From Rhodobiaceae bacterium (lineage in GTDB: Bacteria; Pseudomonadota; Alphaproteobacteria; Parvibaculales; Parvibaculaceae), in NCBI GenBank assembly GCA_003330885.1, contig CP030277.1, positions 1,674,001 through 1,738,000 of the forward strand: a stretch of 64,000 nt of DNA, read 5' to 3'. The notes under the pieces were generated by a model that was not told where the DNA came from, did no database searches, and saw only the letters and a program-made list of their open reading frames with translations. Both the position numbers and the translations under genes were made by a program. Position 1 is the stretch's first letter. Each line of letters begins with the position of its first letter. This document shows positions 1 through 64,000 of this stretch, in pieces.

Positions 1-316
1 AATAGACATCAGATGGATGAACTTGCGCAAAGATGTCTGCGATCTTCTTCACAATCTCGCCGATTGGCGCAACATCAAGTGCCGCCGTCTCATACCCAAG
101 GCGGTGAACTGACTGAAAACCAAATGCCTGGGTCACTGCTTCAATCTCACCTTCGCGCGTCGCGATGCGTTCGCTTGAATAGCCAGAAAAAGCTGTCATC
201 TCCGTCAGGATCAGCCAGTGCAATTGGGCGCCAGAGTGACGGGCCTTCAACAAAGCTCCCCCACACCCGAAGGTTTCATCGTCAGGATGAGGGGCAACGA
301 CCAGAATGTCAGACAT
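1..316 (-). CDS. LmbE/PIG-L family deacetylase (3' end outside window)
   Basis: This is the N-terminal 105 residues of a PIG-L/LmbE-type zinc deacetylase, running off the window edge. The start ATG is at 316 and the protein opens MSDILVVAPHPDDETFGCGG. The HPDDE zinc-binding motif at residues 10-14 is the hallmark of the family, which removes N-acetyl groups from amino sugars. The gene starts 12 bp downstream of the NeuC-like 2-epimerase, in the same direction, and is the last visible member of the sugar operon. I infer it acts on an acetylated sugar or sugar nucleotide made by that operon. The C-terminal zinc ligand cannot be seen here. Confidence 0.88.
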   Translation of the reverse strand, partial: MSDILVVAPHPDDETFGCGGALLKARHSGAQLHWLILTEMTAFSGYSSERIATREGEIEAVTQAFGFQSVHRLGYETAALDVAPIGEIVKKIADIFAQVHPSDVY

Positions 317-328
317 GCTCCCTCTCCC

Positions 329-1498
329 TCAAAACGTATTGCGCTTCTGAACCAGCCGGCGCTGGTCGGTTTCTTGGACAAGGACATCGCATATCTGCTT
401 GCCCGCTGTGCCATCCCCATAAGGGTTTTTTGCCGATTCCACCTGCGCACGATACTGATCGTCGAACACAGCCTTTTTCAGCGCTGCCTCGATCTCTGTT
501 GCATCATAATCAACAAATTCAACATTTCCGGCGTGCTCACGACCAACCTGACGGCTTCCTACATTCACCACCGGCAGCTTCAGAAGCGGCGCCTCAATGA
601 TCCCACAACTCGAATTACCGACCAGGGCAGATGCATTGCGCATCAGGTTCACAAACACAGCCCGCGATAAGTTTTTGTAGGCAACAATCGTTGGATGACG
701 GTTTGCATAGTCAGCCAGGAGCCGCGACATAGCATGATTGCCTGGGTCACTGTTTGGACTGGAAACAAAGGTGGGTAAGCCGCATGCGACAATTGCATCA
801 AGGGTCGCCTTCATTTGCCGTTCCGCATCATGCATCTCAGGCAATAATGGGTGCTGGATCATAATGAGAAAAGGTCCCTCAACAGGCGCCACGTTCATCA
901 TTTTCCAGACACAGGCCAAGTCGATCTCAGGCTCATCTACAAGCCGATCAAGACCAGGCGCGCCGACATTGTGGACGCGCCAGGGCTCTTCTCCGAGACG
1001 CAAAACCCGTTCTGCACTTCCAGCAGAAGCCGTCATGTGAAGGTGCGCCAGTTTTGTGACCGCATGCCTCACAGAATTGTCGATATTAAAATCATCTGCT
1101 GTATCGCCACCGGCAATATGAACGACGGGAACGTCAAGATAGCCGCCCGACAAAGCGACGGTAATTGCCTCTTCCCTGTCGCCAACGACAACCAGAAAAT
1201 CTGGTCGCCGAAATGCAACGACGTCGACAAGTCCTTGCAATTGAATCGCGGCTGACTTGGCGCGGGCAGCATCGCTGTCAGAAGCAAGAAGGTTGTCGAT
1301 TTTTGCGACGACTGGATATCCGTCAGCTTCGACGTCTTTGACCGTCAAACCAAAGACCGACGCAAGATGGCTGCCGGTAACAACAATCTCAGGTCGCAAT
1401 GACTTTGACTGAGAGACCGCCTCAATCACGGGGTAAAGGATGTCGTACTCGGCTCTTGAACCGGTAACGAACATCACACACCGAGTGTCAGAAGACAT
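329..1498 (-). CDS. UDP-N-acetylglucosamine 2-epimerase (hydrolysing), NeuC/LegG-like
   Basis: The 389-residue protein starts with a GT-B-like motif (VMFVTGSRAEYDILYPVI, residues 8-25) typical of NeuC-type hydrolysing UDP-sugar 2-epimerases, and carries VVVGDREEA near residue 105 and HIAGGDTADDF near 127. The C-terminal half keeps the nucleotide-binding stretch LVGNSSCGIIEAP. The family converts a UDP-HexNAc to a free 2-epimerised sugar plus UDP and feeds nonulosonic acid (sialic, legionaminic) synthesis. Its start overlaps the end of the upstream acetyltransferase by 11 bp, so the two are probably translationally coupled. The exact UDP-sugar (GlcNAc or a 2,4-diacetamido sugar) cannot be told from sequence. 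The aminotransferase and acetyltransferase beside it favour the diacetamido type. Confidence 0.88.
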   Translation of the reverse strand: MSSDTRCVMFVTGSRAEYDILYPVIEAVSQSKSLRPEIVVTGSHLASVFGLTVKDVEADGYPVVAKIDNLLASDSDAARAKSAAIQLQGLVDVVAFRRPDFLVVVGDREEAITVALSGGYLDVPVVHIAGGDTADDFNIDNSVRHAVTKLAHLHMTASAGSAERVLRLGEEPWRVHNVGAPGLDRLVDEPEIDLACVWKMMNVAPVEGPFLIMIQHPLLPEMHDAERQMKATLDAIVACGLPTFVSSPNSDPGNHAMSRLLADYANRHPTIVAYKNLSRAVFVNLMRNASALVGNSSCGIIEAPLLKLPVVNVGSRQVGREHAGNVEFVDYDATEIEAALKKAVFDDQYRAQVESAKNPYGDGTAGKQICDVLVQETDQRRLVQKRNTF

Positions 1499-2441
1499 CG
1501 GACATCACCATGCGCACAGACCATGAGCGGCTGTCCAGCAGATCACCCCCGGACCCAAAGACCCTTCCACCCATGTAGGTGACGGGACCTCCAGGTCTAA
1601 AACCGACTTTCTCGATTGCTGGGAACATCGGATCAAACACGGGCAGCCACATGTTGAGACGCGTCGCACCATCATCGCGGGCGATGGCCGCAACACTCCC
1701 GATAAGAGCACCGACGGTCTCCGGCGTTGCCGCAAGCTCAACAATATCAACAGCATCTTCATGGCGTTTGAAGACAGCAAGACCCAATCCACCATCGCCA
1801 CCGGCAACGCCAATGCGATAGTCATTTTCCGGGTCTTCAAGCATGCGCCAGTTATAATAGGCAATGTCACGTCCAAGAGAGACTTTGGCCGGTGAAGGCG
1901 CAATGCTCGGAAGCCAATCGCTAAAACGGTCAACCTGAGCAAAACTCCGACCCGGTGTATCTGGAAACTTCATGTCGTCGATAGAGGCAGACATAAGCGG
2001 CACCGGAGCCATGTCCTCCCACCCCAAATTCTGCACAAAACCCCTATGGCTATTGCTGTTAGGAAAGCCGAAGACCATCCTATAGCCCTGTTTCGCAAGG
2101 CGGTCGTATAACCGTTCAGCCAATTGTGGAAACAGACCCATTCCTTGATAGTCAGGATGGGTCATCGTTGTCATGGACAACGCAGCTTTACCGACATCCC
2201 TCCCGATCGTCAGGGGCATTGGCGACACAGCATAATGCGCAGCCAGCGTGTCACCGTCCCAGGCAAGTTCGATCATCGGCGCGTCAATTGGATTATCCCT
2301 ATACCGCCAGTTCCAATAGTCCTTGGACATTGGTTTTCCGAAAGCCGCTTGGAACAATGCCAAAATGGCGTGCTCGTCACCAGGACGGAAAGGCCGAAAA
2401 TCCAACTCGTGTGCATGAAACGTCGTTGCTGCATTCAACAT
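1488..2441 (-). CDS. GNAT family N-acetyltransferase
   Basis: A 317-residue GNAT-fold protein. The N-terminal half holds the acetyl-CoA binding core: LSMTTMTHPDYQGMGLFPQL, about residues 88-107, with the Q-x-x-G-x-G/A-type loop YQGMGLF. It is about twice the length of a single GNAT domain. The C-terminal half looks like a second, degenerate GNAT-like half, as in FemX/peptidoglycan-type or mycothiol-synthase-like proteins. It overlaps the aminotransferase upstream by 7 bp and the epimerase downstream by 11 bp. That position suggests it N-acetylates the amino sugar formed by the aminotransferase. It is not of the left-handed beta-helix type usual for PglD/NeuD, so the assignment to that step is inference. 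Confidence 0.8.
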   Translation of the reverse strand: MLNAATTFHAHELDFRPFRPGDEHAILALFQAAFGKPMSKDYWNWRYRDNPIDAPMIELAWDGDTLAAHYAVSPMPLTIGRDVGKAALSMTTMTHPDYQGMGLFPQLAERLYDRLAKQGYRMVFGFPNSNSHRGFVQNLGWEDMAPVPLMSASIDDMKFPDTPGRSFAQVDRFSDWLPSIAPSPAKVSLGRDIAYYNWRMLEDPENDYRIGVAGGDGGLGLAVFKRHEDAVDIVELAATPETVGALIGSVAAIARDDGATRLNMWLPVFDPMFPAIEKVGFRPGGPVTYMGGRVFGSGGDLLDSRSWSVRMVMSDVF

Positions 2442-3646
2442 GGGTTTTCTCCAAGTGGGACACTTGAGGGAACATTGATAAGACGCGCTTCGATATTACG
2501 AGCACCATCAAGCAGCATGGCGGGTGCGCCTGCATACATCGGCAGATCATTCATCAACGTCCAGGTGGGTCGCGTCATAAGGCCCGCTTCATTTGTAGCC
2601 TCGAGCACCGCATCACGTGTTTCGATTGACGGATCATCAAGAAAAAGACAGTTCAACCAATAATTGGCGCGACCAAAGCACCGCTCACGGAAAACGCTGA
2701 CACCCGGAACGGCCTCGAAGGCAGATACATATCGTTCGGCAAGAGAACGCTTACGCTCAATGTAGGATGGGAGGCTTTCAAGTTGCGCACAGCCAAGTGC
2801 CGCGTTCAGGTTCGGAAGACGGTAATTATATCCAACGGCATCATGGTCAAAGGCCCACCGATGGGCGACTTTCGCCGTCGTCGTCAGATGCTTGGCACGA
2901 GCTGCTAGGTCCGCATCGTCCGTGACAATCGCCCCGCCGCCACCGGTTGTGATGATCTTGTTCCCATTAAAGCTGATCGCGGCGACACGGCCAAGCGAAC
3001 CGCATTTTTCGCCTTTGTAGATACTGCCGAGGGACTCGGCTGCATCCTCAACAATCGGAATGCCATACCGGGCCGCAACCGCAATCAGAGGCTCCATATC
3101 AACCGCATGCCCATAAGTGTGCATGGGGACAATGGCGCCGAACCGACGCCCCGTCAGTCGATTGCGCAATCCTTCCAGGGACCGTTCGCCAATCTCCGCG
3201 AGATAAGCGTCGAGTTTGGTTGGATCTAGCCCCAATGTCGCGGGATCGCTATCCACGAAATGAGGGACCGCGCCGAGATAGGACGCTGCATTGGGGGTTG
3301 CGACAAAGGTAAGCGCTGGCATCAGCACTTCGTCGCCAAGGCCAACACCGACTACCTGTAGCGCAATCTGAAGCGCCGCCGTGCCGTTTACGACAGCAAC
3401 CCCATGAGCGACACCTGAATGAGCGGCGACCTCTTTTTCAAACTTTTCGACATAAGAGCCAACAGAGGAGACCCAGCCTGTATCGAGACAGTCTTTGACA
3501 TAGTCCCACTCAGCACCTTCGAAATGCGGTACATGAAGCGGCTGAAAGGCATGGTCTTCTGACACACCAATAGCCGACCGAATAGCAGCCACCACCTGAG
3601 ACGGATCTACCTGTTCATACGGCTGATTGAGTGTCGCAAGTCCCAT
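2435..3646 (-). CDS. PLP-dependent sugar aminotransferase (DegT/DnrJ/EryC1 family, LegC-like)
   Basis: The protein (403 residues from the chosen start) is a DegT/DnrJ/EryC1 aminotransferase: FEGAEWDYVKDCLDTGWVSS near the N-terminus, NGTAALQIAL (PLP-phosphate loop), VEDAAESLGS (PLP ring Asp) and SFNGNKIITTGGGGAI with the Schiff-base lysine. The NKIITTGGGGA version and the opening layout match LegC-type enzymes that aminate C4 of a UDP-4-keto sugar. The start was put at ATG 3646 (MGLATLNQPYEQ) because a GAGGAG sequence lies about 7 bases upstream. An in-frame ATG at 3685 would overlap the preceding gene. The gap to the upstream SDR gene is 10 bp. With the SDR it probably makes a 4-amino-4,6-dideoxy sugar. 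Confidence 0.88.
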   Translation of the reverse strand: MGLATLNQPYEQVDPSQVVAAIRSAIGVSEDHAFQPLHVPHFEGAEWDYVKDCLDTGWVSSVGSYVEKFEKEVAAHSGVAHGVAVVNGTAALQIALQVVGVGLGDEVLMPALTFVATPNAASYLGAVPHFVDSDPATLGLDPTKLDAYLAEIGERSLEGLRNRLTGRRFGAIVPMHTYGHAVDMEPLIAVAARYGIPIVEDAAESLGSIYKGEKCGSLGRVAAISFNGNKIITTGGGGAIVTDDADLAARAKHLTTTAKVAHRWAFDHDAVGYNYRLPNLNAALGCAQLESLPSYIERKRSLAERYVSAFEAVPGVSVFRERCFGRANYWLNCLFLDDPSIETRDAVLEATNEAGLMTRPTWTLMNDLPMYAGAPAMLLDGARNIEARLINVPSSVPLGENPC

Positions 3647-3656
3647 GTGGCTCTCC

Positions 3657-4847
3657 TCAGGCGGCAGCTTCCTCGCGCACATCATAGTTCCCGTAATAAC
3701 CGGGAATTTCTTCTGAACGCAGGTAGAGACCAGAACGAACTGCCTCGATCAATTCTGGGACAAAGGCTTTCACAGAGTGGCGCGGCTCAAATCCCAATTC
3801 ATTTTTGATCTTGGCAAAGGACACCCGGTAGTTGCGCGGATCGCTGCCCTTTTCGACGTAAGAAACCTTGCCATCAATGTGGGTCAGGATTTCGTCGATG
3901 ATCATCGCCTTGGTGTAGTTGTTTTCATCAGCACCAACATTGAAGACTTCGCCGCGGACCTTTTCCTCCGGTGCTTCCAGCACCCGAATGACCGCACCGG
4001 CAATGTCACGCACGTGGCAGTAAGGGCGCCACGTATCCTTGTCATAGACATCCAGCGCTTCGCCCTTAGCGAGAGCAGCTGTGAATTCATTCACTGTCAG
4101 ATCAAAACGCATGCGGTGGCTGAGCCCGAATGCTGTGGAGATACGAAGCACAGTCGGAATTGCTTCAGATGTTTTCCCCTGCTCCAGCAGAAACTGCTCG
4201 AACCCAACTTTGGTCTCCGCATAGATGGAGAGAGGTTTGAGATCAGATGTTTCATCCGCGGGTTCATCGCTGTCCCGCATACCGTAGTTGGAACAGGTAG
4301 ACGTAAAGACGAACTTGTGAATGCCCCGCCCTTCAAGCGCTTTAAAGACAGTCTCTGAACCGGCCTGATTGACCGAGCGTGTGAGATCGGGGAATTTCTT
4401 GGAAATCGGGTCGCCAACAAGCGAAGCCAAAAGAACCACGTCCGTAACCCCATCCAGCGCGCGATCAAGGACCTCTTCGTCCCGCAGGTCTCCCATGACC
4501 AGGCTGAAGCCTGGCTCGTCATAAAGACCTTCCAGCGACAGCGAATTTGAATAGAGGAAATTGTCGAGCACCCGCGTTTGGTATCCGCGCTTCAAAAGCT
4601 CACGGACCATGACGGAGCCCACATAGCCGGCACCACCGATGACCAGCACATGACGCGGTAAAACCGCCCCACTTCTAGAGGCTTTGTCGAGCCGTGAAAG
4701 TTCGTCCTGAAGAGCTTCAGCAGCCGCCAGGGGGTCCTCCCCTTCCATCCGCGCCGCACAGTTGCGGATAGCCTGTGCATAGACATCGCTCGTGCCGTTC
4801 AGGTCCGCGCCACGCGTCTCGCCAATTCCATCAATTGTCAGTGCCAT
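3657..4847 (-). CDS. NAD-dependent epimerase/dehydratase (extended SDR) with N-terminal extension
   Basis: An extended short-chain dehydrogenase acting on a nucleotide sugar. It has the NAD(P)-binding motif HVLVIGGAGYVGSVMVRELL, a catalytic SxnY-AETK arrangement (SIYAETKVGFEQ) and a substrate-binding C-terminal part (VFNVGADENNYTKAMI). The start was put at ATG 4847 (MALTIDGIGETRG), with GGAG about 9 bases upstream. An ATG at 4901 gives 18 more residues with no good ribosome site. Even from 4847 the Rossmann motif begins only near residue 66; about 65 hydrophilic, helical residues precede it, which is unusual. It is the first gene of the minus-strand sugar operon and sits behind CtrA-like boxes. 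Likely role: 4,6-dehydratase or C3/C4 epimerase step. Confidence 0.85.
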   Translation of the reverse strand: MALTIDGIGETRGADLNGTSDVYAQAIRNCAARMEGEDPLAAAEALQDELSRLDKASRSGAVLPRHVLVIGGAGYVGSVMVRELLKRGYQTRVLDNFLYSNSLSLEGLYDEPGFSLVMGDLRDEEVLDRALDGVTDVVLLASLVGDPISKKFPDLTRSVNQAGSETVFKALEGRGIHKFVFTSTCSNYGMRDSDEPADETSDLKPLSIYAETKVGFEQFLLEQGKTSEAIPTVLRISTAFGLSHRMRFDLTVNEFTAALAKGEALDVYDKDTWRPYCHVRDIAGAVIRVLEAPEEKVRGEVFNVGADENNYTKAMIIDEILTHIDGKVSYVEKGSDPRNYRVSFAKIKNELGFEPRHSVKAFVPELIEAVRSGLYLRSEEIPGYYGNYDVREEAAA

Positions 4848-4923
4848 ATTCTGAGGCTCCCAAAGAGGGGTCGAGGTCCATGAGACCAAGCCCGGAGTCA
4901 TTGATCCTCAGAATGTCGCTGTA

Positions 4924-4961
4924 ATGGTTAATGCCACCTTTAGAAACCAAGGCTTAACCAT
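4924..4961 (-). promoter_or_regulatory. Candidate CtrA boxes upstream of the sugar operon
   Basis: Two TTAACCAT elements face each other: its complement ATGGTTAA at 4924-4931 and TTAACCAT itself at 4954-4961. Read on the minus strand, the first is TAAA-N7-TTAACCAT (4942 to 4924). That is one base from the alphaproteobacterial CtrA consensus TTAA-N7-TTAAC. They lie about 77 bp upstream of the SDR start at 4847. Binding by CtrA is inference from the motif. Confidence 0.5.
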
Positions 4962-4966
4962 AAAAA

Positions 4967-4994
4967 ACGCCCCTTTCCTGCGGAAAGAGGCGTC
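4967..4994 (-). terminator. Rho-independent terminator of the ferredoxin gene
   Basis: The minus strand forms ACGCCTCTTTCC-GCA-GGAAAGGGGCGT, a 12-bp stem with one wobble pair, followed at once by a run of six T. It lies about 40 bp beyond the ferredoxin stop codon and separates that gene from the sugar operon's control region. Confidence 0.8.
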
Positions 4995-5031
4995 TCAACA
5001 GGGTTACCCCTGCCTTAATCGGTAATTTTGC

Positions 5032-5394
<363 letters not shown>

Positions 5395-5515
5395 TTAAGC
5401 GTGCCCGCGCCAAGAAAATGACGCCTGTGTCATTATTTTTCAAGTGGCGATTTGCCTCAATATCGGCTGAAAGTCCGCCACCGGCCGCTCCGAATAAGCA
5501 GCAGGCCGGGAAATA

Positions 5516-6106
5516 TCACGCGTGCTTGCCTGTCGTCCAGCCGGATTTGGCCAAATGATCGCTCGCATGGGCCACCGGCACCTCCTCCAGCGGGGTCGCC
5601 AGCGTGTCATTCCAGCGATTGAGAAAGCCAAAAGCCGAGATCACCGCGACGATATCGACGATCTGGTCCTCGTCGAAATGGGGTTTTAGGGCCTCAAAAT
5701 CCGCATCAGAAACCCCGTTGGGCACCTGAGCCGACAATTGCGCCACGGTCAGCGCCGCCCTCTCCGCCTCAGAAAAGAGATCGGACGTCTCATATTCCCA
5801 GATCTGCGCCAGCTTCTGGGCATCCAGATCGTCCGCATTTTCCGCCCCATGATGCGTATGCGCCTGACAGTAAAGGCAGCCTGCAGATCGACTCGCCATA
5901 TAAGCAATCATCTGCCTGAGACCCGGCGACAGCGCCCCGCCCAGATTGACCTGCGCCATCATGCCCACAAAGGCTTTCACCAGCTCTGGGCGCCGCGCCA
6001 TGATCAATAGAGAATTAGGCAAGAAGCCCATGGATGCCTCGGCCAAGGCCAGATGGTCTTCCAGATCGGGCAGGTCCGCCCGGTTCAAAGGTGCCAATCG
6101 CGTCAT
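5516..6106 (-). CDS. Carboxymuconolactone decarboxylase/AhpD-like peroxidase-related protein
   Basis: A 196-residue protein of the CMD/AhpD-like superfamily (uncharacterised peroxidase-related group). The catalytic-type motif is CLYCQAHTHH, with two cysteines three apart followed by histidine, preceded by RQMIAYMASRSAGC. The family uses the redox-active CxxC pair to remove peroxides. The C-terminal half (ISAFGFLNRWNDTLATPLEEVP) is the usual second helical repeat of this group. It stands alone between the ferredoxin and the divergent desaturase gene. Substrate unknown. Confidence 0.88.
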   Translation of the reverse strand: MTRLAPLNRADLPDLEDHLALAEASMGFLPNSLLIMARRPELVKAFVGMMAQVNLGGALSPGLRQMIAYMASRSAGCLYCQAHTHHGAENADDLDAQKLAQIWEYETSDLFSEAERAALTVAQLSAQVPNGVSDADFEALKPHFDEDQIVDIVAVISAFGFLNRWNDTLATPLEEVPVAHASDHLAKSGWTTGKHA

Positions 6107-6304
6107 ACAGTCCTCCCAGAGCGGAATGGTGACGCAGAGAGAGCGCCAGCCTTTGGGTTTAGGCTAGGCGGAGAGGAACAGCTCCACCAGTAGAGTAAGA
6201 TCACAATTAGCTGATCCGGGCCCGCGTTTGCATTCCGCTGCGGAGAGCGGACATACTCGCGCGAGCAAGATTCACCGGAATAAAAAGACAAAACAGGCCA
6301 CCCC

Positions 6305-7168
6305 ATGCTTCCAGAACACAGAGCCCATAGCGAAGCCATGGCCCAAAATGCCAACGCCATGGTGGATGGCATTGTCTGGCAGACGATTGCCCTGTCACTG
6401 GGCTGTGCAGCAATCATTGTCGGAACAATGGCCGCGGGCGCTCTAAACGCACTACCGCTCTGGACGGTCTCACTCATCATCTATCTAAGCGTATATCTGA
6501 GCTACACTGCGCTCCACGAAGCAGTACATCAGAACATCACTGGTACCCGGAAGGATCTTGCCTGGATCAACAAGGCGATCGGGACCCTCTCCTCTTTCTT
6601 CCTCGTGCATTCCTACGAGATGCACAAAACCATTCACCTGACCCACCATCGCAACACCAATGACCCCGAGCATGATCCGGATCATTGGGTGAATGGCTCA
6701 AACTTTCTGATGACATGTCTGCGCAGCGGCACGCTCTTCAACGGCTATTTCTTCTATTGCTACAAACACTGGGACGACAAACAGATGCGCCGCGCCTATT
6801 GGATCGGCCTTCGCGATACGTTTCTCTCGCTAGGCGCCATCGCGCTGATTGCAGTCTTTGTCGATTGGAAACTTGCGGTCTTCGGATTCCTGGTGCCTGC
6901 AACCTTCGCCATGATGACGCTAGGTGTCTTTTTCGACTATCTGGTGCATGTGCCCTACAAAGCCCGGGCGCGATTTGAAAACACCCGCGTCATTGTCTTC
7001 CCCCGCTGGCTAGACACCATTGTCACCTGGGCTTATGTGCAGCAGAACTATCATGGCGTGCATCACGCCTTCCCGCGCATTCCCTTTACCAAGTACCGGC
7101 ACTTTTACCGGACAACAGAGGCGGACATCGTCGAAGCCGGCATGCCGGTTGCCCGCCCACTTGGCTGA
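6305..7168 (+). CDS. Fatty acid desaturase family membrane di-iron protein
   Basis: A 287-residue membrane-bound desaturase/hydroxylase. The three histidine clusters are HEAVH (residues 71-75), HLTHH (111-115) followed by an unusually acidic His-rich stretch (NTNDPEHDPDHW), and HGVHH near residue 251. Hydrophobic segments at about 25-45, 50-70, 92-104, 175-190 and 195-215 place it in the inner membrane. The compact length and spacing resemble CrtW/CrtR- and AlkB-type relatives as much as acyl-lipid desaturases, so the substrate (lipid, carotenoid or alkane-like) is open. The start ATG at 6305 lacks a strong ribosome site; ATG 6341 is an alternative. The sulfatase gene begins 17 bp after its stop, suggesting one operon. 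Confidence 0.85.
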   Translation: MLPEHRAHSEAMAQNANAMVDGIVWQTIALSLGCAAIIVGTMAAGALNALPLWTVSLIIYLSVYLSYTALHEAVHQNITGTRKDLAWINKAIGTLSSFFLVHSYEMHKTIHLTHHRNTNDPEHDPDHWVNGSNFLMTCLRSGTLFNGYFFYCYKHWDDKQMRRAYWIGLRDTFLSLGAIALIAVFVDWKLAVFGFLVPATFAMMTLGVFFDYLVHVPYKARARFENTRVIVFPRWLDTIVTWAYVQQNYHGVHHAFPRIPFTKYRHFYRTTEADIVEAGMPVARPLG

Positions 7169-7185
7169 GTAAACAGCATACCGAC

Positions 7186-8703
7186 ATGACAAAGCCCTTG
7201 AACGTCCTTTTCATCACCGCAGATCAGTGGCGCGGCGACTGCCTCTCAGCCCTTGACCATCCCGTCGTGAAAACACCGAACCTGGACGCCCTCGCAGCCG
7301 ACGGCATGATGTTCACGCGACACTATGCGAACGCTGTACCCTGCGCGCCAAGCCGCGCCTCGCTCCACACCGGCCTTTACTTGCAGAACCATCGCGCCTG
7401 CACCAATGGCACGCCCTTGGATGCCCGCCACACCAATTGGGCTCTGGAAGCTGAGAAGATCGGCTATGACCGGGTGCTGATTGGCTACACCGACACGGCA
7501 AACGATCCGCGCGAATTGCAGGACGACAGCCCCTGGCTCAAGACCTATGAAGGTCCGCTACCGGGTATCCGCCCCCTCGCCATGATGGGCACCTGGCCGG
7601 GACCGTGGGCCGACTATCTGAAAGATAAGGGCTATCCCCTGCCCGACGATCTGCGCCAGACCTTCGGCCTGCGCGATGAAGGCCCGGACTATGAGCATGG
7701 CCGCACCACGCCGAAGCCTCTTGTCTATCCGGCCGACGACAATGACACCGCTTTTCAGGTGGATCGCTGCATAGACTATATGGCGAGCGCCAAAGACCCC
7801 TTTATCATGCACCTGTCACTCCTGCGCCCGCACCCGCCCTGGGTGGCAAGCGAGCCCTACGCCTCCATGTACGATCCAGAAAGCCTGCCCGGCTACATCC
7901 GCGCGGAAACGGCAGAGGAAGAGGGCACCATCCATCCGTGGCTCGAACATCAGCTGGAGCATCGCCACTACTTAGCGCCCGACAATGACAAAAAGCAGCG
8001 GCGCATGAAGGCCGTCTATTACGGCCTCATGACCGAGGTCGATCATCAGCTCGGGCGGTTGATCACCTTCCTGAAAGAGAGCGGCCAGTATGACAACACG
8101 CTCATCATCTTTACGTCCGACCATGGGGAGCAGATGGGCGATCACTGGTTGATCGGAAAGACAGGCTATTTTGACGGCTCCTACCACATCCCTCTCATCA
8201 TTCGGGACCCCCGCGCAGACAAGACGCGCGGCACCCGCATCGACGCCTTTACAGAGAATGTGGACATCATGCCCACGCTCCTGTCAGGCATCGGCGCACC
8301 CGTCCCGCCCCATTGCGACGGGCGGTCTTTAAGTCCTCTATTGGAAAGCGGCGCAGTCCCCCGCGACTGGCGCACAGAAGCCCACTGGGAATATGACTTT
8401 CGCGACCCCGCCGACGACAAGGCAGAACAGCGGCTCGGCATTTCGCTTCATCAATGCACGATGAATGTGATCCGCTCAGAGAAATACAAATACGTACACT
8501 TCACGAACCTGCCGCCGCTCTTTTTTGATCTGGAAAAAGACCCGGGCGAACTCGTAAACCGTGCAAGCGATCCCGACTATCTGCCGCTGGTCCTGGAGTT
8601 CGCCCAGAAAATGCTCTCCTGGCGCATGGCCCACGACGAGGCCACCCTCACCCACGTCACCCTGACAGACGACGGGCCTGTTGAGCGGGCATCGCAGAGG
8701 TAA
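7186..8703 (+). CDS. Sulfatase superfamily hydrolase, phosphonate monoester hydrolase/arylsulfatase-like
   Basis: A 505-residue alkaline-phosphatase-fold hydrolase. The formylglycine site is C53-A-P-S-R57, which needs post-translational oxidation of the cysteine. The first metal aspartate is in LFITADQWRGD (D13), and the second metal cluster is IIFTSDHGEQMGDHW. The C-terminal part (WEYDFRD, YKYVHFTNLPPLFFDLEKD, LSWRMAHDEATLTHV) closely follows rhizobial and Burkholderia phosphonate monoester hydrolases, which also cleave sulfate and phosphate esters and diesters. There is no signal peptide, so it is cytoplasmic, like PMH enzymes. It is probably co-transcribed with the desaturase upstream and the small membrane protein that starts 2 bp after its stop. 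Confidence 0.9.
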   Translation: MTKPLNVLFITADQWRGDCLSALDHPVVKTPNLDALAADGMMFTRHYANAVPCAPSRASLHTGLYLQNHRACTNGTPLDARHTNWALEAEKIGYDRVLIGYTDTANDPRELQDDSPWLKTYEGPLPGIRPLAMMGTWPGPWADYLKDKGYPLPDDLRQTFGLRDEGPDYEHGRTTPKPLVYPADDNDTAFQVDRCIDYMASAKDPFIMHLSLLRPHPPWVASEPYASMYDPESLPGYIRAETAEEEGTIHPWLEHQLEHRHYLAPDNDKKQRRMKAVYYGLMTEVDHQLGRLITFLKESGQYDNTLIIFTSDHGEQMGDHWLIGKTGYFDGSYHIPLIIRDPRADKTRGTRIDAFTENVDIMPTLLSGIGAPVPPHCDGRSLSPLLESGAVPRDWRTEAHWEYDFRDPADDKAEQRLGISLHQCTMNVIRSEKYKYVHFTNLPPLFFDLEKDPGELVNRASDPDYLPLVLEFAQKMLSWRMAHDEATLTHVTLTDDGPVERASQR

Positions 8704-8705
8704 TA

Positions 8706-9362
8706 TTGCAAAACAAAAATACAGCGCTGACTCCAAAATGGAAGGCAGCAGCCTTCGTCAGCTTCGTCGCGTTACTTTACCTTGCGTTTTTCACCTACAG
8801 AACTTTGACCGGCACACCTCGCCCGCCCCATTCAATCTCGCCGGATTGCCAGGAAAGAGAAAGGTGCGGCGGCAGATGGATACCCCATGGCTCTTGGCAA
8901 TTGAAGGGAAGCATTCGTTCAAGAATTGTGACTCCGGTCCACATGTTCAACCAATCCCTCGATACGATTTCGCCTTTTTCGATTGAGACGGAAAAACCAG
9001 ATTTCGTAACGGTTCGACCCAGCCTCATACTTCGGTGTGAAGAAGGTATTTTTTCAGCAGCATTGGGGATCGACAACAGAAACCATCCAGTAGATTGGTG
9101 GCCCAAACTACCTATCGCGTGGACGACCAACTCAGATACCAAAAGTGAAAGCTGGGCATTAAATGCCACCAGAGATGGAGGCGGCATTTGGTACAACCCA
9201 ACACCTCATACTTTCATCCAGAGTATCAACACCACAGAAAGCATCACCGTTGAGATAGCGCCGCCCAACGAAACAAAAGTATCGGTTAGATTTGATCTCG
9301 ATGGCATCGAAGATATTGCTGAATTTGTGCAACGACGATGTCCAGCCCCTCGGAAAGATTGA
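8706..9362 (+). CDS. Hypothetical membrane-anchored/secreted protein
   Basis: A 218-residue protein of unknown function. It starts at TTG 8706, two bases after the sulfatase stop, with GAGG just upstream; no ATG fits. Residues 13-30 are one hydrophobic helix (signal anchor). The rest is beta-rich and polar, with three cysteines (in CQERERCGG and ILRCEEG) and a C-terminal SVRFDLDGIEDIAEFVQRRC. That last element (a strand, an F-x-L-x-G turn, a helix and a final cysteine) recalls the ending of periplasmic VasI/TagO-like proteins, but the similarity is weak. Codon use is less GC-biased than in the sulfatase. Confidence 0.6.
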   Translation: MQNKNTALTPKWKAAAFVSFVALLYLAFFTYRTLTGTPRPPHSISPDCQERERCGGRWIPHGSWQLKGSIRSRIVTPVHMFNQSLDTISPFSIETEKPDFVTVRPSLILRCEEGIFSAALGIDNRNHPVDWWPKLPIAWTTNSDTKSESWALNATRDGGGIWYNPTPHTFIQSINTTESITVEIAPPNETKVSVRFDLDGIEDIAEFVQRRCPAPRKD

Positions 9363-9537
9363 GCACAACGAAAAAATCGAACAGGAGACGTCACCCCGGG
9401 ACTTGTTCCAGGTCACCCAACCACATTACAGATGCCCCGGCTACCCGCGCAGAACGAGCTTTGAACGAACTAGACGCAAGCGCCATAATTCGGCACACCT
9501 GATATGGGAAACACGTCCGAACCTCCGAGGATGAATT

Positions 9538-10641
9538 TTGGACCAGTTGGATTGCATAGTAATTGGTGCAGGCGTGGTGGGCCTTGCCGTGGCGCGGGCT
9601 CTTGCCCTGCAGGGCAGCGATGTGGTCGTGCTGGAAAGAGCCATGCTCATTGGCAGCGAAACCTCCTCGCATAATTCAGAAGTGATCCATGCGGGCATCT
9701 ATTATGCCGCCGACAGTCTCAAGGCCCGGTTCTGTGTCGAAGGCCGAAAACGCCTCTACCCCTTCATGGAAGAGCGCGGCATCGAGCATAAAAAATGCGG
9801 CAAGCTGATCGTCGCAACCAATGCAGCACAGGTCACAGAACTTGCCAGCATCAAAAAACGCGCAGAACGCAACGGTGTGGACGACCTGCGATTGGTGGAA
9901 CGCGCTGAGCTTCAAAAGATGGAACCCGCCCTGCGAGCTGAGGCCGCCCTTCTCTCCCCCTCCACCGGCATTCTGGACAGCCACGGGCTGATGCTGGCCT
10001 ACCAGGGTGATATGGAAGAACGCGGTGGCGCCATCGCCTTCGGCAGCTCGGTTGACGCGATGGAAGCGCAGGACGACGGCATCGTCCTCACGATCTCCGG
10101 CGATACGGAAATGGTACTGAAAGCAAAGATGGTGGTGAATTCAGCGGGGTTCTCAGCACCCCGCTTGGCCGCCAACACCAAGGGCCTCAATCCTGAGCAT
10201 CAACCCAAAGCCTATTACGCCAAGGGCAACTACTTCACCCTGGCTGGGCGTGTGCCCTTTTCAAAACTCATCTATCCGGTGCCGGAAAAAGCAGGCCTCG
10301 GAGTACACTTGACCTTAGACCTTGGAGGTCAGGCTCGTTTTGGACCGGATGTGGAATGGGTGGACCGACCGGACTATGCCGTCGATCCGACGCGGGGTGA
10401 CAGCTTCTACGCCGCCATCAGGAGCTATTGGCCGGATTTAGAAGAGGGAAGCCTGCAACCGGGTTATGCGGGCATCAGGCCGAAGCTTCAGGCCCCTGGC
10501 GAGCCCGCCTATGACTTCAGGATTGATGGCCCCAGCACTCATGGCGTCCCAGGCCTCGTGAACCTGTTCGGCATTGAAAGCCCAGGCCTCACATCGTCCC
10601 TTGCCATCGGTGACTATGTCGCCGATCTGCTTCGAGATTAG
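9538..10641 (+). CDS. FAD-dependent oxidoreductase, L-2-hydroxyglutarate oxidase (LhgO)-like
   Basis: A 367-residue DAO-fold flavoprotein. It has the GxGxxG dinucleotide motif at the N-terminus (CIVIGAGVVGLAVARALA, residues 6-23) and SSHNSEVIHAGIYY, which is diagnostic of the LhgO/L2HGDH group. The later FAD segments NSAGFSAPRLA and GIRPKLQAPGEPAYDF, and the C-terminal VNLFGIESPGLTSSLAIGDY, also fit. The reaction expected is oxidation of L-2-hydroxyglutarate to 2-oxoglutarate, with electrons passed to quinone or oxygen. The start is TTG 9538, with GAGG 7 bases upstream; the nearby ATG at 9531 is out of frame. It stands alone; the next gene is convergent, 4 bases into its end. Confidence 0.87.
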   Translation: MDQLDCIVIGAGVVGLAVARALALQGSDVVVLERAMLIGSETSSHNSEVIHAGIYYAADSLKARFCVEGRKRLYPFMEERGIEHKKCGKLIVATNAAQVTELASIKKRAERNGVDDLRLVERAELQKMEPALRAEAALLSPSTGILDSHGLMLAYQGDMEERGGAIAFGSSVDAMEAQDDGIVLTISGDTEMVLKAKMVVNSAGFSAPRLAANTKGLNPEHQPKAYYAKGNYFTLAGRVPFSKLIYPVPEKAGLGVHLTLDLGGQARFGPDVEWVDRPDYAVDPTRGDSFYAAIRSYWPDLEEGSLQPGYAGIRPKLQAPGEPAYDFRIDGPSTHGVPGLVNLFGIESPGLTSSLAIGDYVADLLRD

Positions 10642-11024
10642 TCAGCCAGAAGAACCGCGATGTGAGCGACCGTCTCATCGACTGTGTTTCTGAGCATCAT
10701 GAGTGCATCTTCGCGCGCTTCCCCAAATGGATCAGCCAATTGCTCGGCAGTCTCGGCATGGTCAGCAACCGCCCAGGCACCAACACCACGCGCGGACCCT
10801 TTCAGGCTATGAGCAGCATCTTTCCATTCCTTTGGCGTAGAGCAGGCTTCTAGCCGTTCCACATAGACACCAGCCTGACACCGGAAAAGGCCCAACAGCT
10901 CGCATTCAAGCGACCGCTCGCCCAATGTGTATTTGGAAAGATGAACCAGATCGATCAAAGCACTCTCTCGTCTGCTCCCAACACAAGCAGGCACTTCGGC
11001 CCGCAACGCCATTCCCCCAGACAT
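10638..11024 (-). CDS. Orphan Hpt (histidine phosphotransfer) domain protein
   Basis: A stand-alone Hpt protein of 128 residues from ATG 11024 (MSGGMALRAEV), with GGAG 8 bases upstream; ATG 11069 would add 15 residues. The phosphoacceptor is H72 in AAHSLKGSARGVGAWAVAD, the standard H-S-L-K-G-x-A/S-x-x-x-G motif. The remainder is the helical bundle. Such proteins carry phosphate between a hybrid kinase and a response regulator. No kinase or receiver gene lies beside it. The motif at 11258-11276, about 230 bp upstream on the same strand, looks like a CtrA box. Its last 4 bases overlap the convergent LhgO-like gene. Confidence 0.87.
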   Translation of the reverse strand: MSGGMALRAEVPACVGSRRESALIDLVHLSKYTLGERSLECELLGLFRCQAGVYVERLEACSTPKEWKDAAHSLKGSARGVGAWAVADHAETAEQLADPFGEAREDALMMLRNTVDETVAHIAVLLAD

Positions 11025-11122
11025 ACGCAACTCCACTAAACGCAACAAAAGAGCCACCAGTATTGGCACTAAAGCTTACCGAAGACCTTTTTCACACCGC
11101 CCACCCCTTACGAAAACCGACA

Positions 11123-11147
11123 ATTTCGTTAACAGTATTAACGAAAT
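11123..11147. repeat. Perfect 10-bp inverted repeat
   Basis: ATTTCGTTAA at 11123-11132 and its exact complement TTAACGAAAT at 11138-11147 are separated by CAGTA. The element lies in the A/T-rich space upstream of the Hpt gene. It has no T-run, so an operator is more likely than a terminator. It contains TTAA-N5-TTAA, which is not the CtrA spacing. Confidence 0.6.
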
Positions 11148-11249
11148 CAAAAAATCTGAAAACCTTAGGAAATCTGCGCAAAACAACGGCTGGTCTTGAA
11201 AAGGTTAACAGCTTCAAGTCTAGATTCATCAGGATGCGGAGCTTTTCCC

Positions 11250-11278
11250 TTGACTTTATGGTTAATATTTGGTAAACA
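11250..11278 (+). promoter_or_regulatory. Candidate sigma-70-like promoter overlapping a CtrA-like box
   Basis: TTGACT at 11250-11255 and TAAACA at 11273-11278 are separated by exactly 17 bp. Within it, 11258-11276 reads ATGGTTAA-N7-TAAA. On the minus strand that is TTTA-N7-TTAACCAT, one base from the CtrA consensus. The same element could therefore control a plus-strand transcript, the minus-strand Hpt gene, or both. Confidence 0.45.
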
Positions 11279-11284
11279 TTTAGG

Positions 11285-11358
11285 TGAGGTTGCAAGAGCC
11301 TCGTGACTCGTAAGAACCCCTCGTAGAGCCCCCGGCGCGCCCCCTCGCCGGGGGCATT
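11285..11358 (+). ncRNA. Candidate small RNA, about 70-75 nt
   Basis: The stretch follows the promoter-like element at 11250-11278, contains no convincing reading frame, and ends in a strong hairpin with ATTTCGTT after it. It lies in a 360-bp gap between two minus-strand genes, so no plus-strand gene explains the hairpin. Ends are estimates. It matches no RNA family that I can recognise; a 5' leader or an unused terminator is the alternative. Confidence 0.3.
11328..11355 (+). terminator. Strong GC hairpin, terminator-like
   Basis: GCCCCCGGCG (11328-11337) pairs perfectly with CGCCGGGGGC (11346-11355) around an 8-base loop. It is followed by ATTTCGTT on the plus strand, a weak U-tract. On the minus strand no T-run follows, so it fits a plus-strand transcript better. 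Confidence 0.6.
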
Positions 11359-11387
11359 TCGTTGGGCAACCAGTCCTCAAAGGGAGG

Positions 11388-11696
11388 CTACTGGCTCTTG
11401 TCCACACCGAGAATTTTGTACCCCGCAGGCGTCAGCTTGCAGACAAGCCAGTTGGGTTTGACCGGATTGGCAAACCAGGGCTCTGCCCAGCCACGCGCAA
11501 TGCAGGAACGGATCGTTCGAATGTCTATTTCCTGGCCTTCATCATCAAAGAGCGGCAGCTTGCCGCCTGGCTCTTTCAAGCCACGGATCAGGTATCGGAT
11601 TTGCGCCCAGGTGGGCTTGGCATGCCGGTCAGCAGCCCGCGCGGCAGCACCATCCACCTCTTCTGTTTCCGTCTTCATCTCGTCGCTGCCAGGCAT
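11388..11696 (-). CDS. Hypothetical protein, small winged-helix-like
   Basis: A 102-residue protein of unknown function. The start is ATG 11696 (MPGSDEMKTE), with GGGATC about 9 bases upstream; ATG 11678 is possible. Residues 1-25 are polar and probably disordered. The rest (WAQIRYLIRGLK, IDIRTIRSCIARGWAEPW, WLVCKLTPAGYKILGVD) reads as helices followed by a beta-hairpin ending in LTPAGYKIL. That is the usual look of a winged-helix DNA-binding unit with its wing, as in MarR-like C-termini. It lies divergent from the coiled-coil gene. Function is not known. Confidence 0.65.
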   Translation of the reverse strand: MPGSDEMKTETEEVDGAAARAADRHAKPTWAQIRYLIRGLKEPGGKLPLFDDEGQEIDIRTIRSCIARGWAEPWFANPVKPNWLVCKLTPAGYKILGVDKSQ

Positions 11697-11893
11697 GGAC
11701 TTGATCCCGTCGGAGTGCCGTGCGCATCGCGCTCAAACCAGCTAGAGAGCAAATCCTGAACCTTTGCATCAAATGCGGCAAGCTCTAGCGACAATTCCCT
11801 CTCCACAACGGGCAAGGACGCGCTCTGCAGCTTGACTCCGGCAGCCCAATCAAACACCTTTCAATTTCTCAGAGGCCAAGAGAAAAAATCCTT

Positions 11894-14041
11894 ATGGAAC
11901 AAGTAGATCGCCCAACATCTTCTCTGTCCGTCGCAAGTGATCCAGCGACGGGTCCCAGCCTGTCGGCGGCACCAGCGAATGAAGATTCCGCTGCGACCGG
12001 GGAGCTCTACCGTCTGATGTCCCGGCGTCCGAGCCGGACTATTTTGACAATGGCAGGTGCTCTAACGGCCCTTTGGGTCGGTTCCATGATCGCCTATGTG
12101 GCCGGATTTTATGGGCTGAACGGATTGGCGACAGCGCCACGAGCAGAACTCGCCCTCCTAGCGGCGGCGGCCCTCGCCCCGCTGACACTCATCTGGCTGG
12201 TCGCTTTTATTGCCTGGCGCAGTCAGGAAATGCGCCTTATGGCCGACGCCCTCGCCCGCACAGCACTCCGTCTCACGGAGCCGGAAGAAACCGCGATCGG
12301 GGACGTCGCCCGCTTGGGCAACCAGGTGGCAGGCCATCTTGATGTGGTCAACAAGGGCATTGATGACGCCCTGGCCCGCGCTGCTGCCCTAAATATCATG
12401 CTCCAGGAGCAGCTCTCCGACATTGATGCAGGAAGCGAGCGGGCGGAACTTCGAGCCTCCAAGCTGCGTGAGATGTTGGGAGAGCACAAGCAGGCCCTGG
12501 AAGGCTTGTCTCAGTCATTGGGCAATGAGACCGACACGGTAACGCGAAACCTATCAGGCCAGATTGCCTCTGTGCGCAGTGTCACAGCATCTGCCGAGCA
12601 GAAAATGGAAGCGGCGAGCGAAAGGCTGCGCCATCAGTCAGAAGCCCTCTCCCGCGTCAGTGAGGCAGCAATCGGTGGCGCAGACGCGACAACGTCCATG
12701 CTCGACCGACAATCCTCTCGCCTGGAAGTTGTCGCCCAGAACGCCCTGTCTAAGGCCGATGGTCTCACAGAACGCTACGAAGCCCAGCGGGACGCCATCG
12801 CCGAAGCCGCACTGGCCCTTGAGAGCGAACGCAATCGTCTGGACGCCTCTTTCGAGAAACATCGCACGCTCATTGAAAACACATCGGGGCAAATGGCAGA
12901 ACGGACGGTTGAGATCGACGAGGCCGTTGCGCGCCTGTCTCGAGAACTGACCCATTCCATGGAAACCGCCTCGTCACGCGCCAAGGAACTGGGCTCTACA
13001 TTTGCCGGAGAAGTGAGCGCCATTACCCGCGCTGCGAACGATGCGGCGAACACGGTAGGCGATGCGTCGCGCAGCGCCAGCGATGGCCTGGAAGCGGCAA
13101 CAGCGACCTTTGGCAATGCGGCAAAACAAACGACTGAAGCAGCGCAGGCGGCATCAAGGTCTCTGGAAAAAGCAGCGACAGAGATCGAAAGCGCTGTCAC
13201 AGCCCGCTCGAATGCCGCCGCCAAGAAGCTCGATGAACGCATTGTGGACCTGCGCTCCGAAATGGGGAAATCCGCATCGGACGCGGAAGCTGCTGGCGAA
13301 CGCCTAGGCGCCGCAATGTTTGGTATTGGCGGCGCAGCCAAAGAGGCAGGGCGAGCGCTCCACTCAGCAAGTGAAGAGCTTGAAAAGAGGATGGCAGAAC
13401 TGCCCGAGGAAGCCGCAGACGGTGCACAAGCCCTTCAGCGGGTCCTAGAAGACCAAGTGTCGGCCCTCGCCTCAATTGCCGAAATCGTCGTGCGCCATGC
13501 CCGGAACCTGGATCGTAGCGGGCCACAGCGTGCTGTTGCCCAAACCGTCGCCACCACCCGGCCAGCACCACCACAAAGCAGCGCCGGGCATGCAGAAAAT
13601 GGCTCCTGGGGGATTTCTGATCTGCTAGCCGCTGCCGGACATGCTGAGCGCCCCACCCCGCAACCCAATGATGGTGAGCTTCATAGAAGATCGCTACACA
13701 TCATCGAGAGCTTGCAATCTATCGCAATTGACCTGGACCGCGCCCTTGAGCAAAGCCCGCCGGCAGATCTATGGCGCCGGTACCAGGCGGGAGAGCGAAA
13801 TGTCTTCGCGCGCCGCCTCTACAATCTCCAGGGTCGAGAACTCTACGATCAGATCTCGCAAAAATACGCCGCCGAACGCGAGTTTCGTGAAAATGCGGAC
13901 AAGTTCATGGTGCAGTTTGAGCAACTACTCACAGAAGCAGCCGAGCGAGACCGGGAAGGCATCCTTGCAGATACCTACCTCACCTCCGATACGGGGAAAG
14001 TCTATCTTCTGCTCGCGCAGGCGACCGGACGCCTCTCCTGA
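11894..14041 (+). CDS. Large membrane-anchored coiled-coil protein of unknown function
   Basis: A 715-residue protein. Residues 1-45 are low-complexity; two hydrophobic helices follow at about 49-72 and 84-108, so it is an inner-membrane protein. Residues 110-560 are rich in Ala, Glu, Ser and Gln in heptad-like order, i.e. a very long coiled coil or helical stalk. A Pro/Ala/His linker at about 548-575 leads to a compact C-terminal domain (about 590-715) with RRSLHIIESLQSIAIDLDRA, DLWRRYQAGERNVFARRLY and a final YLTSDTGKVYLLLAQATGRL. That C-terminal domain is the best-ordered part. The layout resembles polarity or envelope-organising proteins of alphaproteobacteria such as TipN, but I see no specific match. 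It may be monocistronic. Confidence 0.8.
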   Translation: MEQVDRPTSSLSVASDPATGPSLSAAPANEDSAATGELYRLMSRRPSRTILTMAGALTALWVGSMIAYVAGFYGLNGLATAPRAELALLAAAALAPLTLIWLVAFIAWRSQEMRLMADALARTALRLTEPEETAIGDVARLGNQVAGHLDVVNKGIDDALARAAALNIMLQEQLSDIDAGSERAELRASKLREMLGEHKQALEGLSQSLGNETDTVTRNLSGQIASVRSVTASAEQKMEAASERLRHQSEALSRVSEAAIGGADATTSMLDRQSSRLEVVAQNALSKADGLTERYEAQRDAIAEAALALESERNRLDASFEKHRTLIENTSGQMAERTVEIDEAVARLSRELTHSMETASSRAKELGSTFAGEVSAITRAANDAANTVGDASRSASDGLEAATATFGNAAKQTTEAAQAASRSLEKAATEIESAVTARSNAAAKKLDERIVDLRSEMGKSASDAEAAGERLGAAMFGIGGAAKEAGRALHSASEELEKRMAELPEEAADGAQALQRVLEDQVSALASIAEIVVRHARNLDRSGPQRAVAQTVATTRPAPPQSSAGHAENGSWGISDLLAAAGHAERPTPQPNDGELHRRSLHIIESLQSIAIDLDRALEQSPPADLWRRYQAGERNVFARRLYNLQGRELYDQISQKYAAEREFRENADKFMVQFEQLLTEAAERDREGILADTYLTSDTGKVYLLLAQATGRLS

Positions 14042-14064
14042 TCGCTTAGGTGTCTTGAAACGGG

Positions 14065-14718
14065 CTAGCTGGCGGGGTCAACTCGCTCAGCATCAATGAT
14101 TTCATCATAGGCCCACAAGGCAATGGCTGAAAGCACTTCAGAATTAGCGTCGTCAAATGCGCCCACAACATCGATGGTTCGAGAACTCTCAGACTCTTTC
14201 ACGCTCTCAAAGCGCCGGCTTGCAATCACGGTGTCGCTAAAACGGCGAACCAGCTTCGAGTTAATCTGAACACGTACGTCATCCATCTCCGCCCCCTCGC
14301 TCTCTACGCCGAACCGCGAAATGGAAACCTGCAGAAGATAGTCAGATCGGATACCCGCTGAACGGGGACCCACTGCCTGAAAGCGGCCCCCTTGGTCCAT
14401 CGCATCAACCAAAAGAACCTGAACCATGTCTGGAACCCGGTCAGCCCACCGCGCACCTGAGAAATATCGGATCTCATTCGCCGACGGTTGGAAAACGATA
14501 CGGTTCGAGTTAAGGGCTGCTGGCGCTTCCGGTGCATCAACAACAATCTGTGTCGATACTTGTGGCCGGTTCTGACCGAAATCAATCGAAGGTGCCGTGA
14601 GAACGTAGATGTCAGGTGCTTCATTCGTTCCCACCGCAGCCAACGCGCAGGCCTGAAGCGCAACCGCAACAAATGCAACCCCCACAAACCGTGTAAACCT
14701 GACTTGAGACTTTTTCAT
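14065..14718 (-). CDS. Mla/Pqi-type ABC transport auxiliary lipoprotein
   Basis: A 217-residue lipoprotein of the PqiC/ABC-type transport auxiliary family. From ATG 14718 the protein opens with KKS...R, then VAFVAVALQAC, a signal peptide with a lipobox (LQAC; the Q is unusual). Family features follow: IYVLTAPS, VSTQIVVDAPEAPAALNSNRI, IRYFSGARWADRVPDMVQ. It is the last gene of the mla operon, one base after the MCE gene stop, with AGGA 8 bases upstream. It is expected to sit in the outer membrane or periplasm and take the place of MlaA/PqiC as partner of the MCE protein in phospholipid transport. ATG 14742 is an alternative start that overlaps mlaD. Confidence 0.85.
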   Translation of the reverse strand: MKKSQVRFTRFVGVAFVAVALQACALAAVGTNEAPDIYVLTAPSIDFGQNRPQVSTQIVVDAPEAPAALNSNRIVFQPSANEIRYFSGARWADRVPDMVQVLLVDAMDQGGRFQAVGPRSAGIRSDYLLQVSISRFGVESEGAEMDDVRVQINSKLVRRFSDTVIASRRFESVKESESSRTIDVVGAFDDANSEVLSAIALWAYDEIIDAERVDPAS

Positions 14719-14719
14719 T

Positions 14720-15670
14720 TTATCGTCCTGATTCCGGTTCATATTCTGGTGTATCGCTTCCGAGCAAGAAGCCTGCAGGATCGCCTTCTGCACGGGAAAC
14801 AAAACGCTCCAAAGCCGCGACCATATCCCTAGCCTCTTCAATCAAAAGCGGCAACTGACCCAATCCATCTCGCGCGAAACTATTGATAGAACTTCGATTG
14901 CTCGACAGCACGAGCTCTAGCTCGTCTGCTACGCGCCCATAGGATGCAGCGGCACCTTTAGCTTCCCGGACCAATGCAGTCACATCATTTTCCATCAAGC
15001 GGTCAGCCGTCCCCGCCAGGTTTTCAAGCTTGCCGGTCGCGGCAGCAACGTCAGAGGTAATTGTGTTGATATTCTCCAATGTCCCAGAGATATCACCAGA
15101 GCTACCTGCCAGTTCCGCCGAGAGCGTTTCCAGATTGGATACGATGGTTTTGATCGAACTCTGGTTTTCACGAACCAGAAGTCGCACGTCTCTCAGAAGC
15201 GCATTGGCATTTTCGATGGCATCAGGCGCACTCATGAAGAGTTCCTGGAAGGCAGACGGTGCCGCGATGATAGTCGGGTAAGATTCCCCTGCCTGCGGCA
15301 TCAACGGCGGTGCCGTGGACGTTCCCCCCGTCAACTCAATCTGCGCAACGCCAGTCAAACCAAACAGCTCCAATTTGGCGTCTGTGTCTTCTTTCACAGG
15401 TGTTCGGGCGTCCAGCTCAACAAGTGCAACCACTTTGCTAGGGTCATCTTCGGCCAGATGAAGGTCAACAACACGGCCGACTGGGATCCCGTTATATTGG
15501 ACGACCCCCGACTCCGTCAGACCAGACACAGATCCTGAGAATACAATTTCGTAATAAGCATATGTGCGATCAAGCTGCACCCGGCCGACCCACAACGCGA
15601 ACAGGAACAGGGCTGCAATCGTTGCCAAGGCGAAGGCGCCAATCATGATATTGTTGGATTTGATTTCCAT
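14720..15670 (-). CDS. mlaD: MCE-domain protein, MlaD-like
   Basis: A 316-residue single-pass membrane protein. Residues 8-28 are the transmembrane helix (MIGAFALATIAALFLFALWV). The MCE domain follows at about 38-118 (YYEIVFSGSVSGLTESGVVQ, YNGIPVGRVVDLHL, LFGLTGVAQIELTGG). The C-terminal 180 residues are a long helical region that would extend the lipid channel. MCE proteins form hexamers on the periplasmic side of the MlaFE transporter and carry lipids between membranes. The C-terminal helix is longer than in E. coli MlaD (183 residues) and closer to the alphaproteobacterial and YrbD-Mce types. It lies 15 bp after the ATPase gene. Confidence 0.92.
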   Translation of the reverse strand: MEIKSNNIMIGAFALATIAALFLFALWVGRVQLDRTYAYYEIVFSGSVSGLTESGVVQYNGIPVGRVVDLHLAEDDPSKVVALVELDARTPVKEDTDAKLELFGLTGVAQIELTGGTSTAPPLMPQAGESYPTIIAAPSAFQELFMSAPDAIENANALLRDVRLLVRENQSSIKTIVSNLETLSAELAGSSGDISGTLENINTITSDVAAATGKLENLAGTADRLMENDVTALVREAKGAAASYGRVADELELVLSSNRSSINSFARDGLGQLPLLIEEARDMVAALERFVSRAEGDPAGFLLGSDTPEYEPESGR

Positions 15671-15685
15671 GTGACTTCTCTATCC

Positions 15686-16462
15686 CTACCCGGTTGCCGA
15701 CGCCTGCGCCGCCCGCGCCCGAGGGCCCGTAAAGTATTCTTTGATCCAGGGATGATCGCTGCGCAGCATATCATCCATGGTCCCCTGCAACGTAACACGC
15801 TTGTCAGCGAGGACCGCGATCCGATCACACGTCGCGTGCAGAGTATCCAGATCGTGCGTGACGAGGAAAACCGTCAATCCAAGGGTCCGTTGAAGGTCCC
15901 GTATCAGCGTGTCAAAAGCCGCCGCCCCGATAGGATCCAGCCCCGCTGTGGGCTCGTCCAGAAAGAGGATATCAGGGTCAAGCGCCAGGGCACGCGCCAA
16001 TCCGGCTCGCTTCCTCATGCCGCCCGAAAGCTCAGACGGATATTTGGTGCATGCATCAGAGGGCAGCCCCACCATCGTGATTTTAAGAGCCGCCAACTCA
16101 TCCATCAGATCCAGCGGAAGGCCAAGATGTTCCCGATAAGGAACCTGGACATTTTCAGCCACCGTGAGAGCAGAGAACAAAGCGCCATCTTGAAACAAGA
16201 TGCCCCATTGTTGCTCCAGCCGTTTGCGCTCTTCTTCTTCCATCTCCGAAATTGTGCGCCCTAGTACAGTAACAGTGCCCGCTGTTGGACGTTGCAGACC
16301 AACAATGGAACGAAGCAGCACGGACTTCCCAGTCCCTGACCCGCCAACAATCCCAAGGACCTCGCCGCGCCTCACATCGAGATCCAAACTCTCATGAACA
16401 ACCTGCGAGCCAAACTGGTTCCGCAAACCTCTCACGCGAATAATGGGGTCATCATCTGTCAT
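15686..16462 (-). CDS. mlaF: Phospholipid ABC transporter ATP-binding protein MlaF
   Basis: A 258-residue ABC ATPase with Walker A GGSGTGKS, Q-loop QDGALFSAL, signature LSGGMRKRAGLARALA, Walker B ILFLDEPTAGLDP and switch histidine VTHDLD. The LFQDGALFSALTV and LSGGM-x-KR forms are characteristic of MlaF/TTG2A. It energises lipid transport through the permease encoded 3 bp upstream. The final RAAQASATG tail is short, without the C-terminal extension that binds MlaB in E. coli. This fits the STAS domain being fused to the permease here. Confidence 0.94.
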   Translation of the reverse strand: MTDDDPIIRVRGLRNQFGSQVVHESLDLDVRRGEVLGIVGGSGTGKSVLLRSIVGLQRPTAGTVTVLGRTISEMEEEERKRLEQQWGILFQDGALFSALTVAENVQVPYREHLGLPLDLMDELAALKITMVGLPSDACTKYPSELSGGMRKRAGLARALALDPDILFLDEPTAGLDPIGAAAFDTLIRDLQRTLGLTVFLVTHDLDTLHATCDRIAVLADKRVTLQGTMDDMLRSDHPWIKEYFTGPRARAAQASATG

Positions 16463-16465
16463 CGA

Positions 16466-17608
16466 TCAGATCCCTATCGCGGTGAAGAAGACGGCAAAAA
16501 GTGCATCAAGCACTATCACCATGAAAATCGATTGCACAACAGACCGCGTTGTTTGTACGCCGACGGATTCAGCACTTCCTGTGACCCGCATGCCCGCGTA
16601 GCACCCGATCATCGCGATCACCAGTGCCATAAACGGCGCTTTCAATATGCCCACACCAAAGGTCCAGAAATCTGCAGCTTCCGACAAACGCACGATGAAG
16701 ACGCCCGGTGACGTGTCCAACATCTGCCAGACCATCAAAGCACCACCAACCAAACCCATAATGTCAGCGACAAAGGTGAGAAGCGGCAACATGATGACCA
16801 GAGCAAGAACGCGCGGCACCACCAGCATGTCCATAGGGTCGAGCCCGAGGGTCCGCATAGCGTCCACCTCTTCGCGCATCTTCATGGAGCCAATTTCAGC
16901 GGTGAAAGCGCTTCCCGAGCGACCGGCAACAATAATGGCAGTGAGAAGAATCCCGATCTCACGCAAAAACGTGATCGCGACCATATTCACAGTAAAAACT
17001 TCAGCTCCGAATTTCTGGAGCTGAACGGCACCCTGCTGAGCAAGAACACCCCCAATCAGAAATGTCATCAGACAAACGATGGGCAGTGCATCAAGACCAG
17101 CACGTTCCATGTGATGAACCAGAGGGACAACCCGCAACCGACTAGGGTGCTTGATGGTGCGCCAGAGAACTTCTAACAGCAGCCCAAAAAAGCCCAATAG
17201 ACCACGGACTTCATTCGCAACGGATATGAGTGTTGCCCCCACCCGATCAGCGAGTTGGATGTAGGCAGGTGGGCGCGGCAAGCGAAGGTTGAAGCCAAAC
17301 CGGTACCCTTCAGCCACGTCCAGCAGCGTGCGAATTTCCGGCGTTTCACCGCGATAGGATACCCGGAGCCCGGCAACCCTAAGCTGCTCACTGGTACGAT
17401 GAAGCAGCCAGGCACCAGCCGTATCAAGCCTCGTTAGGCCCGTGAGGTCGATAACTGCGTCGCGGCCACGCGCGCGCTTCGGACTGATTTCCCTCAGCGG
17501 TCCATCAAGATCACGGACCAGCCGCACTGTCCACGCACCTTTGGCACGCACCAAGAAGCCAACCTCGGCCTCCTCGGTCTCCAATGTCGCTGTCGTGGTC
17601 GCGCTCAT
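16466..17608 (-). CDS. mlaE: MlaE permease with fused N-terminal STAS (MlaB-like) domain
   Basis: A 380-residue protein. Residues about 15-115 form a STAS domain (RDAVIDLTGLTRLDTAGAWLL, where MlaB has its conserved D-x-A/S-G). The MlaE permease follows (about 120-380), with AEIGSMKMREEVDAMRTLGL, the conserved EIG-x-M coupling helix for the ATPase, and five or six hydrophobic segments. Fusion of MlaB to MlaE is common in alphaproteobacteria and explains the absence of a separate mlaB. It heads the operon mlaE-mlaF-mlaD-lipoprotein, and no mlaC is present. The transport direction is unsettled in the family. Confidence 0.93.
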   Translation of the reverse strand: MSATTTATLETEEAEVGFLVRAKGAWTVRLVRDLDGPLREISPKRARGRDAVIDLTGLTRLDTAGAWLLHRTSEQLRVAGLRVSYRGETPEIRTLLDVAEGYRFGFNLRLPRPPAYIQLADRVGATLISVANEVRGLLGFFGLLLEVLWRTIKHPSRLRVVPLVHHMERAGLDALPIVCLMTFLIGGVLAQQGAVQLQKFGAEVFTVNMVAITFLREIGILLTAIIVAGRSGSAFTAEIGSMKMREEVDAMRTLGLDPMDMLVVPRVLALVIMLPLLTFVADIMGLVGGALMVWQMLDTSPGVFIVRLSEAADFWTFGVGILKAPFMALVIAMIGCYAGMRVTGSAESVGVQTTRSVVQSIFMVIVLDALFAVFFTAIGI

Positions 17609-17682
17609 AACCGCTTTGATTGCCCCTATCCGATCTAACCCCTGTCGAGAGTACGGTCTTATTTTGACCGAATTCCCACAGT

Positions 17683-17699
17683 TTCTTGTATCACAAGAA
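17683..17699. promoter_or_regulatory. Perfect operator-like palindrome in the mlaE/cytochrome divergent region
   Basis: TTCTTGT (17683-17689) and ACAAGAA (17693-17699) are exact complements around ATC. The site is 75 bp upstream of mlaE and 143 bp upstream of the cytochrome start, so it could serve either. No matching regulator gene is adjacent. Confidence 0.45.
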
Positions 17700-17841
17700 C
17701 CGCGTCATACGGCCACATTGCCTGAGCTTTTTGGGAGATTAGGTTGACCTCTTAACTATTCATGTAAGATGACATGTGTTTGTAAGACCACCAAGGGGTA
17801 CGGGCGTTCAAATTTGGCGCCGCACTGAAACGAGGAAAGTG

Positions 17842-18273
17842 ATGAACCAGTTAGTCAAAGGTCTCTCCATTCTGGGCCTGTCTCTCGCACTGCCATTGGC
17901 GGCTCATGCAAGCGAGCCGGATTTGGGCAAAGGCGCGAAAGTATTTAAGAAATGTGCTGCCTGCCACACCCTTGGTGAGGGAGAAGGCAACAAGATCGGC
18001 CCGAACCTCTTTGGCATGTTTGAACGCCCAGTCGCCTCAGCCGCAGATTTCAACTTCTCTGATGGTATGACGGCCCGTGCCGCTGAAATTGGTACCTGGA
18101 CGGATGAGAACCTGGCTGAATATCTCACGAAGCCCCGTGATTATGTGCCCGGCACGAACATGTCTTTCGTTGGACTGCGGAAAGAGAAGGACCGGGTGAA
18201 CCTGATCGCCTATCTTCGTCAGGAAACCGGCGCAGCGGCACCAGCAGCAGAAGAAGAACCTGCGGCTGAATAA
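17842..18273 (+). CDS. Periplasmic c-type cytochrome, class I (c2/c550-like)
   Basis: A 143-residue monohaem cytochrome. The start is ATG 17842 (MNQLVKGLSIL), with GAGGAAAG upstream. A signal peptide (residues 1-24, ending AAHASE) precedes the haem site C38-A-A-C-H42 in KCAACHTLGEGEGNKIGPNL. The distal ligand is probably M107 in VPGTNMSFVG. The LFGMFERPVAS and VNLIAYLRQ segments fit cytochrome c2/c550. The C-terminus is a short Ala/Pro/Glu tail (AAAPAAEEEPAAE). It should carry electrons in the periplasm between the bc1 complex and oxidases or dehydrogenases. It is monocistronic and ends at the nested hairpin at 18298-18371. Confidence 0.92.
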   Translation: MNQLVKGLSILGLSLALPLAAHASEPDLGKGAKVFKKCAACHTLGEGEGNKIGPNLFGMFERPVASAADFNFSDGMTARAAEIGTWTDENLAEYLTKPRDYVPGTNMSFVGLRKEKDRVNLIAYLRQETGAAAPAAEEEPAAE

Positions 18274-18297
18274 TCGCGACCATCTGAGTGTGAAGAA

Positions 18298-18371
18298 GGC
18301 GGCCCCTGAGCATTTTCAACAAAAGTTGCAGACTTTTGTGGTTCGAAAATGCGGCAAACTAGGGAGCCGCC
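18298..18371. terminator. Nested three-tier palindrome, bidirectional terminator or intergenic repeat
   Basis: Three perfect stems sit one inside another: GGCGGC (18298-18303) with GCCGCC (18366-18371), GCATTTTC (18310-18317) with GAAAATGC (18345-18352), and ACAAAAGT (18319-18326) with ACTTTTGT (18332-18339), around a 5-base loop. TCTTTTG follows on the plus strand. It lies between the convergent cytochrome and TRAP genes and covers the TRAP stop codon. The middle part could be a dispersed palindromic repeat. Confidence 0.6.
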
Positions 18372-20953
18372 TCTTTTGTACCTGTCTCTAATTGCCTGGC
18401 CCGCCGCCGTCGCTGAAACACCCAGACGCCTAGCAACAAGGCTCCTGCTGGCAGGTACATGAAATAGGCGTTCGGCTGATCGTTTGGCAGTTCGATCGAC
18501 ACGACTTCCCAGTCAAAATCGATCCCGGCCTCCCCCGCCGGACCACCAAACACCACATCATCGACAAAGGTTCCGCTTTCTTCCGTCCTCAGTATGAGGC
18601 CGGCATGTTCAAGGCGAACATCCACCGATGCTTTTTCTCCGAGAGGCAGAAGGACGGTGCGTGTCTCAATGTCTCCCTCAAGCGTCTCACCTGTCGCTGT
18701 AAGGCGTATCGAACTCTCAGCCGCTGCGTCTTCAATGAGCGGTGCGGCTGCAGCATATGGAACTGTCTGAAACGGCGGCACAATTTGGTCCACCCAATAT
18801 TGCGGTCGGAACAACGTGAACGCGACCAGCAACAAGACCGCCGACTCCCAAAGCCGGTTGCGCGTCAAAAAATAGCCCTGCGTAGCAGCGGCGAACACTA
18901 GCACAGCTGTCACCGCGCCAAGAACCGTCAACGCCAGATCGAACGGTCCCTCGATCCCGATCAACAATAGTTTCGTATTGAAGATGAAGAGAAACGGAAG
19001 AACGACTGTCCGCAACGAATAAGCAAAGGCCGCAATGCCGGTCTTGATAGGATCTGCGCGCGAGATCGCTGCCGCCGCAAATGACGCAAGCCCGACAGGC
19101 GGTGTCACATCAGCCATGATCCCGAAGTAAAAGACAAACAGGTGCACGGCTATGAGCGGCACAACGAGCCCGTTCTGAGCGCCCAGGTCAACGACAACGC
19201 CAGCCATCAAGGCAGACACCACAATATAGTTTGCCGTCGTTGGCAATCCCATGCCCAGCACGATAGAGAGAATCGCGACGAGCCCCAGCATGGCGAGCAA
19301 ATTACCGCCGGACAAAATCTCAACGAGCTCTGTTAGCACCTGCCCCACACCAGTAAGCGAGACTGCCCCCACGATAATCCCGGCAGCGGCAGTCGCAATC
19401 GCAATTGCCACCATGTTCTTCGCACCAAGCTCCAGGCCTGACGCGAAATCAACAACACCCGACTTCAAGTCAGGCACAAACTCTCGGCGACCACGAAACG
19501 CTCCGAGCACGGCTCGCTGAGTAATCAGGATGAAGCCAATCGCAACCGTCGCCCAAAAGGCAGCAAGACCCGGCGACAGGCGCTCCACCATCAAACACCA
19601 GACCAACACCCCGATGGGGAGAATGAAATGGAGTCCGGTTCGCCCGATATCGGCAATGCGAGGCGTTTCGATGATAGGAGCGTTTGGGTCCTCGGGTGGC
19701 AAATCAGGATGCCGGGCGGCATAGCCAAGAGTCACGACGTAGAAAAGAAGAAATCCAAATGCGAGCACGTAAGAGGCCGCCGCGCCAAACAGACTCTGGG
19801 CTGCAAGGATGCCGTAATACCAGATGCCCGCCACAATCAGGAAAGAGCTGATGGACACGCCAGCACGCAGAACCCGAGAGATGCCCGTTGGTGGCGTTCC
19901 CGATCGAGGCAAGCCTTCCATGCCCGCCTTCAACGCCTCCAAATGCACAATGTAGATAAGCGCAATGTAGGAAATCACAGCCGGCAAGAACGCATGCGTG
20001 ATGACCTCAAGATAGGAGATCCCCACATATTCAACCATAAGGAACGCAGCCGCCCCCATAACCGGCGGCATGATCTGCCCGTTCACCGAAGAGGCAACTT
20101 CAACCGCCCCTGCCTTTTCGCTTGAGAAGCCGACACGCTTCATCAATGGAATGGTGAAAGTGCCGGTTGTGACCGTGTTTGCGATGGACGACCCGGACAC
20201 CAAGCCCGTCATGCCAGAGGCAAGTACAGCCGCTTTTGCTGGTCCGCCACGCATATGACCAAGAAGCGCAAAAGCCACCTGAATAAAATAGTGACCCGCG
20301 CCCGCCCGGTCGAGCAAAGAGCCGAAAAGTACAAACAAGAAGACGAAACTCGTGGAGACACCAAGAGCGATCCCAAACACACCTTCGGTTGTAATCCATA
20401 AATGGCTCATGGCACGGGAGAAAGAAGCCCCCTTCCAGGCAATGAGGTCAGGCGCCATATTGCCGAAAAACACATAGGCCAGAAAGATGAGCGCCATCAC
20501 AGTCAGCGGCGGCCCAAGCGTCCTCCGCGTCGCTTCCAACAACAGCACCAAACCAATCCCCGCCGTCACAAGATCCGCCGTATTGGGCAGACCCGGCCGC
20601 GAGGCGAGCGCATCGTTGAAAACAAAGAGGTAAGCCGCAGACACGGCACCGGCGATCCCAAGCATCCAATCCTGAAGCGGCACCCGCTCCCTTGGCGAGC
20701 GCTTCAATGCCGGGAAGCTCACAAAGGCCAACAGAAAAGCAAAGGCGAGATGGATCGCCCGCGCTTCTGTGTCGTTCAGAACAGGAATATATCTTGCGAC
20801 AAGAAAGGGAAGTGGCGAGGCATACCAGAGCTGAAAAAGTGACCACGCAATCGCAATGCCTGCAATCACCTTCCCCGTCGTGCCGTCATGAGTGCGTACG
20901 CCGGTTTCAGCCGCAACCAGCTCTTCAGCAACGCTCGGTGATGGGTCGCTCAA
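18359..20953 (-). CDS. TAXI-type TRAP transporter, fused small and large permease subunits (DctQM)
   Basis: An 864-residue polytopic permease. The first about 130 residues correspond to the 4-helix small subunit. The large 12-helix subunit follows, with the family stretch VLASGMTGLVSGSSIANTVT and a glycine-rich IMADVTPPVGLASFAAAAI. Both are typical of TAXI-TRAP fusions. Residues about 715-840 form an extra C-terminal part with a periplasmic beta-rich domain (SSIRLTATGETLEGDIETRT, then VVFGGPAGEAGIDFDWEVVS) and one last transmembrane helix (YLPAGALLLGVWVF), i.e. the DUF3394-type tail. It takes up an organic acid driven by an ion gradient, with the binding protein encoded 24 bp upstream. Substrate unknown. 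Confidence 0.92.
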   Translation of the reverse strand: MSDPSPSVAEELVAAETGVRTHDGTTGKVIAGIAIAWSLFQLWYASPLPFLVARYIPVLNDTEARAIHLAFAFLLAFVSFPALKRSPRERVPLQDWMLGIAGAVSAAYLFVFNDALASRPGLPNTADLVTAGIGLVLLLEATRRTLGPPLTVMALIFLAYVFFGNMAPDLIAWKGASFSRAMSHLWITTEGVFGIALGVSTSFVFLFVLFGSLLDRAGAGHYFIQVAFALLGHMRGGPAKAAVLASGMTGLVSGSSIANTVTTGTFTIPLMKRVGFSSEKAGAVEVASSVNGQIMPPVMGAAAFLMVEYVGISYLEVITHAFLPAVISYIALIYIVHLEALKAGMEGLPRSGTPPTGISRVLRAGVSISSFLIVAGIWYYGILAAQSLFGAAASYVLAFGFLLFYVVTLGYAARHPDLPPEDPNAPIIETPRIADIGRTGLHFILPIGVLVWCLMVERLSPGLAAFWATVAIGFILITQRAVLGAFRGRREFVPDLKSGVVDFASGLELGAKNMVAIAIATAAAGIIVGAVSLTGVGQVLTELVEILSGGNLLAMLGLVAILSIVLGMGLPTTANYIVVSALMAGVVVDLGAQNGLVVPLIAVHLFVFYFGIMADVTPPVGLASFAAAAISRADPIKTGIAAFAYSLRTVVLPFLFIFNTKLLLIGIEGPFDLALTVLGAVTAVLVFAAATQGYFLTRNRLWESAVLLLVAFTLFRPQYWVDQIVPPFQTVPYAAAAPLIEDAAAESSIRLTATGETLEGDIETRTVLLPLGEKASVDVRLEHAGLILRTEESGTFVDDVVFGGPAGEAGIDFDWEVVSIELPNDQPNAYFMYLPAGALLLGVWVFQRRRRARQLETGTKEAAP

Positions 20954-20977
20954 CGGAAGTCTCCCCGCCTGCGATCC

Positions 20978-21964
20978 CTATTCAAGAAGCCCGGCTTCTT
21001 TATAGTACCGCTCAGCACCAGGGTGGAGGGGCGCAGACAGTGCATTTCGAACCATGCCCTCTTTGGTCAGAACCGCAAAGGCAGGATGCAGTTTCTTGAA
21101 ATCATCAAAATTCTCAAAGACGGCTTTTACAAGCTGATAGACGATTTCCTCATCCACAGTCGCAGACGTCACAAAAGTTGCTGCCACGCCAAAGGTGGAC
21201 ACATCTTCCGGGTTTCCATTGTACATGCCGCCAGGAATGGTCGCCGGACCATAGAAGCTGTTGTCATTGATCAACTTGTCAACGGCCTCACCGTTCACAT
21301 TCACAAGCACCGTGTCGCAGGTGGTAGTTGCTTCCTGGATGGAGCCGCTTGGGTGCCCGACAGTAAAGACAATAGCGTCGATTTTATTGTCGCAAAGCGC
21401 GAGGGACTGTTCAGCGGATTTAAGCTCAGAGGCCAAGGCAAAGTTTCGGGTTGTCCAGCCAAGGGCCTCCATCACGACTTCCATGGTGGCGCGCTGGCCA
21501 GAGCCTGGATTGCCAATATTGACCCGTTTTCCCTCAAGGTCTTCAAAGGAAGTGATTCCCGCATCTGCACGAGCAACCACAGTGAAGGGTTCAGGATGCA
21601 GGGAAAACACGGAGCGCAGATCGGAGAAGGCACCCGTCTCAGCAAACTTTGACGTTCCATTATAGGCATGGAACTGCCAATCCGATTGAGCGACACCCAT
21701 TTCCAGATCGCCCTCGCGGATCGCATTAATGTTGAAGAGCGACCCGCCGGTGCTTTCGACGGAGCAGCGGATGCCATGCGTTTTGCGGTCCTTATTGACC
21801 AAACGACAGATTGCACCGCCCGTGGGATAGTAAACGCCAGTAATGCCGCCGGTCCCAACCGTGACAAAAACCCGTTCCGGCTCAGCGTAAGCACCCGTTC
21901 CAGCAGCAAAGACCAGCGCCAAAGCGGCCACCCACATCTTCAAACCCGTCACCATCCGGCTCAT
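20978..21964 (-). CDS. TAXI family TRAP transporter solute-binding protein
   Basis: A 328-residue periplasmic binding protein. From ATG 21964 ([17 protein letters not shown] 9 bases upstream) a signal peptide ends at about TGAYAEPE. The mature part begins [20 protein letters not shown], the opening typical of the TAXI family (TTT/TAXI binding proteins often described as immunogenic or glutamate-binding). [20 protein letters not shown] is the phosphate/carboxylate-binding-type loop. It delivers the substrate to the fused permease. An in-frame ATG at 22051 would put 29 residues before the signal peptide and was rejected. Confidence 0.92.
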
Positions 21965-22221
21965 CACCGCACTCCCTGTTTTACCTAAGCCCGCCCCGCA
22001 GATTACTGGGACTCGATCCTGTTGGGTCGCATGGTAAAGCGCCCACGACACAAAACAAGCAAGGAAAAGTGGGAAAAATGGGGCAGTTCACCTGGAACAC
22101 TTCCTGCAACACACTGCTAGAACGATCTCCGACCGTTCCAAATTGAAACGTTTCGGCGTTTCTGTGTAAGGTTTACCGGACGGGGGTCATGGATAAGTCA
22201 GTTGGTAAAGAGTTAGCGTAG

Positions 22222-24465
22222 ATGCAATCCACGACCATTTTCAGACGCCTGTCGGCTCTTCTGCCCGCCATTGTGCTCATTGGCGCGCTTTGTGTGTCAT
22301 TTTATGACCCGCGCGGTTTGGCGACTGCCCTGTCCAATCAGACATTCGATCTCTATCAGCAGATCAAACCAAGACCATCTGAAGCACAGAAAAGCGTATA
22401 TGTAGACATCGGACCGGCTTCGTCCGCCCGCTATGGTCATTGGCCCTGGTCGAGAGCCCGCCTGGCAGAACTGGTGGAGGCTGCACGCAACGCCGGCGCA
22501 GAGACCGTCGTCCTGGACATGCCACTGCCAGAGGCTGATACGACATCGCCCCGCGAAGCGCTAAAGGTCTGGTCTCCGCTTCCACCAGAAGCGAATGTGA
22601 CCGCCCTTGCGGCTGCGCTCGCAGAACTTCCAGATCACGACATATTGCTGGTCGAGGCTCTTAAAGCCGGGTCGTCAGTTGTCACGTTGACGCCAGGCAA
22701 GGGCGTGACACAAAACGCACCATCTCAAGTCACCGACATTGCAGATATAGGCGGCAACCCGCTGCGCTACGCGCCAAGATATGACAATTGGGTTCCAACG
22801 CTTGGCCGTCTGTCCCGAAATGCCGACGGCAACGGGGCAGGATTGCCAAGTCAGCGCCAATCAGATCGGGTACGCAGCATACCGATGCTGACAAATCTCG
22901 ACGGGAAGCTCTTCCCGGCTTCCACACTAGAGGCACTGCGGGTTCATCAGGCGGCCGACGGATATCAAGCCCGGGTCACAATTCCCGAAGGGGCATTCGT
23001 GATCGGCGAACCGGCCGGCCTCGCAGAAGTCACCATCATCGGCACGGACAATAACATCCAAACCCAAGCCGATGGATCTCTGCGCCTCTATTTCCGTTCC
23101 ATGCCTCAGCAAGCCACATACGAGGCGTGGCGCATCATGAGCGACGCGGAAGCCTTCGACCTTAATGGCAAAATCGCTGTCATCGGCTTCTCCGTAAACG
23201 GAGCCGAAAGAACCTATGACACCGTCGTCGGCCCCCTTCCCTCCGGCGCCATTATCGCAGAAGCAATCGATCAGATTGCCTCGAACGCATACCTCGTCCG
23301 TCCAGCCTGGGCGCAAAATGCCGAGCTCGCGTTCCTGGCACTTATCGGGATCATTACGATGATCCTGGTTATCCGAAAACGAGCTGGTTGGGGCTTTGTG
23401 TTCATGGTGCTAAGCCTTAGCGCCGCAGGCTATGGCGCATGGTACCTGTTCGACACCGAGGGATGGCTTCTGGACCCGACGTTCCCCGCAGCCTCACTCG
23501 CCGCGATTTTCTTCACCACAACATTGGTGAACCGGTTCCGCATCGAGGCAGAGACGCGTTTCATAGAAAACCAAATGACCCGTCGCCTCTCCTCAAAAGC
23601 CCTTGCAAAGGTCGTCCGCAATCCAAAACTGATCCCGCAACAAGGGGAGCAACGCACAGTCACATCTCTTGCCGTTGGCTTGCGCGGTTTCAACGTGATA
23701 GCAGACCGGTACTTGGAAGACCCAGTGGCCTACGCAGATATTCTGAACCGCTTCTTTTCGCCACTTACGAAAACTGTTCATGACCGCAAAGGCATGGTCG
23801 ACAGGTATACCGGCGATACCATGATGGCTGTGTGGAACGCGCCTTTGAGTGAACCCGACCATGCAATGAAAGCCTGCGATGCCGCACTTTTAATGCGCGA
23901 ACAGCTGGATACGCTAAACGAATTTTTGGAAGAAGACGCCAGACGACACAATCTGAGCCACATTCCGCTTTCGGTCAGCATCGGTGTCGAGTCCGGCTCC
24001 GCAATCATTGGCAATATGGGCGCTACCCAAAGCTACGATTATGGTGTCCTTGGAGAACCGGTCAGCATCGCCCATTATCTGCGCCACCATGCGATCAATT
24101 ATGGACCGGCTGTGATTGTCGGCGATGGCTTCAAAGACGCTGTCGGCGACAAGTTTGCCCTGCTTGAGGTGGATCTCGTGTCGACGCCTCGCCATCCCGA
24201 CGGCTGGCGCGCTTATGCCCTGCTCGGCGATTCCATCGTACGGGCGAGCCCCAAATTCAGAGCGCTTGAGGATGGTCACCGGAAACTCTTCGATGCTTAT
24301 CGGAACCAGCGGTGGGAAGCCGCTCGTGAAGCTCTCGGTCACTGCCGCGGCCTCAACGGCTCAATCTCGACGCTTTATGATTTCTATGAAGCGCGGATCA
24401 AGCAAATGGAAAACGAGTCGCCTGGCCCGAATTGGAATGGGTCCTATTATGCAGGCCGTTTCTAA
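22222..24465 (+). CDS. CHASE2-domain class III nucleotide-cyclase-like protein, catalytic residues degraded
   Basis: A 747-residue sensor. A signal-anchor helix (about 12-27) is followed by a periplasmic CHASE2 domain (about 30-365; VYVDIGPASSARYGHWPWSR, AVIGFSVNGAERTYDTVVGP), then three membrane helices (about 370-440) and a cytoplasmic class III cyclase domain (about 480-660). Key catalytic positions are changed. The first metal Asp of the FAD-I-RGF motif is G486 (SLAVGLRGF). The transition-state Asn and Arg in VN-x-A-x-R are S615 and Y619 (VSIAHYL). The second metal Asp, D532 (RYTGDTMMAVW), is kept. It is therefore probably inactive as a homodimer and may be a receptor, a nucleotide-binding scaffold or half of a heterodimer. 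It is monocistronic. Confidence 0.85.
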   Translation: MQSTTIFRRLSALLPAIVLIGALCVSFYDPRGLATALSNQTFDLYQQIKPRPSEAQKSVYVDIGPASSARYGHWPWSRARLAELVEAARNAGAETVVLDMPLPEADTTSPREALKVWSPLPPEANVTALAAALAELPDHDILLVEALKAGSSVVTLTPGKGVTQNAPSQVTDIADIGGNPLRYAPRYDNWVPTLGRLSRNADGNGAGLPSQRQSDRVRSIPMLTNLDGKLFPASTLEALRVHQAADGYQARVTIPEGAFVIGEPAGLAEVTIIGTDNNIQTQADGSLRLYFRSMPQQATYEAWRIMSDAEAFDLNGKIAVIGFSVNGAERTYDTVVGPLPSGAIIAEAIDQIASNAYLVRPAWAQNAELAFLALIGIITMILVIRKRAGWGFVFMVLSLSAAGYGAWYLFDTEGWLLDPTFPAASLAAIFFTTTLVNRFRIEAETRFIENQMTRRLSSKALAKVVRNPKLIPQQGEQRTVTSLAVGLRGFNVIADRYLEDPVAYADILNRFFSPLTKTVHDRKGMVDRYTGDTMMAVWNAPLSEPDHAMKACDAALLMREQLDTLNEFLEEDARRHNLSHIPLSVSIGVESGSAIIGNMGATQSYDYGVLGEPVSIAHYLRHHAINYGPAVIVGDGFKDAVGDKFALLEVDLVSTPRHPDGWRAYALLGDSIVRASPKFRALEDGHRKLFDAYRNQRWEAAREALGHCRGLNGSISTLYDFYEARIKQMENESPGPNWNGSYYAGRF

Positions 24466-24486
24466 CGCAATCTGAACAAATCACTT

Positions 24487-24508
24487 GGCGGCGCGGTGAT
24501 GCGCCGCC
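24487..24508 (+). terminator. Perfect GC hairpin after the cyclase-like gene
   Basis: GGCGGCGC (24487-24494) and GCGCCGCC (24501-24508) pair exactly around GGTGAT. It lies 21 bp after the cyclase-like stop and 13 bp before the epimerase start. There is no T-run. It may act as an inefficient terminator, or shape the leader of the next gene. Confidence 0.4.
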
Positions 24509-24521
24509 ATGATCCCGCCCC

Positions 24522-25499
24522 ATGACACGTCTGACTTGCAGCATTGAAACCTGGCCGTTGGCCTCCGCGTTTAACATTTCCCGTGGCGCCAAAACGGAAG
24601 CCCATGTCGTCGTTGCAACATTGCAAGATGGTGACAAGGTCGGACGCGGCGAATGCGTCCCCTATGCCCGCTATGGAGAAACGCTGGAAGGTGTCGTGGA
24701 GACCATCAACAATCTCTCACCTTCTGTTGAACAAGGCCTGAGCCGAACCGACCTTCAACTCACCTTGCCCCCAGGCGCGGCACGCAACGCAATCGACTGT
24801 GCGTTCTGGGACCTTGAGGCCAAACGTGCGAGCAAACGTGTAGCAGACCTGATCGGGGTGACACCAGCGCCGCTCACAACCGCTTTCTCTCTTAGTCTTG
24901 ACGATCCCGATCAAATGGCTATCGCGGCGGCGGCGGCTGCAGCTCGCCCGCTCCTCAAAATCAAATTGGGTGGTGAGGGGGATGAGAAACGCATCGCAGC
25001 AGTTCGTGCAGCTGCGCCCGGCGCAAAGCTGATCATCGACGCCAATGAGGGATGGACACCTGATAGCCTCATCAACAATGTGGAGACGATGGCCAGGTAT
25101 GGCGTCTCCCTGATCGAACAGCCATTGCCTGCAGGAGACGATGAGCTTTTGCGGTCTTATGACAGCCCGGTCCCCCTCTGCGCGGATGAGTCCTGTCATG
25201 GCATTGCCTCGCTTGCCCCCCTTGTTGGGCTTTATGACGCCGTCAATATCAAGCTCGACAAAACCGGCGGCCTCACAGAAGCAATCGCCACGGCACTCGC
25301 AGCACGCGACATTGGCTTTGACATAATGGTGGGCTGTATGGTGGGCACGTCCCTTGGTATGGCACCAGCAATGCTGGTTGCTCAACCAAAAGACCTAGTC
25401 GATTTGGATGGCCCCCTCCTGCTGAAGGACGACCGCCAACCAGGCATCACTTTCCAGGAGAGCGACATGCTGCCCTTCAGCGCTGATGTGTGGGGATAA
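24522..25499 (+). CDS. Enolase-superfamily dipeptide (L-Ala-D/L-Glu) epimerase
   Basis: A 325-residue muconate-lactonizing-type enolase-superfamily enzyme. The catalytic lysines are in LLKIKLGG (K-x-K) and NIKLDKTGG. The metal ligands are in IIDANEGW (Asp), LIEQPLP (Glu) and CADESCHG (Asp). The NAIDCAFWDLEAK stretch and MVGCMVGTSLGMAPAM match dipeptide epimerases of the YcjG/DgcA type that racemise the terminal Glu of L-Ala-Glu from peptidoglycan recycling. The start is ATG 24522. It has no murein-recycling neighbour here, so substrate assignment rests on the motifs. Confidence 0.88.
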   Translation: MTRLTCSIETWPLASAFNISRGAKTEAHVVVATLQDGDKVGRGECVPYARYGETLEGVVETINNLSPSVEQGLSRTDLQLTLPPGAARNAIDCAFWDLEAKRASKRVADLIGVTPAPLTTAFSLSLDDPDQMAIAAAAAAARPLLKIKLGGEGDEKRIAAVRAAAPGAKLIIDANEGWTPDSLINNVETMARYGVSLIEQPLPAGDDELLRSYDSPVPLCADESCHGIASLAPLVGLYDAVNIKLDKTGGLTEAIATALAARDIGFDIMVGCMVGTSLGMAPAMLVAQPKDLVDLDGPLLLKDDRQPGITFQESDMLPFSADVWG

Positions 25500-25607
25500 G
25501 CGCGACATTTGCGCCGGCGCACGGCGAATTGATCACTTTATACTCGTATGAACTGGGTTCCCCGCCTAAACTCCCGCACAACGACAAACAACAAATTGAT
25601 CTAGGCG

Positions 25608-26687
25608 ATGAAACTCCGCGTGACCTCCACGACGGCTGCTCTGCTAGCAGTCGTTCTTTTGACTTTGCCAAAATCGGCGCTGGCTGAAAATGAGCCAGGC
25701 GGACGCCCAGCTTCACTTGTGCAGGTGGATGCTGTGATCAATGAGCCCTTTGGCCAGACTGCCCCCGTCATTGGACGCCTGGTGTCTCGGCAGTCAGGTG
25801 TTGTTGCAGCTCGGATCGCTGGCGCGGTCGCGAAGATGCACGTTCACATTGGAGATCATGTGGAGGAAGGCGACTTGATGGCCGAACTCGTCTCCGCCAG
25901 CCTGGAAGTAGAAGTGCGGCGCATGGAGGCCGCGCTTCAACGCGCAGAAGCTGAACTTGCAATCCGCAAAAACGAGTCAGAGCGCCTGCGACGCCTCAGA
26001 AACTCAGCCGCCTTCCAACAAGGTCAGTATGAAGACAAGAAGCTGGAAGTGACAACATTAGAAAGTCGGGTTACCGAAGCCAAGGCCGATCTAGAAATCG
26101 CGCGCCTTAATCTCGACTATGCGAGCATTCGTGCACCCTATGCAGGAACAGTAACGCTGCGACAAACCGAGGCAGGCGCTTATGTGCCGCTTGGCGCACC
26201 GGTCGTGAGCCTCGTCAATGACCAATCGCTCGAAGCCGAAGCCGATATTCCCTCTGACCGAATGGCAGGGCTGCGTCCCGGTCGCAAGGTGACCGTGGAA
26301 ATAGCCGGTGTTGAAGCACCGGCCAGCGTGCGTGCATTGGTCCCAGTCGAAAATCCCCTCACCCGGACACGGGCCGTTCGCTTTACACTCGAGGGGGACG
26401 CTGGAACCTTCTTCACCCCAAACCAGACCGCAATTGTTCACATCCCGGTAGGTGATCCACGTGATGTGGTGACGGTTCACAAGGACGCGATCGTCAACCG
26501 ACAGGGCGAGACCATTGTCTTCATTGTCACAAACAACACAGCTGAAATGCGGTCTGTTCAATTGGGTGAGCCAGTAGGTGGGCGCTTCGTCGTCATAGAT
26601 GGCCTCTCTGTGGGTGACAGCGTAGCAGTTCGTGGCAATGAACGGCTTCGTTCAGGCCAACCCGTCCGTGTCGACGAAGGAGCCTGA
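25608..26687 (+). CDS. RND efflux periplasmic adaptor (membrane fusion protein)
   Basis: A 359-residue MFP. A signal peptide (residues 1-26, ending KSALAEN) is followed by the biotinyl-lipoyl half IAGAVAKMHVHIGDHVEEGD, a coiled-coil hairpin (about 85-160), the second lipoyl half YASIRAPYAGTVTLRQTEAG and a beta-barrel (VSLVNDQSLEAEADIPSDRM). It joins the inner-membrane pump encoded 5 bp downstream to an outer-membrane channel. No TolC-type gene is present in the window. The adaptor and pump form an operon; the ribosome site (TAGGCG) before ATG 25608 is weak. Confidence 0.93.
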   Translation: MKLRVTSTTAALLAVVLLTLPKSALAENEPGGRPASLVQVDAVINEPFGQTAPVIGRLVSRQSGVVAARIAGAVAKMHVHIGDHVEEGDLMAELVSASLEVEVRRMEAALQRAEAELAIRKNESERLRRLRNSAAFQQGQYEDKKLEVTTLESRVTEAKADLEIARLNLDYASIRAPYAGTVTLRQTEAGAYVPLGAPVVSLVNDQSLEAEADIPSDRMAGLRPGRKVTVEIAGVEAPASVRALVPVENPLTRTRAVRFTLEGDAGTFFTPNQTAIVHIPVGDPRDVVTVHKDAIVNRQGETIVFIVTNNTAEMRSVQLGEPVGGRFVVIDGLSVGDSVAVRGNERLRSGQPVRVDEGA

Positions 26688-26692
26688 ACCAG

Positions 26693-29600
26693 ATGAATTT
26701 GATCCGCCTTTCCATCGAACGGCCCACAGCCATTCTGGCGGGCGTGATTATTCTCGTTGTTTTCGGGTTTGTAGCGCTCCGCGCCATTCCCATTCAGCTG
26801 ATACCAGACGTCCGCAAACCACTTCTGACCATTTCAACAAATTGGCAAGGGGCCTCCCCAGTCGAGATCGAGCGCGAGATTGTCAATCGACAGGAAGACA
26901 ATCTAAAGGGCCTTGAAGGCGTCACCCAGATGACCAGTCGTTCCCGGCCAGGCCGCGGTGAGGTCTTTCTGGAATATGCGCTGGGCACTGACATGAACCG
27001 CGCCATGCTTCTGGTCTCCAATAGGCTGGATCAGATAGGCGACTACCCGGATGAAGCGCGCGAGCCGGTTCTGCGCTCCGCAGGAAGTGAAGACAATCCC
27101 ATCACCTGGATTGTACTCACGCGCCTCCCCGGCAATGAGCGACCAATGAACTCCTATGGAGATTTCGTCGAAGACGTAATTCAGGAACGCTTAGAGCGTG
27201 TCCCAGGCGTCAGTCGCTCAAACCTCTTTGGCGGCACAGAGCGCGAGCTTCAGGTCGTGATCCACCCCGACCGCCTGGCAAGATATGGCCTTACTGTCCC
27301 AGATGTGTTGCAACGCTTGCGAGCTGCCAACGCGTCCATCTCAGCAGGCGAAGTTGAGGAAGGCAAACGCGCCTACATTGTGCGGACGGAAGGCGAACTC
27401 AAGTCCGTCGACCAGGTCCGCAATGTTGTACTCCGCACCACGCAGGACGAGACCTCTGGCCGCATAGGCCGAGTCGTGGTCGGAGACATTGCAAGCGTTG
27501 AGTTCGGTTTCAAACAGCGCACCGGGCAGTTCCGCAGCCTTGGCACAGACGCCATGTCCGTCAATGCCGTGCGCGAAGCCGGCGCTAATGTCATAGAAAC
27601 CATGGAAGGCATTCGAGAGGCCCTTCGAGAACTCAATGAGTATGAGCTTCCCAACGCAGGCCTTCAGGCCGTGCAGTCTTACGATGAGACTGTCTACATT
27701 GAATCCGCCATCAGCCTTGTCCAGCAGAACATCTTTGTAGGAGGAACGCTGGCGGTCATTGTCCTCATCCTGTTTCTAAGGTCCTGGCGGGCAACACTCG
27801 TCGTGGCTCTATCGATCCCTGTATCGATTGTCGGGTCTTTCGTTGCCATGGCAGCGCTTGGGCAATCCATCAATGTAATTTCACTAGCGGGAATTGCGTT
27901 TGCAGTCGGCCTGGTGGTCGATGCCGCAATCGTCGTGCTGGAAAACATATTCCGACTGAAATCGGAAGGCCATGACCGTAAAACTGCCGCCTATGAAGGT
28001 ACCAAGCAGGTTTGGAGCGCCGTCCTCGTCTCGGCCACAACCACAGTCGCTGTGTTCGCTCCCATTCTTTTAATGCAGGCAGAAGTAGGACAGCTCTTCC
28101 GTGACATTGCAGTCGCAATCTCCGTGGCTGTTTCTCTGTCTCTGCTCGTTGCCGTTACCGTCATCCCAGCGCTCGCCGCCCAGCTTCTCCCACGTGATGG
28201 GGACGATGACGTCCTCTTCGCACTCCCTCGGGTCGACAACCTAGCGTCCCAATTTGTGACGAAGGTTCTCGAGGCCGTGTCCTGGATGATTGCCTCTATC
28301 AAGCGTGCTGGCAGCACTGTTGCCATCATTTGCGGCGTTGCAGCGCTCGGCACCTTTCTCTTCCTACCAAAACTTGACTATCTGCCAGACGGCAATCAGG
28401 CCTTCGTCTTTGGCTATATCAGCCCACCTCCCGGCTACAATCTGGAAACGGCGCTCCAAATCGCAGGGCGAGTAGAAGACGCCAACCGCGACAATTGGGC
28501 GCCGACCGCGCCAGCAGACCGAGACCCTGATGATCGTCCGTGGATGCGGAATTTCTTTTTCTTTGCCTCAACCAATTTTGCCTTCGTCGGTGCTTATCCT
28601 GAAAATGTAGAACGTGCAGGCGAACTCATTCCCCTGCTCAGCGAACCCGTACTTCGCGAACCAGGCACATTCGGCTTCTTCGCCCAGCGTTCGCTCTTTG
28701 GCAGAGGCGTCGGCGGCGGCCGTCAGGTAAACTTCGTGATCGCCGGCACCGACACAAATGACATTGTTGCCACTGCGCGTCGCGCGGCGGACAAAGTTGA
28801 AGCCCTTCTCCCTCGTTCAGAAGGCCACCAGATGCGGCCTCAGCCGTCACTAGAACTTGGCGCCCCCGAAGTCCGCATCACGCCCAATCGCGTCCGACTC
28901 GGCGATAACGGTCTCTCTGCTGCGGAGCTCGGGATTACCCTTGATGCCTTCAATGACGGTCTCCGTGTCGATGAAATCACCGTCGAAGGCCGTCGCATGG
29001 ACCTGGCGCTCTACGGCAATTTTGAGCAAGCCGACGAAACCCAGAGCATCAACAATCTACCGGTTGTCACGCGCTCTGGCACCATCGTGCCTGCAAGCTC
29101 TCTTGCTGACATTGAAATCACGGCGGGCCCCTCGGAAATTCATCATCTTGAACGTTTTCGGGTGATCACCCTGCAGGTGCGGCCCGCATCGGAGTTACCT
29201 CTGGAAGAAGCTCTTTCAATATTGGAAGGCGTCATTGAGGATCTGGAAGCCGAGGGCATTCCGCAGACGGTCCGTATGGGTCTCGGCGGCTCTGCAGACA
29301 AGCTGGAAGAAGCCTGGGGCGAACTGCTGATGAACCTCCTGCTGGCACTCATCATTGTCTATCTGGTGATGGCTGTGCTGTTTGAGAGCTTCATCTATCC
29401 CCTGATCATCATGCTGTCTGTGCCTCTGGCGACAGCAGGCGGTGTGGCGGGCCTAGTCGTCCTCAACATTTTCACATTCCAGGCACTCGATATGCTGACC
29501 CTTTTGGGGTTTGTGATCCTGATCGGGATTGTGGTGAACAATGCAATTCTGCTCGTGCACCAATCCCTCTATGGCTTGCGCGAACAGGGCGAGAGCTTTG

Positions 29601-29872
29601 ATGAAGCAATTTCCGGTGCCGTACGAAACCGCATCCGTCCCATATTCATGTCAACGCTCACCAGCATCTTTGGTATGGCACCACTTGTGCTCTTTCCGGG
29701 CGCAGGCTCTGAGCTCTATCGGGGGCTTGGCACCGTTGTCATCGGCGGCTTGATGCTCTCGGCGCTGCTCACACTGCTCATCATCCCACCCCTTCTCAAA
29801 ATCATCCTGCCAATGTTTGAGAAAGAGACCTATCCGAGCCGAGGCAGCACCACCGCCGCCCCAGCTGAATAG
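26693..29872 (+). CDS. RND efflux permease, HAE1 family
   Basis: A 1059-residue inner-membrane drug/proton antiporter. It has the N-terminal helix (RLSIERPTAILAGVIILVV), two large periplasmic loops and two sets of six helices. The helix-4 motif is GLVVDAAIVVLENIFRL, so of the AcrB Asp-Asp pair the first is kept and the second is Ala. VDNA and VDAA forms occur in many RND pumps of this clade. The C-terminal LLGFVILIGIVVNNAILLVH is the matching helix-10 motif. It is translated from ATG 26693, five bases after the adaptor. The substrate range cannot be read from sequence. There is no local TetR or LysR regulator. Confidence 0.95.
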   Translation: MNLIRLSIERPTAILAGVIILVVFGFVALRAIPIQLIPDVRKPLLTISTNWQGASPVEIEREIVNRQEDNLKGLEGVTQMTSRSRPGRGEVFLEYALGTDMNRAMLLVSNRLDQIGDYPDEAREPVLRSAGSEDNPITWIVLTRLPGNERPMNSYGDFVEDVIQERLERVPGVSRSNLFGGTERELQVVIHPDRLARYGLTVPDVLQRLRAANASISAGEVEEGKRAYIVRTEGELKSVDQVRNVVLRTTQDETSGRIGRVVVGDIASVEFGFKQRTGQFRSLGTDAMSVNAVREAGANVIETMEGIREALRELNEYELPNAGLQAVQSYDETVYIESAISLVQQNIFVGGTLAVIVLILFLRSWRATLVVALSIPVSIVGSFVAMAALGQSINVISLAGIAFAVGLVVDAAIVVLENIFRLKSEGHDRKTAAYEGTKQVWSAVLVSATTTVAVFAPILLMQAEVGQLFRDIAVAISVAVSLSLLVAVTVIPALAAQLLPRDGDDDVLFALPRVDNLASQFVTKVLEAVSWMIASIKRAGSTVAIICGVAALGTFLFLPKLDYLPDGNQAFVFGYISPPPGYNLETALQIAGRVEDANRDNWAPTAPADRDPDDRPWMRNFFFFASTNFAFVGAYPENVERAGELIPLLSEPVLREPGTFGFFAQRSLFGRGVGGGRQVNFVIAGTDTNDIVATARRAADKVEALLPRSEGHQMRPQPSLELGAPEVRITPNRVRLGDNGLSAAELGITLDAFNDGLRVDEITVEGRRMDLALYGNFEQADETQSINNLPVVTRSGTIVPASSLADIEITAGPSEIHHLERFRVITLQVRPASELPLEEALSILEGVIEDLEAEGIPQTVRMGLGGSADKLEEAWGELLMNLLLALIIVYLVMAVLFESFIYPLIIMLSVPLATAGGVAGLVVLNIFTFQALDMLTLLGFVILIGIVVNNAILLVHQSLYGLREQGESFDEAISGAVRNRIRPIFMSTLTSIFGMAPLVLFPGAGSELYRGLGTVVIGGLMLSALLTLLIIPPLLKIILPMFEKETYPSRGSTTAAPAE

Positions 29873-29877
29873 ATTTA

Positions 29878-30888
29878 TCAGGCAATATCGATCACGATCT
29901 TGCCGAAGTGGGAAGCGCCGGCCATGTGCCCAAGCGCTGTGCCGAGCTCTTCAAGCCCGTAATGGGCATCGACTATCGGTTTGATATTGTTGCGCTCAAT
30001 GCTGCGCACCATATCGTCAAACTGCTCTCGATTCCCAACCGTGATGCCTTTGATGGTCAGGTTCTGCGAAAAGATCGCAGCAACATTCACGTCTTTCATC
30101 AGACCGGACAGAAGGCCAATCACTGCAATATGTCCACCGACCCGCGCTGCCTGCATTGACTGCTGCAGGGTCTCCGCCCCGCCAACTTCGACTACATGGT
30201 CAACGCCGCGTCCGCCGGTGATCTTGCGCGCCTCAGCTGCCCAATTGGGCGTTGTCTTGTAGTTGATCGTGTGATCCGCCCCCAATGCCTTTGCGCGCTC
30301 TAGTTTCTCATCAGACGAAGAAGTAATGATCACTTCTGCACCTGCCGCCTTCGCAAATTGCAGCCCGAAAATCGAGACCCCACCGGTGCCTTGAAGAAGC
30401 ACGGTGTTGCCCGCTTTAATCTGTCCTTCCGAAACCAATGCGCGCCACGCCGTGAGCCCGGCACAGGGCAGGCAAGCCGCTTCGGCATCACTCAGCATAT
30501 CGGGAAGCTTCGACACCCCTTCTTCCGAGAGGCAGATATATTCCTCGGCGCAGCCATTGATGGGACCGCCGACGGATCCACTGAGCGCTGTTGGTGTGGG
30601 CTCCCCAGCGATCCATCCCTGGAAAAAGAGCGGCGATACCCGGTCCCCAACCGCAACGCGCGATACGCCAGCCCCAACCGCTTCAATGACGCCGGCTCCA
30701 TCAGAGAGCGGCACCAAGGGCAGCGGGTAATTCCCACCAAAGCCAGAGACAATGGCGAGATCACGGTAATTGAGGCAGGCATTGTTGAGCTTCACCAAAA
30801 CCTGACCCGGACCGGGCTCTGGTTTCTCAAGATCCGCTGCCTTTAGATTCTCCAGGCCAAAAGCCCCCTCCACCTGCATCGCACGCAT
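29878..30888 (-). CDS. Zinc-type/quinone-oxidoreductase-like alcohol dehydrogenase (MDR superfamily)
   Basis: A 336-residue medium-chain dehydrogenase/reductase. It has the GroES-like N-terminal domain (LNYRDLAIVSGFGGNYPLPL, PLSDGAGVIEAVGAGVSRV) and the Rossmann motif VLLQGTGGVSIFGLQFAKAAGAE. ALGADHTINYKTTPNW and GVDHVVEVGGAETLQQSM follow. The usual catalytic-zinc cysteine of the alcohol dehydrogenases (GHE or C at the D/H position) is replaced by NYRD, so it belongs with the zinc-independent quinone oxidoreductase/enoyl reductase side. NADPH is the likely cofactor. It is convergent with the RND pump (5 bp) and monocistronic. Confidence 0.88.
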   Translation of the reverse strand: MRAMQVEGAFGLENLKAADLEKPEPGPGQVLVKLNNACLNYRDLAIVSGFGGNYPLPLVPLSDGAGVIEAVGAGVSRVAVGDRVSPLFFQGWIAGEPTPTALSGSVGGPINGCAEEYICLSEEGVSKLPDMLSDAEAACLPCAGLTAWRALVSEGQIKAGNTVLLQGTGGVSIFGLQFAKAAGAEVIITSSSDEKLERAKALGADHTINYKTTPNWAAEARKITGGRGVDHVVEVGGAETLQQSMQAARVGGHIAVIGLLSGLMKDVNVAAIFSQNLTIKGITVGNREQFDDMVRSIERNNIKPIVDAHYGLEELGTALGHMAGASHFGKIVIDIA

Positions 30889-31028
30889 CGCAATCTCCCT
30901 TGATCAAATTTTGTGGTTTCAATGTCTGTTGGGAGTAACATCTGCACCAGACCAGCCTTCTGTCAATGGAAGGACCCGCGCAAAAGAGACAAGGCGTGGC
31001 GGTGTCGAAAGATGACGGAGGGGAAGCC

Positions 31029-31760
31029 ATGGATCGCACCGAGTACAAAAAAGAGATGGATGCGCGCCAGGAACAACTCAATCTCGTTCAGCAGGCGATG
31101 ATCCGACAGAATGAGCGAGGCATCATCGTATTCGAAGGTTGGGACGCGGCAGGCAAAGGCAGTACCATCCGACGCATTGCCTGGTGTGTTGACCCCCGTC
31201 CCTTACATGTTTGGTCCATCGCGGCGCCATCGGAGGCAGAAATAAACGGTCATTGGCTAAAACGCTTTTGGACACGCATTCCCTCCCGCGGAGAGATCGG
31301 TGTCTTTGATCGATCCTGGTATGGCCGTGTGTTGGTGGAACGGGTCGAAGGGTTTGCCAGCAAAGACGAATGGAAACGCGCCTATCGCGAGATTAACGAG
31401 TTTGAATGGTCACTCGCGGAGGAAGGCTACAAAATTGTCAAACTCTTCCTCGACATCACACCCGAGACGCAACTTGAGCGTTTGCGTGCCCGGCTTGAGA
31501 CCCCCACCAAACGCTGGAAGCTCACCGAAGACGATATTCGCAATCGGTCTAGATGGAGCGATTATGAAAAAGCCTACGATGAAATGCTGAACACGTGCTC
31601 CCCAGCACATGCGCCGTGGCACAAGATTGATGCCAACTCGAAAAAACGCGCGCGCCTGGAGTGTTTTGACCGCATTCTCGAATGCTTCTCAAACGGTCTC
31701 AATGTCGAACCACCAGACGTAAGCCCTATGGTTCGGTCTTACCTCAAAGATGTCCAGTAG
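31029..31760 (+). CDS. ppk2: Polyphosphate kinase 2 family protein
   Basis: A 243-residue PPK2. The start is ATG 31029 (MDRTEYKKEMDARQ), with GGAGGGGAAGCC upstream; an earlier in-frame ATG at 30966 lacks a ribosome site. Walker A is EGWDAAGKGS (residues 36-45). Walker B/lid elements are GEIGVFDRSWYGRVLVERV and RLEAR-type LRARLETPTKRWKLTEDD. The family phosphorylates nucleoside mono- or diphosphates from polyphosphate, or makes polyphosphate. At 243 residues it is a single-domain enzyme, probably class I or III. Nucleotide preference cannot be told. It is divergent from the MDR gene and convergent with the 149-residue hypothetical. Confidence 0.9.
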   Translation: MDRTEYKKEMDARQEQLNLVQQAMIRQNERGIIVFEGWDAAGKGSTIRRIAWCVDPRPLHVWSIAAPSEAEINGHWLKRFWTRIPSRGEIGVFDRSWYGRVLVERVEGFASKDEWKRAYREINEFEWSLAEEGYKIVKLFLDITPETQLERLRARLETPTKRWKLTEDDIRNRSRWSDYEKAYDEMLNTCSPAHAPWHKIDANSKKRARLECFDRILECFSNGLNVEPPDVSPMVRSYLKDVQ

Positions 31761-31783
31761 CAGAAAAAGTAGCCAACAAATAG

Positions 31784-32233
31784 CTACCCAGTGACCGGGT
31801 GCGGCAAACGACGTGCGGTTGCTGCTCGAGCGAGCTCTTCCCAGATTTGGGTTTCTAGTTTCCGCGCAGGCGCCCCCTCCATTCTCTCTGCGTGAGCCTG
31901 CAGCTCGATCAAAAGTGTAGACAATGCATCATTTGCCTCATCCAGCTCGCTGATCTTGACGCTCGGGTCACTTGAGGACGCTGCCCCCTCAACTCGGGTG
32001 CGCAAATCTCCCTTAGGCAGCACACTCACAGCTCCGGAAAAAATATCGCGCATCGCCGCATTCTCCTGAACGCGAATGTCAGCAGCACGCTCAAACTCGG
32101 TTGCTGTTTGAAACATCATCAACCCAATCACCGACGAACTGCCAACCGCATACTCAGATGAAAGATGTGGCGCAATGTCAGTCAGAATACGTTCAAAAGA
32201 ACGCATCATCACCGTTTGAACATTAGGCTTCAT
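31784..32233 (-). CDS. Hypothetical protein of a three-gene unit with an APH-fold kinase
   Basis: A 149-residue, mostly helical, soluble protein of unknown function. Notable segments are SFERILTDIAPHLSSEYAVG, SSVIGLMMFQTATEFERAAD and a C-terminal WEELARAATARRLPHPVTG. It has no membrane helix, no signal peptide and no recognised catalytic motif. Its ATG overlaps the stop of the phosphotransferase gene (ATGA, 32230-32233), so it is translationally coupled to it. It is probably a partner or accessory of the kinase. I recall uncharacterised small proteins beside ACAD10/11-type kinases, but cannot name a family. Confidence 0.75.
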   Translation of the reverse strand: MKPNVQTVMMRSFERILTDIAPHLSSEYAVGSSSVIGLMMFQTATEFERAADIRVQENAAMRDIFSGAVSVLPKGDLRTRVEGAASSSDPSVKISELDEANDALSTLLIELQAHAERMEGAPARKLETQIWEELARAATARRLPHPVTG

Positions 32234-33270
32234 GACCGCCCCTCCGCTTGGATGAGCTCAGGCATCCAACCAACCAGCTGACGATTGTGAACGTCGGTGC
32301 AGTACCAACTGGAGAATGCCATGATTGGGTCCACATTGTTCCCGGCTTCATATTCCTTGCCCGCGGAAATCCAGATTGCGAGCCCTTTCACAGCTGAGAA
32401 GACCTCCCACCAGCGAAGTGCCACAGGATCAATCTCAATACCGGAATGTTCCGACCAGATGGCCAGCGCCTTGTCGCGGTCAATCATGCTGCCAGGACGC
32501 GGATCATTGAAGGCCCAAAGCGGATCAGCTGCCCAGGCGATATCCTCAAGCGGATCACCCAAATGGCACATTTCCCAATCAAGGATCGTTTTGAGTTCGC
32601 CTGCCTCATTGTAGAGAAAGTTGCCGGTACGATAGTCCCCATGCACCACAGAGACTCTTTTCGGCGGCGGTGGTGGGTTCCGTCGGAGCCAGCGAATGGC
32701 CCCTTTCGCAATCGGCTGAGGACAGAGTGAGTCTCCATCAATCTCCCCTTCCCAATAATCGAGCGCCACTTTCCAACACGTATCCGCTGCGGGATAGTCT
32801 GCGGTATCGGCAAACCCAATCGCCGCGGGATCATGAGAGGCAATCGTTCCCAGATGCCGCCAGAACTGCTCTCCGATCTTCTCAGCCAGCGGCCCGTATG
32901 GATCTGGTCCAAAGGGGGATGCGGCCTGACAGTTTTCGACCTGCTCCATCACGAAGAACGGTCGCTCAAGCCATTTCTCATCCGTCTCCAAATAGAGAGG
33001 TTCTGGTACAGGCAGTCCGGTTGGGTGGAAAGCACGGTAAGCGTTAAACTCAACGTCGCGCTCTGTCTCGATCAGACTAGATTCCGGGTCACGCCGCAAA
33101 ATGAGGGCACGTTCTTTGCGTTCGCCTCCCTCTGTCCAGCTTGCGCGAAAGCGATAGGTTTGACGGCTCGCGCCGCCATGAATGCGAGACAGGTCGGTGA
33201 CCTCAAAATCGCTCCCTGCAGGACTTTTATGCGCGAGGTAGGCGGCAGTCTTTTGTGCAATTTCTTCCAT
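32230..33270 (-). CDS. Phosphotransferase family protein (APH fold, ACAD10/11 N-terminal-like)
   Basis: A 346-residue aminoglycoside-phosphotransferase-fold kinase. It has a lysine/nucleotide region RALILRRDPESSLIETERDV, the catalytic loop VVHGDYRTGNFLYNEAGEL (HGD...N) and the metal-binding ILDWEMCHLGDPLEDIAWA. The HGDYRxGN and LDWExxxxGDPxxDLAW form is typical of the ACAD10/ACAD11-like group. In eukaryotes that group phosphorylates 4-hydroxyacids before beta-oxidation; in bacteria it sits in lipid and steroid catabolism loci. Its substrate here may be a hydroxylated acyl chain or alcohol. It lies 3 bp after the lipocalin-like gene and overlaps the 149-residue gene by 4 bp. Confidence 0.87.
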   Translation of the reverse strand: MEEIAQKTAAYLAHKSPAGSDFEVTDLSRIHGGASRQTYRFRASWTEGGERKERALILRRDPESSLIETERDVEFNAYRAFHPTGLPVPEPLYLETDEKWLERPFFVMEQVENCQAASPFGPDPYGPLAEKIGEQFWRHLGTIASHDPAAIGFADTADYPAADTCWKVALDYWEGEIDGDSLCPQPIAKGAIRWLRRNPPPPPKRVSVVHGDYRTGNFLYNEAGELKTILDWEMCHLGDPLEDIAWAADPLWAFNDPRPGSMIDRDKALAIWSEHSGIEIDPVALRWWEVFSAVKGLAIWISAGKEYEAGNNVDPIMAFSSWYCTDVHNRQLVGWMPELIQAEGRS

Positions 33271-33273
33271 GGT

Positions 33274-34380
33274 TCAGGGCGCCATGTCTAAGAGGTCTTT
33301 GAATCCGGAGGGCTCATGACGTCCCATGATCAGCTGTTCAAGAATGCCTGACCCATTCTTTACCTCCCCATCCGGCAGGGTCATCTTGGCTTCGACGAAA
33401 GCCTGGATGTGAAGATAAGGCGGCATGGAGTTTGTTATGTCGTCCGTCTTGATGGTGTCATAGCCGACTTCAAGCTCACCATGCAGGCTGCCATGCCCCC
33501 AGGTGGGGTTCATGTAGCCAAGCCCGGTCATATAGAAATTCCACTTCGGGGTGAGCTCAATAAAGGTCTTTTCGCGCTTATAGTTCTCCATCTCAATCGT
33601 CGCCGATTTTGCGAAACGCGTGCCCGATTGAAACTCCAGGTTGGACCAGCAAGACCGCGTGTGCTCTGGCTCTGCGTCCCCAAGACCACAAATCACAGCA
33701 GCCGTGTTCCAGGGCTCCCCACTCGCATAGGTGTTGAGATGATAGAGCGAGATGCAATCGTCAAAATTGAGGGGCGCCCAGAGCCAATAGAATTGTGGCT
33801 CTTGGGCCGGTGCAAGCGGCTGGGCATCCGCCGCCCCAATAGGACGGGTTCCCCAGGATCGGTCCCTCGTGCCGACAAATGCGTCTCGGGTGACTTCAAT
33901 GCGATCACCATTGACCTCAATCCACCCTTCCCATGTGATGTTTTGCGTCAGGCGCGTCACATCCATCATGGCCCGCGAGCCATTGCGGGTGATAAAGCGC
34001 GGTTCCTCAATGGGCTGTGCACGTGCATGGAATGTCAGGTCCGCACTAATGCCATGTTCATTCTCATCAACAATCAAACGTACAGACTGAAGCGGCTCAA
34101 TAATCTCCACCGCAATCGGCCCGACCTTCGTGTTGAGACGCTCCGAATGAAGAATCCGTGACGCATGCAGATTATGTTGCACGCCTTCATGCACGACACA
34201 GAATGACGCATCCATCACGTTCAGATGGGGATAGACACCAAGAGCTGCTGCAAAGAACTGGGACCCATCTTTCGTGTATCCGTTGAAGAAATACCGGTCA
34301 TAGAAGTTCCGGTCGGTGCCTGAATAGGCGATCGGTTCCGGCGTCTGATGTATTGGATATTCATCACCCTTGGTGAGCAT
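33274..34380 (-). CDS. Uncharacterised lipocalin-like protein (CrtC/hydroxyneurosporene-synthase-like fold possible)
   Basis: A 368-residue beta-rich protein. The start is ATG 34380 (MLTKGDEYPIHQTPEP), with GGGAGAGG just upstream; the in-frame ATG at 34521 was rejected for want of a ribosome site. It opens with IAYSGTDRNFYDRYFFNGYT, has DRSWGTRPIGAADA in the middle and QFYWLWAPLNFDDCISLYHL later. The pairing of two beta-barrel-like halves with a D-x-SWG/R motif resembles the CrtC/AttH lipocalin-like group, but only by pattern. No signal peptide. It is the first gene of a three-gene unit with the APH-fold kinase, so a role in handling a hydrophobic or hydroxylated substrate is inferred. Confidence 0.7.
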   Translation of the reverse strand: MLTKGDEYPIHQTPEPIAYSGTDRNFYDRYFFNGYTKDGSQFFAAALGVYPHLNVMDASFCVVHEGVQHNLHASRILHSERLNTKVGPIAVEIIEPLQSVRLIVDENEHGISADLTFHARAQPIEEPRFITRNGSRAMMDVTRLTQNITWEGWIEVNGDRIEVTRDAFVGTRDRSWGTRPIGAADAQPLAPAQEPQFYWLWAPLNFDDCISLYHLNTYASGEPWNTAAVICGLGDAEPEHTRSCWSNLEFQSGTRFAKSATIEMENYKREKTFIELTPKWNFYMTGLGYMNPTWGHGSLHGELEVGYDTIKTDDITNSMPPYLHIQAFVEAKMTLPDGEVKNGSGILEQLIMGRHEPSGFKDLLDMAP

Positions 34381-34563
34381 GAGCCTCTCCCTGAAGATCT
34401 TTGTCGCGGCGTGTAGCCTGCGCTTTTTGTTGAGCATGACAAACAGAGCGTCCAAGTCAAATGCTATGCCTGCCCCTGCGTCGATGGCCCTGTATCGACT
34501 CACGAATTGGAACGCGTACACTCAAAGCCGATACTATGTAGACCTATGGATGGAGAGATCTTC

Positions 34564-34932
34564 ATGAAACTCTGGCTCATGCTCGGCGCACTCAATGGTT
34601 TTCTGGCTGTTGGCTTTGGCGCCTTTGGTGCTCATGGATTAAAAGCCCGTGCCAGCGCCACAGATCTCGCCGCCTTTGAGACCGGCGCTCAATATCATAT
34701 GACCCATGCGCTGGCGCTTCTGGCCGTGGCCTGGGTCGCCTCTATCGCACCGTCTGCGCTCGCCACCACAGCCGGCTGGGCTTTCACCATCGGCATTCTG
34801 CTTTTCTCAGGCTCCCTCTATTTTTTAGGGATCACCGGCAGCCGATCGCTGGTGCTCATAACGCCCATCGGCGGCACCGCGTTTATGCTTGGGTGGTTCT
34901 GTTTGGCAATCGCAGCCTACCACCTCGCGTGA
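34564..34932 (+). CDS. DUF423 family small membrane protein
   Basis: A 122-residue inner-membrane protein with four hydrophobic helices. The DUF423 opening is GALNGFLAVGFGAFGAHGLK (residues 8-27). YHMTHALALLAVAW and GSLYFLGITG are also family motifs. The start is ATG 34564 (MKLWLMLG), with GGAGAGATC 10 bases upstream; an ATG at 34507 would add 19 polar residues and is not supported. Function is unknown in all organisms that have it. It is monocistronic and divergent from the lipocalin-like gene. Confidence 0.92.
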   Translation: MKLWLMLGALNGFLAVGFGAFGAHGLKARASATDLAAFETGAQYHMTHALALLAVAWVASIAPSALATTAGWAFTIGILLFSGSLYFLGITGSRSLVLITPIGGTAFMLGWFCLAIAAYHLA

Positions 34933-34970
34933 GGCACCCTCTAGACATCCATCAACGCCTTCCCTATTTT

Positions 34971-34986
34971 ATAGACTACGGTCTAT
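34971..34986. promoter_or_regulatory. Operator-like perfect palindrome upstream of the flavoprotein/hydrolase operon
   Basis: ATAGAC (34971-34976) and GTCTAT (34981-34986) are exact complements around TACG. TATTTTATAGAC before it and TTTATAGG after it make the region A/T-rich and promoter-like. It ends 66 bp before the GTG start at 35053. The size and symmetry are those of a TetR-family operator, but no regulator gene is next to it. Confidence 0.5.
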
Positions 34987-35052
34987 TTATAGGTTCGGGT
35001 TCTCCTAAAAAGGGAAGCGCGACCATGATCCGTTTTCGGGGAGGAAACGCGC

Positions 35053-36561
35053 GTGGCTGGAGAAAATATCCTCGTGATCGGCGCCGGGATAGCGGGGCTG
35101 AATGCCGCGCTGGCGCTAAGTCAACCTGGGCGCAACGTCACGCTGATAGAGCGTGACCCACCGCCACCTGATGCATCCGCAGACGCTGCCTTCGACATAT
35201 GGGAACGCCGCGGTGTTGGCCACCTACGCCACAGCCATGCCTTTCTCGCGCGCCTCTATCTGCTTCTGCGCGAAAAATATCCAGACCTGCTGCAGGAGCT
35301 TCTCGATGCCGGGTGTCGCGAACTCCGCTTTGAAGACGGCATCCCCAACACCCTGCGTGAAGGTTACATTCCCGAGCCAGAGGACGACGACCTCACCATC
35401 TTGACCAGCAGACGCACCACGCTTGAATTCATCATGCGACGGTATGCTGCCACCCTGCCCGGCATCACCTTCATGACGGGCACACGTGTCAAAGGCTTAA
35501 GGCAGGAGCGCGCGACTGACGGCACGCCCATGATCACCGGCGTGACAATAGACAATCAAGGACAGGACCAAACACTCACCGCTGACTTGGTCATTGACGC
35601 GGGCGGTAAGAACGCGTTGGGCATGGACTGGCTGAAGACCTCGGGCATCCAGGTACGCCAGGACGTCGAGGGCGCCGGCATCCTCTACTACACACGCCAT
35701 TACCGTTTGCGCCCGGGTCAAGAGGAGCCACCCAGGGGCAAACTGCCAAGTGCGGCTGACCTCGGTTACATCAAGTTTGGCATCTTCCCAGCTGACAATG
35801 GATGCTTCTCCATCACGCTGGCGGTGCCTGAGGTGGAGATGGAGCTCCGCCGCCGCATCGTTCACCCGGAAGTTTTTGACACTGTCTGCCGTGCGATCCC
35901 TGGCATGGAGCCTTGGATTGAAGAAGAACGCACGGAACCCAAATCCAAGGTCTATGGAATGGGGGAGCTCAAGAGCCAATGGCGGCATCTCATCGAAAAT
36001 GACAAGCCAGTGGTGCTCAACTATTTCCCCATGGGCGACAATCTCATCCGCACGAACCCGCTCTACGGGCGTGGCTGTTCATTCGCTGCTGTTGAGGCAC
36101 AAGCCCTTGCCCGCGCTCTCGACGCAACGGACGACCCGGCTGAACGCGCACGCCAATATCATGCAGAAGTCACAAGGGAAGTCCGTCCCTACTATGACAG
36201 CATGTTGAAACAGGATCGCGCCGCTATCCGTCGAGCTGCGAACGGCTTGAACCCGAACTATGAAGCGGGCTTCAAAGCACGCCTTGCCAAGAGCTTCATT
36301 GAAGACGCCATCAATATCGCGCTTCGGTCAGATGTTGATCTGCTGCGCGAAGCCATGCACGGGTTCCACATGCTGAGCCACCCGGATGCCTGGCTCAAAA
36401 AACCAAAAAACTTTTTCAAAGTGATGCGCGTCTGGGCCCGCGGCAAAAAGCGCAACAAAGCCTATTATCTGCCGCGCATCGGTCCAAACCGCAAAGAGAT
36501 GTTTGAGCTTCTCGATCTCTCCCCTACGGTGGACTGGGACACATACAATAAGGCGGCGTGA
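35053..36561 (+). CDS. FAD-dependent monooxygenase/oxidoreductase
   Basis: A 502-residue flavoprotein starting at GTG 35053 (MAGENILVIGAGIAGLNAAL), with GGGGAGGAA 4 bases upstream. Motifs are GxGxxG at residues 9-14, the second FAD site (LVIDAGGKNALGMDWL) and a group-specific ERRGVGHLRHSHAFLARLY near 52. NYFPMGDNLIRTNPLYGRGC fits the FAD GD motif. The HSHA and GRGCSFA features are like the bacterial halogenase/epoxidase-like FAD monooxygenases, including squalene/geranylgeranyl-type oxidoreductases. The operon partner is an epoxide-hydrolase-like enzyme 35 bp downstream. Together they suggest epoxidation followed by hydrolysis of a hydrophobic compound. Substrate unknown. Confidence 0.85.
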   Translation: MAGENILVIGAGIAGLNAALALSQPGRNVTLIERDPPPPDASADAAFDIWERRGVGHLRHSHAFLARLYLLLREKYPDLLQELLDAGCRELRFEDGIPNTLREGYIPEPEDDDLTILTSRRTTLEFIMRRYAATLPGITFMTGTRVKGLRQERATDGTPMITGVTIDNQGQDQTLTADLVIDAGGKNALGMDWLKTSGIQVRQDVEGAGILYYTRHYRLRPGQEEPPRGKLPSAADLGYIKFGIFPADNGCFSITLAVPEVEMELRRRIVHPEVFDTVCRAIPGMEPWIEEERTEPKSKVYGMGELKSQWRHLIENDKPVVLNYFPMGDNLIRTNPLYGRGCSFAAVEAQALARALDATDDPAERARQYHAEVTREVRPYYDSMLKQDRAAIRRAANGLNPNYEAGFKARLAKSFIEDAINIALRSDVDLLREAMHGFHMLSHPDAWLKKPKNFFKVMRVWARGKKRNKAYYLPRIGPNRKEMFELLDLSPTVDWDTYNKAA

Positions 36562-36596
36562 GCCCGCCCAATCAATAAAATCAATAGGAAGTGATC

Positions 36597-37568
36597 ATGG
36601 TCGATTTCGCCAACCCACGTTTTGTGAAAACCAATGGCCTCAACATGGCGGTCTATGAAGAAGGCGAAGGCCTGCCGGTTATCTTCTGTCATGGCTTTCC
36701 GGAACTCGGATATTCCTGGCGGCATCAGGTGCCAGCTGTCGCCGCAGCAGGTTTCCACGCCATCGCGCCCGATCAGCGTGGCTATGGCAAGACGGGTGGC
36801 CCAAAAGGCGAGGACGCTGTCGATCAATATGACATGGAGCATCTGCTGGGCGACCTCATCGGCATGATGGATGAGATGAGCCTGGAGAAAGCAATCTTCT
36901 GCGGCCACGACTGGGGCGGCTTTGTTGTCTGGCAGATGGCCTTGCACCACCCGGACCGGGTTGCAGGCGTCATTGGCGTCAACACACCCTTCACGGCCCG
37001 CTCGCCCATGGACCCCATCGCCCTGATGCGCGAAGCCTTTGGCGAAGACATGTATATCGTCTTCTTCCAGAAGTTCGGCGTCGCCGAAGCGCTCTTTCAG
37101 CAGGATATCGAGAAGACCATGCGATTCTGGTATCGCAAGAGCGGCATCACATTGGCCGAGTATGACGCGCAACCCGAAGAGAACAAAAAACTCGCTCTGG
37201 GTGAAGCCTTCAAAACACCCGAAAGCGAATGGATGGGAGAACCGCTGCTCACGCCAGAAGAGTTCGACTATTACGTAAGCGCCTTCAAACAGTCTGGCTA
37301 TGAAGGTGGCATCAATTGGTATCGCAACTTCACCCGCAACTGGGAGAAGTCCGAAGGCATTGAAGAAAAGATCAACGTCCCCTGCCTGATGATCTCTGCC
37401 GCCGATGACATTGTGCTGCGCCCTGAAATGGCGGACGGAATGGAGAACTACATTCCCGATCTGGAAAAACACATCATTCCGGACTGCGGCCACTGGACCC
37501 AGTCAGAAAAGCCAGACGAGCTCAACGCCCTCATCACAGATTGGCTCAAACGACGTTTTAGGGGATGA
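36597..37568 (+). CDS. Alpha/beta hydrolase, epoxide-hydrolase-like
   Basis: A 323-residue alpha/beta hydrolase starting at ATG 36597 (MVDFANPRFVKT), with AGGAAG 5 bases upstream. It has the oxyanion motif HGFPELGYSWRHQ, the nucleophile elbow GHDWGGFVVW (Asp nucleophile), the acid in DDIVLRPEM and the catalytic His in CGHWTQSEKP. The HGFPE and GHDWGG pair is typical of soluble epoxide hydrolases and related dehalogenases. Tyr residues of the cap (ITLAEYDAQP, GGINWYRNFTRNW) fit epoxide opening. It is the second gene of an operon with the FAD monooxygenase. Its stop is one base from that of the convergent KAP gene. Confidence 0.9.
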   Translation: MVDFANPRFVKTNGLNMAVYEEGEGLPVIFCHGFPELGYSWRHQVPAVAAAGFHAIAPDQRGYGKTGGPKGEDAVDQYDMEHLLGDLIGMMDEMSLEKAIFCGHDWGGFVVWQMALHHPDRVAGVIGVNTPFTARSPMDPIALMREAFGEDMYIVFFQKFGVAEALFQQDIEKTMRFWYRKSGITLAEYDAQPEENKKLALGEAFKTPESEWMGEPLLTPEEFDYYVSAFKQSGYEGGINWYRNFTRNWEKSEGIEEKINVPCLMISAADDIVLRPEMADGMENYIPDLEKHIIPDCGHWTQSEKPDELNALITDWLKRRFRG

Positions 37569-37569
37569 T

Positions 37570-39045
37570 TCATCTCACTTCATTTACCAGCATTCCAACA
37601 GATCGCACTAGATCCGGGTACATGCGCAGTTTTGAAAGCGAACCCAATCCCACACCACTTTCGTTCTGAGTCATCTGATATTCGCGTTCAAAAATATCTT
37701 GGCGCCACCTTTGTTCAGGATCACCGCCGTATCCAGAAGTCTCGTGCTCGCGAAAGGAACTATTGGCCCCAATAGCAACCCGTACAAATAGATTGGTTAC
37801 ATTTTCGTGGGCTTTCTGTTTGTTACCTTGCCCATCATACCCCTCAAACTGAATTGACTGCTCAGAGCTTCCATAAACATCAACGAGCCGCTGTTGAGCC
37901 TCTCTGTCGACTAACACATCCAAAAATGCCTCTTCCTTTTGCTGCCAGAACACAATCAATGGCAGCAGCACAACCATCTCAATTTGGGTATCATACGGCC
38001 AGGTACTTACAATCGACTTGAGCATGTCAAAACACTGCTCGATATCCCGAAGCGACAGGTCATATTCGGAAGCCACATTAACAAAAAACGCTACATGATC
38101 ATTGTTGGGTGGAGACGAGAACAGCTCAGGCGGCAACTGATGTCGCTCGAACAATGAATTCAAAAACTCATCTTGGGAGGGCCTTCGAAACCGAAAAGTT
38201 CTATCGAAAAACCGAGATAGATATCGCCCTGAGGAAAATTTTTCACCATATACTGAGTTTATTGAATGCCTCAGTTGCTCACTATTTGTTGCGATAATGA
38301 ACACAACACCATCAACATCGAATAGGTGTTTAACTCTCTCGAGCATTGAGATCGCATATGTCGGACGACAACGATCCAACTCATCAACGAGCACAAACAA
38401 GGGGACATTAGCTATCCCTTGTTGTCGTATCTGATCCAATAAAGCAGCAAGATCTGACCTAAATTTTGCGATCTCGGATTGCTCGTTCTTGAACGCGACG
38501 ACCTTATCAACTGCCTCAGTCAACCCAGCTTTCAGCGCGTCGGCAACCACCTTGAAATTGTCATTCGCTTCCGGATCTGACGCAATCAACTCGCTAAGCT
38601 GACCTCGAATTTCATCGGCAGCCTCCCCGGTGAGTTTCTTCAGCAATTGATTTGCAGCACCCTTGCCAACCGTCACGGCAATATTTGCAACAGAACTTCG
38701 GATATTCTTCCACGTCTTCGCAAGTAACTCATGATTTTGAATAAATCTCGTCACCGGTTCATCTATTGCGGCCATCACAGCGATCATCGGATCCTCTGCA
38801 AAATCATCTTTCCATGCATCAACATAGGCAACCAAGTGCCCCTGATCCTCCAACAAATCTTGAACGCCCTTCAAAAAAAAGGTCTTACCGCCTCCCCACG
38901 CCGCATCTAGATTGAGAACGTAAGAGCGCGAATTCCCAAGCTCGTCACGCTCTATGACTCTCTGCTTCAAAAATTTGATGAGAAACTCGGCATCCTGTTT
39001 TCTACCAAGCTTGTCATGCTCCCAGTACTTTTCTGCAGCTGACAT
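37570..39045 (-). CDS. KAP family P-loop NTPase, lower-GC accessory gene
   Basis: A 491-residue KAP-type NTPase. Walker A is in NLDAAWGGGKTFFLKG, Walker B in VPLFVLVDELDRCRP, and sensor/arginine elements in VVFIIATNSEQLRHSINS and FFDRTFRFRRP. It lacks the transmembrane insert that many KAP NTPases carry. KAP NTPases are patchily distributed and often linked to mobile or defence loci. The gene is visibly richer in A and T than its neighbours, with many TTG, AAA and AAT codons, stands alone, and is packed between unrelated operons. These are signs of transfer. The start ATG 39045 has GAAGG 8 bases upstream, just below the 16-bp palindrome at 39058-39073. Function not known. Confidence 0.88.
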   Translation of the reverse strand: MSAAEKYWEHDKLGRKQDAEFLIKFLKQRVIERDELGNSRSYVLNLDAAWGGGKTFFLKGVQDLLEDQGHLVAYVDAWKDDFAEDPMIAVMAAIDEPVTRFIQNHELLAKTWKNIRSSVANIAVTVGKGAANQLLKKLTGEAADEIRGQLSELIASDPEANDNFKVVADALKAGLTEAVDKVVAFKNEQSEIAKFRSDLAALLDQIRQQGIANVPLFVLVDELDRCRPTYAISMLERVKHLFDVDGVVFIIATNSEQLRHSINSVYGEKFSSGRYLSRFFDRTFRFRRPSQDEFLNSLFERHQLPPELFSSPPNNDHVAFFVNVASEYDLSLRDIEQCFDMLKSIVSTWPYDTQIEMVVLLPLIVFWQQKEEAFLDVLVDREAQQRLVDVYGSSEQSIQFEGYDGQGNKQKAHENVTNLFVRVAIGANSSFREHETSGYGGDPEQRWRQDIFEREYQMTQNESGVGLGSLSKLRMYPDLVRSVGMLVNEVR

Positions 39046-39057
39046 GAGATGCCTTCA

Positions 39058-39073
39058 CTTTTTGATCAAAAAG
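39058..39073. promoter_or_regulatory. Perfect 16-bp palindrome at the KAP gene start
   Basis: CTTTTTGA followed directly by TCAAAAAG, a complete 16-bp palindrome with no spacer, ends 12 bp upstream of the KAP start codon. It adjoins the ribosome site. It may be an operator for autoregulation or for a host regulator. Confidence 0.5.
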
Positions 39074-39193
39074 GAAACTCTAGTTTTAGTTAGAAAGGTG
39101 TGGCTGTCCACCCCACTCATTCCCTCGCGTTCAAAGCCATTCCGGCGTAGGCTTCCTCTCTAATTGCTGAGCTTAAGAGCTGGGGCCCAAGCT

Positions 39194-39646
39194 ATGACAC
39201 CTGACCTAATCTTTCTGATCGCAACCTATGGCATCATGCCCTTCTGGCTGTTGCTGGCGCTCGCACCCAAATGGGCGTTCACCCAAACGCTGGTGCACAG
39301 CGCGCTGATTCCGATTGTTATCGGCATTGGCTACACGTTTTATGTGGCGACCGGTGCCTTCAGCGTGGAGGGTGGCGGCTTTGGCTCTCTGGAAGCGCTC
39401 ATGATCGCCTTCACCGTGCCCGAAGCGGTGATTGCCGGATGGCTCCACTATCTCGTGTTCGACCTTTTTGTCGGCGCTTGGGAAGTCCGAGACGCACAAA
39501 AGCGCGGCATCAATCACTGGCTTGTTGTGCCCTGTCTCTTCTTCACACTGATGTTGGGACCTGTCGGGCTTCTCCTCTACATCGCGCTTCGCTTCGTCAC
39601 ACGCAAAGGCGGCTGGGCCCTGGACCAAGCAGAGAACCCGGCCTGA
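39194..39646 (+). CDS. ABA4-like (DUF4281) membrane protein
   Basis: A 150-residue inner-membrane protein with four hydrophobic helices (about 4-24, 32-52, 68-90, 112-136). The segments FWLLLALAPKW, GSLEALMIAF and YLVFDLFVGAWEVRDAQKRG match the DUF4281/ABA4-like family. The plant member is needed for neoxanthin synthesis; the role in bacteria is unknown. The start was set at ATG 39194; a TTG at 39164 would add 10 residues. The NTF2-like gene begins 3 bp after its stop. Confidence 0.85.
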   Translation: MTPDLIFLIATYGIMPFWLLLALAPKWAFTQTLVHSALIPIVIGIGYTFYVATGAFSVEGGGFGSLEALMIAFTVPEAVIAGWLHYLVFDLFVGAWEVRDAQKRGINHWLVVPCLFFTLMLGPVGLLLYIALRFVTRKGGWALDQAENPA

Positions 39647-39649
39647 GCC

Positions 39650-40054
39650 ATGCGCGAGATCGAAACCCTTCTCTTTGCCAACGAGACCTTCTATCGCGCG
39701 GTCGCAGATCAGGACATGGACGCGCTGGAGGGTGTGTGGTCGGTTGCCGTGCCAGTCTCCTGCCTCCACCCGGGATGGTCCCCGCTTCACGGGCGCGATG
39801 AGGTGATGGAAAGCTGGCAGCGGATCATCCGTGGCCCAGCGCCACCTGCAATCGAGTGCCACGCCCCCACTGCACATCTCATTGGGACGACGGGCCTTGT
39901 TACCTGCTACGAGAAGATCGGCGCTGAATGGCTCATCGCCAGCAATTTATTTGTGCGCGAGGGCCAGGACTGGGCCATGGTCCACCACCAGTCGGGTCCC
40001 GTAAGCCAACCACCAGAAGGGGACGAGATCACCCCAACCCCTCAGGCAAACTGA
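39650..40054 (+). CDS. NTF2-like/SnoaL-like domain protein
   Basis: A 134-residue protein of the NTF2-like fold. It has the N-terminal helices ANETFYRAVADQDMDALEGV, SCLHPGWSPLHGRDEVMESW, and strands to the end (IASNLFVREGQDWAMVHHQS). The H-x-G-W-x-x-L-x-G-R-x-x-V motif is typical of the SnoaL_3/DUF4440-like group. These are small steroid-isomerase-fold proteins with varied or unknown roles. It follows the ABA4-like gene by 3 bp and is probably co-translated. No catalytic residue can be assigned. Confidence 0.88.
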   Translation: MREIETLLFANETFYRAVADQDMDALEGVWSVAVPVSCLHPGWSPLHGRDEVMESWQRIIRGPAPPAIECHAPTAHLIGTTGLVTCYEKIGAEWLIASNLFVREGQDWAMVHHQSGPVSQPPEGDEITPTPQAN

Positions 40055-40122
40055 CCGGCCAGCCCCAGTCACTGGCCTGGCAAAATATTGGCACACCAAC
40101 TGACATTTCTGTCACCGGGAGC

Positions 40123-40151
40123 TTGTTGCATCGCAGCACCTTGGGTATGAT
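40123..40151 (+). promoter_or_regulatory. Candidate sigma-70 promoter of the GT4/methyltransferase cluster
   Basis: TTGTTG at 40123-40128 and TATGAT at 40146-40151 are 17 bp apart, in the 268-bp gap before the glycosyltransferase gene. The implied leader is about 165 nt. I see nothing else in that gap beyond the GAAGGAGAGG ribosome site before 40323. Confidence 0.45.
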
Positions 40152-40322
40152 CCCGCCAACCGAGCACCGACCAGGTTGCAGGACACATGTCGTGCGGCCT
40201 GAATGGACGTTCACCAGGCAAAAATACTAGGACTGCCCCCGGAAAACCGAGCAGCAAGCCACTTGGCCACTGCCCTCCACCGGCTGAGAAGCGGTCCATA
40301 ACGGAATGAGAAGGAGAGGTGG

Positions 40323-41678
40323 ATGTCGCAGGCGCTGGAAAACCAGGCCCTCGCTCCTGTTGTCGAGCCGGTCGAGACGGCCGATCGCCAGGATGCCACC
40401 ATTGAAGCTATTAATGGCGACCGAGCTCTGCGGATCTTGCTGCCGAGCTATCGATCCAACCCAACCACCGGCGGCCAGGGCGTCTATATGCGCCACATCT
40501 CAAAGGCACTCGTCGAGCTGGGTCATCATGTTGATGTGATCTCAGGCCCGCCCTACCCCGATCTCGATCCCCGCGTTGGCCTGATCAAACTGCCCTCTCT
40601 TGACCTCTATGCGACACCACACCCGATCCGGGCTTTCCGCCCTTGGATGCTGAAGTCAAAAATCGACCTCTTTGAATGGTGGAGCCACAATTGGGGCGGC
40701 TTCCCAGAGCCCTACACGTTCGGCGAACGCCTTGCGGAATATATGGTCGACAAGATCGACCAATATGATGTCATGCATGACAACCAGACACTCTGCTGGG
40801 GCATGCTGAAAGTGCGCGATATGGGCCTGCCTGTCGCTGGCACGATCCATCACCCGATCACCATGGACAAACGCATCGATATTGCTGCAATGCCAAATCC
40901 CTGGATGAAATTCCTGAAATGGCGCTGGTACACCTTCCTCAACATGCAAATGAAGGTCGCCCACGAGCTTGACCCAATCATCGTTGTGTCGGAAAGCACC
41001 CGCCAGGATGTGAACAAAGACTTCGGCCTACCGCTGGATACGATGCAGGTGGTCCACCACGGCATCAACCATCTTCAGTTCCATCCAATGCCGGAAGTAA
41101 AGCGCGTCGACAATCGCTTGATCGTTTGTGCGAGCGCCGATGTGCCGCTCAAAGGCTTAATCTTCCTGATCCGGGCATACGACAAGCTCCTCAAAGAGCG
41201 TCCCGACCTGGAACTCCACGTCATCGGCAAGCTCCGCGATGGACCGACCAAGAAAGAACTGAAGCGGCGCGGTCTTATGGACAAGGTGACCTTCATCTCT
41301 GGCATGAGCGATGATGACATCACCCGTGCCTATGCCGAAGCAACCATGGTGATCTCACCTTCTGTCTATGAAGGCTTCGGATTCCCCGCGGGCGAGGCCA
41401 TGTCCTGCGGTGCGCCTGTTATCGCGACAACCGGCGGCTCCTTGCCAGAAGTTGTCGGCGATGCCGGTATCGTTGTAGAACACTCAAATCCAGAAGCACT
41501 GGCCGAGGCCATTGCAGACCTTCTCGACAATCCAGAAAAACGCGACGAACTGGGCCGCAAAGCCCGCCAGCGTGTGCTCGACCATTTCAAATGGGAACGG
41601 ACCGCGCGCCAAGTCGTCGATATTTACCGTCAGGCCATGCAAGATGCAGACAATAGACTTCAACAAGCTGGGGCTTGA
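40323..41678 (+). CDS. Glycosyltransferase family 4 (GT-B fold)
   Basis: A 451-residue GT4 enzyme starting at ATG 40323, behind GAGAAGGAGAGG. About 30 residues of Ala/Glu-rich leader precede the GT-B N-domain (ALRILLPSYRSNPTTGGQGV). That domain has the glycine-rich donor/acceptor loop GGQGVYMRHISKALVELGH. The C-domain carries LIVCASADVPLKGLIFLIRA and the nucleotide-sugar motif SPSVYEGFGFPAGEAMSCGA (E-x7-E). IDLFEWWSHNWGG in the middle is unusual. It overlaps the methyltransferase gene by 35 bp. It probably glycosylates a small lipid, polyketide or glycan with the enzymes encoded after it. Acceptor unknown. Confidence 0.9.
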   Translation: MSQALENQALAPVVEPVETADRQDATIEAINGDRALRILLPSYRSNPTTGGQGVYMRHISKALVELGHHVDVISGPPYPDLDPRVGLIKLPSLDLYATPHPIRAFRPWMLKSKIDLFEWWSHNWGGFPEPYTFGERLAEYMVDKIDQYDVMHDNQTLCWGMLKVRDMGLPVAGTIHHPITMDKRIDIAAMPNPWMKFLKWRWYTFLNMQMKVAHELDPIIVVSESTRQDVNKDFGLPLDTMQVVHHGINHLQFHPMPEVKRVDNRLIVCASADVPLKGLIFLIRAYDKLLKERPDLELHVIGKLRDGPTKKELKRRGLMDKVTFISGMSDDDITRAYAEATMVISPSVYEGFGFPAGEAMSCGAPVIATTGGSLPEVVGDAGIVVEHSNPEALAEAIADLLDNPEKRDELGRKARQRVLDHFKWERTARQVVDIYRQAMQDADNRLQQAGA

Positions 41679-42366
41679 GGACGGCGAGTATGTGCTTGAC
41701 CTTGGCTGCGGCGAAGGACGGCATGTGCATGCTCTCTATCACAGCAAAGTCTGTAACGTGGTCGGCATCGACCTCGCGTTTGACGATGTAAAAAAGACCT
41801 GGCAGGGTTTTGAACATTGTCCGGACCTGGAACCTGACAGCAAGCGCCGCTGCACCCTCGCGGTTGGCAACGCGCTGAGCCTTCCTTTCGCAGATAATTC
41901 CTTCGACAAAGTCGTCTGTTCCGAAGTGATGGAACACATCCCGAACTATCGCCAAGCGTTGGAAGAAGTCGCCCGCGTTCTAAAACCCGGCGGAACCTTC
42001 GCTGTCTCCGTGCCGCGCTATTGGCCAGAATGGATCTGCTGGGCCTTATCTGACGATTATCATAATGAACCAGGCGGGCATGTACGCATCTTCCGCACAA
42101 GCCGCTTGAAGAAAGATGTGGAAGCAACCGGCACCACATTCAAACATCGCCATTGGGCGCACGGACTGCACTCCCCCTATTGGTGGTTGCGCTGCGCGGT
42201 CGGTGTGAAGAAAACAGATTCCAAAATTGTCAATTTCTACCATCGCCTGCTTGTATGGGAGATCACGGACAATCCGCTTGTGACCCGCATTCTCGAAGCA
42301 ATCGCAGCGCCCTTAATGGGCAAAAGTGTCGTTCTCTATTTCGACAAGCAGGGCTCATCTTCATGA
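41644..42366 (+). CDS. Class I SAM-dependent methyltransferase
   Basis: A 240-residue Rossmann methyltransferase. Motif I is VLDLGCGEGRHVH (residues 17-29), the adenosine acidic residue is in VGIDLAFDDV, the motif before the active site is FDKVVCSEVMEHIPNY, and motif IV/V is RVLKPGGTFAVSVPRYWPEW. The ATG at 41644 lies inside the glycosyltransferase reading frame (35-bp overlap). Its TGA overlaps the next gene's start (ATGA at 42363). Such tight coupling points to one pathway. The substrate (sugar hydroxyl, lipid or amine) is not visible. Confidence 0.9.
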   Translation: MQTIDFNKLGLEDGEYVLDLGCGEGRHVHALYHSKVCNVVGIDLAFDDVKKTWQGFEHCPDLEPDSKRRCTLAVGNALSLPFADNSFDKVVCSEVMEHIPNYRQALEEVARVLKPGGTFAVSVPRYWPEWICWALSDDYHNEPGGHVRIFRTSRLKKDVEATGTTFKHRHWAHGLHSPYWWLRCAVGVKKTDSKIVNFYHRLLVWEITDNPLVTRILEAIAAPLMGKSVVLYFDKQGSSS

Positions 42367-43448
42367 CCTTACTGACCAAGGGCGACCGCCTGCCTGATGA
42401 CTTCTTTAAAGGGTCAATTGCGCGCATCAAAGAACTGCAGCGCGACAATGGCGCAATCCCTTGGTTTGATGGCGGCGTTATCGATCCATGGAACCATACA
42501 GAAGCTGCCATGGGCCTCGCTGTGCTGGGCGAGATGCAAGCGGCTGAACGCGCATACGCCTACCTTATGGATACACAGCTGGACGATGGCTCCTGGTGGG
42601 GCGAACTCGGCTCCGCAGTCCCCATGGATGAGGAAGAACAGTGCTATACAGGTGGTGAAGAAGGTGCGGGAAAACCTGTCCGCGACACGAATTTCGCTGC
42701 CTATATTGCAACCGGCGCTTGGCATCATTTCCTGCTGACCGGCGACAAGACATTCCTCACCGACATCTGGCCCCATGTAAAAAAAGCCATGGAATTCATC
42801 CTCGATCACCAGACCGAGCATGGCGACATTCGCTGGGCGGCTGATGATCCTCACACGCCAGAAGATGACGCACTCATCACAGGCTGTTCGTCGATTTATA
42901 AAAGCCTCGAATGCGCGATCCATATCGCCCGCCAAATGAATGAGCCGAGCCGCGACTGGACAATTGCCCGTCAGCGTTTGGGCGAAGCACTGCGTGACAA
43001 GCCACACAGATTTGATCGCACCTGGGAGCCAAAGACCCGGTATTCCATGGACTGGTACTACCCCGTACTTGCTGGCGTCCTGACAGGCGACGCCGCCGTC
43101 AAACGTCTCGACTGGAAGTGGGATACATTTGTCGCGGAAGGCAAAGGCTGCCGATGCGTTATCGACGAACCATGGGTGACGGTCGCTGAATCCGCAGAGC
43201 TTGTCATGGCGTTGCTCGTATCAGGACAACGCAAAAAGGCTGAGCAGCTTCTGTCCTGGCAGCACCAATGGCGCTCAGACTGTGGCGCCTACTGGATGGG
43301 CTTTCAGTTTGAGGACAAGGTCGCCTGGCCGCAAGAACGTCCTGCCTGGACCGCTGCTGCTGTCATTCTCGCAACTGATGCTGTGATCGGCATGACGCCC
43401 GCCTCGCACCTATTTGCTGAGCGGACCCTCGCCGAGGCGGCGGAGTAA
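42363..43448 (+). CDS. Alpha/alpha-toroid protein, often annotated as prenyltransferase or glycoside-hydrolase-like
   Basis: A 361-residue alpha-helical toroid protein. It has repeating helical pairs with QDG/QxxDGSW-like turns: LQRDNGAIPWFDGGVIDPWN near the start, MDTQLDDGSWWGEL at about 72-85 and WQHQWRSDCGAYWMGFQ near 305. The turns resemble QW motifs of terpene cyclases and protein prenyltransferases. There is no DXDD motif, and the chain is shorter than squalene-hopene cyclases. Families of similar build (six-hairpin glycosidases) are the alternative. It has neither signal peptide nor membrane helix. It is the third gene of the coupled GT4-methyltransferase set. Enzyme class uncertain. 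Confidence 0.7.
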   Translation: MTLLTKGDRLPDDFFKGSIARIKELQRDNGAIPWFDGGVIDPWNHTEAAMGLAVLGEMQAAERAYAYLMDTQLDDGSWWGELGSAVPMDEEEQCYTGGEEGAGKPVRDTNFAAYIATGAWHHFLLTGDKTFLTDIWPHVKKAMEFILDHQTEHGDIRWAADDPHTPEDDALITGCSSIYKSLECAIHIARQMNEPSRDWTIARQRLGEALRDKPHRFDRTWEPKTRYSMDWYYPVLAGVLTGDAAVKRLDWKWDTFVAEGKGCRCVIDEPWVTVAESAELVMALLVSGQRKKAEQLLSWQHQWRSDCGAYWMGFQFEDKVAWPQERPAWTAAAVILATDAVIGMTPASHLFAERTLAEAAE

Positions 43449-44051
43449 TCGCAGCGACTTCACGGTTTCGATCTCTTCAAAGAGCTGCGATGCAATCGCC
43501 ATCTTGTAGATCTCATAAGGTGCCTGTCCCCCGTCCTTCGGATCTGGGAACACATCATGAATGGCAAGAATACCGCCTGGAATTATCTTCGGCGCCCACA
43601 GACGATAGTCATTGAGCGCATGCTCCAGCGCATGTCCCCCATCGATAAACACCATCGCAAGCGGCGTTGCCCAATGGCGCGCCGCTACCGTCGATGGCGC
43701 CACCAGTGGAATAACACTGTCTTCAAGCTTGGCGATGCGAAGCGTTCGGCGAAACAGCGGAAACGTGTTGAGCATGCCAGTCTCTGCATCCGCGAGAGAG
43801 GGGTCGTGATGCTCCCACCCCGCCTGGTTCTCTTCTGACCCCAGATGATGGTCCAGGGCATAGAGAACCGATCCTGTTTCCTGACAAGCAAGCCCATAAT
43901 ACACCGTGGACTTCCCGCAATAGGACCCAACCTCCAGACAAGCGCCCTGCCCACTGACCTCACGCGCCGCACGATAAAGTGCATTGCCTTCAGCTGGGTC
44001 AAGAAATCCCTTGATGGTTTCAATGTCGATAGGAAGCGTCACACCAGTCAT
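43410..44051 (-). CDS. Class I SAM-dependent methyltransferase (family 24-like)
   Basis: A 213-residue methyltransferase with motif I ACLEVGSYCGKSTVYYG (residues 37-53), an acidic loop LYALDHHLGSEENQAGWEHH, and MVFIDGGHALEHALNDYRLW, in which the D-x-G-H pair resembles catechol/O-methyltransferase-like (family 24) enzymes. GGILAIHDVFPDPKDGG is the late metal-binding loop. Its end overlaps the convergent toroid gene by 39 bp. It may be the last gene of the minus-strand SDR-aldolase set (46 bp gap) or belong functionally to the opposite GT4 cluster. It is paired with the other methyltransferase only by position. Confidence 0.87.
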   Translation of the reverse strand: MTGVTLPIDIETIKGFLDPAEGNALYRAAREVSGQGACLEVGSYCGKSTVYYGLACQETGSVLYALDHHLGSEENQAGWEHHDPSLADAETGMLNTFPLFRRTLRIAKLEDSVIPLVAPSTVAARHWATPLAMVFIDGGHALEHALNDYRLWAPKIIPGGILAIHDVFPDPKDGGQAPYEIYKMAIASQLFEEIETVKSLRLLRRLGEGPLSK

Positions 44052-44097
44052 CTTGTCTCATCTCATTCGTCAAAGTCGCTCGCTTTATAAAGGATTT

Positions 44098-44730
44098 TCA
44101 CGCTCGTGCGTGGGTGATGACTGAAACAAATGCGTTGGCACGCCGGCGTGTTTCATCCAGATCCCCGCAGGGATCAAACACTGCAGCCCCAACACCAAAC
44201 CCATCCGCCCCGGCAGACCACCACTTGCCAGCATTTTCCATAGTGATCCCACCCGTCGGCAGAAGCAGCGCCTCGTCTCGCGCCATGACAGAGCGCCAGG
44301 CAGCAATCACTTTGGGACTAAGTGCCTCGGCAGGAAATATTTTCAGGCCCGCAGCCCCTGCATCCAATGCAGCAAACCCTTCCGATGGCGTGAAGACACC
44401 AGGAACTGGAATGAGCCCCACATCCAATGCACCAATCACCAGAGAAGCGTCCAGATGCGGCATGACCGCAAGCTCGCCGCCAGCATTCACCAGCGCCGCA
44501 AGGTCTTCCACCGTCCGCAGCGTGCCACCACCTACCAGAACATCATCACTGACAGAACCTCGAATGGCTTCGATGGAGTGGAGAGCCCCGTCCACATTGA
44601 GCGGCACCTCAAGAATACAAATACCTGCGTCGACCAAAGCTTGTGCTGTGGCAACAGCATGGGCAGGCTTTAGCCCCCGTAGAATGGCCACGATAGGCAT
44701 TCGTTCAAGAGAGTCTCGAAACCTGCTCAC
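44098..44730 (-). CDS. dgoA: 2-dehydro-3-deoxy-6-phosphogalactonate (KDPGal) aldolase-like
   Basis: A 210-residue class I aldolase of the KDPG/KDPGal family. The Schiff-base lysine is in AGAAGLKIFPAEAL, the catalytic glutamate in CILEVPLNVDGAL, and VGGGTLRTVEDL and PTGGITMEN form the phosphate site. The EVPLN form is like DgoA (D-galactonate pathway) rather than Eda (EVTLR). It splits 6-phospho-2-dehydro-3-deoxygalactonate to pyruvate and glyceraldehyde 3-phosphate. No dgoK, dgoD or galactonate transporter is nearby. Its start overlaps the SDR stop by 4 bp (44727-44730), so the two are coupled. Confidence 0.85.
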   Translation of the reverse strand: MSRFRDSLERMPIVAILRGLKPAHAVATAQALVDAGICILEVPLNVDGALHSIEAIRGSVSDDVLVGGGTLRTVEDLAALVNAGGELAVMPHLDASLVIGALDVGLIPVPGVFTPSEGFAALDAGAAGLKIFPAEALSPKVIAAWRSVMARDEALLLPTGGITMENAGKWWSAGADGFGVGAAVFDPCGDLDETRRRANAFVSVITHARA

Positions 44731-45572
44731 ACGTCGAGCCCCGTCATACGCAAGCTTTCCTCCCAGAGGCGCTTTGCCGCATCGGCATTCTTCGCAGCTC
44801 GCGACGGCTGCACTCTCTTCTTGCGCGTGTAGTACCCACCAGTCTGGCCGGCGACATCATCATCAGACGCCAGGTAAACACTCGTCTCCGCCCCTTTTTC
44901 CGGGGAGATCGCGAAAATCTTGCCAACCTTAAAGAAAGCGCTGAATGCGGTGTTGTTGTTTTCGCCAAACTTAGACGCAACAAAACCTGGGTGCAGACAA
45001 TTCGCCGTCACATGGCTCTCGCGCCAGCGGTCAGCCAGTTCGCGGGTGAAGAGAATGTTGGCGAGTTTGGAGCGTTGATAGGCCCGCCAGGCTGAGTAAG
45101 AGCCTTTCTGGCCATCCAGATCTGAGAAATTGAGGTCAGCACCACGGTGAGCGACGGAGGCAACAGTCACGACCCGTCCCTGATCAGCTGCCACAAGTTG
45201 GTCCTTCAACAAATTGGTGAGCAGAAACACGCTGAGATGATTAAGGGCGAAGGTGAGCTCAAACCCATCTGCAGACATCTGCTTTCCAACGAACATCGCA
45301 CCCGCATTATTCACCAAAACATCGAGCGTGGAGTGCGCTGCACGGATTTCGTCGGCAACAGCCCGCACATCATCGAACTTTGAGAGATCAGATCTAAAAA
45401 AGGCAATGTCAGGGTTGCCGGTCTGCTTTATAAGCTCTTCTACAACACGCACGCCTTTTTCTGGGTTACGTGCCACCAGACCGACCTGCGCCCCACCCTC
45501 AGCTAAACGCCGCGCTGTGATCAGGCCTATGCCATCTGTTGCGCCGGTCACAATGACCCTTTTTTGTCCCAT
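44727..45572 (-). CDS. Short-chain dehydrogenase/reductase (retinol-dehydrogenase-like)
   Basis: A 281-residue classical SDR starting at ATG 45572 (MGQKRVIVTGATDGIGLI), with GAGGCGGG upstream; an earlier in-frame ATG at 45623 is not supported. Motifs are VTGATDGIG (TGxxxGxG), LVNNAGAMF (NNAG), RVVTVASVA with the catalytic Ser, and YQRSKLAN (YxxxK). The GAETSVYLASDDDVAGQTGG stretch and C-terminal KAAKRLWEES-like end fit the retinol dehydrogenase/WWOX-type SDR subgroup. It overlaps the KDPGal-like aldolase, although such SDRs usually act on lipophilic alcohols. The pathway link is unclear. Confidence 0.88.
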   Translation of the reverse strand: MGQKRVIVTGATDGIGLITARRLAEGGAQVGLVARNPEKGVRVVEELIKQTGNPDIAFFRSDLSKFDDVRAVADEIRAAHSTLDVLVNNAGAMFVGKQMSADGFELTFALNHLSVFLLTNLLKDQLVAADQGRVVTVASVAHRGADLNFSDLDGQKGSYSAWRAYQRSKLANILFTRELADRWRESHVTANCLHPGFVASKFGENNNTAFSAFFKVGKIFAISPEKGAETSVYLASDDDVAGQTGGYYTRKKRVQPSRAAKNADAAKRLWEESLRMTGLDV

Positions 45573-45735
45573 TTTGTCCCGCCTCTGTCGTGTCAGCCCA
45601 ATACAGAAACAACTTGTTAACACCTAAACGCCATTTGCCCCCTGTTTTTGTCCAGCTTCTGACAATCGGTCAACGATTGAGCAATAAACCTCCTCAATAC
45701 TAGCGGAATTCGGGATTTCATCAGGGGTATGGCGG

Positions 45736-46668
45736 ATGGCCGAGACGGAACACAACGCGTCTGACGAACAGCGGGAATATGACGCGATTCTGGCGGCAGT
45801 GATGGAAACACCGCGGGGCCGGTGGTTCATTGAAGAATTCACACGGCGCAACAGAACAGCTGATACTGACAAGCTTCTCTCAGCTATTGAAGCCATCGGC
45901 AATGTTGCCCAGGCTGCAACGGCACCTGCACAGACCGTAGACGTTCTGCGCCTCGAACTGCAGGAGATGAGTGCATCCATTCAACAGACGCGTTCTGAGA
46001 TTGCGGCTATCAAACCGACTGATGGCGGGAACAACCGGATCATGAGCGCCACCGGCGAACTCGACGCCATCGTGACCGCCACCGAGCGCGCCACTTCTGA
46101 AATTCTGGCAGCTGCTGAACGCACACAGGAAATTGCCGAAAAGCTCAAAGAACAGGGTGCGAACGAAGATCTATGTGACGAATTGGAAGCGCACGCGACG
46201 GCCATATTCATGGCCTGCTCATTCCAGGACATTACCGGTCAGCGGACAACCAAAGTTGTTCAGGTCCTCCACTACCTTGAACATCGCGTCAACTCGATGA
46301 TCAGCATCTGGGGCGTTGAGCCTGGAGATGAAGAAAGAGCCATGTCGACTGCGCATCTCGATCCCAAAGACACGCGACCAGATGCACACCTCCTAAATGG
46401 CCCTCAAGCAGATGACAAAGCGCCATCGCAAGAAGACATCGATGCGATGATGAACGACTTGGACTCTATCGACGACATTGACGATATCGACATGGTTGCA
46501 GGAGAGCCCGACACGGCCCCTGTTGCCGCCCTACAATCTGACCGGGTGATCGCCGACGATCTCGAGTTTGCAGAACCAGCTCCCGTCGCAGCACCACCCG
46601 CCGAAATGGCAGCTGAGGGTGCAGGAGAAGAGATCGCCCAGGACGACATTGACGCCCTGTTTAACTAG
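45736..46668 (+). CDS. CheZ-like protein phosphatase with two CheY/FliM-type tail peptides
   Basis: A 310-residue protein, ATG 45736 with AGGGG 8 bases upstream. Residues about 45-200 form a long helical hairpin ending in the phosphatase motif CSFQDITGQR (161-170). D165 and Q169 match CheZ's catalytic Asp and Gln with the same 4-residue spacing. The family dephosphorylates CheY-P. The tail (200-310) is acidic and disordered and holds two short peptides of the FliM N-terminal/CheY-binding type: SQEDIDAMM (231-239) and AQDDIDALF (301-309, at the C-terminus). E. coli CheZ has one such peptide. No che or fla genes are adjacent, so it is an orphan here. Confidence 0.85.
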   Translation: MAETEHNASDEQREYDAILAAVMETPRGRWFIEEFTRRNRTADTDKLLSAIEAIGNVAQAATAPAQTVDVLRLELQEMSASIQQTRSEIAAIKPTDGGNNRIMSATGELDAIVTATERATSEILAAAERTQEIAEKLKEQGANEDLCDELEAHATAIFMACSFQDITGQRTTKVVQVLHYLEHRVNSMISIWGVEPGDEERAMSTAHLDPKDTRPDAHLLNGPQADDKAPSQEDIDAMMNDLDSIDDIDDIDMVAGEPDTAPVAALQSDRVIADDLEFAEPAPVAAPPAEMAAEGAGEEIAQDDIDALFN

Positions 46669-46674
46669 GCGGAC

Positions 46675-47295
46675 CTAGGCGAGGACACGGTTAGTCGTGT
46701 GTGCCCGCCACACACCGAGGCGCTCATCTGATCTTTCTCCCAAGTCGTCCGGTCCGGTCCAGGAAAGGTGTGTCAGAGAAAAAGGCGACACGTCGAACTG
46801 AAAACCGCCTTCGTTAGGCAAATCCAACGCCAAGACCATGGCAGCTCGAATAAGCGCCAAATGGGACACCACCACCAAGGGACGGTCGGGATAATGCCGG
46901 GTAAGCCTCTCGATCAAAGAAGCCACGCGCGTCACAACGGCATCAAAACTTTCGCCCCCCTCTGGCACAATGCTTGAGGGTGTGGACCAATCAATTTGCG
47001 GGTTGGCTTTATGCACCTCCGACTGACGACGCCCAGCCCAACTTCCAAGATCCTGATCCGTCAAATCATCGGCAGTCACAGCATTTGCTTCGGGGTTGAG
47101 CGCTTGAACGGTTTGCCGAGCGCGGGCAAGCGGGGATGTCAGCCACACCGCCCCTTGAGGCAGTTGGGACATCAGCCTCCGCGCCATCACCATGTCTGGC
47201 GGAACGGTCGGCAAATCAAGACGCCCGGCATACCTACCCGGGTCTTGAAGCAGCGCCCCGTGACGCACCCAATACCAGTCTGATCGCATCTCCAC
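46675..47295 (-). CDS. Histidine phosphatase family protein
   Basis: A 206-residue phosphoglycerate-mutase-like phosphatase. The phosphohistidine motif is YWVRHGALLQDPGRYAGRLD (RHG), followed by WLTSPLARARQTVQ (second Arg), and the distal VVSHLALIRAAMV (His). It resembles CobC/alpha-ribazole-5'-phosphate phosphatase or phosphoglycerate phosphatase; no cobalamin genes are near, so the substrate is open. It starts at ATG 47295, or ATG 47289. It is convergent with the CheZ-like gene, 6 bp away. Confidence 0.87.
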   Translation of the reverse strand: MEMRSDWYWVRHGALLQDPGRYAGRLDLPTVPPDMVMARRLMSQLPQGAVWLTSPLARARQTVQALNPEANAVTADDLTDQDLGSWAGRRQSEVHKANPQIDWSTPSSIVPEGGESFDAVVTRVASLIERLTRHYPDRPLVVVSHLALIRAAMVLALDLPNEGGFQFDVSPFSLTHLSWTGPDDLGERSDERLGVWRAHTTNRVLA

Positions 47296-47433
47296 CCCGA
47301 CTCAGCCGCGAAAACACCCAGTATGCCTGCTCTCTAAGGCTCACCCCACGATTAGGTGACTCACACAGGCGCTCTCTGCTATGACCACGCCAACAAAATT
47401 GCCCCAATTCGCAGATTCATAAGAGGATCCCTC

Positions 47434-48213
47434 ATGTCAGACCCCATCATTCTTGTCGAAAAATCAAACGGCATCGCCACCGTTACACTCAACCGTCCTG
47501 ACGCGATGAACGCGCTGTCCCTGGAACTTCGCGAAGCCATTGCCGACACGTTTCAGGATTTGGAAGCTGACCCTGAAGTTCGCGTCGCGGTCCTAACTGG
47601 TGCCGGCCGCGCTTTTTGCGCCGGGCTCGACCTGAAGGAACTGGGCGAACAGGGCCTCACCGGGCCGGACAATGCCGTCACCCACAAAGATCCCGTCACA
47701 TCGATCAACCAGTTCAGCGGGCCTGTCATCGGTGCCATCAACGGCGTCGCCATCACAGGCGGTTTTGAACTTGCGCTTGCCTGCGACGTTCTTATCGCCT
47801 CAACAAATTGTCGCTTTGCCGATACCCATGCCCGCGTTGGCATTCTTCCTGGTTGGGGTCTCTCACAAAAGCTGTCACGAGCCATTGGCATCTATCGCGC
47901 AAAAGAACTCTCACTGACCGGCAATTTCTTGAGCGCAGAACAAGCCGCTGAATGGGGTCTCGTCAACCGTGTCGTCGAACCGGACGAACTGGTGAGCATT
48001 GCTCAGGGCCTTGCAGCTGACATGCTCACCGTCGTCCCTGAATGTCTGCCCGCCTATAAGCAGCTCATAGACGACGGCTTCGCAGAAGCTTTTGGCGACG
48101 CCCTAAAAACGGAACTCAAAGTCTCCGGCGCGGCTAACTCAAGTGTCTCCGCCGATGCTCTGGAAAGCCGCCGCGCAGGCATCCAGAAACGCGGCAAATC
48201 CCAGGCGACCTAA
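47434..48213 (+). CDS. Enoyl-CoA hydratase/isomerase
   Basis: A 259-residue crotonase-fold enzyme, ATG 47434 (MSDPIILVEKSNG), with AGAGGATC upstream. Family motifs are ATVTLNRPDAMNALSLELRE, AFCAGLDLKELGEQG (oxyanion hole 1), AINGVAITGGFELALACD (oxyanion hole 2) and FADTHARVGILPGWGLSQ. In the second hole, the Glu of the hydratase pair (E-x-A/G) is present as GGFELA. The second catalytic glutamate, near residues 135-150, appears as TNCRFADTHARVG with no clear Glu. It may therefore act as an isomerase or hydratase of a narrower type. It is monocistronic. Confidence 0.88.
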   Translation: MSDPIILVEKSNGIATVTLNRPDAMNALSLELREAIADTFQDLEADPEVRVAVLTGAGRAFCAGLDLKELGEQGLTGPDNAVTHKDPVTSINQFSGPVIGAINGVAITGGFELALACDVLIASTNCRFADTHARVGILPGWGLSQKLSRAIGIYRAKELSLTGNFLSAEQAAEWGLVNRVVEPDELVSIAQGLAADMLTVVPECLPAYKQLIDDGFAEAFGDALKTELKVSGAANSSVSADALESRRAGIQKRGKSQAT

Positions 48214-48335
48214 CCTGACCGCCTAACAGAGACAAGGAACGCAAGGTTATCCTGGCGTTCTGGCCTCCCCCTCGCACTTTTCAATGAGCCACACTAAACT
48301 CTGGCTCATTGAAATTCCCTTGGGAGGAGGACCCC

Positions 48336-50081
48336 ATGCACGATCTCGTTATTCGCGGCGGCACCGTTTATGACGGCACTGGCGGCGCACCGTTCAAGGC
48401 AGATATCGCCATCGACGGCACCAAGATTTCTGCCGTCGGCGACGTCAGCGACAAGGGCCGCACCGAAATTGATGCGACGGGCCAGATCGTGACGCCGGGC
48501 TTTGTAGACATTCATACCCACTATGATGGCCAGGTCACCTGGGACCCCTACCTTCAGCCCTCCACTTTCCACGGCGTCACCACCGCCGTCATGGGCAATT
48601 GCGGCGTTGGATTCGCACCCTGCAAACCAGACGAGCATGACTGGCTGATTGGCCTCATGGAAGGTGTTGAGGATATTCCCGGCACCGCTCTTGCCGAAGG
48701 TATTGACTGGCGCTGGGAAAGTTTCCCGGAATATATGAAGGCCGTCGAGGAGTCGCCACTCGCTTTGGACATCGGACTGCAAGTGCCTCACGGCGCGCTG
48801 CGCGCCTATGTCATGGGACAACGCGGCGCAGATCTCGAACCCGCCAATGATGAGGACATCAAACAGATGTCGGACCTCGTGGTTGACGCGCTGGAAGCTG
48901 GCGCGCTTGGCTTTTCCACGTCGCGTACAGAAAAACACCGGGATAAAAACGGTGCCCATACACCGAGCTTCAAAGCAGAACAGGCAGAACTTCACGGCAT
49001 CGCAGCAGCCATGGGCAAAGCAGATAAAGGCGTCATTCAGCTGATCGCTGACTTCTGGGACTTCGAACCGGAATTCGCCATGCTGCGCGGCATGGTGGAA
49101 GTCTCAGGCCGTCCACTTTCCCTCACAATTGAGCAGGACGACCGGCATCCCGACATCTGGCAAAAGGTCTTGGGCGGGATCGGCGACGCGGCGGCCAAAG
49201 GCCTCCCCATGCGCGGCCAGGTCCCACCCCGCCCCACAGGCGTGCTGATGGGCCTCACCTCGACGCTGAACCCCTTCCTTCTTCATCAGACTTTCAGAAC
49301 CATCGCGCATTTGCCTCTGGAGCAGCAGGTGAAGGAACTGCGCGATCCGGCCTTCCGGGAGAAACTACTGGCTGAAGAACCGGATTATCCCGAAGGTCAG
49401 ATCATCACCATGCTCTGCACCGCCTATCACAAAATGTTTGAGCTTGGCGATCCACCGAACTACGAGCCTGCGCCCGAAGACAGCGCGGGTGGCGTTGCAG
49501 AAGCGTCCGGCAAGAGCCCGCGAGAGCAGGTATTGGACTGGATGCTGGAGCGGGACGGCAACGCTCTCCTCTACTTCCCCCTGATGAACTATGTGGGCGG
49601 AAGTCTCGATGATGTCCACACCATGATGACCCATCCGAACGTGGCCTTCGGCCTTGGCGACGGTGGCGCACATGTCGGTATTCTATGTGACGCGAGTTTC
49701 CCATCAACGCTCCTCACCCACTGGGGCCGGGACCGAACACGTGGCCCCAAACTTCCGCTGGCATGGCTGATCCACGGACAGACCAAGGCAAATGCAGAAA
49801 TCGTTGGCCTACATGACCGCGGCGTCGTGGCGCCAGGGATGAAAGCCGATGTCAACGTGATTGACTTCGACAATCTGCGTCTTCACGCTCCGGAAATCGT
49901 CCATGACCTTCCTGCGGGCGGCAAACGTCTTATCCAGAAAGCAAGCGGCTACACCGCCACCATCATCTCCGGCGTCATCGCTTTCGAGAATGGAGTTCCA
50001 ACGGGCAAGCTGAATGGACAGCTCATTCGCGGTGCTCAAGCAAGACCTGCTGGCGTCCAGATCCCGGTTGCAGCAGATTGA
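48336..50081 (+). CDS. Amidohydrolase family protein, N-acyl-D-amino-acid deacylase-like
   Basis: A 581-residue amidohydrolase starting at ATG 48336 (MHDLVIRGGTVYDGTG), with GGGAGGAGG upstream. It has the beta-sandwich edge (IVTPGFVDIHTHYDGQVTWD), the HTHYDGQ metal ligands, the conserved Cys in VMGNCGVGFAP (third ligand in D-aminoacylases), and later GLGDGGAHVGILCD with the catalytic Asp/His. The length and motifs fit the D-aminoacylase/amidohydrolase-3 group, which hydrolyses N-acyl or N-carbamoyl amino compounds. It is translationally coupled to the DUF1295 gene (TTGA overlap at 50078). Confidence 0.88.
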   Translation: MHDLVIRGGTVYDGTGGAPFKADIAIDGTKISAVGDVSDKGRTEIDATGQIVTPGFVDIHTHYDGQVTWDPYLQPSTFHGVTTAVMGNCGVGFAPCKPDEHDWLIGLMEGVEDIPGTALAEGIDWRWESFPEYMKAVEESPLALDIGLQVPHGALRAYVMGQRGADLEPANDEDIKQMSDLVVDALEAGALGFSTSRTEKHRDKNGAHTPSFKAEQAELHGIAAAMGKADKGVIQLIADFWDFEPEFAMLRGMVEVSGRPLSLTIEQDDRHPDIWQKVLGGIGDAAAKGLPMRGQVPPRPTGVLMGLTSTLNPFLLHQTFRTIAHLPLEQQVKELRDPAFREKLLAEEPDYPEGQIITMLCTAYHKMFELGDPPNYEPAPEDSAGGVAEASGKSPREQVLDWMLERDGNALLYFPLMNYVGGSLDDVHTMMTHPNVAFGLGDGGAHVGILCDASFPSTLLTHWGRDRTRGPKLPLAWLIHGQTKANAEIVGLHDRGVVAPGMKADVNVIDFDNLRLHAPEIVHDLPAGGKRLIQKASGYTATIISGVIAFENGVPTGKLNGQLIRGAQARPAGVQIPVAAD

Positions 50082-50959
50082 GTGGGAGCAGCTGGCGACA
50101 TCACCGATACGGTCCCGCGATCATCAGCCTGATCGTCTATCTACCCGCCGTCGGTGTTGCTTGGTGGGTGGTTACCACGGCGCCCACACAATCCGTCCTT
50201 TGGAACACATTGATCGCCGATGTGGCAGCGACTCTTGTTGTTTTTGTCGCAAGTGTTTTGACACGCAACTCCAGCATTTATGATCCCTATTGGAGCGTCG
50301 CCCCACCGCTGATTGCGATCTACTGGTTTGTCGCTATTGGCAACGCGGAGCTGACACCACGGGAGTGGTTGGCGTTTGGCCTTGTCCTGCTCTGGGCTCT
50401 ACGTCTTACGTTCAACTGCATGCGCCGCTGGAGGTCATATGCAGAGCAGGACTTCCGCTACCTGGACTTGAAGGCCAGGTTCGGCCGTCTCTATCCCTTG
50501 GTCGATCTCTTAGGCATTGAACTCTACCCGACGGTCTTGGTCTTCCTGGGCTGCATCCCGCTTCTCGCGGTTGCAGAGTCAGAGGAATCGCTTGGTCTGC
50601 TCGATGGGTTTGCAGTTGCGATTACCTTTGCAGCGATACTCTTGGAAACCGTCGCTGATGAACAGATGTGGGCTTATCGTAAGACGCGCACGCCGAACGC
50701 CCCTATCTGCACAAGGGGAGTCTGGGCCTATTCTCAGCACCCAAATTATGTCGGTGAACTACTGTTCTGGTGGGGCATCTACCTGTTCGGTCTCGCGTCA
50801 GGCATGAGCGCCCCTTGGATGATTGCCGGCGCCCTTGCCATGACATTGCTCTTTGTTCTCATCTCTGTGCCAATGATGGTGACGCGCAAACGCGAGCGCT
50901 ACCCAAACTACGACGCGCTGGTAAAAGACATTCCGGTCTTGTTCCCAAAACCATTTTGA
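50078..50959 (+). CDS. DUF1295 membrane protein (steroid 5-alpha-reductase/ICMT-like)
   Basis: A 293-residue polytopic inner-membrane protein with about seven hydrophobic segments. The DUF1295/steroid-5-alpha-reductase-like motif is RGVWAYSQHPNYVGELLFWW, with a downstream RKRERYPNYDALVKDIPVL. In relatives this catalytic helix binds NADPH or SAM next to a lipid. The start is TTG 50078, which overlaps the stop of the amidohydrolase (TTGA). GGGAGC lies 3 bases inside, so coupling is the likely mode of initiation. Its role may be reduction or methylation of a lipophilic substrate. Convergent with gltS. Confidence 0.87.
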   Translation: MSGSSWRHHRYGPAIISLIVYLPAVGVAWWVVTTAPTQSVLWNTLIADVAATLVVFVASVLTRNSSIYDPYWSVAPPLIAIYWFVAIGNAELTPREWLAFGLVLLWALRLTFNCMRRWRSYAEQDFRYLDLKARFGRLYPLVDLLGIELYPTVLVFLGCIPLLAVAESEESLGLLDGFAVAITFAAILLETVADEQMWAYRKTRTPNAPICTRGVWAYSQHPNYVGELLFWWGIYLFGLASGMSAPWMIAGALAMTLLFVLISVPMMVTRKRERYPNYDALVKDIPVLFPKPF

Positions 50960-50962
50960 CCG

Positions 50963-52171
50963 TCAGCCTGCCAGGAAAAACTGAATAACGAAGGCGTTGC
51001 TCAGATCCACGAAAAAAGCTCCAACCAGCGGCAGAATGATAAAGGCTGTTGGGGCTGGTCCGTGAGATTTGGTCACCGCCGTCATATTTGCCACCGCTGT
51101 CGGTGTGGCGCCTAAGGCAAACCCGGCAAAGCCTGCGCTCAACACAGTTGCCAGATAATCTCGCCCCATCAGCGGGAAGAGCAGGAATAGAATGAACAGC
51201 ACTGCGACAATCGCCTGCAGCCCAAGGATGAAGAGCAAAGGTCCAGCAAGGTCGGCTATGGACCAGAGCTGCATGGCCATCAGCGACATCGCAATAAAAA
51301 GCCCAAGCGAAAAATCCGACACAACAGCTAGCGCTTTTGTCCGCGCGGGCCAATGCAGGTTGGGCATCACGTAGGGCACTGTGTTGGAGAGCACAATTGC
51401 GACCAGCAGACAGGAAACAAAGAGTGGCAGCCTGAGACCCGTTTGCGAAATTGCCTCATTCAGGAAGTATCCGAGAATAATCGCAATATGAAGAACCAGC
51501 ACCACGCCCATAATATTGATGTGGTTGATCTGCTCCGTCTCTTCCTTTTCATGTGGGATACCAACCAGCAATCCGTCAGGTGCGCTGTCTTGGATGTTAT
51601 TGCGCGCCAAAAGGAATTTTGCAATCGGGCCCCCGAGCAGGCTAGCAAGAACAAGCCCGAATGTCGCCGACGCCACACCTATTTCAAGGGCGTTTGGCAC
51701 ACCATGATTTGCAGCAATTTCTGGAGCCCAGGCAATCGCCGTGCCATGCCCGCCGATCAGGGAAGCTGAGCCGGTTAGAATGCCCGCTGCTTCCGGCAAC
51801 CCCACCAGAGACGCGCCAGCAATCCCCACAACATTCTGGATCACAATGAAACTCAGCGTCAGCCCAAGGAGGATCAACAATGGCCGCCCACCAGACAAAA
51901 GATCTGACAGCCTCGCATTCAATCCAATCGCTGTAAAAAAATAGACCAGCAATGTGTCACGCGTATCGAGTTCGTACTCGATCGCATAGCCACTTACGCT
52001 GAACAGAACCAACGCCGCAACAGAGGCAATCATGCCGCCCGTAACAGGCTCAGGAATATTAAATGTCCGCAGGAAGGCAATCCGTGCCGTCAGCCGAATG
52101 CCAACGAAATAGACTATGATCCCTATCGTATAGGCAAGAAAGTTCTCAATCGTAACGATCTGATCGATCAT
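50963..52171 (-). CDS. gltS: Sodium/glutamate symporter
   Basis: A 402-residue ESS-family (GltS) carrier with about 10 to 12 hydrophobic helices. The characteristic glycine-rich re-entrant stretches are GSASLIGGHGTAIAWAP (about 139-155) and GFAGFALGATPTAVANMTAV (near the C-terminus). IPEPVTGGMIASV near residue 40 is also typical. It takes up glutamate with sodium. It starts one base after the stop of the periplasmic binding protein gene upstream, which is an unusual pairing for a carrier that does not need one. The start is ATG 52171. Confidence 0.92.
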   Translation of the reverse strand: MIDQIVTIENFLAYTIGIIVYFVGIRLTARIAFLRTFNIPEPVTGGMIASVAALVLFSVSGYAIEYELDTRDTLLVYFFTAIGLNARLSDLLSGGRPLLILLGLTLSFIVIQNVVGIAGASLVGLPEAAGILTGSASLIGGHGTAIAWAPEIAANHGVPNALEIGVASATFGLVLASLLGGPIAKFLLARNNIQDSAPDGLLVGIPHEKEETEQINHINIMGVVLVLHIAIILGYFLNEAISQTGLRLPLFVSCLLVAIVLSNTVPYVMPNLHWPARTKALAVVSDFSLGLFIAMSLMAMQLWSIADLAGPLLFILGLQAIVAVLFILFLLFPLMGRDYLATVLSAGFAGFALGATPTAVANMTAVTKSHGPAPTAFIILPLVGAFFVDLSNAFVIQFFLAG

Positions 52172-52172
52172 A

Positions 52173-53090
52173 TCACTCCGGCAACGTATTCATCATAAAG
52201 TCAGCCCGAACATCATCATCGGCCTCTCCAAAATATCGAGAGTAAATTTCTGAAATCCTGTCAGTGAGAAACAGTCTGATCAGACTCCTGTCGACCAGCA
52301 GCCGAAAGGCATCATCATCCTTGGCAAAAACCAAACCATAGGGTTCGTTGCTGAAAAGCCTCTCGCCCACAATCACTTTATCTTCAGCCTGGTTGGCAAC
52401 CACCAGGCTCAATAAAATCGCACGGTCCGCGAAATAAACATCCACGTCGCCAGACAACAGTTTTTGAAACCCTTCATCGTGGCTTTCAACACTCGTCACC
52501 TTTGCGCCGCCTTCAGGTGCCCCCATCTCCGTCGGCAACCAGTCTGCAGCGGTTGTGCTGGCGCGGGTAGCCATAACAATACCCGCATAGTCGCCATCGC
52601 GAGCTGGTCCGCCCGCTCCGGGGAATGCATCCACATCATTGATTGCGTCACGAAGTCGCGATGAAGCACTAGGTTGCACCATCGCCGCAATGCCTGTCTC
52701 AAAAATTGGGAGAGAGAATGAGACAATCTCTCGCAAGGACAGTCTCTTTGTTGTTGCGCCACAAAGCAGGTCCACTTGGCCATTTGTAACCGCCTCGAAC
52801 CTGTTAGCGGCAGATACCGGCACATACTCGATATTGAGATCCACCAACGCCAGGGTCTCTTCAACAGTCGCTGCAATTTCGCGACAAACCTCCACAGTGT
52901 AGCCCGCAGGATCACCATCTTGGTTTCTGTAAGAAAAAGGATAAGCGTCTTCACGAAAACCGATTTTGATGACACCGGTATCACTGATCCGCTCCATCGG
53001 TCCGGCATGTGCAATAGACCCAGCAAAGAACACCGTAGCCGCTGTAAGCAGCGCTGCACCCACACGAGTAGCCTTAGAAAAACTCTGCAT
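52173..53090 (-). CDS. Amino-acid-type periplasmic binding protein (family 3)
   Basis: A 305-residue binding protein of the polar-amino-acid SBP family (GltI/glutamine-binding type). A signal peptide (residues 1-29, ending IAHAG) is followed by DTGVIKIGFREDAYPFSYRN, AGYTVEVCREIAATVEE, DLLCGATTKRLSLREIVSFS and NEPYGLVFAKDDDAF. The family binds amino acids for ABC importers, but no ABC permease or ATPase gene is here. Instead GltS follows after 1 bp. A role as feeder or sensor for GltS is inferred; a protein serving an ABC importer elsewhere, or a sensor, is the alternative. The start is ATG 53090. Confidence 0.9.
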   Translation of the reverse strand: MQSFSKATRVGAALLTAATVFFAGSIAHAGPMERISDTGVIKIGFREDAYPFSYRNQDGDPAGYTVEVCREIAATVEETLALVDLNIEYVPVSAANRFEAVTNGQVDLLCGATTKRLSLREIVSFSLPIFETGIAAMVQPSASSRLRDAINDVDAFPGAGGPARDGDYAGIVMATRASTTAADWLPTEMGAPEGGAKVTSVESHDEGFQKLLSGDVDVYFADRAILLSLVVANQAEDKVIVGERLFSNEPYGLVFAKDDDAFRLLVDRSLIRLFLTDRISEIYSRYFGEADDDVRADFMMNTLPE

Positions 53091-53240
53091 ACCGACCTCA
53101 CTCTTTCCCTCTATTCTTGAGCATTTCTACCACACAACGCGGGCCCGGTAAGCCTGCAATAGCAAGTTGCTTAATATTCACTCATCGCCCCTACACACCC
53201 TCCCCCTAGAGAATCTCTTGCCGTCAGGTTATTGAGATGG

Positions 53241-53957
53241 ATGGCCTTTTCTTCAATTCGTGAGACAGATCTCTATGCCCCCCTCAAATCCTTTCTCGAG
53301 GATCAGGGGTACGAAGTGAAGGGCGAGGTCGGGGCTGCGGACGTTGTGGGTCAGCGCGGCGAGGAAGAGCCACTCATCGTCGAAATGAAAACAGGTTTCA
53401 CCCTGTCCGTTGTGCATCAGGCCATTGCACGCCAGTCCATCAGCGATATCGTCTACATCGCCATACCTCGAGGAAGCGGCGCCACCTTCAGAAAATCCCT
53501 GAAAGCCAACCTGTCTCTTTGTCGCCGGTTGGGCCTGGGCCTAATCACCATTCGACTAAAGGACGGGTTTGTCGAAACGCACGCAGATCCGGGCCCTTAT
53601 GCCCCGCGAAAATCGAAACGCAAAACGACCGACTTGCTCCGTGAATTTGCAAAACGCACAGGTGATCCAAATAAAGGCGGTTCGACACGCCAGGGTTTGA
53701 TGACAACTTATCGTCAGGATGCCCTTCGTTGCCTTCAGGTCCTGAGCGACCAAGGCCCCACCAAAGCGGCGCAGGTGTCCAAAATTTCTGGCGTCGAAAA
53801 AGCCCGTCGTTTGATGGCCGACAATCACTATGGATGGTTTGAACGGGTTGAGACAGGCATTTATGCGCTCACGCTCGCCGGACAGAAAGCCCGGATCGAA
53901 TACCAAGAGGCTCTTGCGAGCCTGACACCCCGCGACAGCTCCACCAAAGGGCCTTGA
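53241..53957 (+). CDS. DUF2161-type PD-(D/E)XK phosphodiesterase-like protein with winged helix
   Basis: A 238-residue soluble protein. Residues 1-110 carry a PD-(D/E)XK nuclease-like core: ADVVGQRGEEEPLIVEMKTG supplies Asp, the E-x-K pair (VEMKTG) and a hydrophobic strand before it. The C-terminal half (TTYRQDALRCLQVLSDQGPT, SKISGVEKARRLMADNHYGW, LTLAGQKARIEY) reads as a winged-helix domain with AARLM-like recognition helix and wing. The ATG at 53241 is the likely start; a TTG at 53232 would add three residues. It is monocistronic. The DUF2161 name is from recollection of the family motif. Whether it cleaves DNA is unknown. Confidence 0.8.
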   Translation: MAFSSIRETDLYAPLKSFLEDQGYEVKGEVGAADVVGQRGEEEPLIVEMKTGFTLSVVHQAIARQSISDIVYIAIPRGSGATFRKSLKANLSLCRRLGLGLITIRLKDGFVETHADPGPYAPRKSKRKTTDLLREFAKRTGDPNKGGSTRQGLMTTYRQDALRCLQVLSDQGPTKAAQVSKISGVEKARRLMADNHYGWFERVETGIYALTLAGQKARIEYQEALASLTPRDSSTKGP

Positions 53958-54054
53958 GAGGGAACACCCGTATCATTCCTCACCTCTGCGGGTCTATGCC
54001 TATGTTTGGAGACACACTAGTCTGATCCGACATTTGACGTGGGGGGAGTCGGCC

Positions 54055-55272
54055 ATGACTGCACGCAAACCGGGACGCCATGCATTGGCGTTTGTCTTAG
54101 TCACAATCCTGATCGACACGATCGGATTCGGCATCATCATTCCTGTGATCCCTGAACTGATTATGGAACTGTCCGGCGAGCCCATTTCCGCCGCCGCAGG
54201 ATATGGCGGCCTGATGCTCTTCTCATTTGCTGCCGCTCACTTCGTTTTCGCACCTGTCATGGGAAACCTCGCGGACCGTTTCGGGCGCCGACCGATCCTT
54301 CTCATATCGCTCCTGGCGCTTGGCGTCGATTATCTCATCATGGCCTTTGCCCCATCACTCTTCTGGCTGTTTCTGGGGCGTATTTTCGCGGGCATGTTCG
54401 GGGCAACCTTCGCCACAGCAAACGCCTATGTGACGGATGTCTCCCCACCCGAAAAACGCGCACAAAATTTTGGTCTCACAGGCGCGGCCTGGGGACTGGG
54501 TTTCATCATCGGACCGGTTATTGGCGGCTTCCTGGGCGAACTTGGCCCACGCATTCCCTTCTTTGCCGCTGCGAGCATCGCCTTTATCAATGTCGCCTAT
54601 GGCTTCCTGGTTCTGCCTGAAACATTGAAAGACAAGGACCGGCGGACTTTTGATTGGAAGCGGGCAAATCCCGTTGGCGCCCTTGCCCATTTCAGAGCCT
54701 ATCCGGTCCTTCTCGGGTTGGCCGGCGCCACCATCTTGTTTCAGTTGGCCCACGACGCCAATCCGGCAGTCTTCACATACTTCGCTATTCACCAGTTCGG
54801 CTGGAGCGAACGAGAGATCGGCTTTGCTCTGGGCTTTGTTGGGGTCACCGTTATTTTCAGCCAAACAGTCCTCATTCGATGGACCGTCGAGAAATTCGGT
54901 GAGGTAAATTCAGCCTTTATCGGCTTGACCGTCGCCGCGGTGGGTTTTGCTGCTCTCGGGATGGCAACGACAACATGGATGGCCTACCTCGCCCTCATTC
55001 CGATGGCACTAATGGGCCTCGCCATGCCCGCTATCAGAAGCCTTATGGCTGCGCGGGTCCCAGATAATGCTCAGGGAGAGCTGCAAGGAGCGCTCTCAAG
55101 CCTCATGGGCCTGACTATGATTGCAGCGCCGTTGCTCATGACGCAACTCTTTCGCACTTTCACTGCTGAAGATGCGCCTCTTCAGCTTCCCGGCGCACCC
55201 TATTTTGCTGCGGCTTTCCTCATGATTTCAGCCGCTTTAGTCCTCTCCAGGTACGCCCGCAACCATTCGTAA
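54055..55272 (+). CDS. MFS efflux transporter, tetracycline-resistance (TCR/Tet) family
   Basis: A 405-residue 12-helix major facilitator. The start is ATG 54055 ([13 protein letters not shown]), behind GGGGGAGTC. Motif A is [20 protein letters not shown], motif [20 protein letters not shown], and motif [19 protein letters not shown], the antiporter motif. [20 protein letters not shown] is the TetA-like loop. It is related to class A/C/G tetracycline pumps but also to uncharacterised TCR exporters. No tetR-type gene is beside it, so drug specificity is not implied. Confidence 0.9.
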
Positions 55273-55294
55273 CATAATGTTGCAATCGCGACAC

Positions 55295-55305
55295 ATTCTT
55301 AGAAT
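55295..55305. promoter_or_regulatory. Short perfect palindrome in the iron-locus upstream region
   Basis: ATTCT-T-AGAAT forms an odd palindrome 115 bp upstream of the outer-membrane barrel gene. The stretch 55306-55345 also holds GTTGTTGAAAATCAATTGCAAC, in which TTGA and TCAA face each other around AAA. Iron regulators of alphaproteobacteria (Fur, Irr, RirA) bind A/T-rich sites of similar length, but I see no consensus match. Confidence 0.3.
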
Positions 55306-55419
55306 AACTTGCGAACGTTGTTGAAAATCAATTGCAACTAAAGAGTGTCGCGCCTAACCGTACGTCCCAGATTTTGACTCCGGCGCCTGCTTACCTAGCG
55401 CCAAAAACAACGGGACAAT

Positions 55420-56505
55420 ATGTATAAGACCCTGAAAAAAGTCGCACTCAGCGGCGCTGCCCTCGCCCTCCTCCCAGCTGCCGCGATGGCCGAAACTTCC
55501 TACCCCCGGATCGAAGCGGTCATTCCATTCGAAATCCAACATGACTATGCATTCGACTCAGATGTATCGGCGAATGAGCTTCACAACACGTTTGCGGTGA
55601 TTGAGCCTGAAATATCCATCCAGTTTTCAGAAAACTGGTCAATCGAAGCCGGTCTTGTTTTTGAAAATGTGAACGATCCGATTGATGATCGTTTCTTCGA
55701 AGACCAGGGCCTCTTCATTGAACAATTGTTCCTGCAATATGCTGGCGACAACTTCACCGTCATCGCGGGTAAGTTCAATCCTGTCTTCGGTGTCGCGTGG
55801 GACCGCGCTCCTGGCATCTATGGTGTCGACTTTGCGGAAGATTATGAAATCACCGAACGGATCGGTTTTGGCGCAGACTACACATTCGGCAGCGAAGCAT
55901 CCGGCGAGCACACAGTGTCGGCCTCTACATTTTTTGCTGACACGTCTTTCCTCGCACAAACCTTCATCAACAGCCGTGGGCAGCCTCGGATTGGCGATGG
56001 CGGCCCAAGCAACACTGAAGATTTCTCCTCGTTTGCAGTGAGCCTGGACAGTGAAAGCGTTCCAGCCCTTGGCGGCCTTGGCTATACGCTGGGCATCTCG
56101 CATCAGGGAGAAGGTCGTGGCAATACAGATGACCAGCTCGGCCTAGCGGTAGGCGTCTTTGGCAGCTTTGACATCACAGACAACCTGGCCTTCGAACCAG
56201 TCGTCGAATACGTCATCCTCGAAAATGCTGGCGGCACCGTTGCAGATACGGACTACTACACCGTTGGTGGCGCACTCCTTCATGGTCCATGGAATGTTTC
56301 CCTCTCCTACACAGGCCGGAACATGGACCCCAACACAGCTGGGGCTGCCGATGTGGAAGACCACCTCTTCCAGGCTTCAACTGGCTACGCATTTGAGAAC
56401 GGTCTCACGGCTGACTTCGGCTACCGCTTTGCTGAAGAAGGTCGCGTTGATACGCATATTCTAGGCCTGCTCTTCACCTACGAACTGGAAGTGTCGACCA
56501 ACTAA
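55420..56505 (+). CDS. Outer-membrane beta-barrel porin-like protein
   Basis: A 361-residue barrel. The signal peptide is 1-24 (ALLPAAAMAE). The mature chain shows alternating polar/hydrophobic strands (ISIQFSENWSIEAGLVFENV, LFLQYAGDNFTVIAGKFNPV, FAVSLDSESVPALGGLGYTL, VSLSYTGRNM) with turns rich in Gly and Asp. It ends GLLFTYELEVSTN, not the classic terminal Phe. The chain has GKFNPVFG, as in OprO/P-like and LbtU-type barrels. It heads the probable iron locus and lies 35 bp before the imelysin gene. A role in iron or chelate passage through the outer membrane is inferred from context. Confidence 0.85.
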   Translation: MYKTLKKVALSGAALALLPAAAMAETSYPRIEAVIPFEIQHDYAFDSDVSANELHNTFAVIEPEISIQFSENWSIEAGLVFENVNDPIDDRFFEDQGLFIEQLFLQYAGDNFTVIAGKFNPVFGVAWDRAPGIYGVDFAEDYEITERIGFGADYTFGSEASGEHTVSASTFFADTSFLAQTFINSRGQPRIGDGGPSNTEDFSSFAVSLDSESVPALGGLGYTLGISHQGEGRGNTDDQLGLAVGVFGSFDITDNLAFEPVVEYVILENAGGTVADTDYYTVGGALLHGPWNVSLSYTGRNMDPNTAGAADVEDHLFQASTGYAFENGLTADFGYRFAEEGRVDTHILGLLFTYELEVSTN

Positions 56506-56540
56506 GTCGACACCCTGTTTCAATTTCAAGGAAAAGAGAT

Positions 56541-57806
56541 ATGAAGAAATTCTCCCTTGCCATTGCAGCTGGTGCCTTCTTGGCATCAGCACCGATGGCA
56601 ACAGCTGCAGAGCCCGCCGACATATTGGCGACCTATGCAAACATCGCAGAAGCTGGGTATACGGACTCACTGACAACTGCCCAGACTTTGAAGTCTGCCA
56701 TTGCAGCTCTCATTGAATCTCCATCAGACGAAACGCTCAGCACTGCGAAAGAAGCATGGGTTGCAGCCCGCGTTCCTTATCAGCAGACAGAAGCCTATCG
56801 CTTTGGCAATGTGATCGTCGATGAGTGGGAAGGCAAAGTAAACGCCTGGCCGCTGGATGAAGGCCTGATCGACTATGTCGACTCCGGTGCCTATGGCGAA
56901 GAAAGCGACGAAAACGCTTTTTATGCAGCCAACATCATCGCCAATGAGAAACTTACCATTGGTGGCCGCGAGATTGACGCTACCAACATTACGCCTGAGC
57001 TGCTTCAGAGCCTGCACGAAGTTGATGAAGTAGAAGCCAATGTTGCAACGGGTTACCACGCCATTGAATTTCTTCTTTGGGGCCAGGACCTGAATGGCAC
57101 AGACGCCGGAGCTGGCAATCGCCCTGCAACGGATTATGCATCGGGTGATGCATGCACAGGTGGAAACTGTGATCGTCGCGCTGCCTATCTTGTCGCAGCA
57201 ACCGATCTCATGATTTCCGATCTCGAAGAAATGGTTGCAGCCTGGGGTCAGAACGGTCCAGCCCGCGCAGCACTTAGCGATGGCAAAGAAGGCCTCGGAA
57301 TTATTCTGACCGGCCTGGGCAGCCTCTCCTACGGTGAACTTGCTGGCGAGCGCATGCGCCTTGGCCTCATGCTTCATGATCCTGAAGAGGAACATGATTG
57401 CTTCGCCGACAACACCCATGACTCCCACTATTACGATGCACTGGGCATCTCAAACGTTTATCGCGGAAGTTACAAACGCGTTGACGGAACTATTGTCAGT
57501 GGCGCAAGCCTCTCTGATCTCGTTCGTGGTGTATCTGCCGATCTCGACGCAGAAATGATCACAAAACTTGAGGCAACTCAGGCCGCCATGCGCGTCATGA
57601 AGGACAAAGCTGACAGTGGCGAAATGGCCTATGACCAGATGATCGGTGAAGGCAATGACGAAGGCAATGCCATCGTCCAAGCCGCCATAGATGGGCTAGT
57701 CGCGCAGACCCGCACCATTGAGCGGATTGTTGCGGCCATCGAGCTCGACGATATCGAGATCGAAGGATCAGACAGCCTCGACAATCCGGAAGCTGTTTTC
57801 CAATAA
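56541..57806 (+). CDS. Imelysin family protein (peptidase M75/iron-regulated IrpA-like)
   Basis: A 421-residue periplasmic imelysin. The signal peptide ends at SAPMATAAEPA. The hallmark metal-site motif GxHxxE is G171-Y-H173-A-I-E176 in ATGYHAIEFLLWGQDL, followed by RAAYLVAATDLMISDLEEM. The second helical repeat has FADNTHDSHYYDALGISNVY. Related proteins (IrpA, EfeO-type, ICMP) bind iron or haem and are induced by iron shortage. It has the intact GxHxxE motif, unlike the second imelysin at 59445. It is followed by two strong hairpins. Confidence 0.92.
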   Translation: MKKFSLAIAAGAFLASAPMATAAEPADILATYANIAEAGYTDSLTTAQTLKSAIAALIESPSDETLSTAKEAWVAARVPYQQTEAYRFGNVIVDEWEGKVNAWPLDEGLIDYVDSGAYGEESDENAFYAANIIANEKLTIGGREIDATNITPELLQSLHEVDEVEANVATGYHAIEFLLWGQDLNGTDAGAGNRPATDYASGDACTGGNCDRRAAYLVAATDLMISDLEEMVAAWGQNGPARAALSDGKEGLGIILTGLGSLSYGELAGERMRLGLMLHDPEEEHDCFADNTHDSHYYDALGISNVYRGSYKRVDGTIVSGASLSDLVRGVSADLDAEMITKLEATQAAMRVMKDKADSGEMAYDQMIGEGNDEGNAIVQAAIDGLVAQTRTIERIVAAIELDDIEIEGSDSLDNPEAVFQ

Positions 57807-57825
57807 GCTTCACTCGCAGTGAAGC
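57807..57825 (+). terminator. Perfect hairpin at the end of the first imelysin gene
   Basis: GCTTCACT (57807-57814) pairs exactly with AGTGAAGC (57818-57825) around CGC, directly after the stop codon. No T-run follows. It probably acts with the next hairpin in partial termination or in protecting the upstream mRNA. Confidence 0.55.
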
Positions 57826-57829
57826 CTCT

Positions 57830-57897
57830 CCCACTTGAGGCGTTTCAGGATCAAAGCGGGCCGGGTATCCGTCCTGAAACGCCTCAAACAGAGTGGG
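57830..57897. promoter_or_regulatory. Long hairpin with perfect 16-bp stem between imelysin and di-haem genes
   Basis: TTGAGGCGTTTCAGGA (57835-57850) pairs perfectly with TCCTGAAACGCCTCAA (57872-57887). CCCACT (57830-57835) and AGTGGG (57892-57897) extend it, with ACAG bulged. The 21-base loop includes GGGCCGGG. No T-run follows, so it could attenuate or stabilise differential expression of the operon. Confidence 0.6.
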
Positions 57898-57976
57898 TTA
57901 GAGCAACGGGCCCGGTGTCAAATGCGGCATCGGGCCACATTTTTATTTGGTGCCCCAGTTGCGTATAATTCTCAGA

Positions 57977-59467
57977 GTGAGTAACAAATTCAACATAGCA
58001 AGCCTCGCGCTGGCACTCGTCCTTGCCTCTCCTGCCACAGCAGAGATGACGGCGGAGGAGCGCGCTGAGATCCTGGCGCCGACGACAGACTTCAGCTCTG
58101 CGGAACCCCACGAAAATCTGCCCGGTGGTCTTGCAACCAACACACGCCGCTTCGACAGAGAAGCTTTTTCACAGCCCTCGCAAAATATGAGCTTTGAAGC
58201 CCGGGGTGATTTCTTCATTGGCAACGGCTTTTTCAAACGCCTGTGGGTCACGGCACCCAGTTCAACCACATCTGCAGATGGGCTCGGACCTCTCTACAAC
58301 GCCCGTGCTTGCCAACGGTGCCATCTGAAAGACGGCCGCGGCCACCCGCCTGCAAATGAAGACGACAATGCTGTTTCCATGTTTCTGCGGGTGTCCATCC
58401 CACCTCAGACCGCCGAACAGAAACAAGCCATTGCCGACCATCTGATCAATGTCGTGCCTGAACCCACTTATGGCGGACAGCTGCAGGACATCGCCATACC
58501 CGGCCATGCCGCCGAAGGCCGCATGGTAATCGAGTACACTGATGAAGAGGTGAGCTTTGCAGACGGAGAAACTGTCACGCTGCGCGCACCAAGCTATAGC
58601 TTTACCGATCTGGGCTACGGGCCCTTACGCGAAGACGCCCTCTTCTCCCCCCGTATTGCATCCCCCATGATCGGGCTCGGCCTCCTCGAAGCCATCGCTG
58701 AAGAAGACATCCTCGCAGCTGCTGATCCCGACGATGCAGACAGGGACGGCATTTCAGGCACGCCCAAATATATTTGGAGCCGGAACCAGGAGCGCGTCAT
58801 GCTCGCCCGCTTCGGCTGGAAGCTTGGCAATCCCACAATAGAAGACCAGTCATCTGATGCCATGGCCGGCGACATTGGGATCTCCAATCCCCTCTTCCCG
58901 GCTCACGGTGGCGATTGCACCGCCAATCAACGCACCTGCCTGGAAGCCCCAGCAGGAATTGGCGGACCCGGCGGCGACCTTGAGGCATCCGCTAAAGTCA
59001 TGGACAAGATCTTCTTCTATTCCCGGCATCTAGCGGTACCTGCCCGCCGAAATGTGGACGACCCCCAGGTGCTCCGGGGCAAGGAACTTTTCTACCAGGC
59101 GAACTGCACGAGCTGCCACACGCCCAAACATGCAACCCGCAATGATGACGACGTAGACCCTGCCCTTCGCGGCCAACTCATCTGGCCCTACACAGATTTG
59201 CTCCTGCACGATATGGGCGAGGGCCTCGCCGATGGACGTCCAGAAGGAACAGCGACAGGCTCTGAATGGCGGACCGCGCCACTCTGGGGCATCGGCATGA
59301 CAGAAAAGGTCAACGACCATACATTCTTCCTCCATGACGGTCGGGCGCGCAATCTCACGGAAGCAATTTTGTGGCATGGTGGCGAAGCGATGGCGGCACG
59401 GGAGACGTTCCGCACTATGGAAAAACCAGACAGGGAAGCCCTCATTGCCTTTCTCAAAAGCCTTTAA
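57977..59467 (+). CDS. Di-haem oxidoreductase (DHOR/DUF1111, thiol-oxidoreductase-like)
   Basis: A 496-residue periplasmic cytochrome. Starting at GTG 57977, the signal peptide is SNKFNIASLALALVLASPAT, then AEMTAEERAE. A further GTG at 57950 or TTG at 57947 would add up to 10 residues; none has a good ribosome site. The two haem motifs are CQRCH (in ARACQRCHLKDGRGH) and CTSCH (in NCTSCHTPKH), with GIGMTEKVNDHTFFLHDGRA towards the end. The MauG/CCP-like DHOR group is known to sit next to imelysin genes in iron loci. It may oxidise or reduce iron passing between the imelysins. Its end overlaps the second imelysin by 23 bp. Confidence 0.9.
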   Translation: MSNKFNIASLALALVLASPATAEMTAEERAEILAPTTDFSSAEPHENLPGGLATNTRRFDREAFSQPSQNMSFEARGDFFIGNGFFKRLWVTAPSSTTSADGLGPLYNARACQRCHLKDGRGHPPANEDDNAVSMFLRVSIPPQTAEQKQAIADHLINVVPEPTYGGQLQDIAIPGHAAEGRMVIEYTDEEVSFADGETVTLRAPSYSFTDLGYGPLREDALFSPRIASPMIGLGLLEAIAEEDILAAADPDDADRDGISGTPKYIWSRNQERVMLARFGWKLGNPTIEDQSSDAMAGDIGISNPLFPAHGGDCTANQRTCLEAPAGIGGPGGDLEASAKVMDKIFFYSRHLAVPARRNVDDPQVLRGKELFYQANCTSCHTPKHATRNDDDVDPALRGQLIWPYTDLLLHDMGEGLADGRPEGTATGSEWRTAPLWGIGMTEKVNDHTFFLHDGRARNLTEAILWHGGEAMAARETFRTMEKPDREALIAFLKSL

Positions 59468-60557
59468 CCGCACCCTCAAAGCCGCATCGGCGGCGATGCT
59501 GGTAACCGGCGGCTTGCTGTCACCAGCCACTGCGGATGCGATCAGCAGTGATCAGGCGTCAGCCCTCATCACAGCGCTGACGGACCAGCTTGTTGTGCCT
59601 GCTTACACCCGGCTCGCCGAAGAAAGCGGCAACCTTTCCGACGCTCTCAACTCCTATTGCGCAGCGCAAAGCGCCAATGGTCGCTTGAAGGTCGAAAGCC
59701 AATTCCACGCGACAATGGATGCCTGGCAGCGGGCACAGATCATCCAGTTCGGCCCCATCTATGAAAACAAAGGCCCTGCCCGCTTCCAGTTCTGGCCAGA
59801 CAAACGCGGAACAGGACAGAGACAATTGCGCCAGGTCTTGAACAATCAGGATGAAGCCGTCCTTCCATCAGGCGCTTTGGCCGATAAGAGCGTCGCACTC
59901 GGCGATCTGCAGGCTCTTGAATATGTTCTGTTCGATGATCCCGCAATCACAGCGGCCCAGGACGGTTTTGCCTGTCACTACGCAGTCGCCATTGCCCGCA
60001 ATCAGGCGATGCAAGCTGCCGAGGTCGTTCAAATGTGGATCGGAAACAATGGGTTTCGTGATCAGGTCCTCTCAGCAGCAGAAGGCACCGATGTTTTCTT
60101 CGACGAAAAGGAGGCTGCAAGCCGGTTCCTAAACGATATTGCCGGTGCGATTGACATCGTACGCCTGCAAAAACTCGACCGCCCCATGGGCCTGACCATC
60201 ACCAGCGCGCGCCCTAAACGGACGGAAAACTGGCGGAGCCAGAGGTCCCTGCGCAACATTCGGCTCAACATTGAAAGCGTGCAACAGTTCCTGACGGTCA
60301 AAGACGGGTTTGGTGATCTGCTGATCAGCATCGGCAAAGAAACAACTGCAACAGCGACCCAGGAGCTGGTAAGCCAAATCCTCGCTGACATTGCCGCCTT
60401 TGACCAACCATTGTCTATGCTTGTGGAAGACCCGGACGCCCGTAGCGACCTGGAAAGCCTGCTGACAAAACTGCGCAGCCTTCAATCTCTCATCAGAGAA
60501 CAATTGGCCCAGGACTTAGGACTTGTCCCCGGCTTCAATGCGACGGATGGCGACTAG
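59445..60557 (+). CDS. Second imelysin family protein, altered metal motif
   Basis: A 370-residue imelysin starting at TTG 59445 (MPFSKAFNRTLKAASAAML), 23 bp inside the di-haem gene, with AGGGA 9 bases upstream. The signal peptide ends at PATADA. Imelysin features are SDALNSYCAAQSANGRLKVE, MDAWQRAQIIQFGPIYENKG and IVRLQKLDRPMGLTITSARP. At the place of GxHxxE it has G153-D-L-Q156-A-L-E159 (GDLQALEYVLFD), so the metal-binding histidine is Gln while the glutamate is kept. Such His-lacking imelysins are known as the second type in these loci. Its stop overlaps the next start by one base. Confidence 0.9.
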   Translation: MPFSKAFNRTLKAASAAMLVTGGLLSPATADAISSDQASALITALTDQLVVPAYTRLAEESGNLSDALNSYCAAQSANGRLKVESQFHATMDAWQRAQIIQFGPIYENKGPARFQFWPDKRGTGQRQLRQVLNNQDEAVLPSGALADKSVALGDLQALEYVLFDDPAITAAQDGFACHYAVAIARNQAMQAAEVVQMWIGNNGFRDQVLSAAEGTDVFFDEKEAASRFLNDIAGAIDIVRLQKLDRPMGLTITSARPKRTENWRSQRSLRNIRLNIESVQQFLTVKDGFGDLLISIGKETTATATQELVSQILADIAAFDQPLSMLVEDPDARSDLESLLTKLRSLQSLIREQLAQDLGLVPGFNATDGD

Positions 60558-61645
60558 TGAACCTCTCTCGCCGACATATTCTGCAAGGCTCTGCGGCTGC
60601 GGCAATGGTCGCAGGTCCCCTGCCAGCGATTGCCACCACTGCAAACGCACGTTGGATGGGTTGCAGACAGGTAGGGGAAGCCTATTTCGCCACACTCTTT
60701 GACGAGACCGGCCATGTGCATCTCGATGTACAGTTACCGGGACGAGGGCATGACGTCGTGCCCTCACCGGATGGACGCCGTGTTGTCATCATGGCGCGAC
60801 GGCCTGACAGGTTTGCCCTTGTCGTTGATCTGAACTCTGGAGAGGTACACCACCACATGACGGCAAGTGACGGCCATCACTTTTATGGTCATGGATGTTT
60901 CTCAGCCGACAGCACTTTGTTCTACACAAGTGAAAACCATTACGAGACCGGCGACGGCGTCATCGGCGTGCGAGATGCCAACAACGACTTCGAACTCCTG
61001 GGACATTTCGCGAGCGGCGGTATTGGACCCCACGAGATCCTGCTCACAGCTGACCGGAAGGCGCTTGCCATCGCTAATGGCGGTATCCGTACCCACCCAG
61101 ATACGGGGCGTTCAAAACTCAACCTCGAAACCATGGCCCCCTCTCTCACGCTCGTGGATCATGAAAGCGGTGAGCTTATGTCACGCCACAGCCTTGACGC
61201 TGAACATCACCAGCTTTCGATCCGGCATCTGGCCGCAGGGCCAAATGGCCTTGCAGCAGCCCTGCAATATGAGGGACCAAAGAGAGATAGAGTCCCCCTA
61301 TTGGCCCTATTCGATGGCACTGACTTGCAGCTGGCAGAAACACCTCCCGCAGTGGCGAGGGCCATGCGCAATTACGCGGGCAGTGTCGCGTTTGACACAA
61401 GCGGTGACATCATCGCGCTTACCTGCCCGCGCGGAAACCTAGTCTCGTTCTGGTCTTCAGACGATGGGAGCTATCTGGGTTTCCACACAGCGCGCGATGT
61501 CTGTGGCATTGCCCCCCTCGAAAACCCTGGTCACTTTGCTCTGACCGCCGGAGACATCACCTTCCAAGCAACCTTGGACACCACGAGAACCACCGCGCAA
61601 TTTGCAGAAACGCAGTGGGATAATCACTTAGTGTCTGTCGCCTGA
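60557..61645 (+). CDS. DUF1513 protein with Tat signal, beta-propeller-like
   Basis: A 362-residue protein starting at GTG 60557 (MNLSRRHILQGSAAAAM). The S-R-R-x-x-L twin-arginine motif and following hydrophobic stretch predict Tat export to the periplasm. DUF1513 motifs are GRGHDVVPSPDGRRVVIMAR, GHGCFSADSTLFYTSENHYE, GIGPHEILLTADRKALAIAN and GSVAFDTSGDIIALTCPRGN. The repeats look like a WD/propeller-type fold. It is the last gene of the imelysin locus. A cofactor is suggested by Tat export, but none can be seen. Role in iron handling is inferred from position. Confidence 0.92.
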   Translation: MNLSRRHILQGSAAAAMVAGPLPAIATTANARWMGCRQVGEAYFATLFDETGHVHLDVQLPGRGHDVVPSPDGRRVVIMARRPDRFALVVDLNSGEVHHHMTASDGHHFYGHGCFSADSTLFYTSENHYETGDGVIGVRDANNDFELLGHFASGGIGPHEILLTADRKALAIANGGIRTHPDTGRSKLNLETMAPSLTLVDHESGELMSRHSLDAEHHQLSIRHLAAGPNGLAAALQYEGPKRDRVPLLALFDGTDLQLAETPPAVARAMRNYAGSVAFDTSGDIIALTCPRGNLVSFWSSDDGSYLGFHTARDVCGIAPLENPGHFALTAGDITFQATLDTTRTTAQFAETQWDNHLVSVA

Positions 61646-61694
61646 CCAGCAGGCCTCGTGCTAGATCTATAGCTCTCTGATAAAGGAGCATCCC

Positions 61695-62315
61695 ATGCCT
61701 GAAGATTCTCGGATTACCTCTGTAGAAGAATTAGAAGCACTTTACGGGCCCGCTGTGCCACGGTCTCTAAAAAAGGAGCTGGATCATCTCTCTGATCAGT
61801 ATCGAGCTTTCGTTGATGCCGCACCCTTCGTGGTCGTTGCTACATCTGGCCCGGAGGGGCTGGACTGCTCCCCCAGAGGAGATCCACCAGGGTTTGTACG
61901 TGTGCACGACCCGCGTACTGTCATGATGCCAGATCGGCGCGGCAACAACCGTCTCGATACACTTAAAAACATCGTCCGAGATCCACGGATCTCCCTATTA
62001 TTCTTGATCCCGGGCGTGGGCGAAACACTCCGCATCAACGGCAAAGCGGAAATAACCACAGAGCCGGAGCTTTGTGCGTCATTTGCCATGCAGGGTAAAA
62101 ATCCAAAATCGGTGATCATCATCAAAATCGACACGGTCTACTTCCAGTGTCAAAAAGCGCTCGCCCGTTCAAAACTCTGGGACCCAAGCTCCATCGTTGA
62201 TCGGTCCACCCTGCCTACAGCAGGGCAGATGGCAGAAGCCATGTCTACGGAACCCTTTGATGGCAAAGCCTATGATGAAGACTATCCAGAGCACCTGGAG
62301 AAAACGATCTACTAA
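61695..62315 (+). CDS. Pyridoxamine 5'-phosphate oxidase-fold flavoprotein (MSMEG_1061-like)
   Basis: A 206-residue flavin-fold protein with an AAAGGAG ribosome site before ATG 61695. Motifs of the PPOX group are AAPFVVVATSGPEGLDCSPR, the phosphate-binding MPDRRGNNRLDTLKNIVRDP and LLFLIPGVGETLRINGKAEI. YFQCQKALARSKLWDP closes the FMN or F420 site. The length and the F-x-CQKAL-x-RS motif fit the MSMEG_1061 group of FMN-dependent reductases/oxidases. It is downstream of the iron locus by 50 bp but probably separate. Substrate unknown. Confidence 0.87.
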   Translation: MPEDSRITSVEELEALYGPAVPRSLKKELDHLSDQYRAFVDAAPFVVVATSGPEGLDCSPRGDPPGFVRVHDPRTVMMPDRRGNNRLDTLKNIVRDPRISLLFLIPGVGETLRINGKAEITTEPELCASFAMQGKNPKSVIIIKIDTVYFQCQKALARSKLWDPSSIVDRSTLPTAGQMAEAMSTEPFDGKAYDEDYPEHLEKTIY

Positions 62316-62324
62316 AGCGTGAGA

Positions 62325-63578
62325 TCAGTATTGGTCCGCGACCTGTTCCATTTCGAAGGTTAGGCCTGCGTTCTTTTCCAGCCGATCTACCAACTGATCC
62401 CCCATAGCAGCCGCTGGCGTCCAGATGCCGCCGCCCGTTTGCTCAGACGTAATGTCTTTCGCGAGGCAAATCGCACATTCGCTGATGATCTTGGCCGTTG
62501 ATCCGTAACCGGGATCTTTGTCACCTGTGACGCGGGAGACAAATGTCTGATCGTCTGATGTGGTCCCGATAAAGACCAGATTGTAGAAACCATTCTCTCG
62601 CTGCTCTTTCGATGGCCCTTCCCCGGGCTTCGGCAGCAAGAAACGGCTCATAAGATTGCGCGTAGGCCCGAACGCAGCTGCGGCCACAAAACCACCAAGC
62701 CCGCCGGCCAGGCCATAGGTCGAAAGACGACCAGTCAGGCCCTCTCCCATCATCATGGCTTCGTCATAAAGAAACTCTTCCCCATAGGCATAGTCCAGGA
62801 GCGCATTCGTGCGTTGGACCACACGGGTATTGATCCCTGCCATCACGAAGGGTGCAATCCAGGTATGCGCATCCTTGTCATACTCTATCGGCGTTCCACT
62901 TGGCTGCTTTGGTCCGTCGCGCAAACCGTCCGGGTTCAGCGAATATGGATCACGCATCACCTCGAGAACCTGTTTGTCGCGCCCCATCTCCTCCATCATA
63001 TTGATCATGCTGGCAATGGTACCGCCGCTCGCCCCACCCTTCATCGCCTTCACCCGCATTTTGACCCGGGTGCATGGCGCATTCGTCTTCTTCTTCACCT
63101 GGTTGTTGAGATAAAAAACGCCAAGGTCTGAAGGTACAGAGTCAAAACCGCAACAGGGCACAATCCGCGCGCCGGTCTTTTCTGCCTCTTCCTGATGCGC
63201 ATCGATCATTCGGCGGATCCATTGCGCCTCACCGGCGAGATCCACATAACCAACACCGTGCTTCACGCAGGCAGCGACGAGCTTAGACCCATATTTGGCA
63301 TAAGGGCCAACCGTGGTCAGAACAACCTTCGTCTGCTGTACAATGCTTTCGAGCGCCGCGGCATCCGACGCGTCACCGGTAATGATGGGAATGTCTTCAC
63401 CCGCAGTACCCAGGCCAGCCCGCACTTCTTCGAGCTTCGATTGGGAGCGTCCACCCATGGCCCACCGTACGCTCGGGTCACCTCCATACTGAGAGACCAG
63501 ATATTCGCATATGAGCTTGCCGACAAAGCCAGAGGCTCCCCAAACAATAATGTCGTATTTAGCTCCTGGCCCTGTCAT
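62325..63578 (-). CDS. Saccharopine-dehydrogenase-like oxidoreductase (trans-acting enoyl reductase-like)
   Basis: A 417-residue Rossmann protein: YDIIVWGASGFVGKLICEYL (GxxGxxG, residues 8-27), VVLTTVGPYAKYGSKLVAAC, VGYVDLAGEAQWIRRMIDAH and IVPCCGFDSVPSDLGVFYLN. These match the saccharopine dehydrogenase-like group that includes mycobacterial trans-acting enoyl reductase (Rv2953) and eukaryotic SCCPDH. Its role in this organism is unknown; lipid reduction is the likely class. GGLGGFVAAAAFGPTRNL is a hydrophobic stretch which may associate with the membrane. The methyltransferase lies 63 bp upstream on the same strand. Confidence 0.88.
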   Translation of the reverse strand: MTGPGAKYDIIVWGASGFVGKLICEYLVSQYGGDPSVRWAMGGRSQSKLEEVRAGLGTAGEDIPIITGDASDAAALESIVQQTKVVLTTVGPYAKYGSKLVAACVKHGVGYVDLAGEAQWIRRMIDAHQEEAEKTGARIVPCCGFDSVPSDLGVFYLNNQVKKKTNAPCTRVKMRVKAMKGGASGGTIASMINMMEEMGRDKQVLEVMRDPYSLNPDGLRDGPKQPSGTPIEYDKDAHTWIAPFVMAGINTRVVQRTNALLDYAYGEEFLYDEAMMMGEGLTGRLSTYGLAGGLGGFVAAAAFGPTRNLMSRFLLPKPGEGPSKEQRENGFYNLVFIGTTSDDQTFVSRVTGDKDPGYGSTAKIISECAICLAKDITSEQTGGGIWTPAAAMGDQLVDRLEKNAGLTFEMEQVADQY

Positions 63579-63641
63579 GGGGTCCCCCTCTGTCTGATCA
63601 GGGCCCCATGCTATCAGGTTAGCGCTATCCCCGAAACGCGC

Positions 63642-64000
63642 TTAGCCTGCTTTCGCAGTGACGATCCAGATCGCTCCTTTGAGGAAGATTCCGCCATCGG
63701 ACGGCGGCAGGGCTTCCTGGATACCTTTGATGATGGCCTGCTTGGTTTCCTCCGAGATGGAGGGATCACCGACGAATATCCGGCGCAATGGACCCCGTTC
63801 GATCAGCCCGTGAGCCGCAGCCTCCGGCGAGTCTCCCCAGGCCATGTCAAAGTCGACCGGCACAAGATCAACATCTTTCCATCCCGCTTCTTCAAGAATT
63901 GATCGCACACGCGCATCATCGGCAAAGGCAAACGGCCCCGGCGCATGAGGGTCCGGTGGCGTATCATCTTGAACGTGCTGACGCACAATAGACATGGGCA
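63642..64000 (-). CDS. Class I SAM-dependent methyltransferase, C-terminal part (5' end outside window)
   Basis: The frame is open to the window edge: a CCC codon precedes the internal ATG at 63995, and the text continues upstream. The visible 119 residues (PGPFAFADDARVRSILEEAG, WKDVDLVPVDFDMAWGDSPE, FLKGAIWIVTAKAG) match the C-terminal half of UbiE/Methyltransf_11-type enzymes, where PGPFAFAD is the post-motif segment. Motif I is not in the window. An ATG start at 63995 would leave no SAM-binding site, so the gene must begin further upstream. Confidence 0.75.
   Translation of the reverse strand, partial: PMSIVRQHVQDDTPPDPHAPGPFAFADDARVRSILEEAGWKDVDLVPVDFDMAWGDSPEAAAHGLIERGPLRRIFVGDPSISEETKQAIIKGIQEALPPSDGGIFLKGAIWIVTAKAG

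Follow-up and report, generated by a model that had tools for sequence, protein, structure and literature searches.

Which product could be made by a compact cluster in which a glycosyltransferase, a methyltransferase, and an alpha-toroid protein are encoded by overlapping genes and faced by a second methyltransferase gene? The cluster lies in the window, the whole 64,000-nucleotide stretch of DNA analyzed here, and an original prediction had read it as a pathway with no known product. The four genes are real, and our open reading frames reproduced exactly the coordinates, strands, and overlaps given by that prediction: manT (40323-41678, plus strand, 451 aa) overlaps pmeT3 (41644-42366, plus strand, 240 aa) by 35 bp, pmeT3 shares a 4-bp ATGA overlap with mmpH (42363-43448, plus strand, 361 aa), and meT1 (43410-44051, minus strand, 213 aa) converges on mmpH with a 39-bp 3′ overlap. 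A Shine-Dalgarno-like AAGGAG, read from the sequence, stands at 40311-40316 (plus strand), 6 bases 5′ of the manT ATG. The promoter that had been placed at 40123-40151 was not recovered: a scan of 39900-44300, limited to the sigma-70 consensus type, gave 0 matches, whereas shuffled sequences gave 2.2 on average. We propose that the locus is, very probably, a cluster for the biosynthesis and recycling of methylmannose polysaccharide (MMP), a rare sugar chain that binds fats, in an alphaproteobacterium. The mycobacterial MMP cluster yields an 11- to 14-mer of alpha-(1→4)-linked 3-O-methylmannan with a 1-O-methyl end, and we infer that such a polymer is made here.

The best PDB relative was an MMP-pathway enzyme for three of the four proteins (ManT, MmpH, and MeT1). 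The toroid protein matched MmpH of Mycobacterium hassiacum (7qsj_A) with a phmmer E value of 1.4e-84. Its AF2 model (pLDDT 92.8) is an (alpha/alpha)6 barrel like that of 7qsj and aligned with 7qsj_A over 336 residues with a VIA Z score of 48.3, an rmsd of 2.1 Å, and 42% identity, the second-best chain of the fold search reaching a Z score of 34.2. As judged from sequence and predicted fold, the toroid is the MMP alpha-(1→4)-endomannosidase MmpH. The structure comparison that had been recommended for this protein found a glycosidase site matching a described pathway, the very outcome that the original prediction had set against its own reading. D41, E276, and E279 of the window protein correspond to D47, E262, and E265 and are all retained, as are W49, N101, M215, Y219, and W315 (reference numbering); the site-lining F102 and T163 are variable in other carriers. 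The Asp at position 50, which is conserved in described homologues and is one of two candidate catalytic acids (the other being D47), is replaced by Asn (N44) in the window. Position 50 is Asn in 67/67 distinct alphaproteobacterial sequences and Asp in all 49 others (9/9 gamma-, 17/17 delta-, and 23/23 actinobacterial sequences). The D50A mutant of the M. hassiacum enzyme is described as having lost most of its activity (PMC9883506). We did not count Asp50 as defining MmpH, and the natural Asn-50 clade provides a ready test of which Asp acts as the catalytic acid.

ManT matched 7qsg_A over residues 25 to 439 (phmmer E value, 1.9e-102) and the Pfam family Glycos_transf_1 (E value, 3e-35). Its residues G50, H176, K277, D330, E350, and E358 correspond to G15, H142, K240, D293, E313, and E321 of the reference, so that the GT4 residues G15, H142, K240, E313, and E321 are all present; the proposed guanine contact at position 293 is variable in groups other than Actinobacteria, and its Asp is retained in the window. 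We infer that ManT is a GT4 alpha-(1→4)-mannosyltransferase, which would use GDP-mannose to lengthen the chain. The genome encodes a GDP-mannose pyrophosphorylase/isomerase (E value, 5.4e-198); the corresponding family GMP_PMI (TIGR01479) had no match in 5 of 12 genomes, an absence that is uninformative because Mycobacterium and Streptomyces are among the five. MeT1 matched a single PDB sequence, 6g7d_A (entries 6g7d, 6g80, and 6h40), which we take to be MeT1, with an E value of 6.3e-62 over residues 11 to 206 of 213. It belongs to Pfam family Methyltransf_24, has 31 near-invariant positions in an alignment of 115 rows that include the reference, and is predicted to be the 1-O-methyltransferase that caps the reducing end. 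The remaining protein, pMeT3, is a class I SAM methyltransferase (Methyltransf_11; E value, 5.6e-23) with 42 to 81% identity to 24 relatives and 38 invariant columns. Its AF2 model (pLDDT 90.8) has a Rossmann methyltransferase fold that retrieved generic methyltransferases only (best Z score, 22.9, with many near ties), matches that carry no information on specificity. In all four lineages the gene is flanked by manT and mmpH, and its product, labeled "putative" in print (PMC9883506), is here a putative 3-O-methyltransferase.

By analogy with the mycobacterial enzymes, MmpH would generate short primers by cutting the mature alpha-(1→4)-linked 3-O-methylmannan, ManT would add mannose from GDP-mannose onto them, pMeT3 would methylate O-3, and MeT1 would cap the free reducing end. 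Acting together in the cytosol, the four enzymes would turn fragments of the polymer into new copies of it. The original prediction was right to see a compact unit for a methylated, methyl-capped oligo- or polysaccharide, but the product class is a known one, and the core synthase that it missed, so that it sought the scaffold elsewhere, is encoded in the cluster as the chain-building enzyme ManT.

The four genes lie together in the order manT-pmeT3-mmpH with a convergent meT1, as in known MMP clusters, and they were found in identical order and strands at 43 of 46 loci of the class and at 62 of 80 loci from a second set of named genomes. At the remaining 21 loci at least one gene was missing within the stretch examined, and among the loci with a complete set (46 plus 80 loci examined) a rearranged order was found 0 times. 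Such recurrence argues for an arrangement that is more than chance, and the possibility that synteny is confined to one strain is dispelled by its spread across the family, the class, and other lineages. The cluster was present in 35/37 genomes of the bacterium's own family (its own genome counted), 34/385 genomes sampled from the class, 25/35 genomes of a SAR86 family, and 56/100 genomes of the order to which a Syntrophaceae genome belongs, where 6 of the 56 matches are short or contig-end fragments (G467, G476, G529, G532, G534, and G552) and some noncarriers may be incomplete genomes. In a quick, unrooted tree of ManT, MeT3, and MmpH (1,005 columns) from the window and 72 named loci, which omits 8 of the 80 because the extracted ManT was shorter than 380 or MeT3 shorter than 200 residues, the alphaproteobacteria, SAR86, the deltaproteobacteria, and the Actinobacteria were each set apart from the rest by a branch (SH-aLRT, 98 to 100). 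This separation led us to reject a recent transfer from Actinobacteria; ancient transfers may have occurred, as the tree is unrooted, 42 of its rows are odd in composition, and it contains some long end branches. Together, these results suggest that the MMP polymer is not an actinobacterial specialty. SAR86-type cells are abundant in the ocean, and if they make MMP, a methylated mannan occurs in abundant ocean bacteria.

The characterized clusters comprise MSMEG_6481 to MSMEG_6484 of Mycobacterium smegmatis (Maranha et al. 2023, PMC9883506) and MHAS_04402 (ManT), 04403 (pMeT3), 04404 (MmpH), and 04405 (MeT1) of M. hassiacum (PMC9883506), whose locus tags give the same gene content and order as the window. 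Mycobacterium simulans L133 also has this order with a convergent meT1, although its matched stretches are separated by gaps where the window genes overlap. The mycobacterial cluster shares with the window the catalytic base (E262) and one candidate acid (D47) of MmpH, as well as E313, E321, K240, and H142 of ManT, but the window differs in its Gram-negative host, whose class we assign from its nearest named relatives and which lacks type I fatty acid synthase (FAS-I), in its Asn at MmpH position 50, and in its own side of the tree. An acetylated MMP is known from Streptomyces griseus (Harris & Gray 1977, cited in PMC4555173). In Streptomycetaceae, 15/22 loci have the four genes with a convergent meT1, and FAS-I is absent from the one Streptomyces genome tested; unlike in the window, other genes and a distance of over 400 bp separate meT1 from the rest in 15/15. 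In 20 of 23 actinobacterial loci, the gene divergent from manT belongs to a TetR-like family (Pfam on one). Syntrophales and deltaproteobacterial clusters have the manT-pmeT3-mmpH core, with a convergent meT1 in 10 of 17 loci; 14 of 15 loci of at least 9 kb also encode a hexapeptide-repeat protein of the acyltransferase type (Pfam on two), and 14 of 15 encode a B12-binding radical SAM protein (Pfam on one). These two genes lie mostly between mmpH and meT1. PMC9883506, which characterized MmpH and ManT, sought the cluster in actinobacterial genomes, and the word "proteobacteria" occurs in it 0 times. In the open-access literature, we found no MMP product isolated from any proteobacterium and no report of the cluster or polymer outside Actinobacteria.

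The physiological role of polymethylated polysaccharides is called poorly defined in PMC2674218, which ties it mainly to FAS-I. The FAS-I domain PF08354 was found in 0 of the 34 carriers of the class and, among 12 carriers from all lineages, in Mycobacterium only. The existence of carriers without FAS-I, some with genomes as small as 1.3 to 2.0 Mb, uncouples the polymer from this enzyme and gives access to Gram-negative hosts for functional tests by simple deletion. The absence of FAS-I points, more weakly than the evidence for the pathway, to a chain that may serve as a soluble carrier of long-chain acyl-CoA in cells oxidizing many fatty acids. In the class, carriers were richer in acyl-CoA dehydrogenases (family medians, 9.7 versus 2.6 per Mb; P = 1.4e-6), the counts being uncurated first-look candidates over rounded genome sizes, with families of more than one genome averaged and kinship between families ignored. 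This test left out 88 of the 385 genomes, which had no acyl-CoA dehydrogenase match and included 0 carriers. The association is a correlation, and 39 of 66 genomes with at least 7 acyl-CoA dehydrogenases per Mb lack the cluster. The polymer may be linked to the degradation of fats and not to their synthesis by the enzyme proposed as its partner. We tentatively suggest, at somewhat less than even confidence, that MMP is an ancient and widespread cytosolic acyl-CoA carrier of fatty-acid-oxidizing bacteria (SAR86, OCS116- and PS1-type cells, Parvibaculum-like alphaproteobacteria, syntrophs, and Actinobacteria), that the mycobacterial FAS-I link is a special case, and that the alphaproteobacterial MmpH functions although Asn replaces one of the proposed catalytic Asp residues.

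It is also quite conceivable, if short of probable, that the enzymes and polymer are as proposed but serve in cold adaptation or another stress, and that the acyl-CoA dehydrogenase link reflects shared lifestyle or ancestry. In favor of this view, growth of M. smegmatis at 15°C was slowed in an MmpH-negative mutant (PMC9883506). The families compared are not statistically independent, and the 25 carriers of the SAR86 family were not significantly richer in acyl-CoA dehydrogenases than its 10 noncarriers (12.7 versus 11.7 per Mb; P = 0.21). Against this view, the link repeats in the order of the Syntrophaceae genome (P = 0.005), where mmpH was present in 0 of the 13 genomes in which acyl-CoA dehydrogenase candidates numbered fewer than 8 and in 56/87 others, and aldehyde dehydrogenases, a control catabolic family, had no family-level link with carriers in the class (P = 0.19). 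Counted per genome, however, aldehyde dehydrogenases also differed slightly (3.4 versus 3.0 per Mb; P = 0.027), a result that speaks against the acyl-CoA reading.

A 3-O-methylmannan destined for the cell surface or lipopolysaccharide (LPS), rather than a free cytosolic polymer, appears improbable. Oligotropha carboxidovorans does have an alpha-(1→2)-linked 3-O-methylmannan O-antigen (PMC9883506), and the SAR86 cluster sits among LPS-core-type genes, with hldE-, hldD-, waaA-, and lpxL-like neighbors judged by eye and one assigned to the Kdo/WaaP kinase family by Pfam. However, the mycobacterial enzymes require a free reducing end in the case of MeT1 and take free MMP as substrate in the case of MmpH (PMC9883506), the few alphaproteobacterial and Syntrophales neighbors scanned were not LPS genes, and the four proteins have no N-terminal signal sequence evident by eye. 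By Pfam, 0 of the 8 proteins scanned between 37570 and 44730 was a flippase, polymerase, exporter, or ligase, in agreement with the predicted lack of a transporter. An ABC-ATPase-like gene was seen by eye near meT1 in 7 OCS116/PS1/IMCC14465-type loci, which tempers the argument against a surface polymer.

The view originally put forward, in which an undescribed pathway with a terpene-cyclase-like toroid makes a new type of methylated glycoside or of capped oligosaccharide, is hardly credible given the homology of ManT, MmpH, and MeT1 and the fold of MmpH, its support being a weak SQHop_cyclase_N match (E value, 0.011) and local PDB matches of 32 residues to squalene-hopene cyclase (E value, about 1e-3). 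Squalene-hopene cyclases are marked by a DXDD motif and a two-barrel fold; the toroid lacks DXDD when read by eye, as had been noted, and forms one barrel of 361 residues, so fold and motif rule out a terpene cyclase or prenyltransferase. Pfam and NCBIfam matches of the toroid to GH95, GH116, rhamnosidase, and oligosaccharide amylase were weak or partial and far below MmpH. Its barrel fold is shared with the glucosylglycerate hydrolase GgH of the 6-O-methylglucose lipopolysaccharide (MGLP) pathway (Z score, about 26). MGLP, an analog of MMP, is likewise an intracellular polysaccharide with alpha-(1→4) linkages and many methyl groups, and it binds acyl chains in vitro, but it is built of glucose and carries 6-O-methyl and octanoyl groups (PMC4555173).

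The four open reading frames and their overlaps, manT (40323-41678, +), pmeT3 (41644-42366, +), mmpH (42363-43448, +) and meT1 (43410-44051, -), have the coordinates of the original prediction. Their starts are credible, since a Shine-Dalgarno-like AAGGAG precedes manT and an ATGA joins the second and third genes. The promoter proposed for them found no support in a sigma-70 consensus scan. We searched all four proteins against all PDB sequences, and for three of them the top match belongs to a single described pathway. The toroid protein matched 7qsj, a methylmannose polysaccharide (MMP) hydrolase, MmpH (E 1.4e-84; runner-up 1e-6), and its AlphaFold2 model (pLDDT 92.8) superimposed on 7qsj with Z 48.3 and 2.1 A over 336 residues at 42% identity, the next chain scoring Z 34.2. 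The convergent methyltransferase matched only 6g7d, 6g80 and 6h40 (E 6.3e-62), which we take to be MeT1. The remaining methyltransferase (pMeT3) had generic relatives only (best E 6.4e-14). The GT4 protein matched 7qsg (E 1.9e-102; runner-up 2.5e-22), deposited as a D-inositol 3-phosphate glycosyltransferase. We take this entry to be the ManT structure of M. hassiacum from PMC9883506, because the residues numbered in that paper are present in its sequence.

The M. hassiacum locus tags given in PMC9883506 (ManT 04402, pMeT3 04403, MmpH 04404, MeT1 04405) run in the same order as the window's genes, and meT1 is likewise convergent in Mycobacterium simulans. The question of an unknown product is resolved: we assign these genes to the MMP system, in a variant form distinguished by a substitution at one catalytic-site position in all sequences of the class examined, a Gram-negative host and the absence of type I fatty acid synthase (FAS-I). 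We infer that the organism produces MMP. New here are the range of the cluster, the substitution at MmpH position 50 and an association with acyl-CoA dehydrogenases.

According to Maranha et al. (PMC9883506), the MmpH mutant E262A is dead and D47A and D50A are both strongly lowered in activity, which leaves both Asp residues as candidates for the acid. Across 132 MmpH rows, D47, W49, M215, Y219, E262, E265 and W315 were invariant, N101 had one exception (an unread X), and two other residues lining the site, F102 and T163, varied in some rows. Position 50 was Asn in all 67 distinct alphaproteobacterial sequences and Asp in 9/9 SAR86/gammaproteobacterial, 17/17 deltaproteobacterial and 23/23 actinobacterial ones. 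Most simply, D47 would be the acid and the enzyme would tolerate Asn at position 50; an altered specificity of the Asn-50 enzymes is possible. Among the 79 ManT rows of at least 380 residues, H142, K240, E313 and E321 were kept in all and G15 in 78, the remaining row having a gap; the window's ManT has all five. D293, a proposed guanine contact, is present in the window as D330 and varies elsewhere.

Within the family to which the window belongs, 35 of 37 genomes, including the one that holds the window, had an MmpH relative (the two without a match are 74% and 88% complete), and the search as a whole gave 37/61 genomes. An evenly drawn sample of Alphaproteobacteria gave 34/385 genomes (27/315 of good quality; 22/276 genera), the family of a SAR86 genome 25/35 and the order of a Syntrophaceae genome 56/100. 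A species-genome scan returned at least 585 encoding stretches; the best 80, which give no measure of the number of actinobacterial carriers, came from Rhodobiaceae/Parvibaculum, OCS116, PS1, IMCC14465 and Phenylobacterium MAGs among the alphaproteobacteria, and otherwise from SAR86, Syntrophales and other deltaproteobacteria, Streptomycetaceae and one Mycobacterium. All four genes stood in canonical order and strands at 43/46 loci gathered from the class and, among these best 80, at 28/31 alphaproteobacterial, 9/9 gammaproteobacterial, 9/17 deltaproteobacterial and 16/23 actinobacterial loci, the two sets overlapping in some genomes. The other loci lacked a gene within the stretch covered; none with four genes was rearranged. 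The mmpH of IMCC14465 (L038 and L065, the same place on one contig) carries one in-frame TAG, for which a sequencing error, a pseudogene and recoding are candidates. The window's nearest named relative in the tree was Rhodobiaceae bacterium SP61 (L054; 89% over 1003 columns), from which we would assign its organism to the Alphaproteobacteria. Every lineage formed one side of a branch, which makes it less likely that the window's lineage acquired the cluster recently.

According to PMC2674218 and PMC4555173, MMP modulates FAS-I, and long-chain acyl chains and acyl-CoA bind to it in vitro. Of 12 carriers, only Mycobacterium had the FAS-I domain PF08354, as did the C. glutamicum control; the domain was absent from eight alphaproteobacteria and one SAR86, one Syntrophaceae and one Streptomyces genome. 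PF18314 gave the same result for the 12 carriers, and PF08354 was found in 0/34 carrier genomes of the class sample. As none of the tested carriers outside Mycobacterium has PF08354, FAS-I cannot be the common partner of MMP. We compared acyl-CoA dehydrogenase candidates across the 297 class genomes in which PF02770 matched one or more times. The median was 9.7 per Mb in 34 carriers versus 3.1 in the others, and 9.7 versus 2.6 by family (12 carrier families among 132; Mann-Whitney p 1.4e-6, AUC 0.92), with kinship between families outside the test. Carriers made up 0/127 genomes below 3 candidates per Mb and 27/66 at 7 or more. Of the genomes no larger than 2.0 Mb, 73 had a candidate; the ten carriers among them had 10-30, and the other 63 had a median of 2 and a maximum of 13. 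Aldehyde dehydrogenases, the control, showed no family-level link (3.3 versus 2.9, p 0.19) but differed slightly when single genomes were compared (p 0.027). Carriers were also richer in acyl-CoA dehydrogenases in the Syntrophaceae-centred order (6.9 versus 4.8 per Mb, p 0.005), where mmpH occurred in 0/13 genomes with fewer than 8 candidates versus 56/87 of the remainder. In the SAR86 family, all 35 genomes had at least 10 candidates and carriers did not differ significantly from non-carriers. Within these limits, we take the acyl-CoA dehydrogenase richness of carrier genomes to favour a role for MMP as a carrier in acyl-CoA catabolism.

A hexapeptide-repeat protein and a B12-binding radical SAM protein each accompanied the deltaproteobacterial cluster at 14 of the 15 loci that span 9 kb or more (Pfam on two of the former and one of the latter), as at 8899-11275 of the Syntrophaceae locus L097 and likewise at L118 and L121, from Syntrophales-type genomes; they possibly tailor the polymer further. 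Because acetylated MMP is reported in Streptomyces (cited in PMC4555173), a testable guess is that deltaproteobacteria make O-acylated MMP. In SAR86 (L083-L087, L091, L102, L109), LPS-core-type genes surrounded the cluster, a Kdo/WaaP kinase family being assigned by Pfam for L083 and the rest judged by eye. A TetR-like family gene diverged from manT at 20/23 actinobacterial loci (L130, 4902-5693, and 19 others; Pfam assigned the one examined to TetR_C_20) and is a candidate regulator of the actinobacterial MMP genes. The alpha/beta hydrolase upstream of the cluster at 20/34 alphaproteobacterial loci may be nothing beyond local synteny.

In the window, a KAP-family P-loop NTPase gene (37570-39045, -; Pfam E 7.4e-38) lies between the alpha/beta hydrolase and an ABA4-like gene, a place where the close relatives L053 and L054 lack it; 38001-40000 is the window's lowest-GC 2-kb step (0.517). 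The region looks like an insertion, and a defence role for the NTPase would be a guess. A KHG/KDPG-type aldolase gene (44098-44730, -) and an SDR-like gene assigned by eye (44727-45623, -) share the strand of meT1, which may be read from their transcript since it follows 46 bp behind. Farther on, a protein without a Pfam match, an imelysin, a di-haem oxidoreductase, a further ORF and a DUF1513 protein stand in a row (55420-61645, +; Pfam for three) that looks like an iron-uptake-type module.
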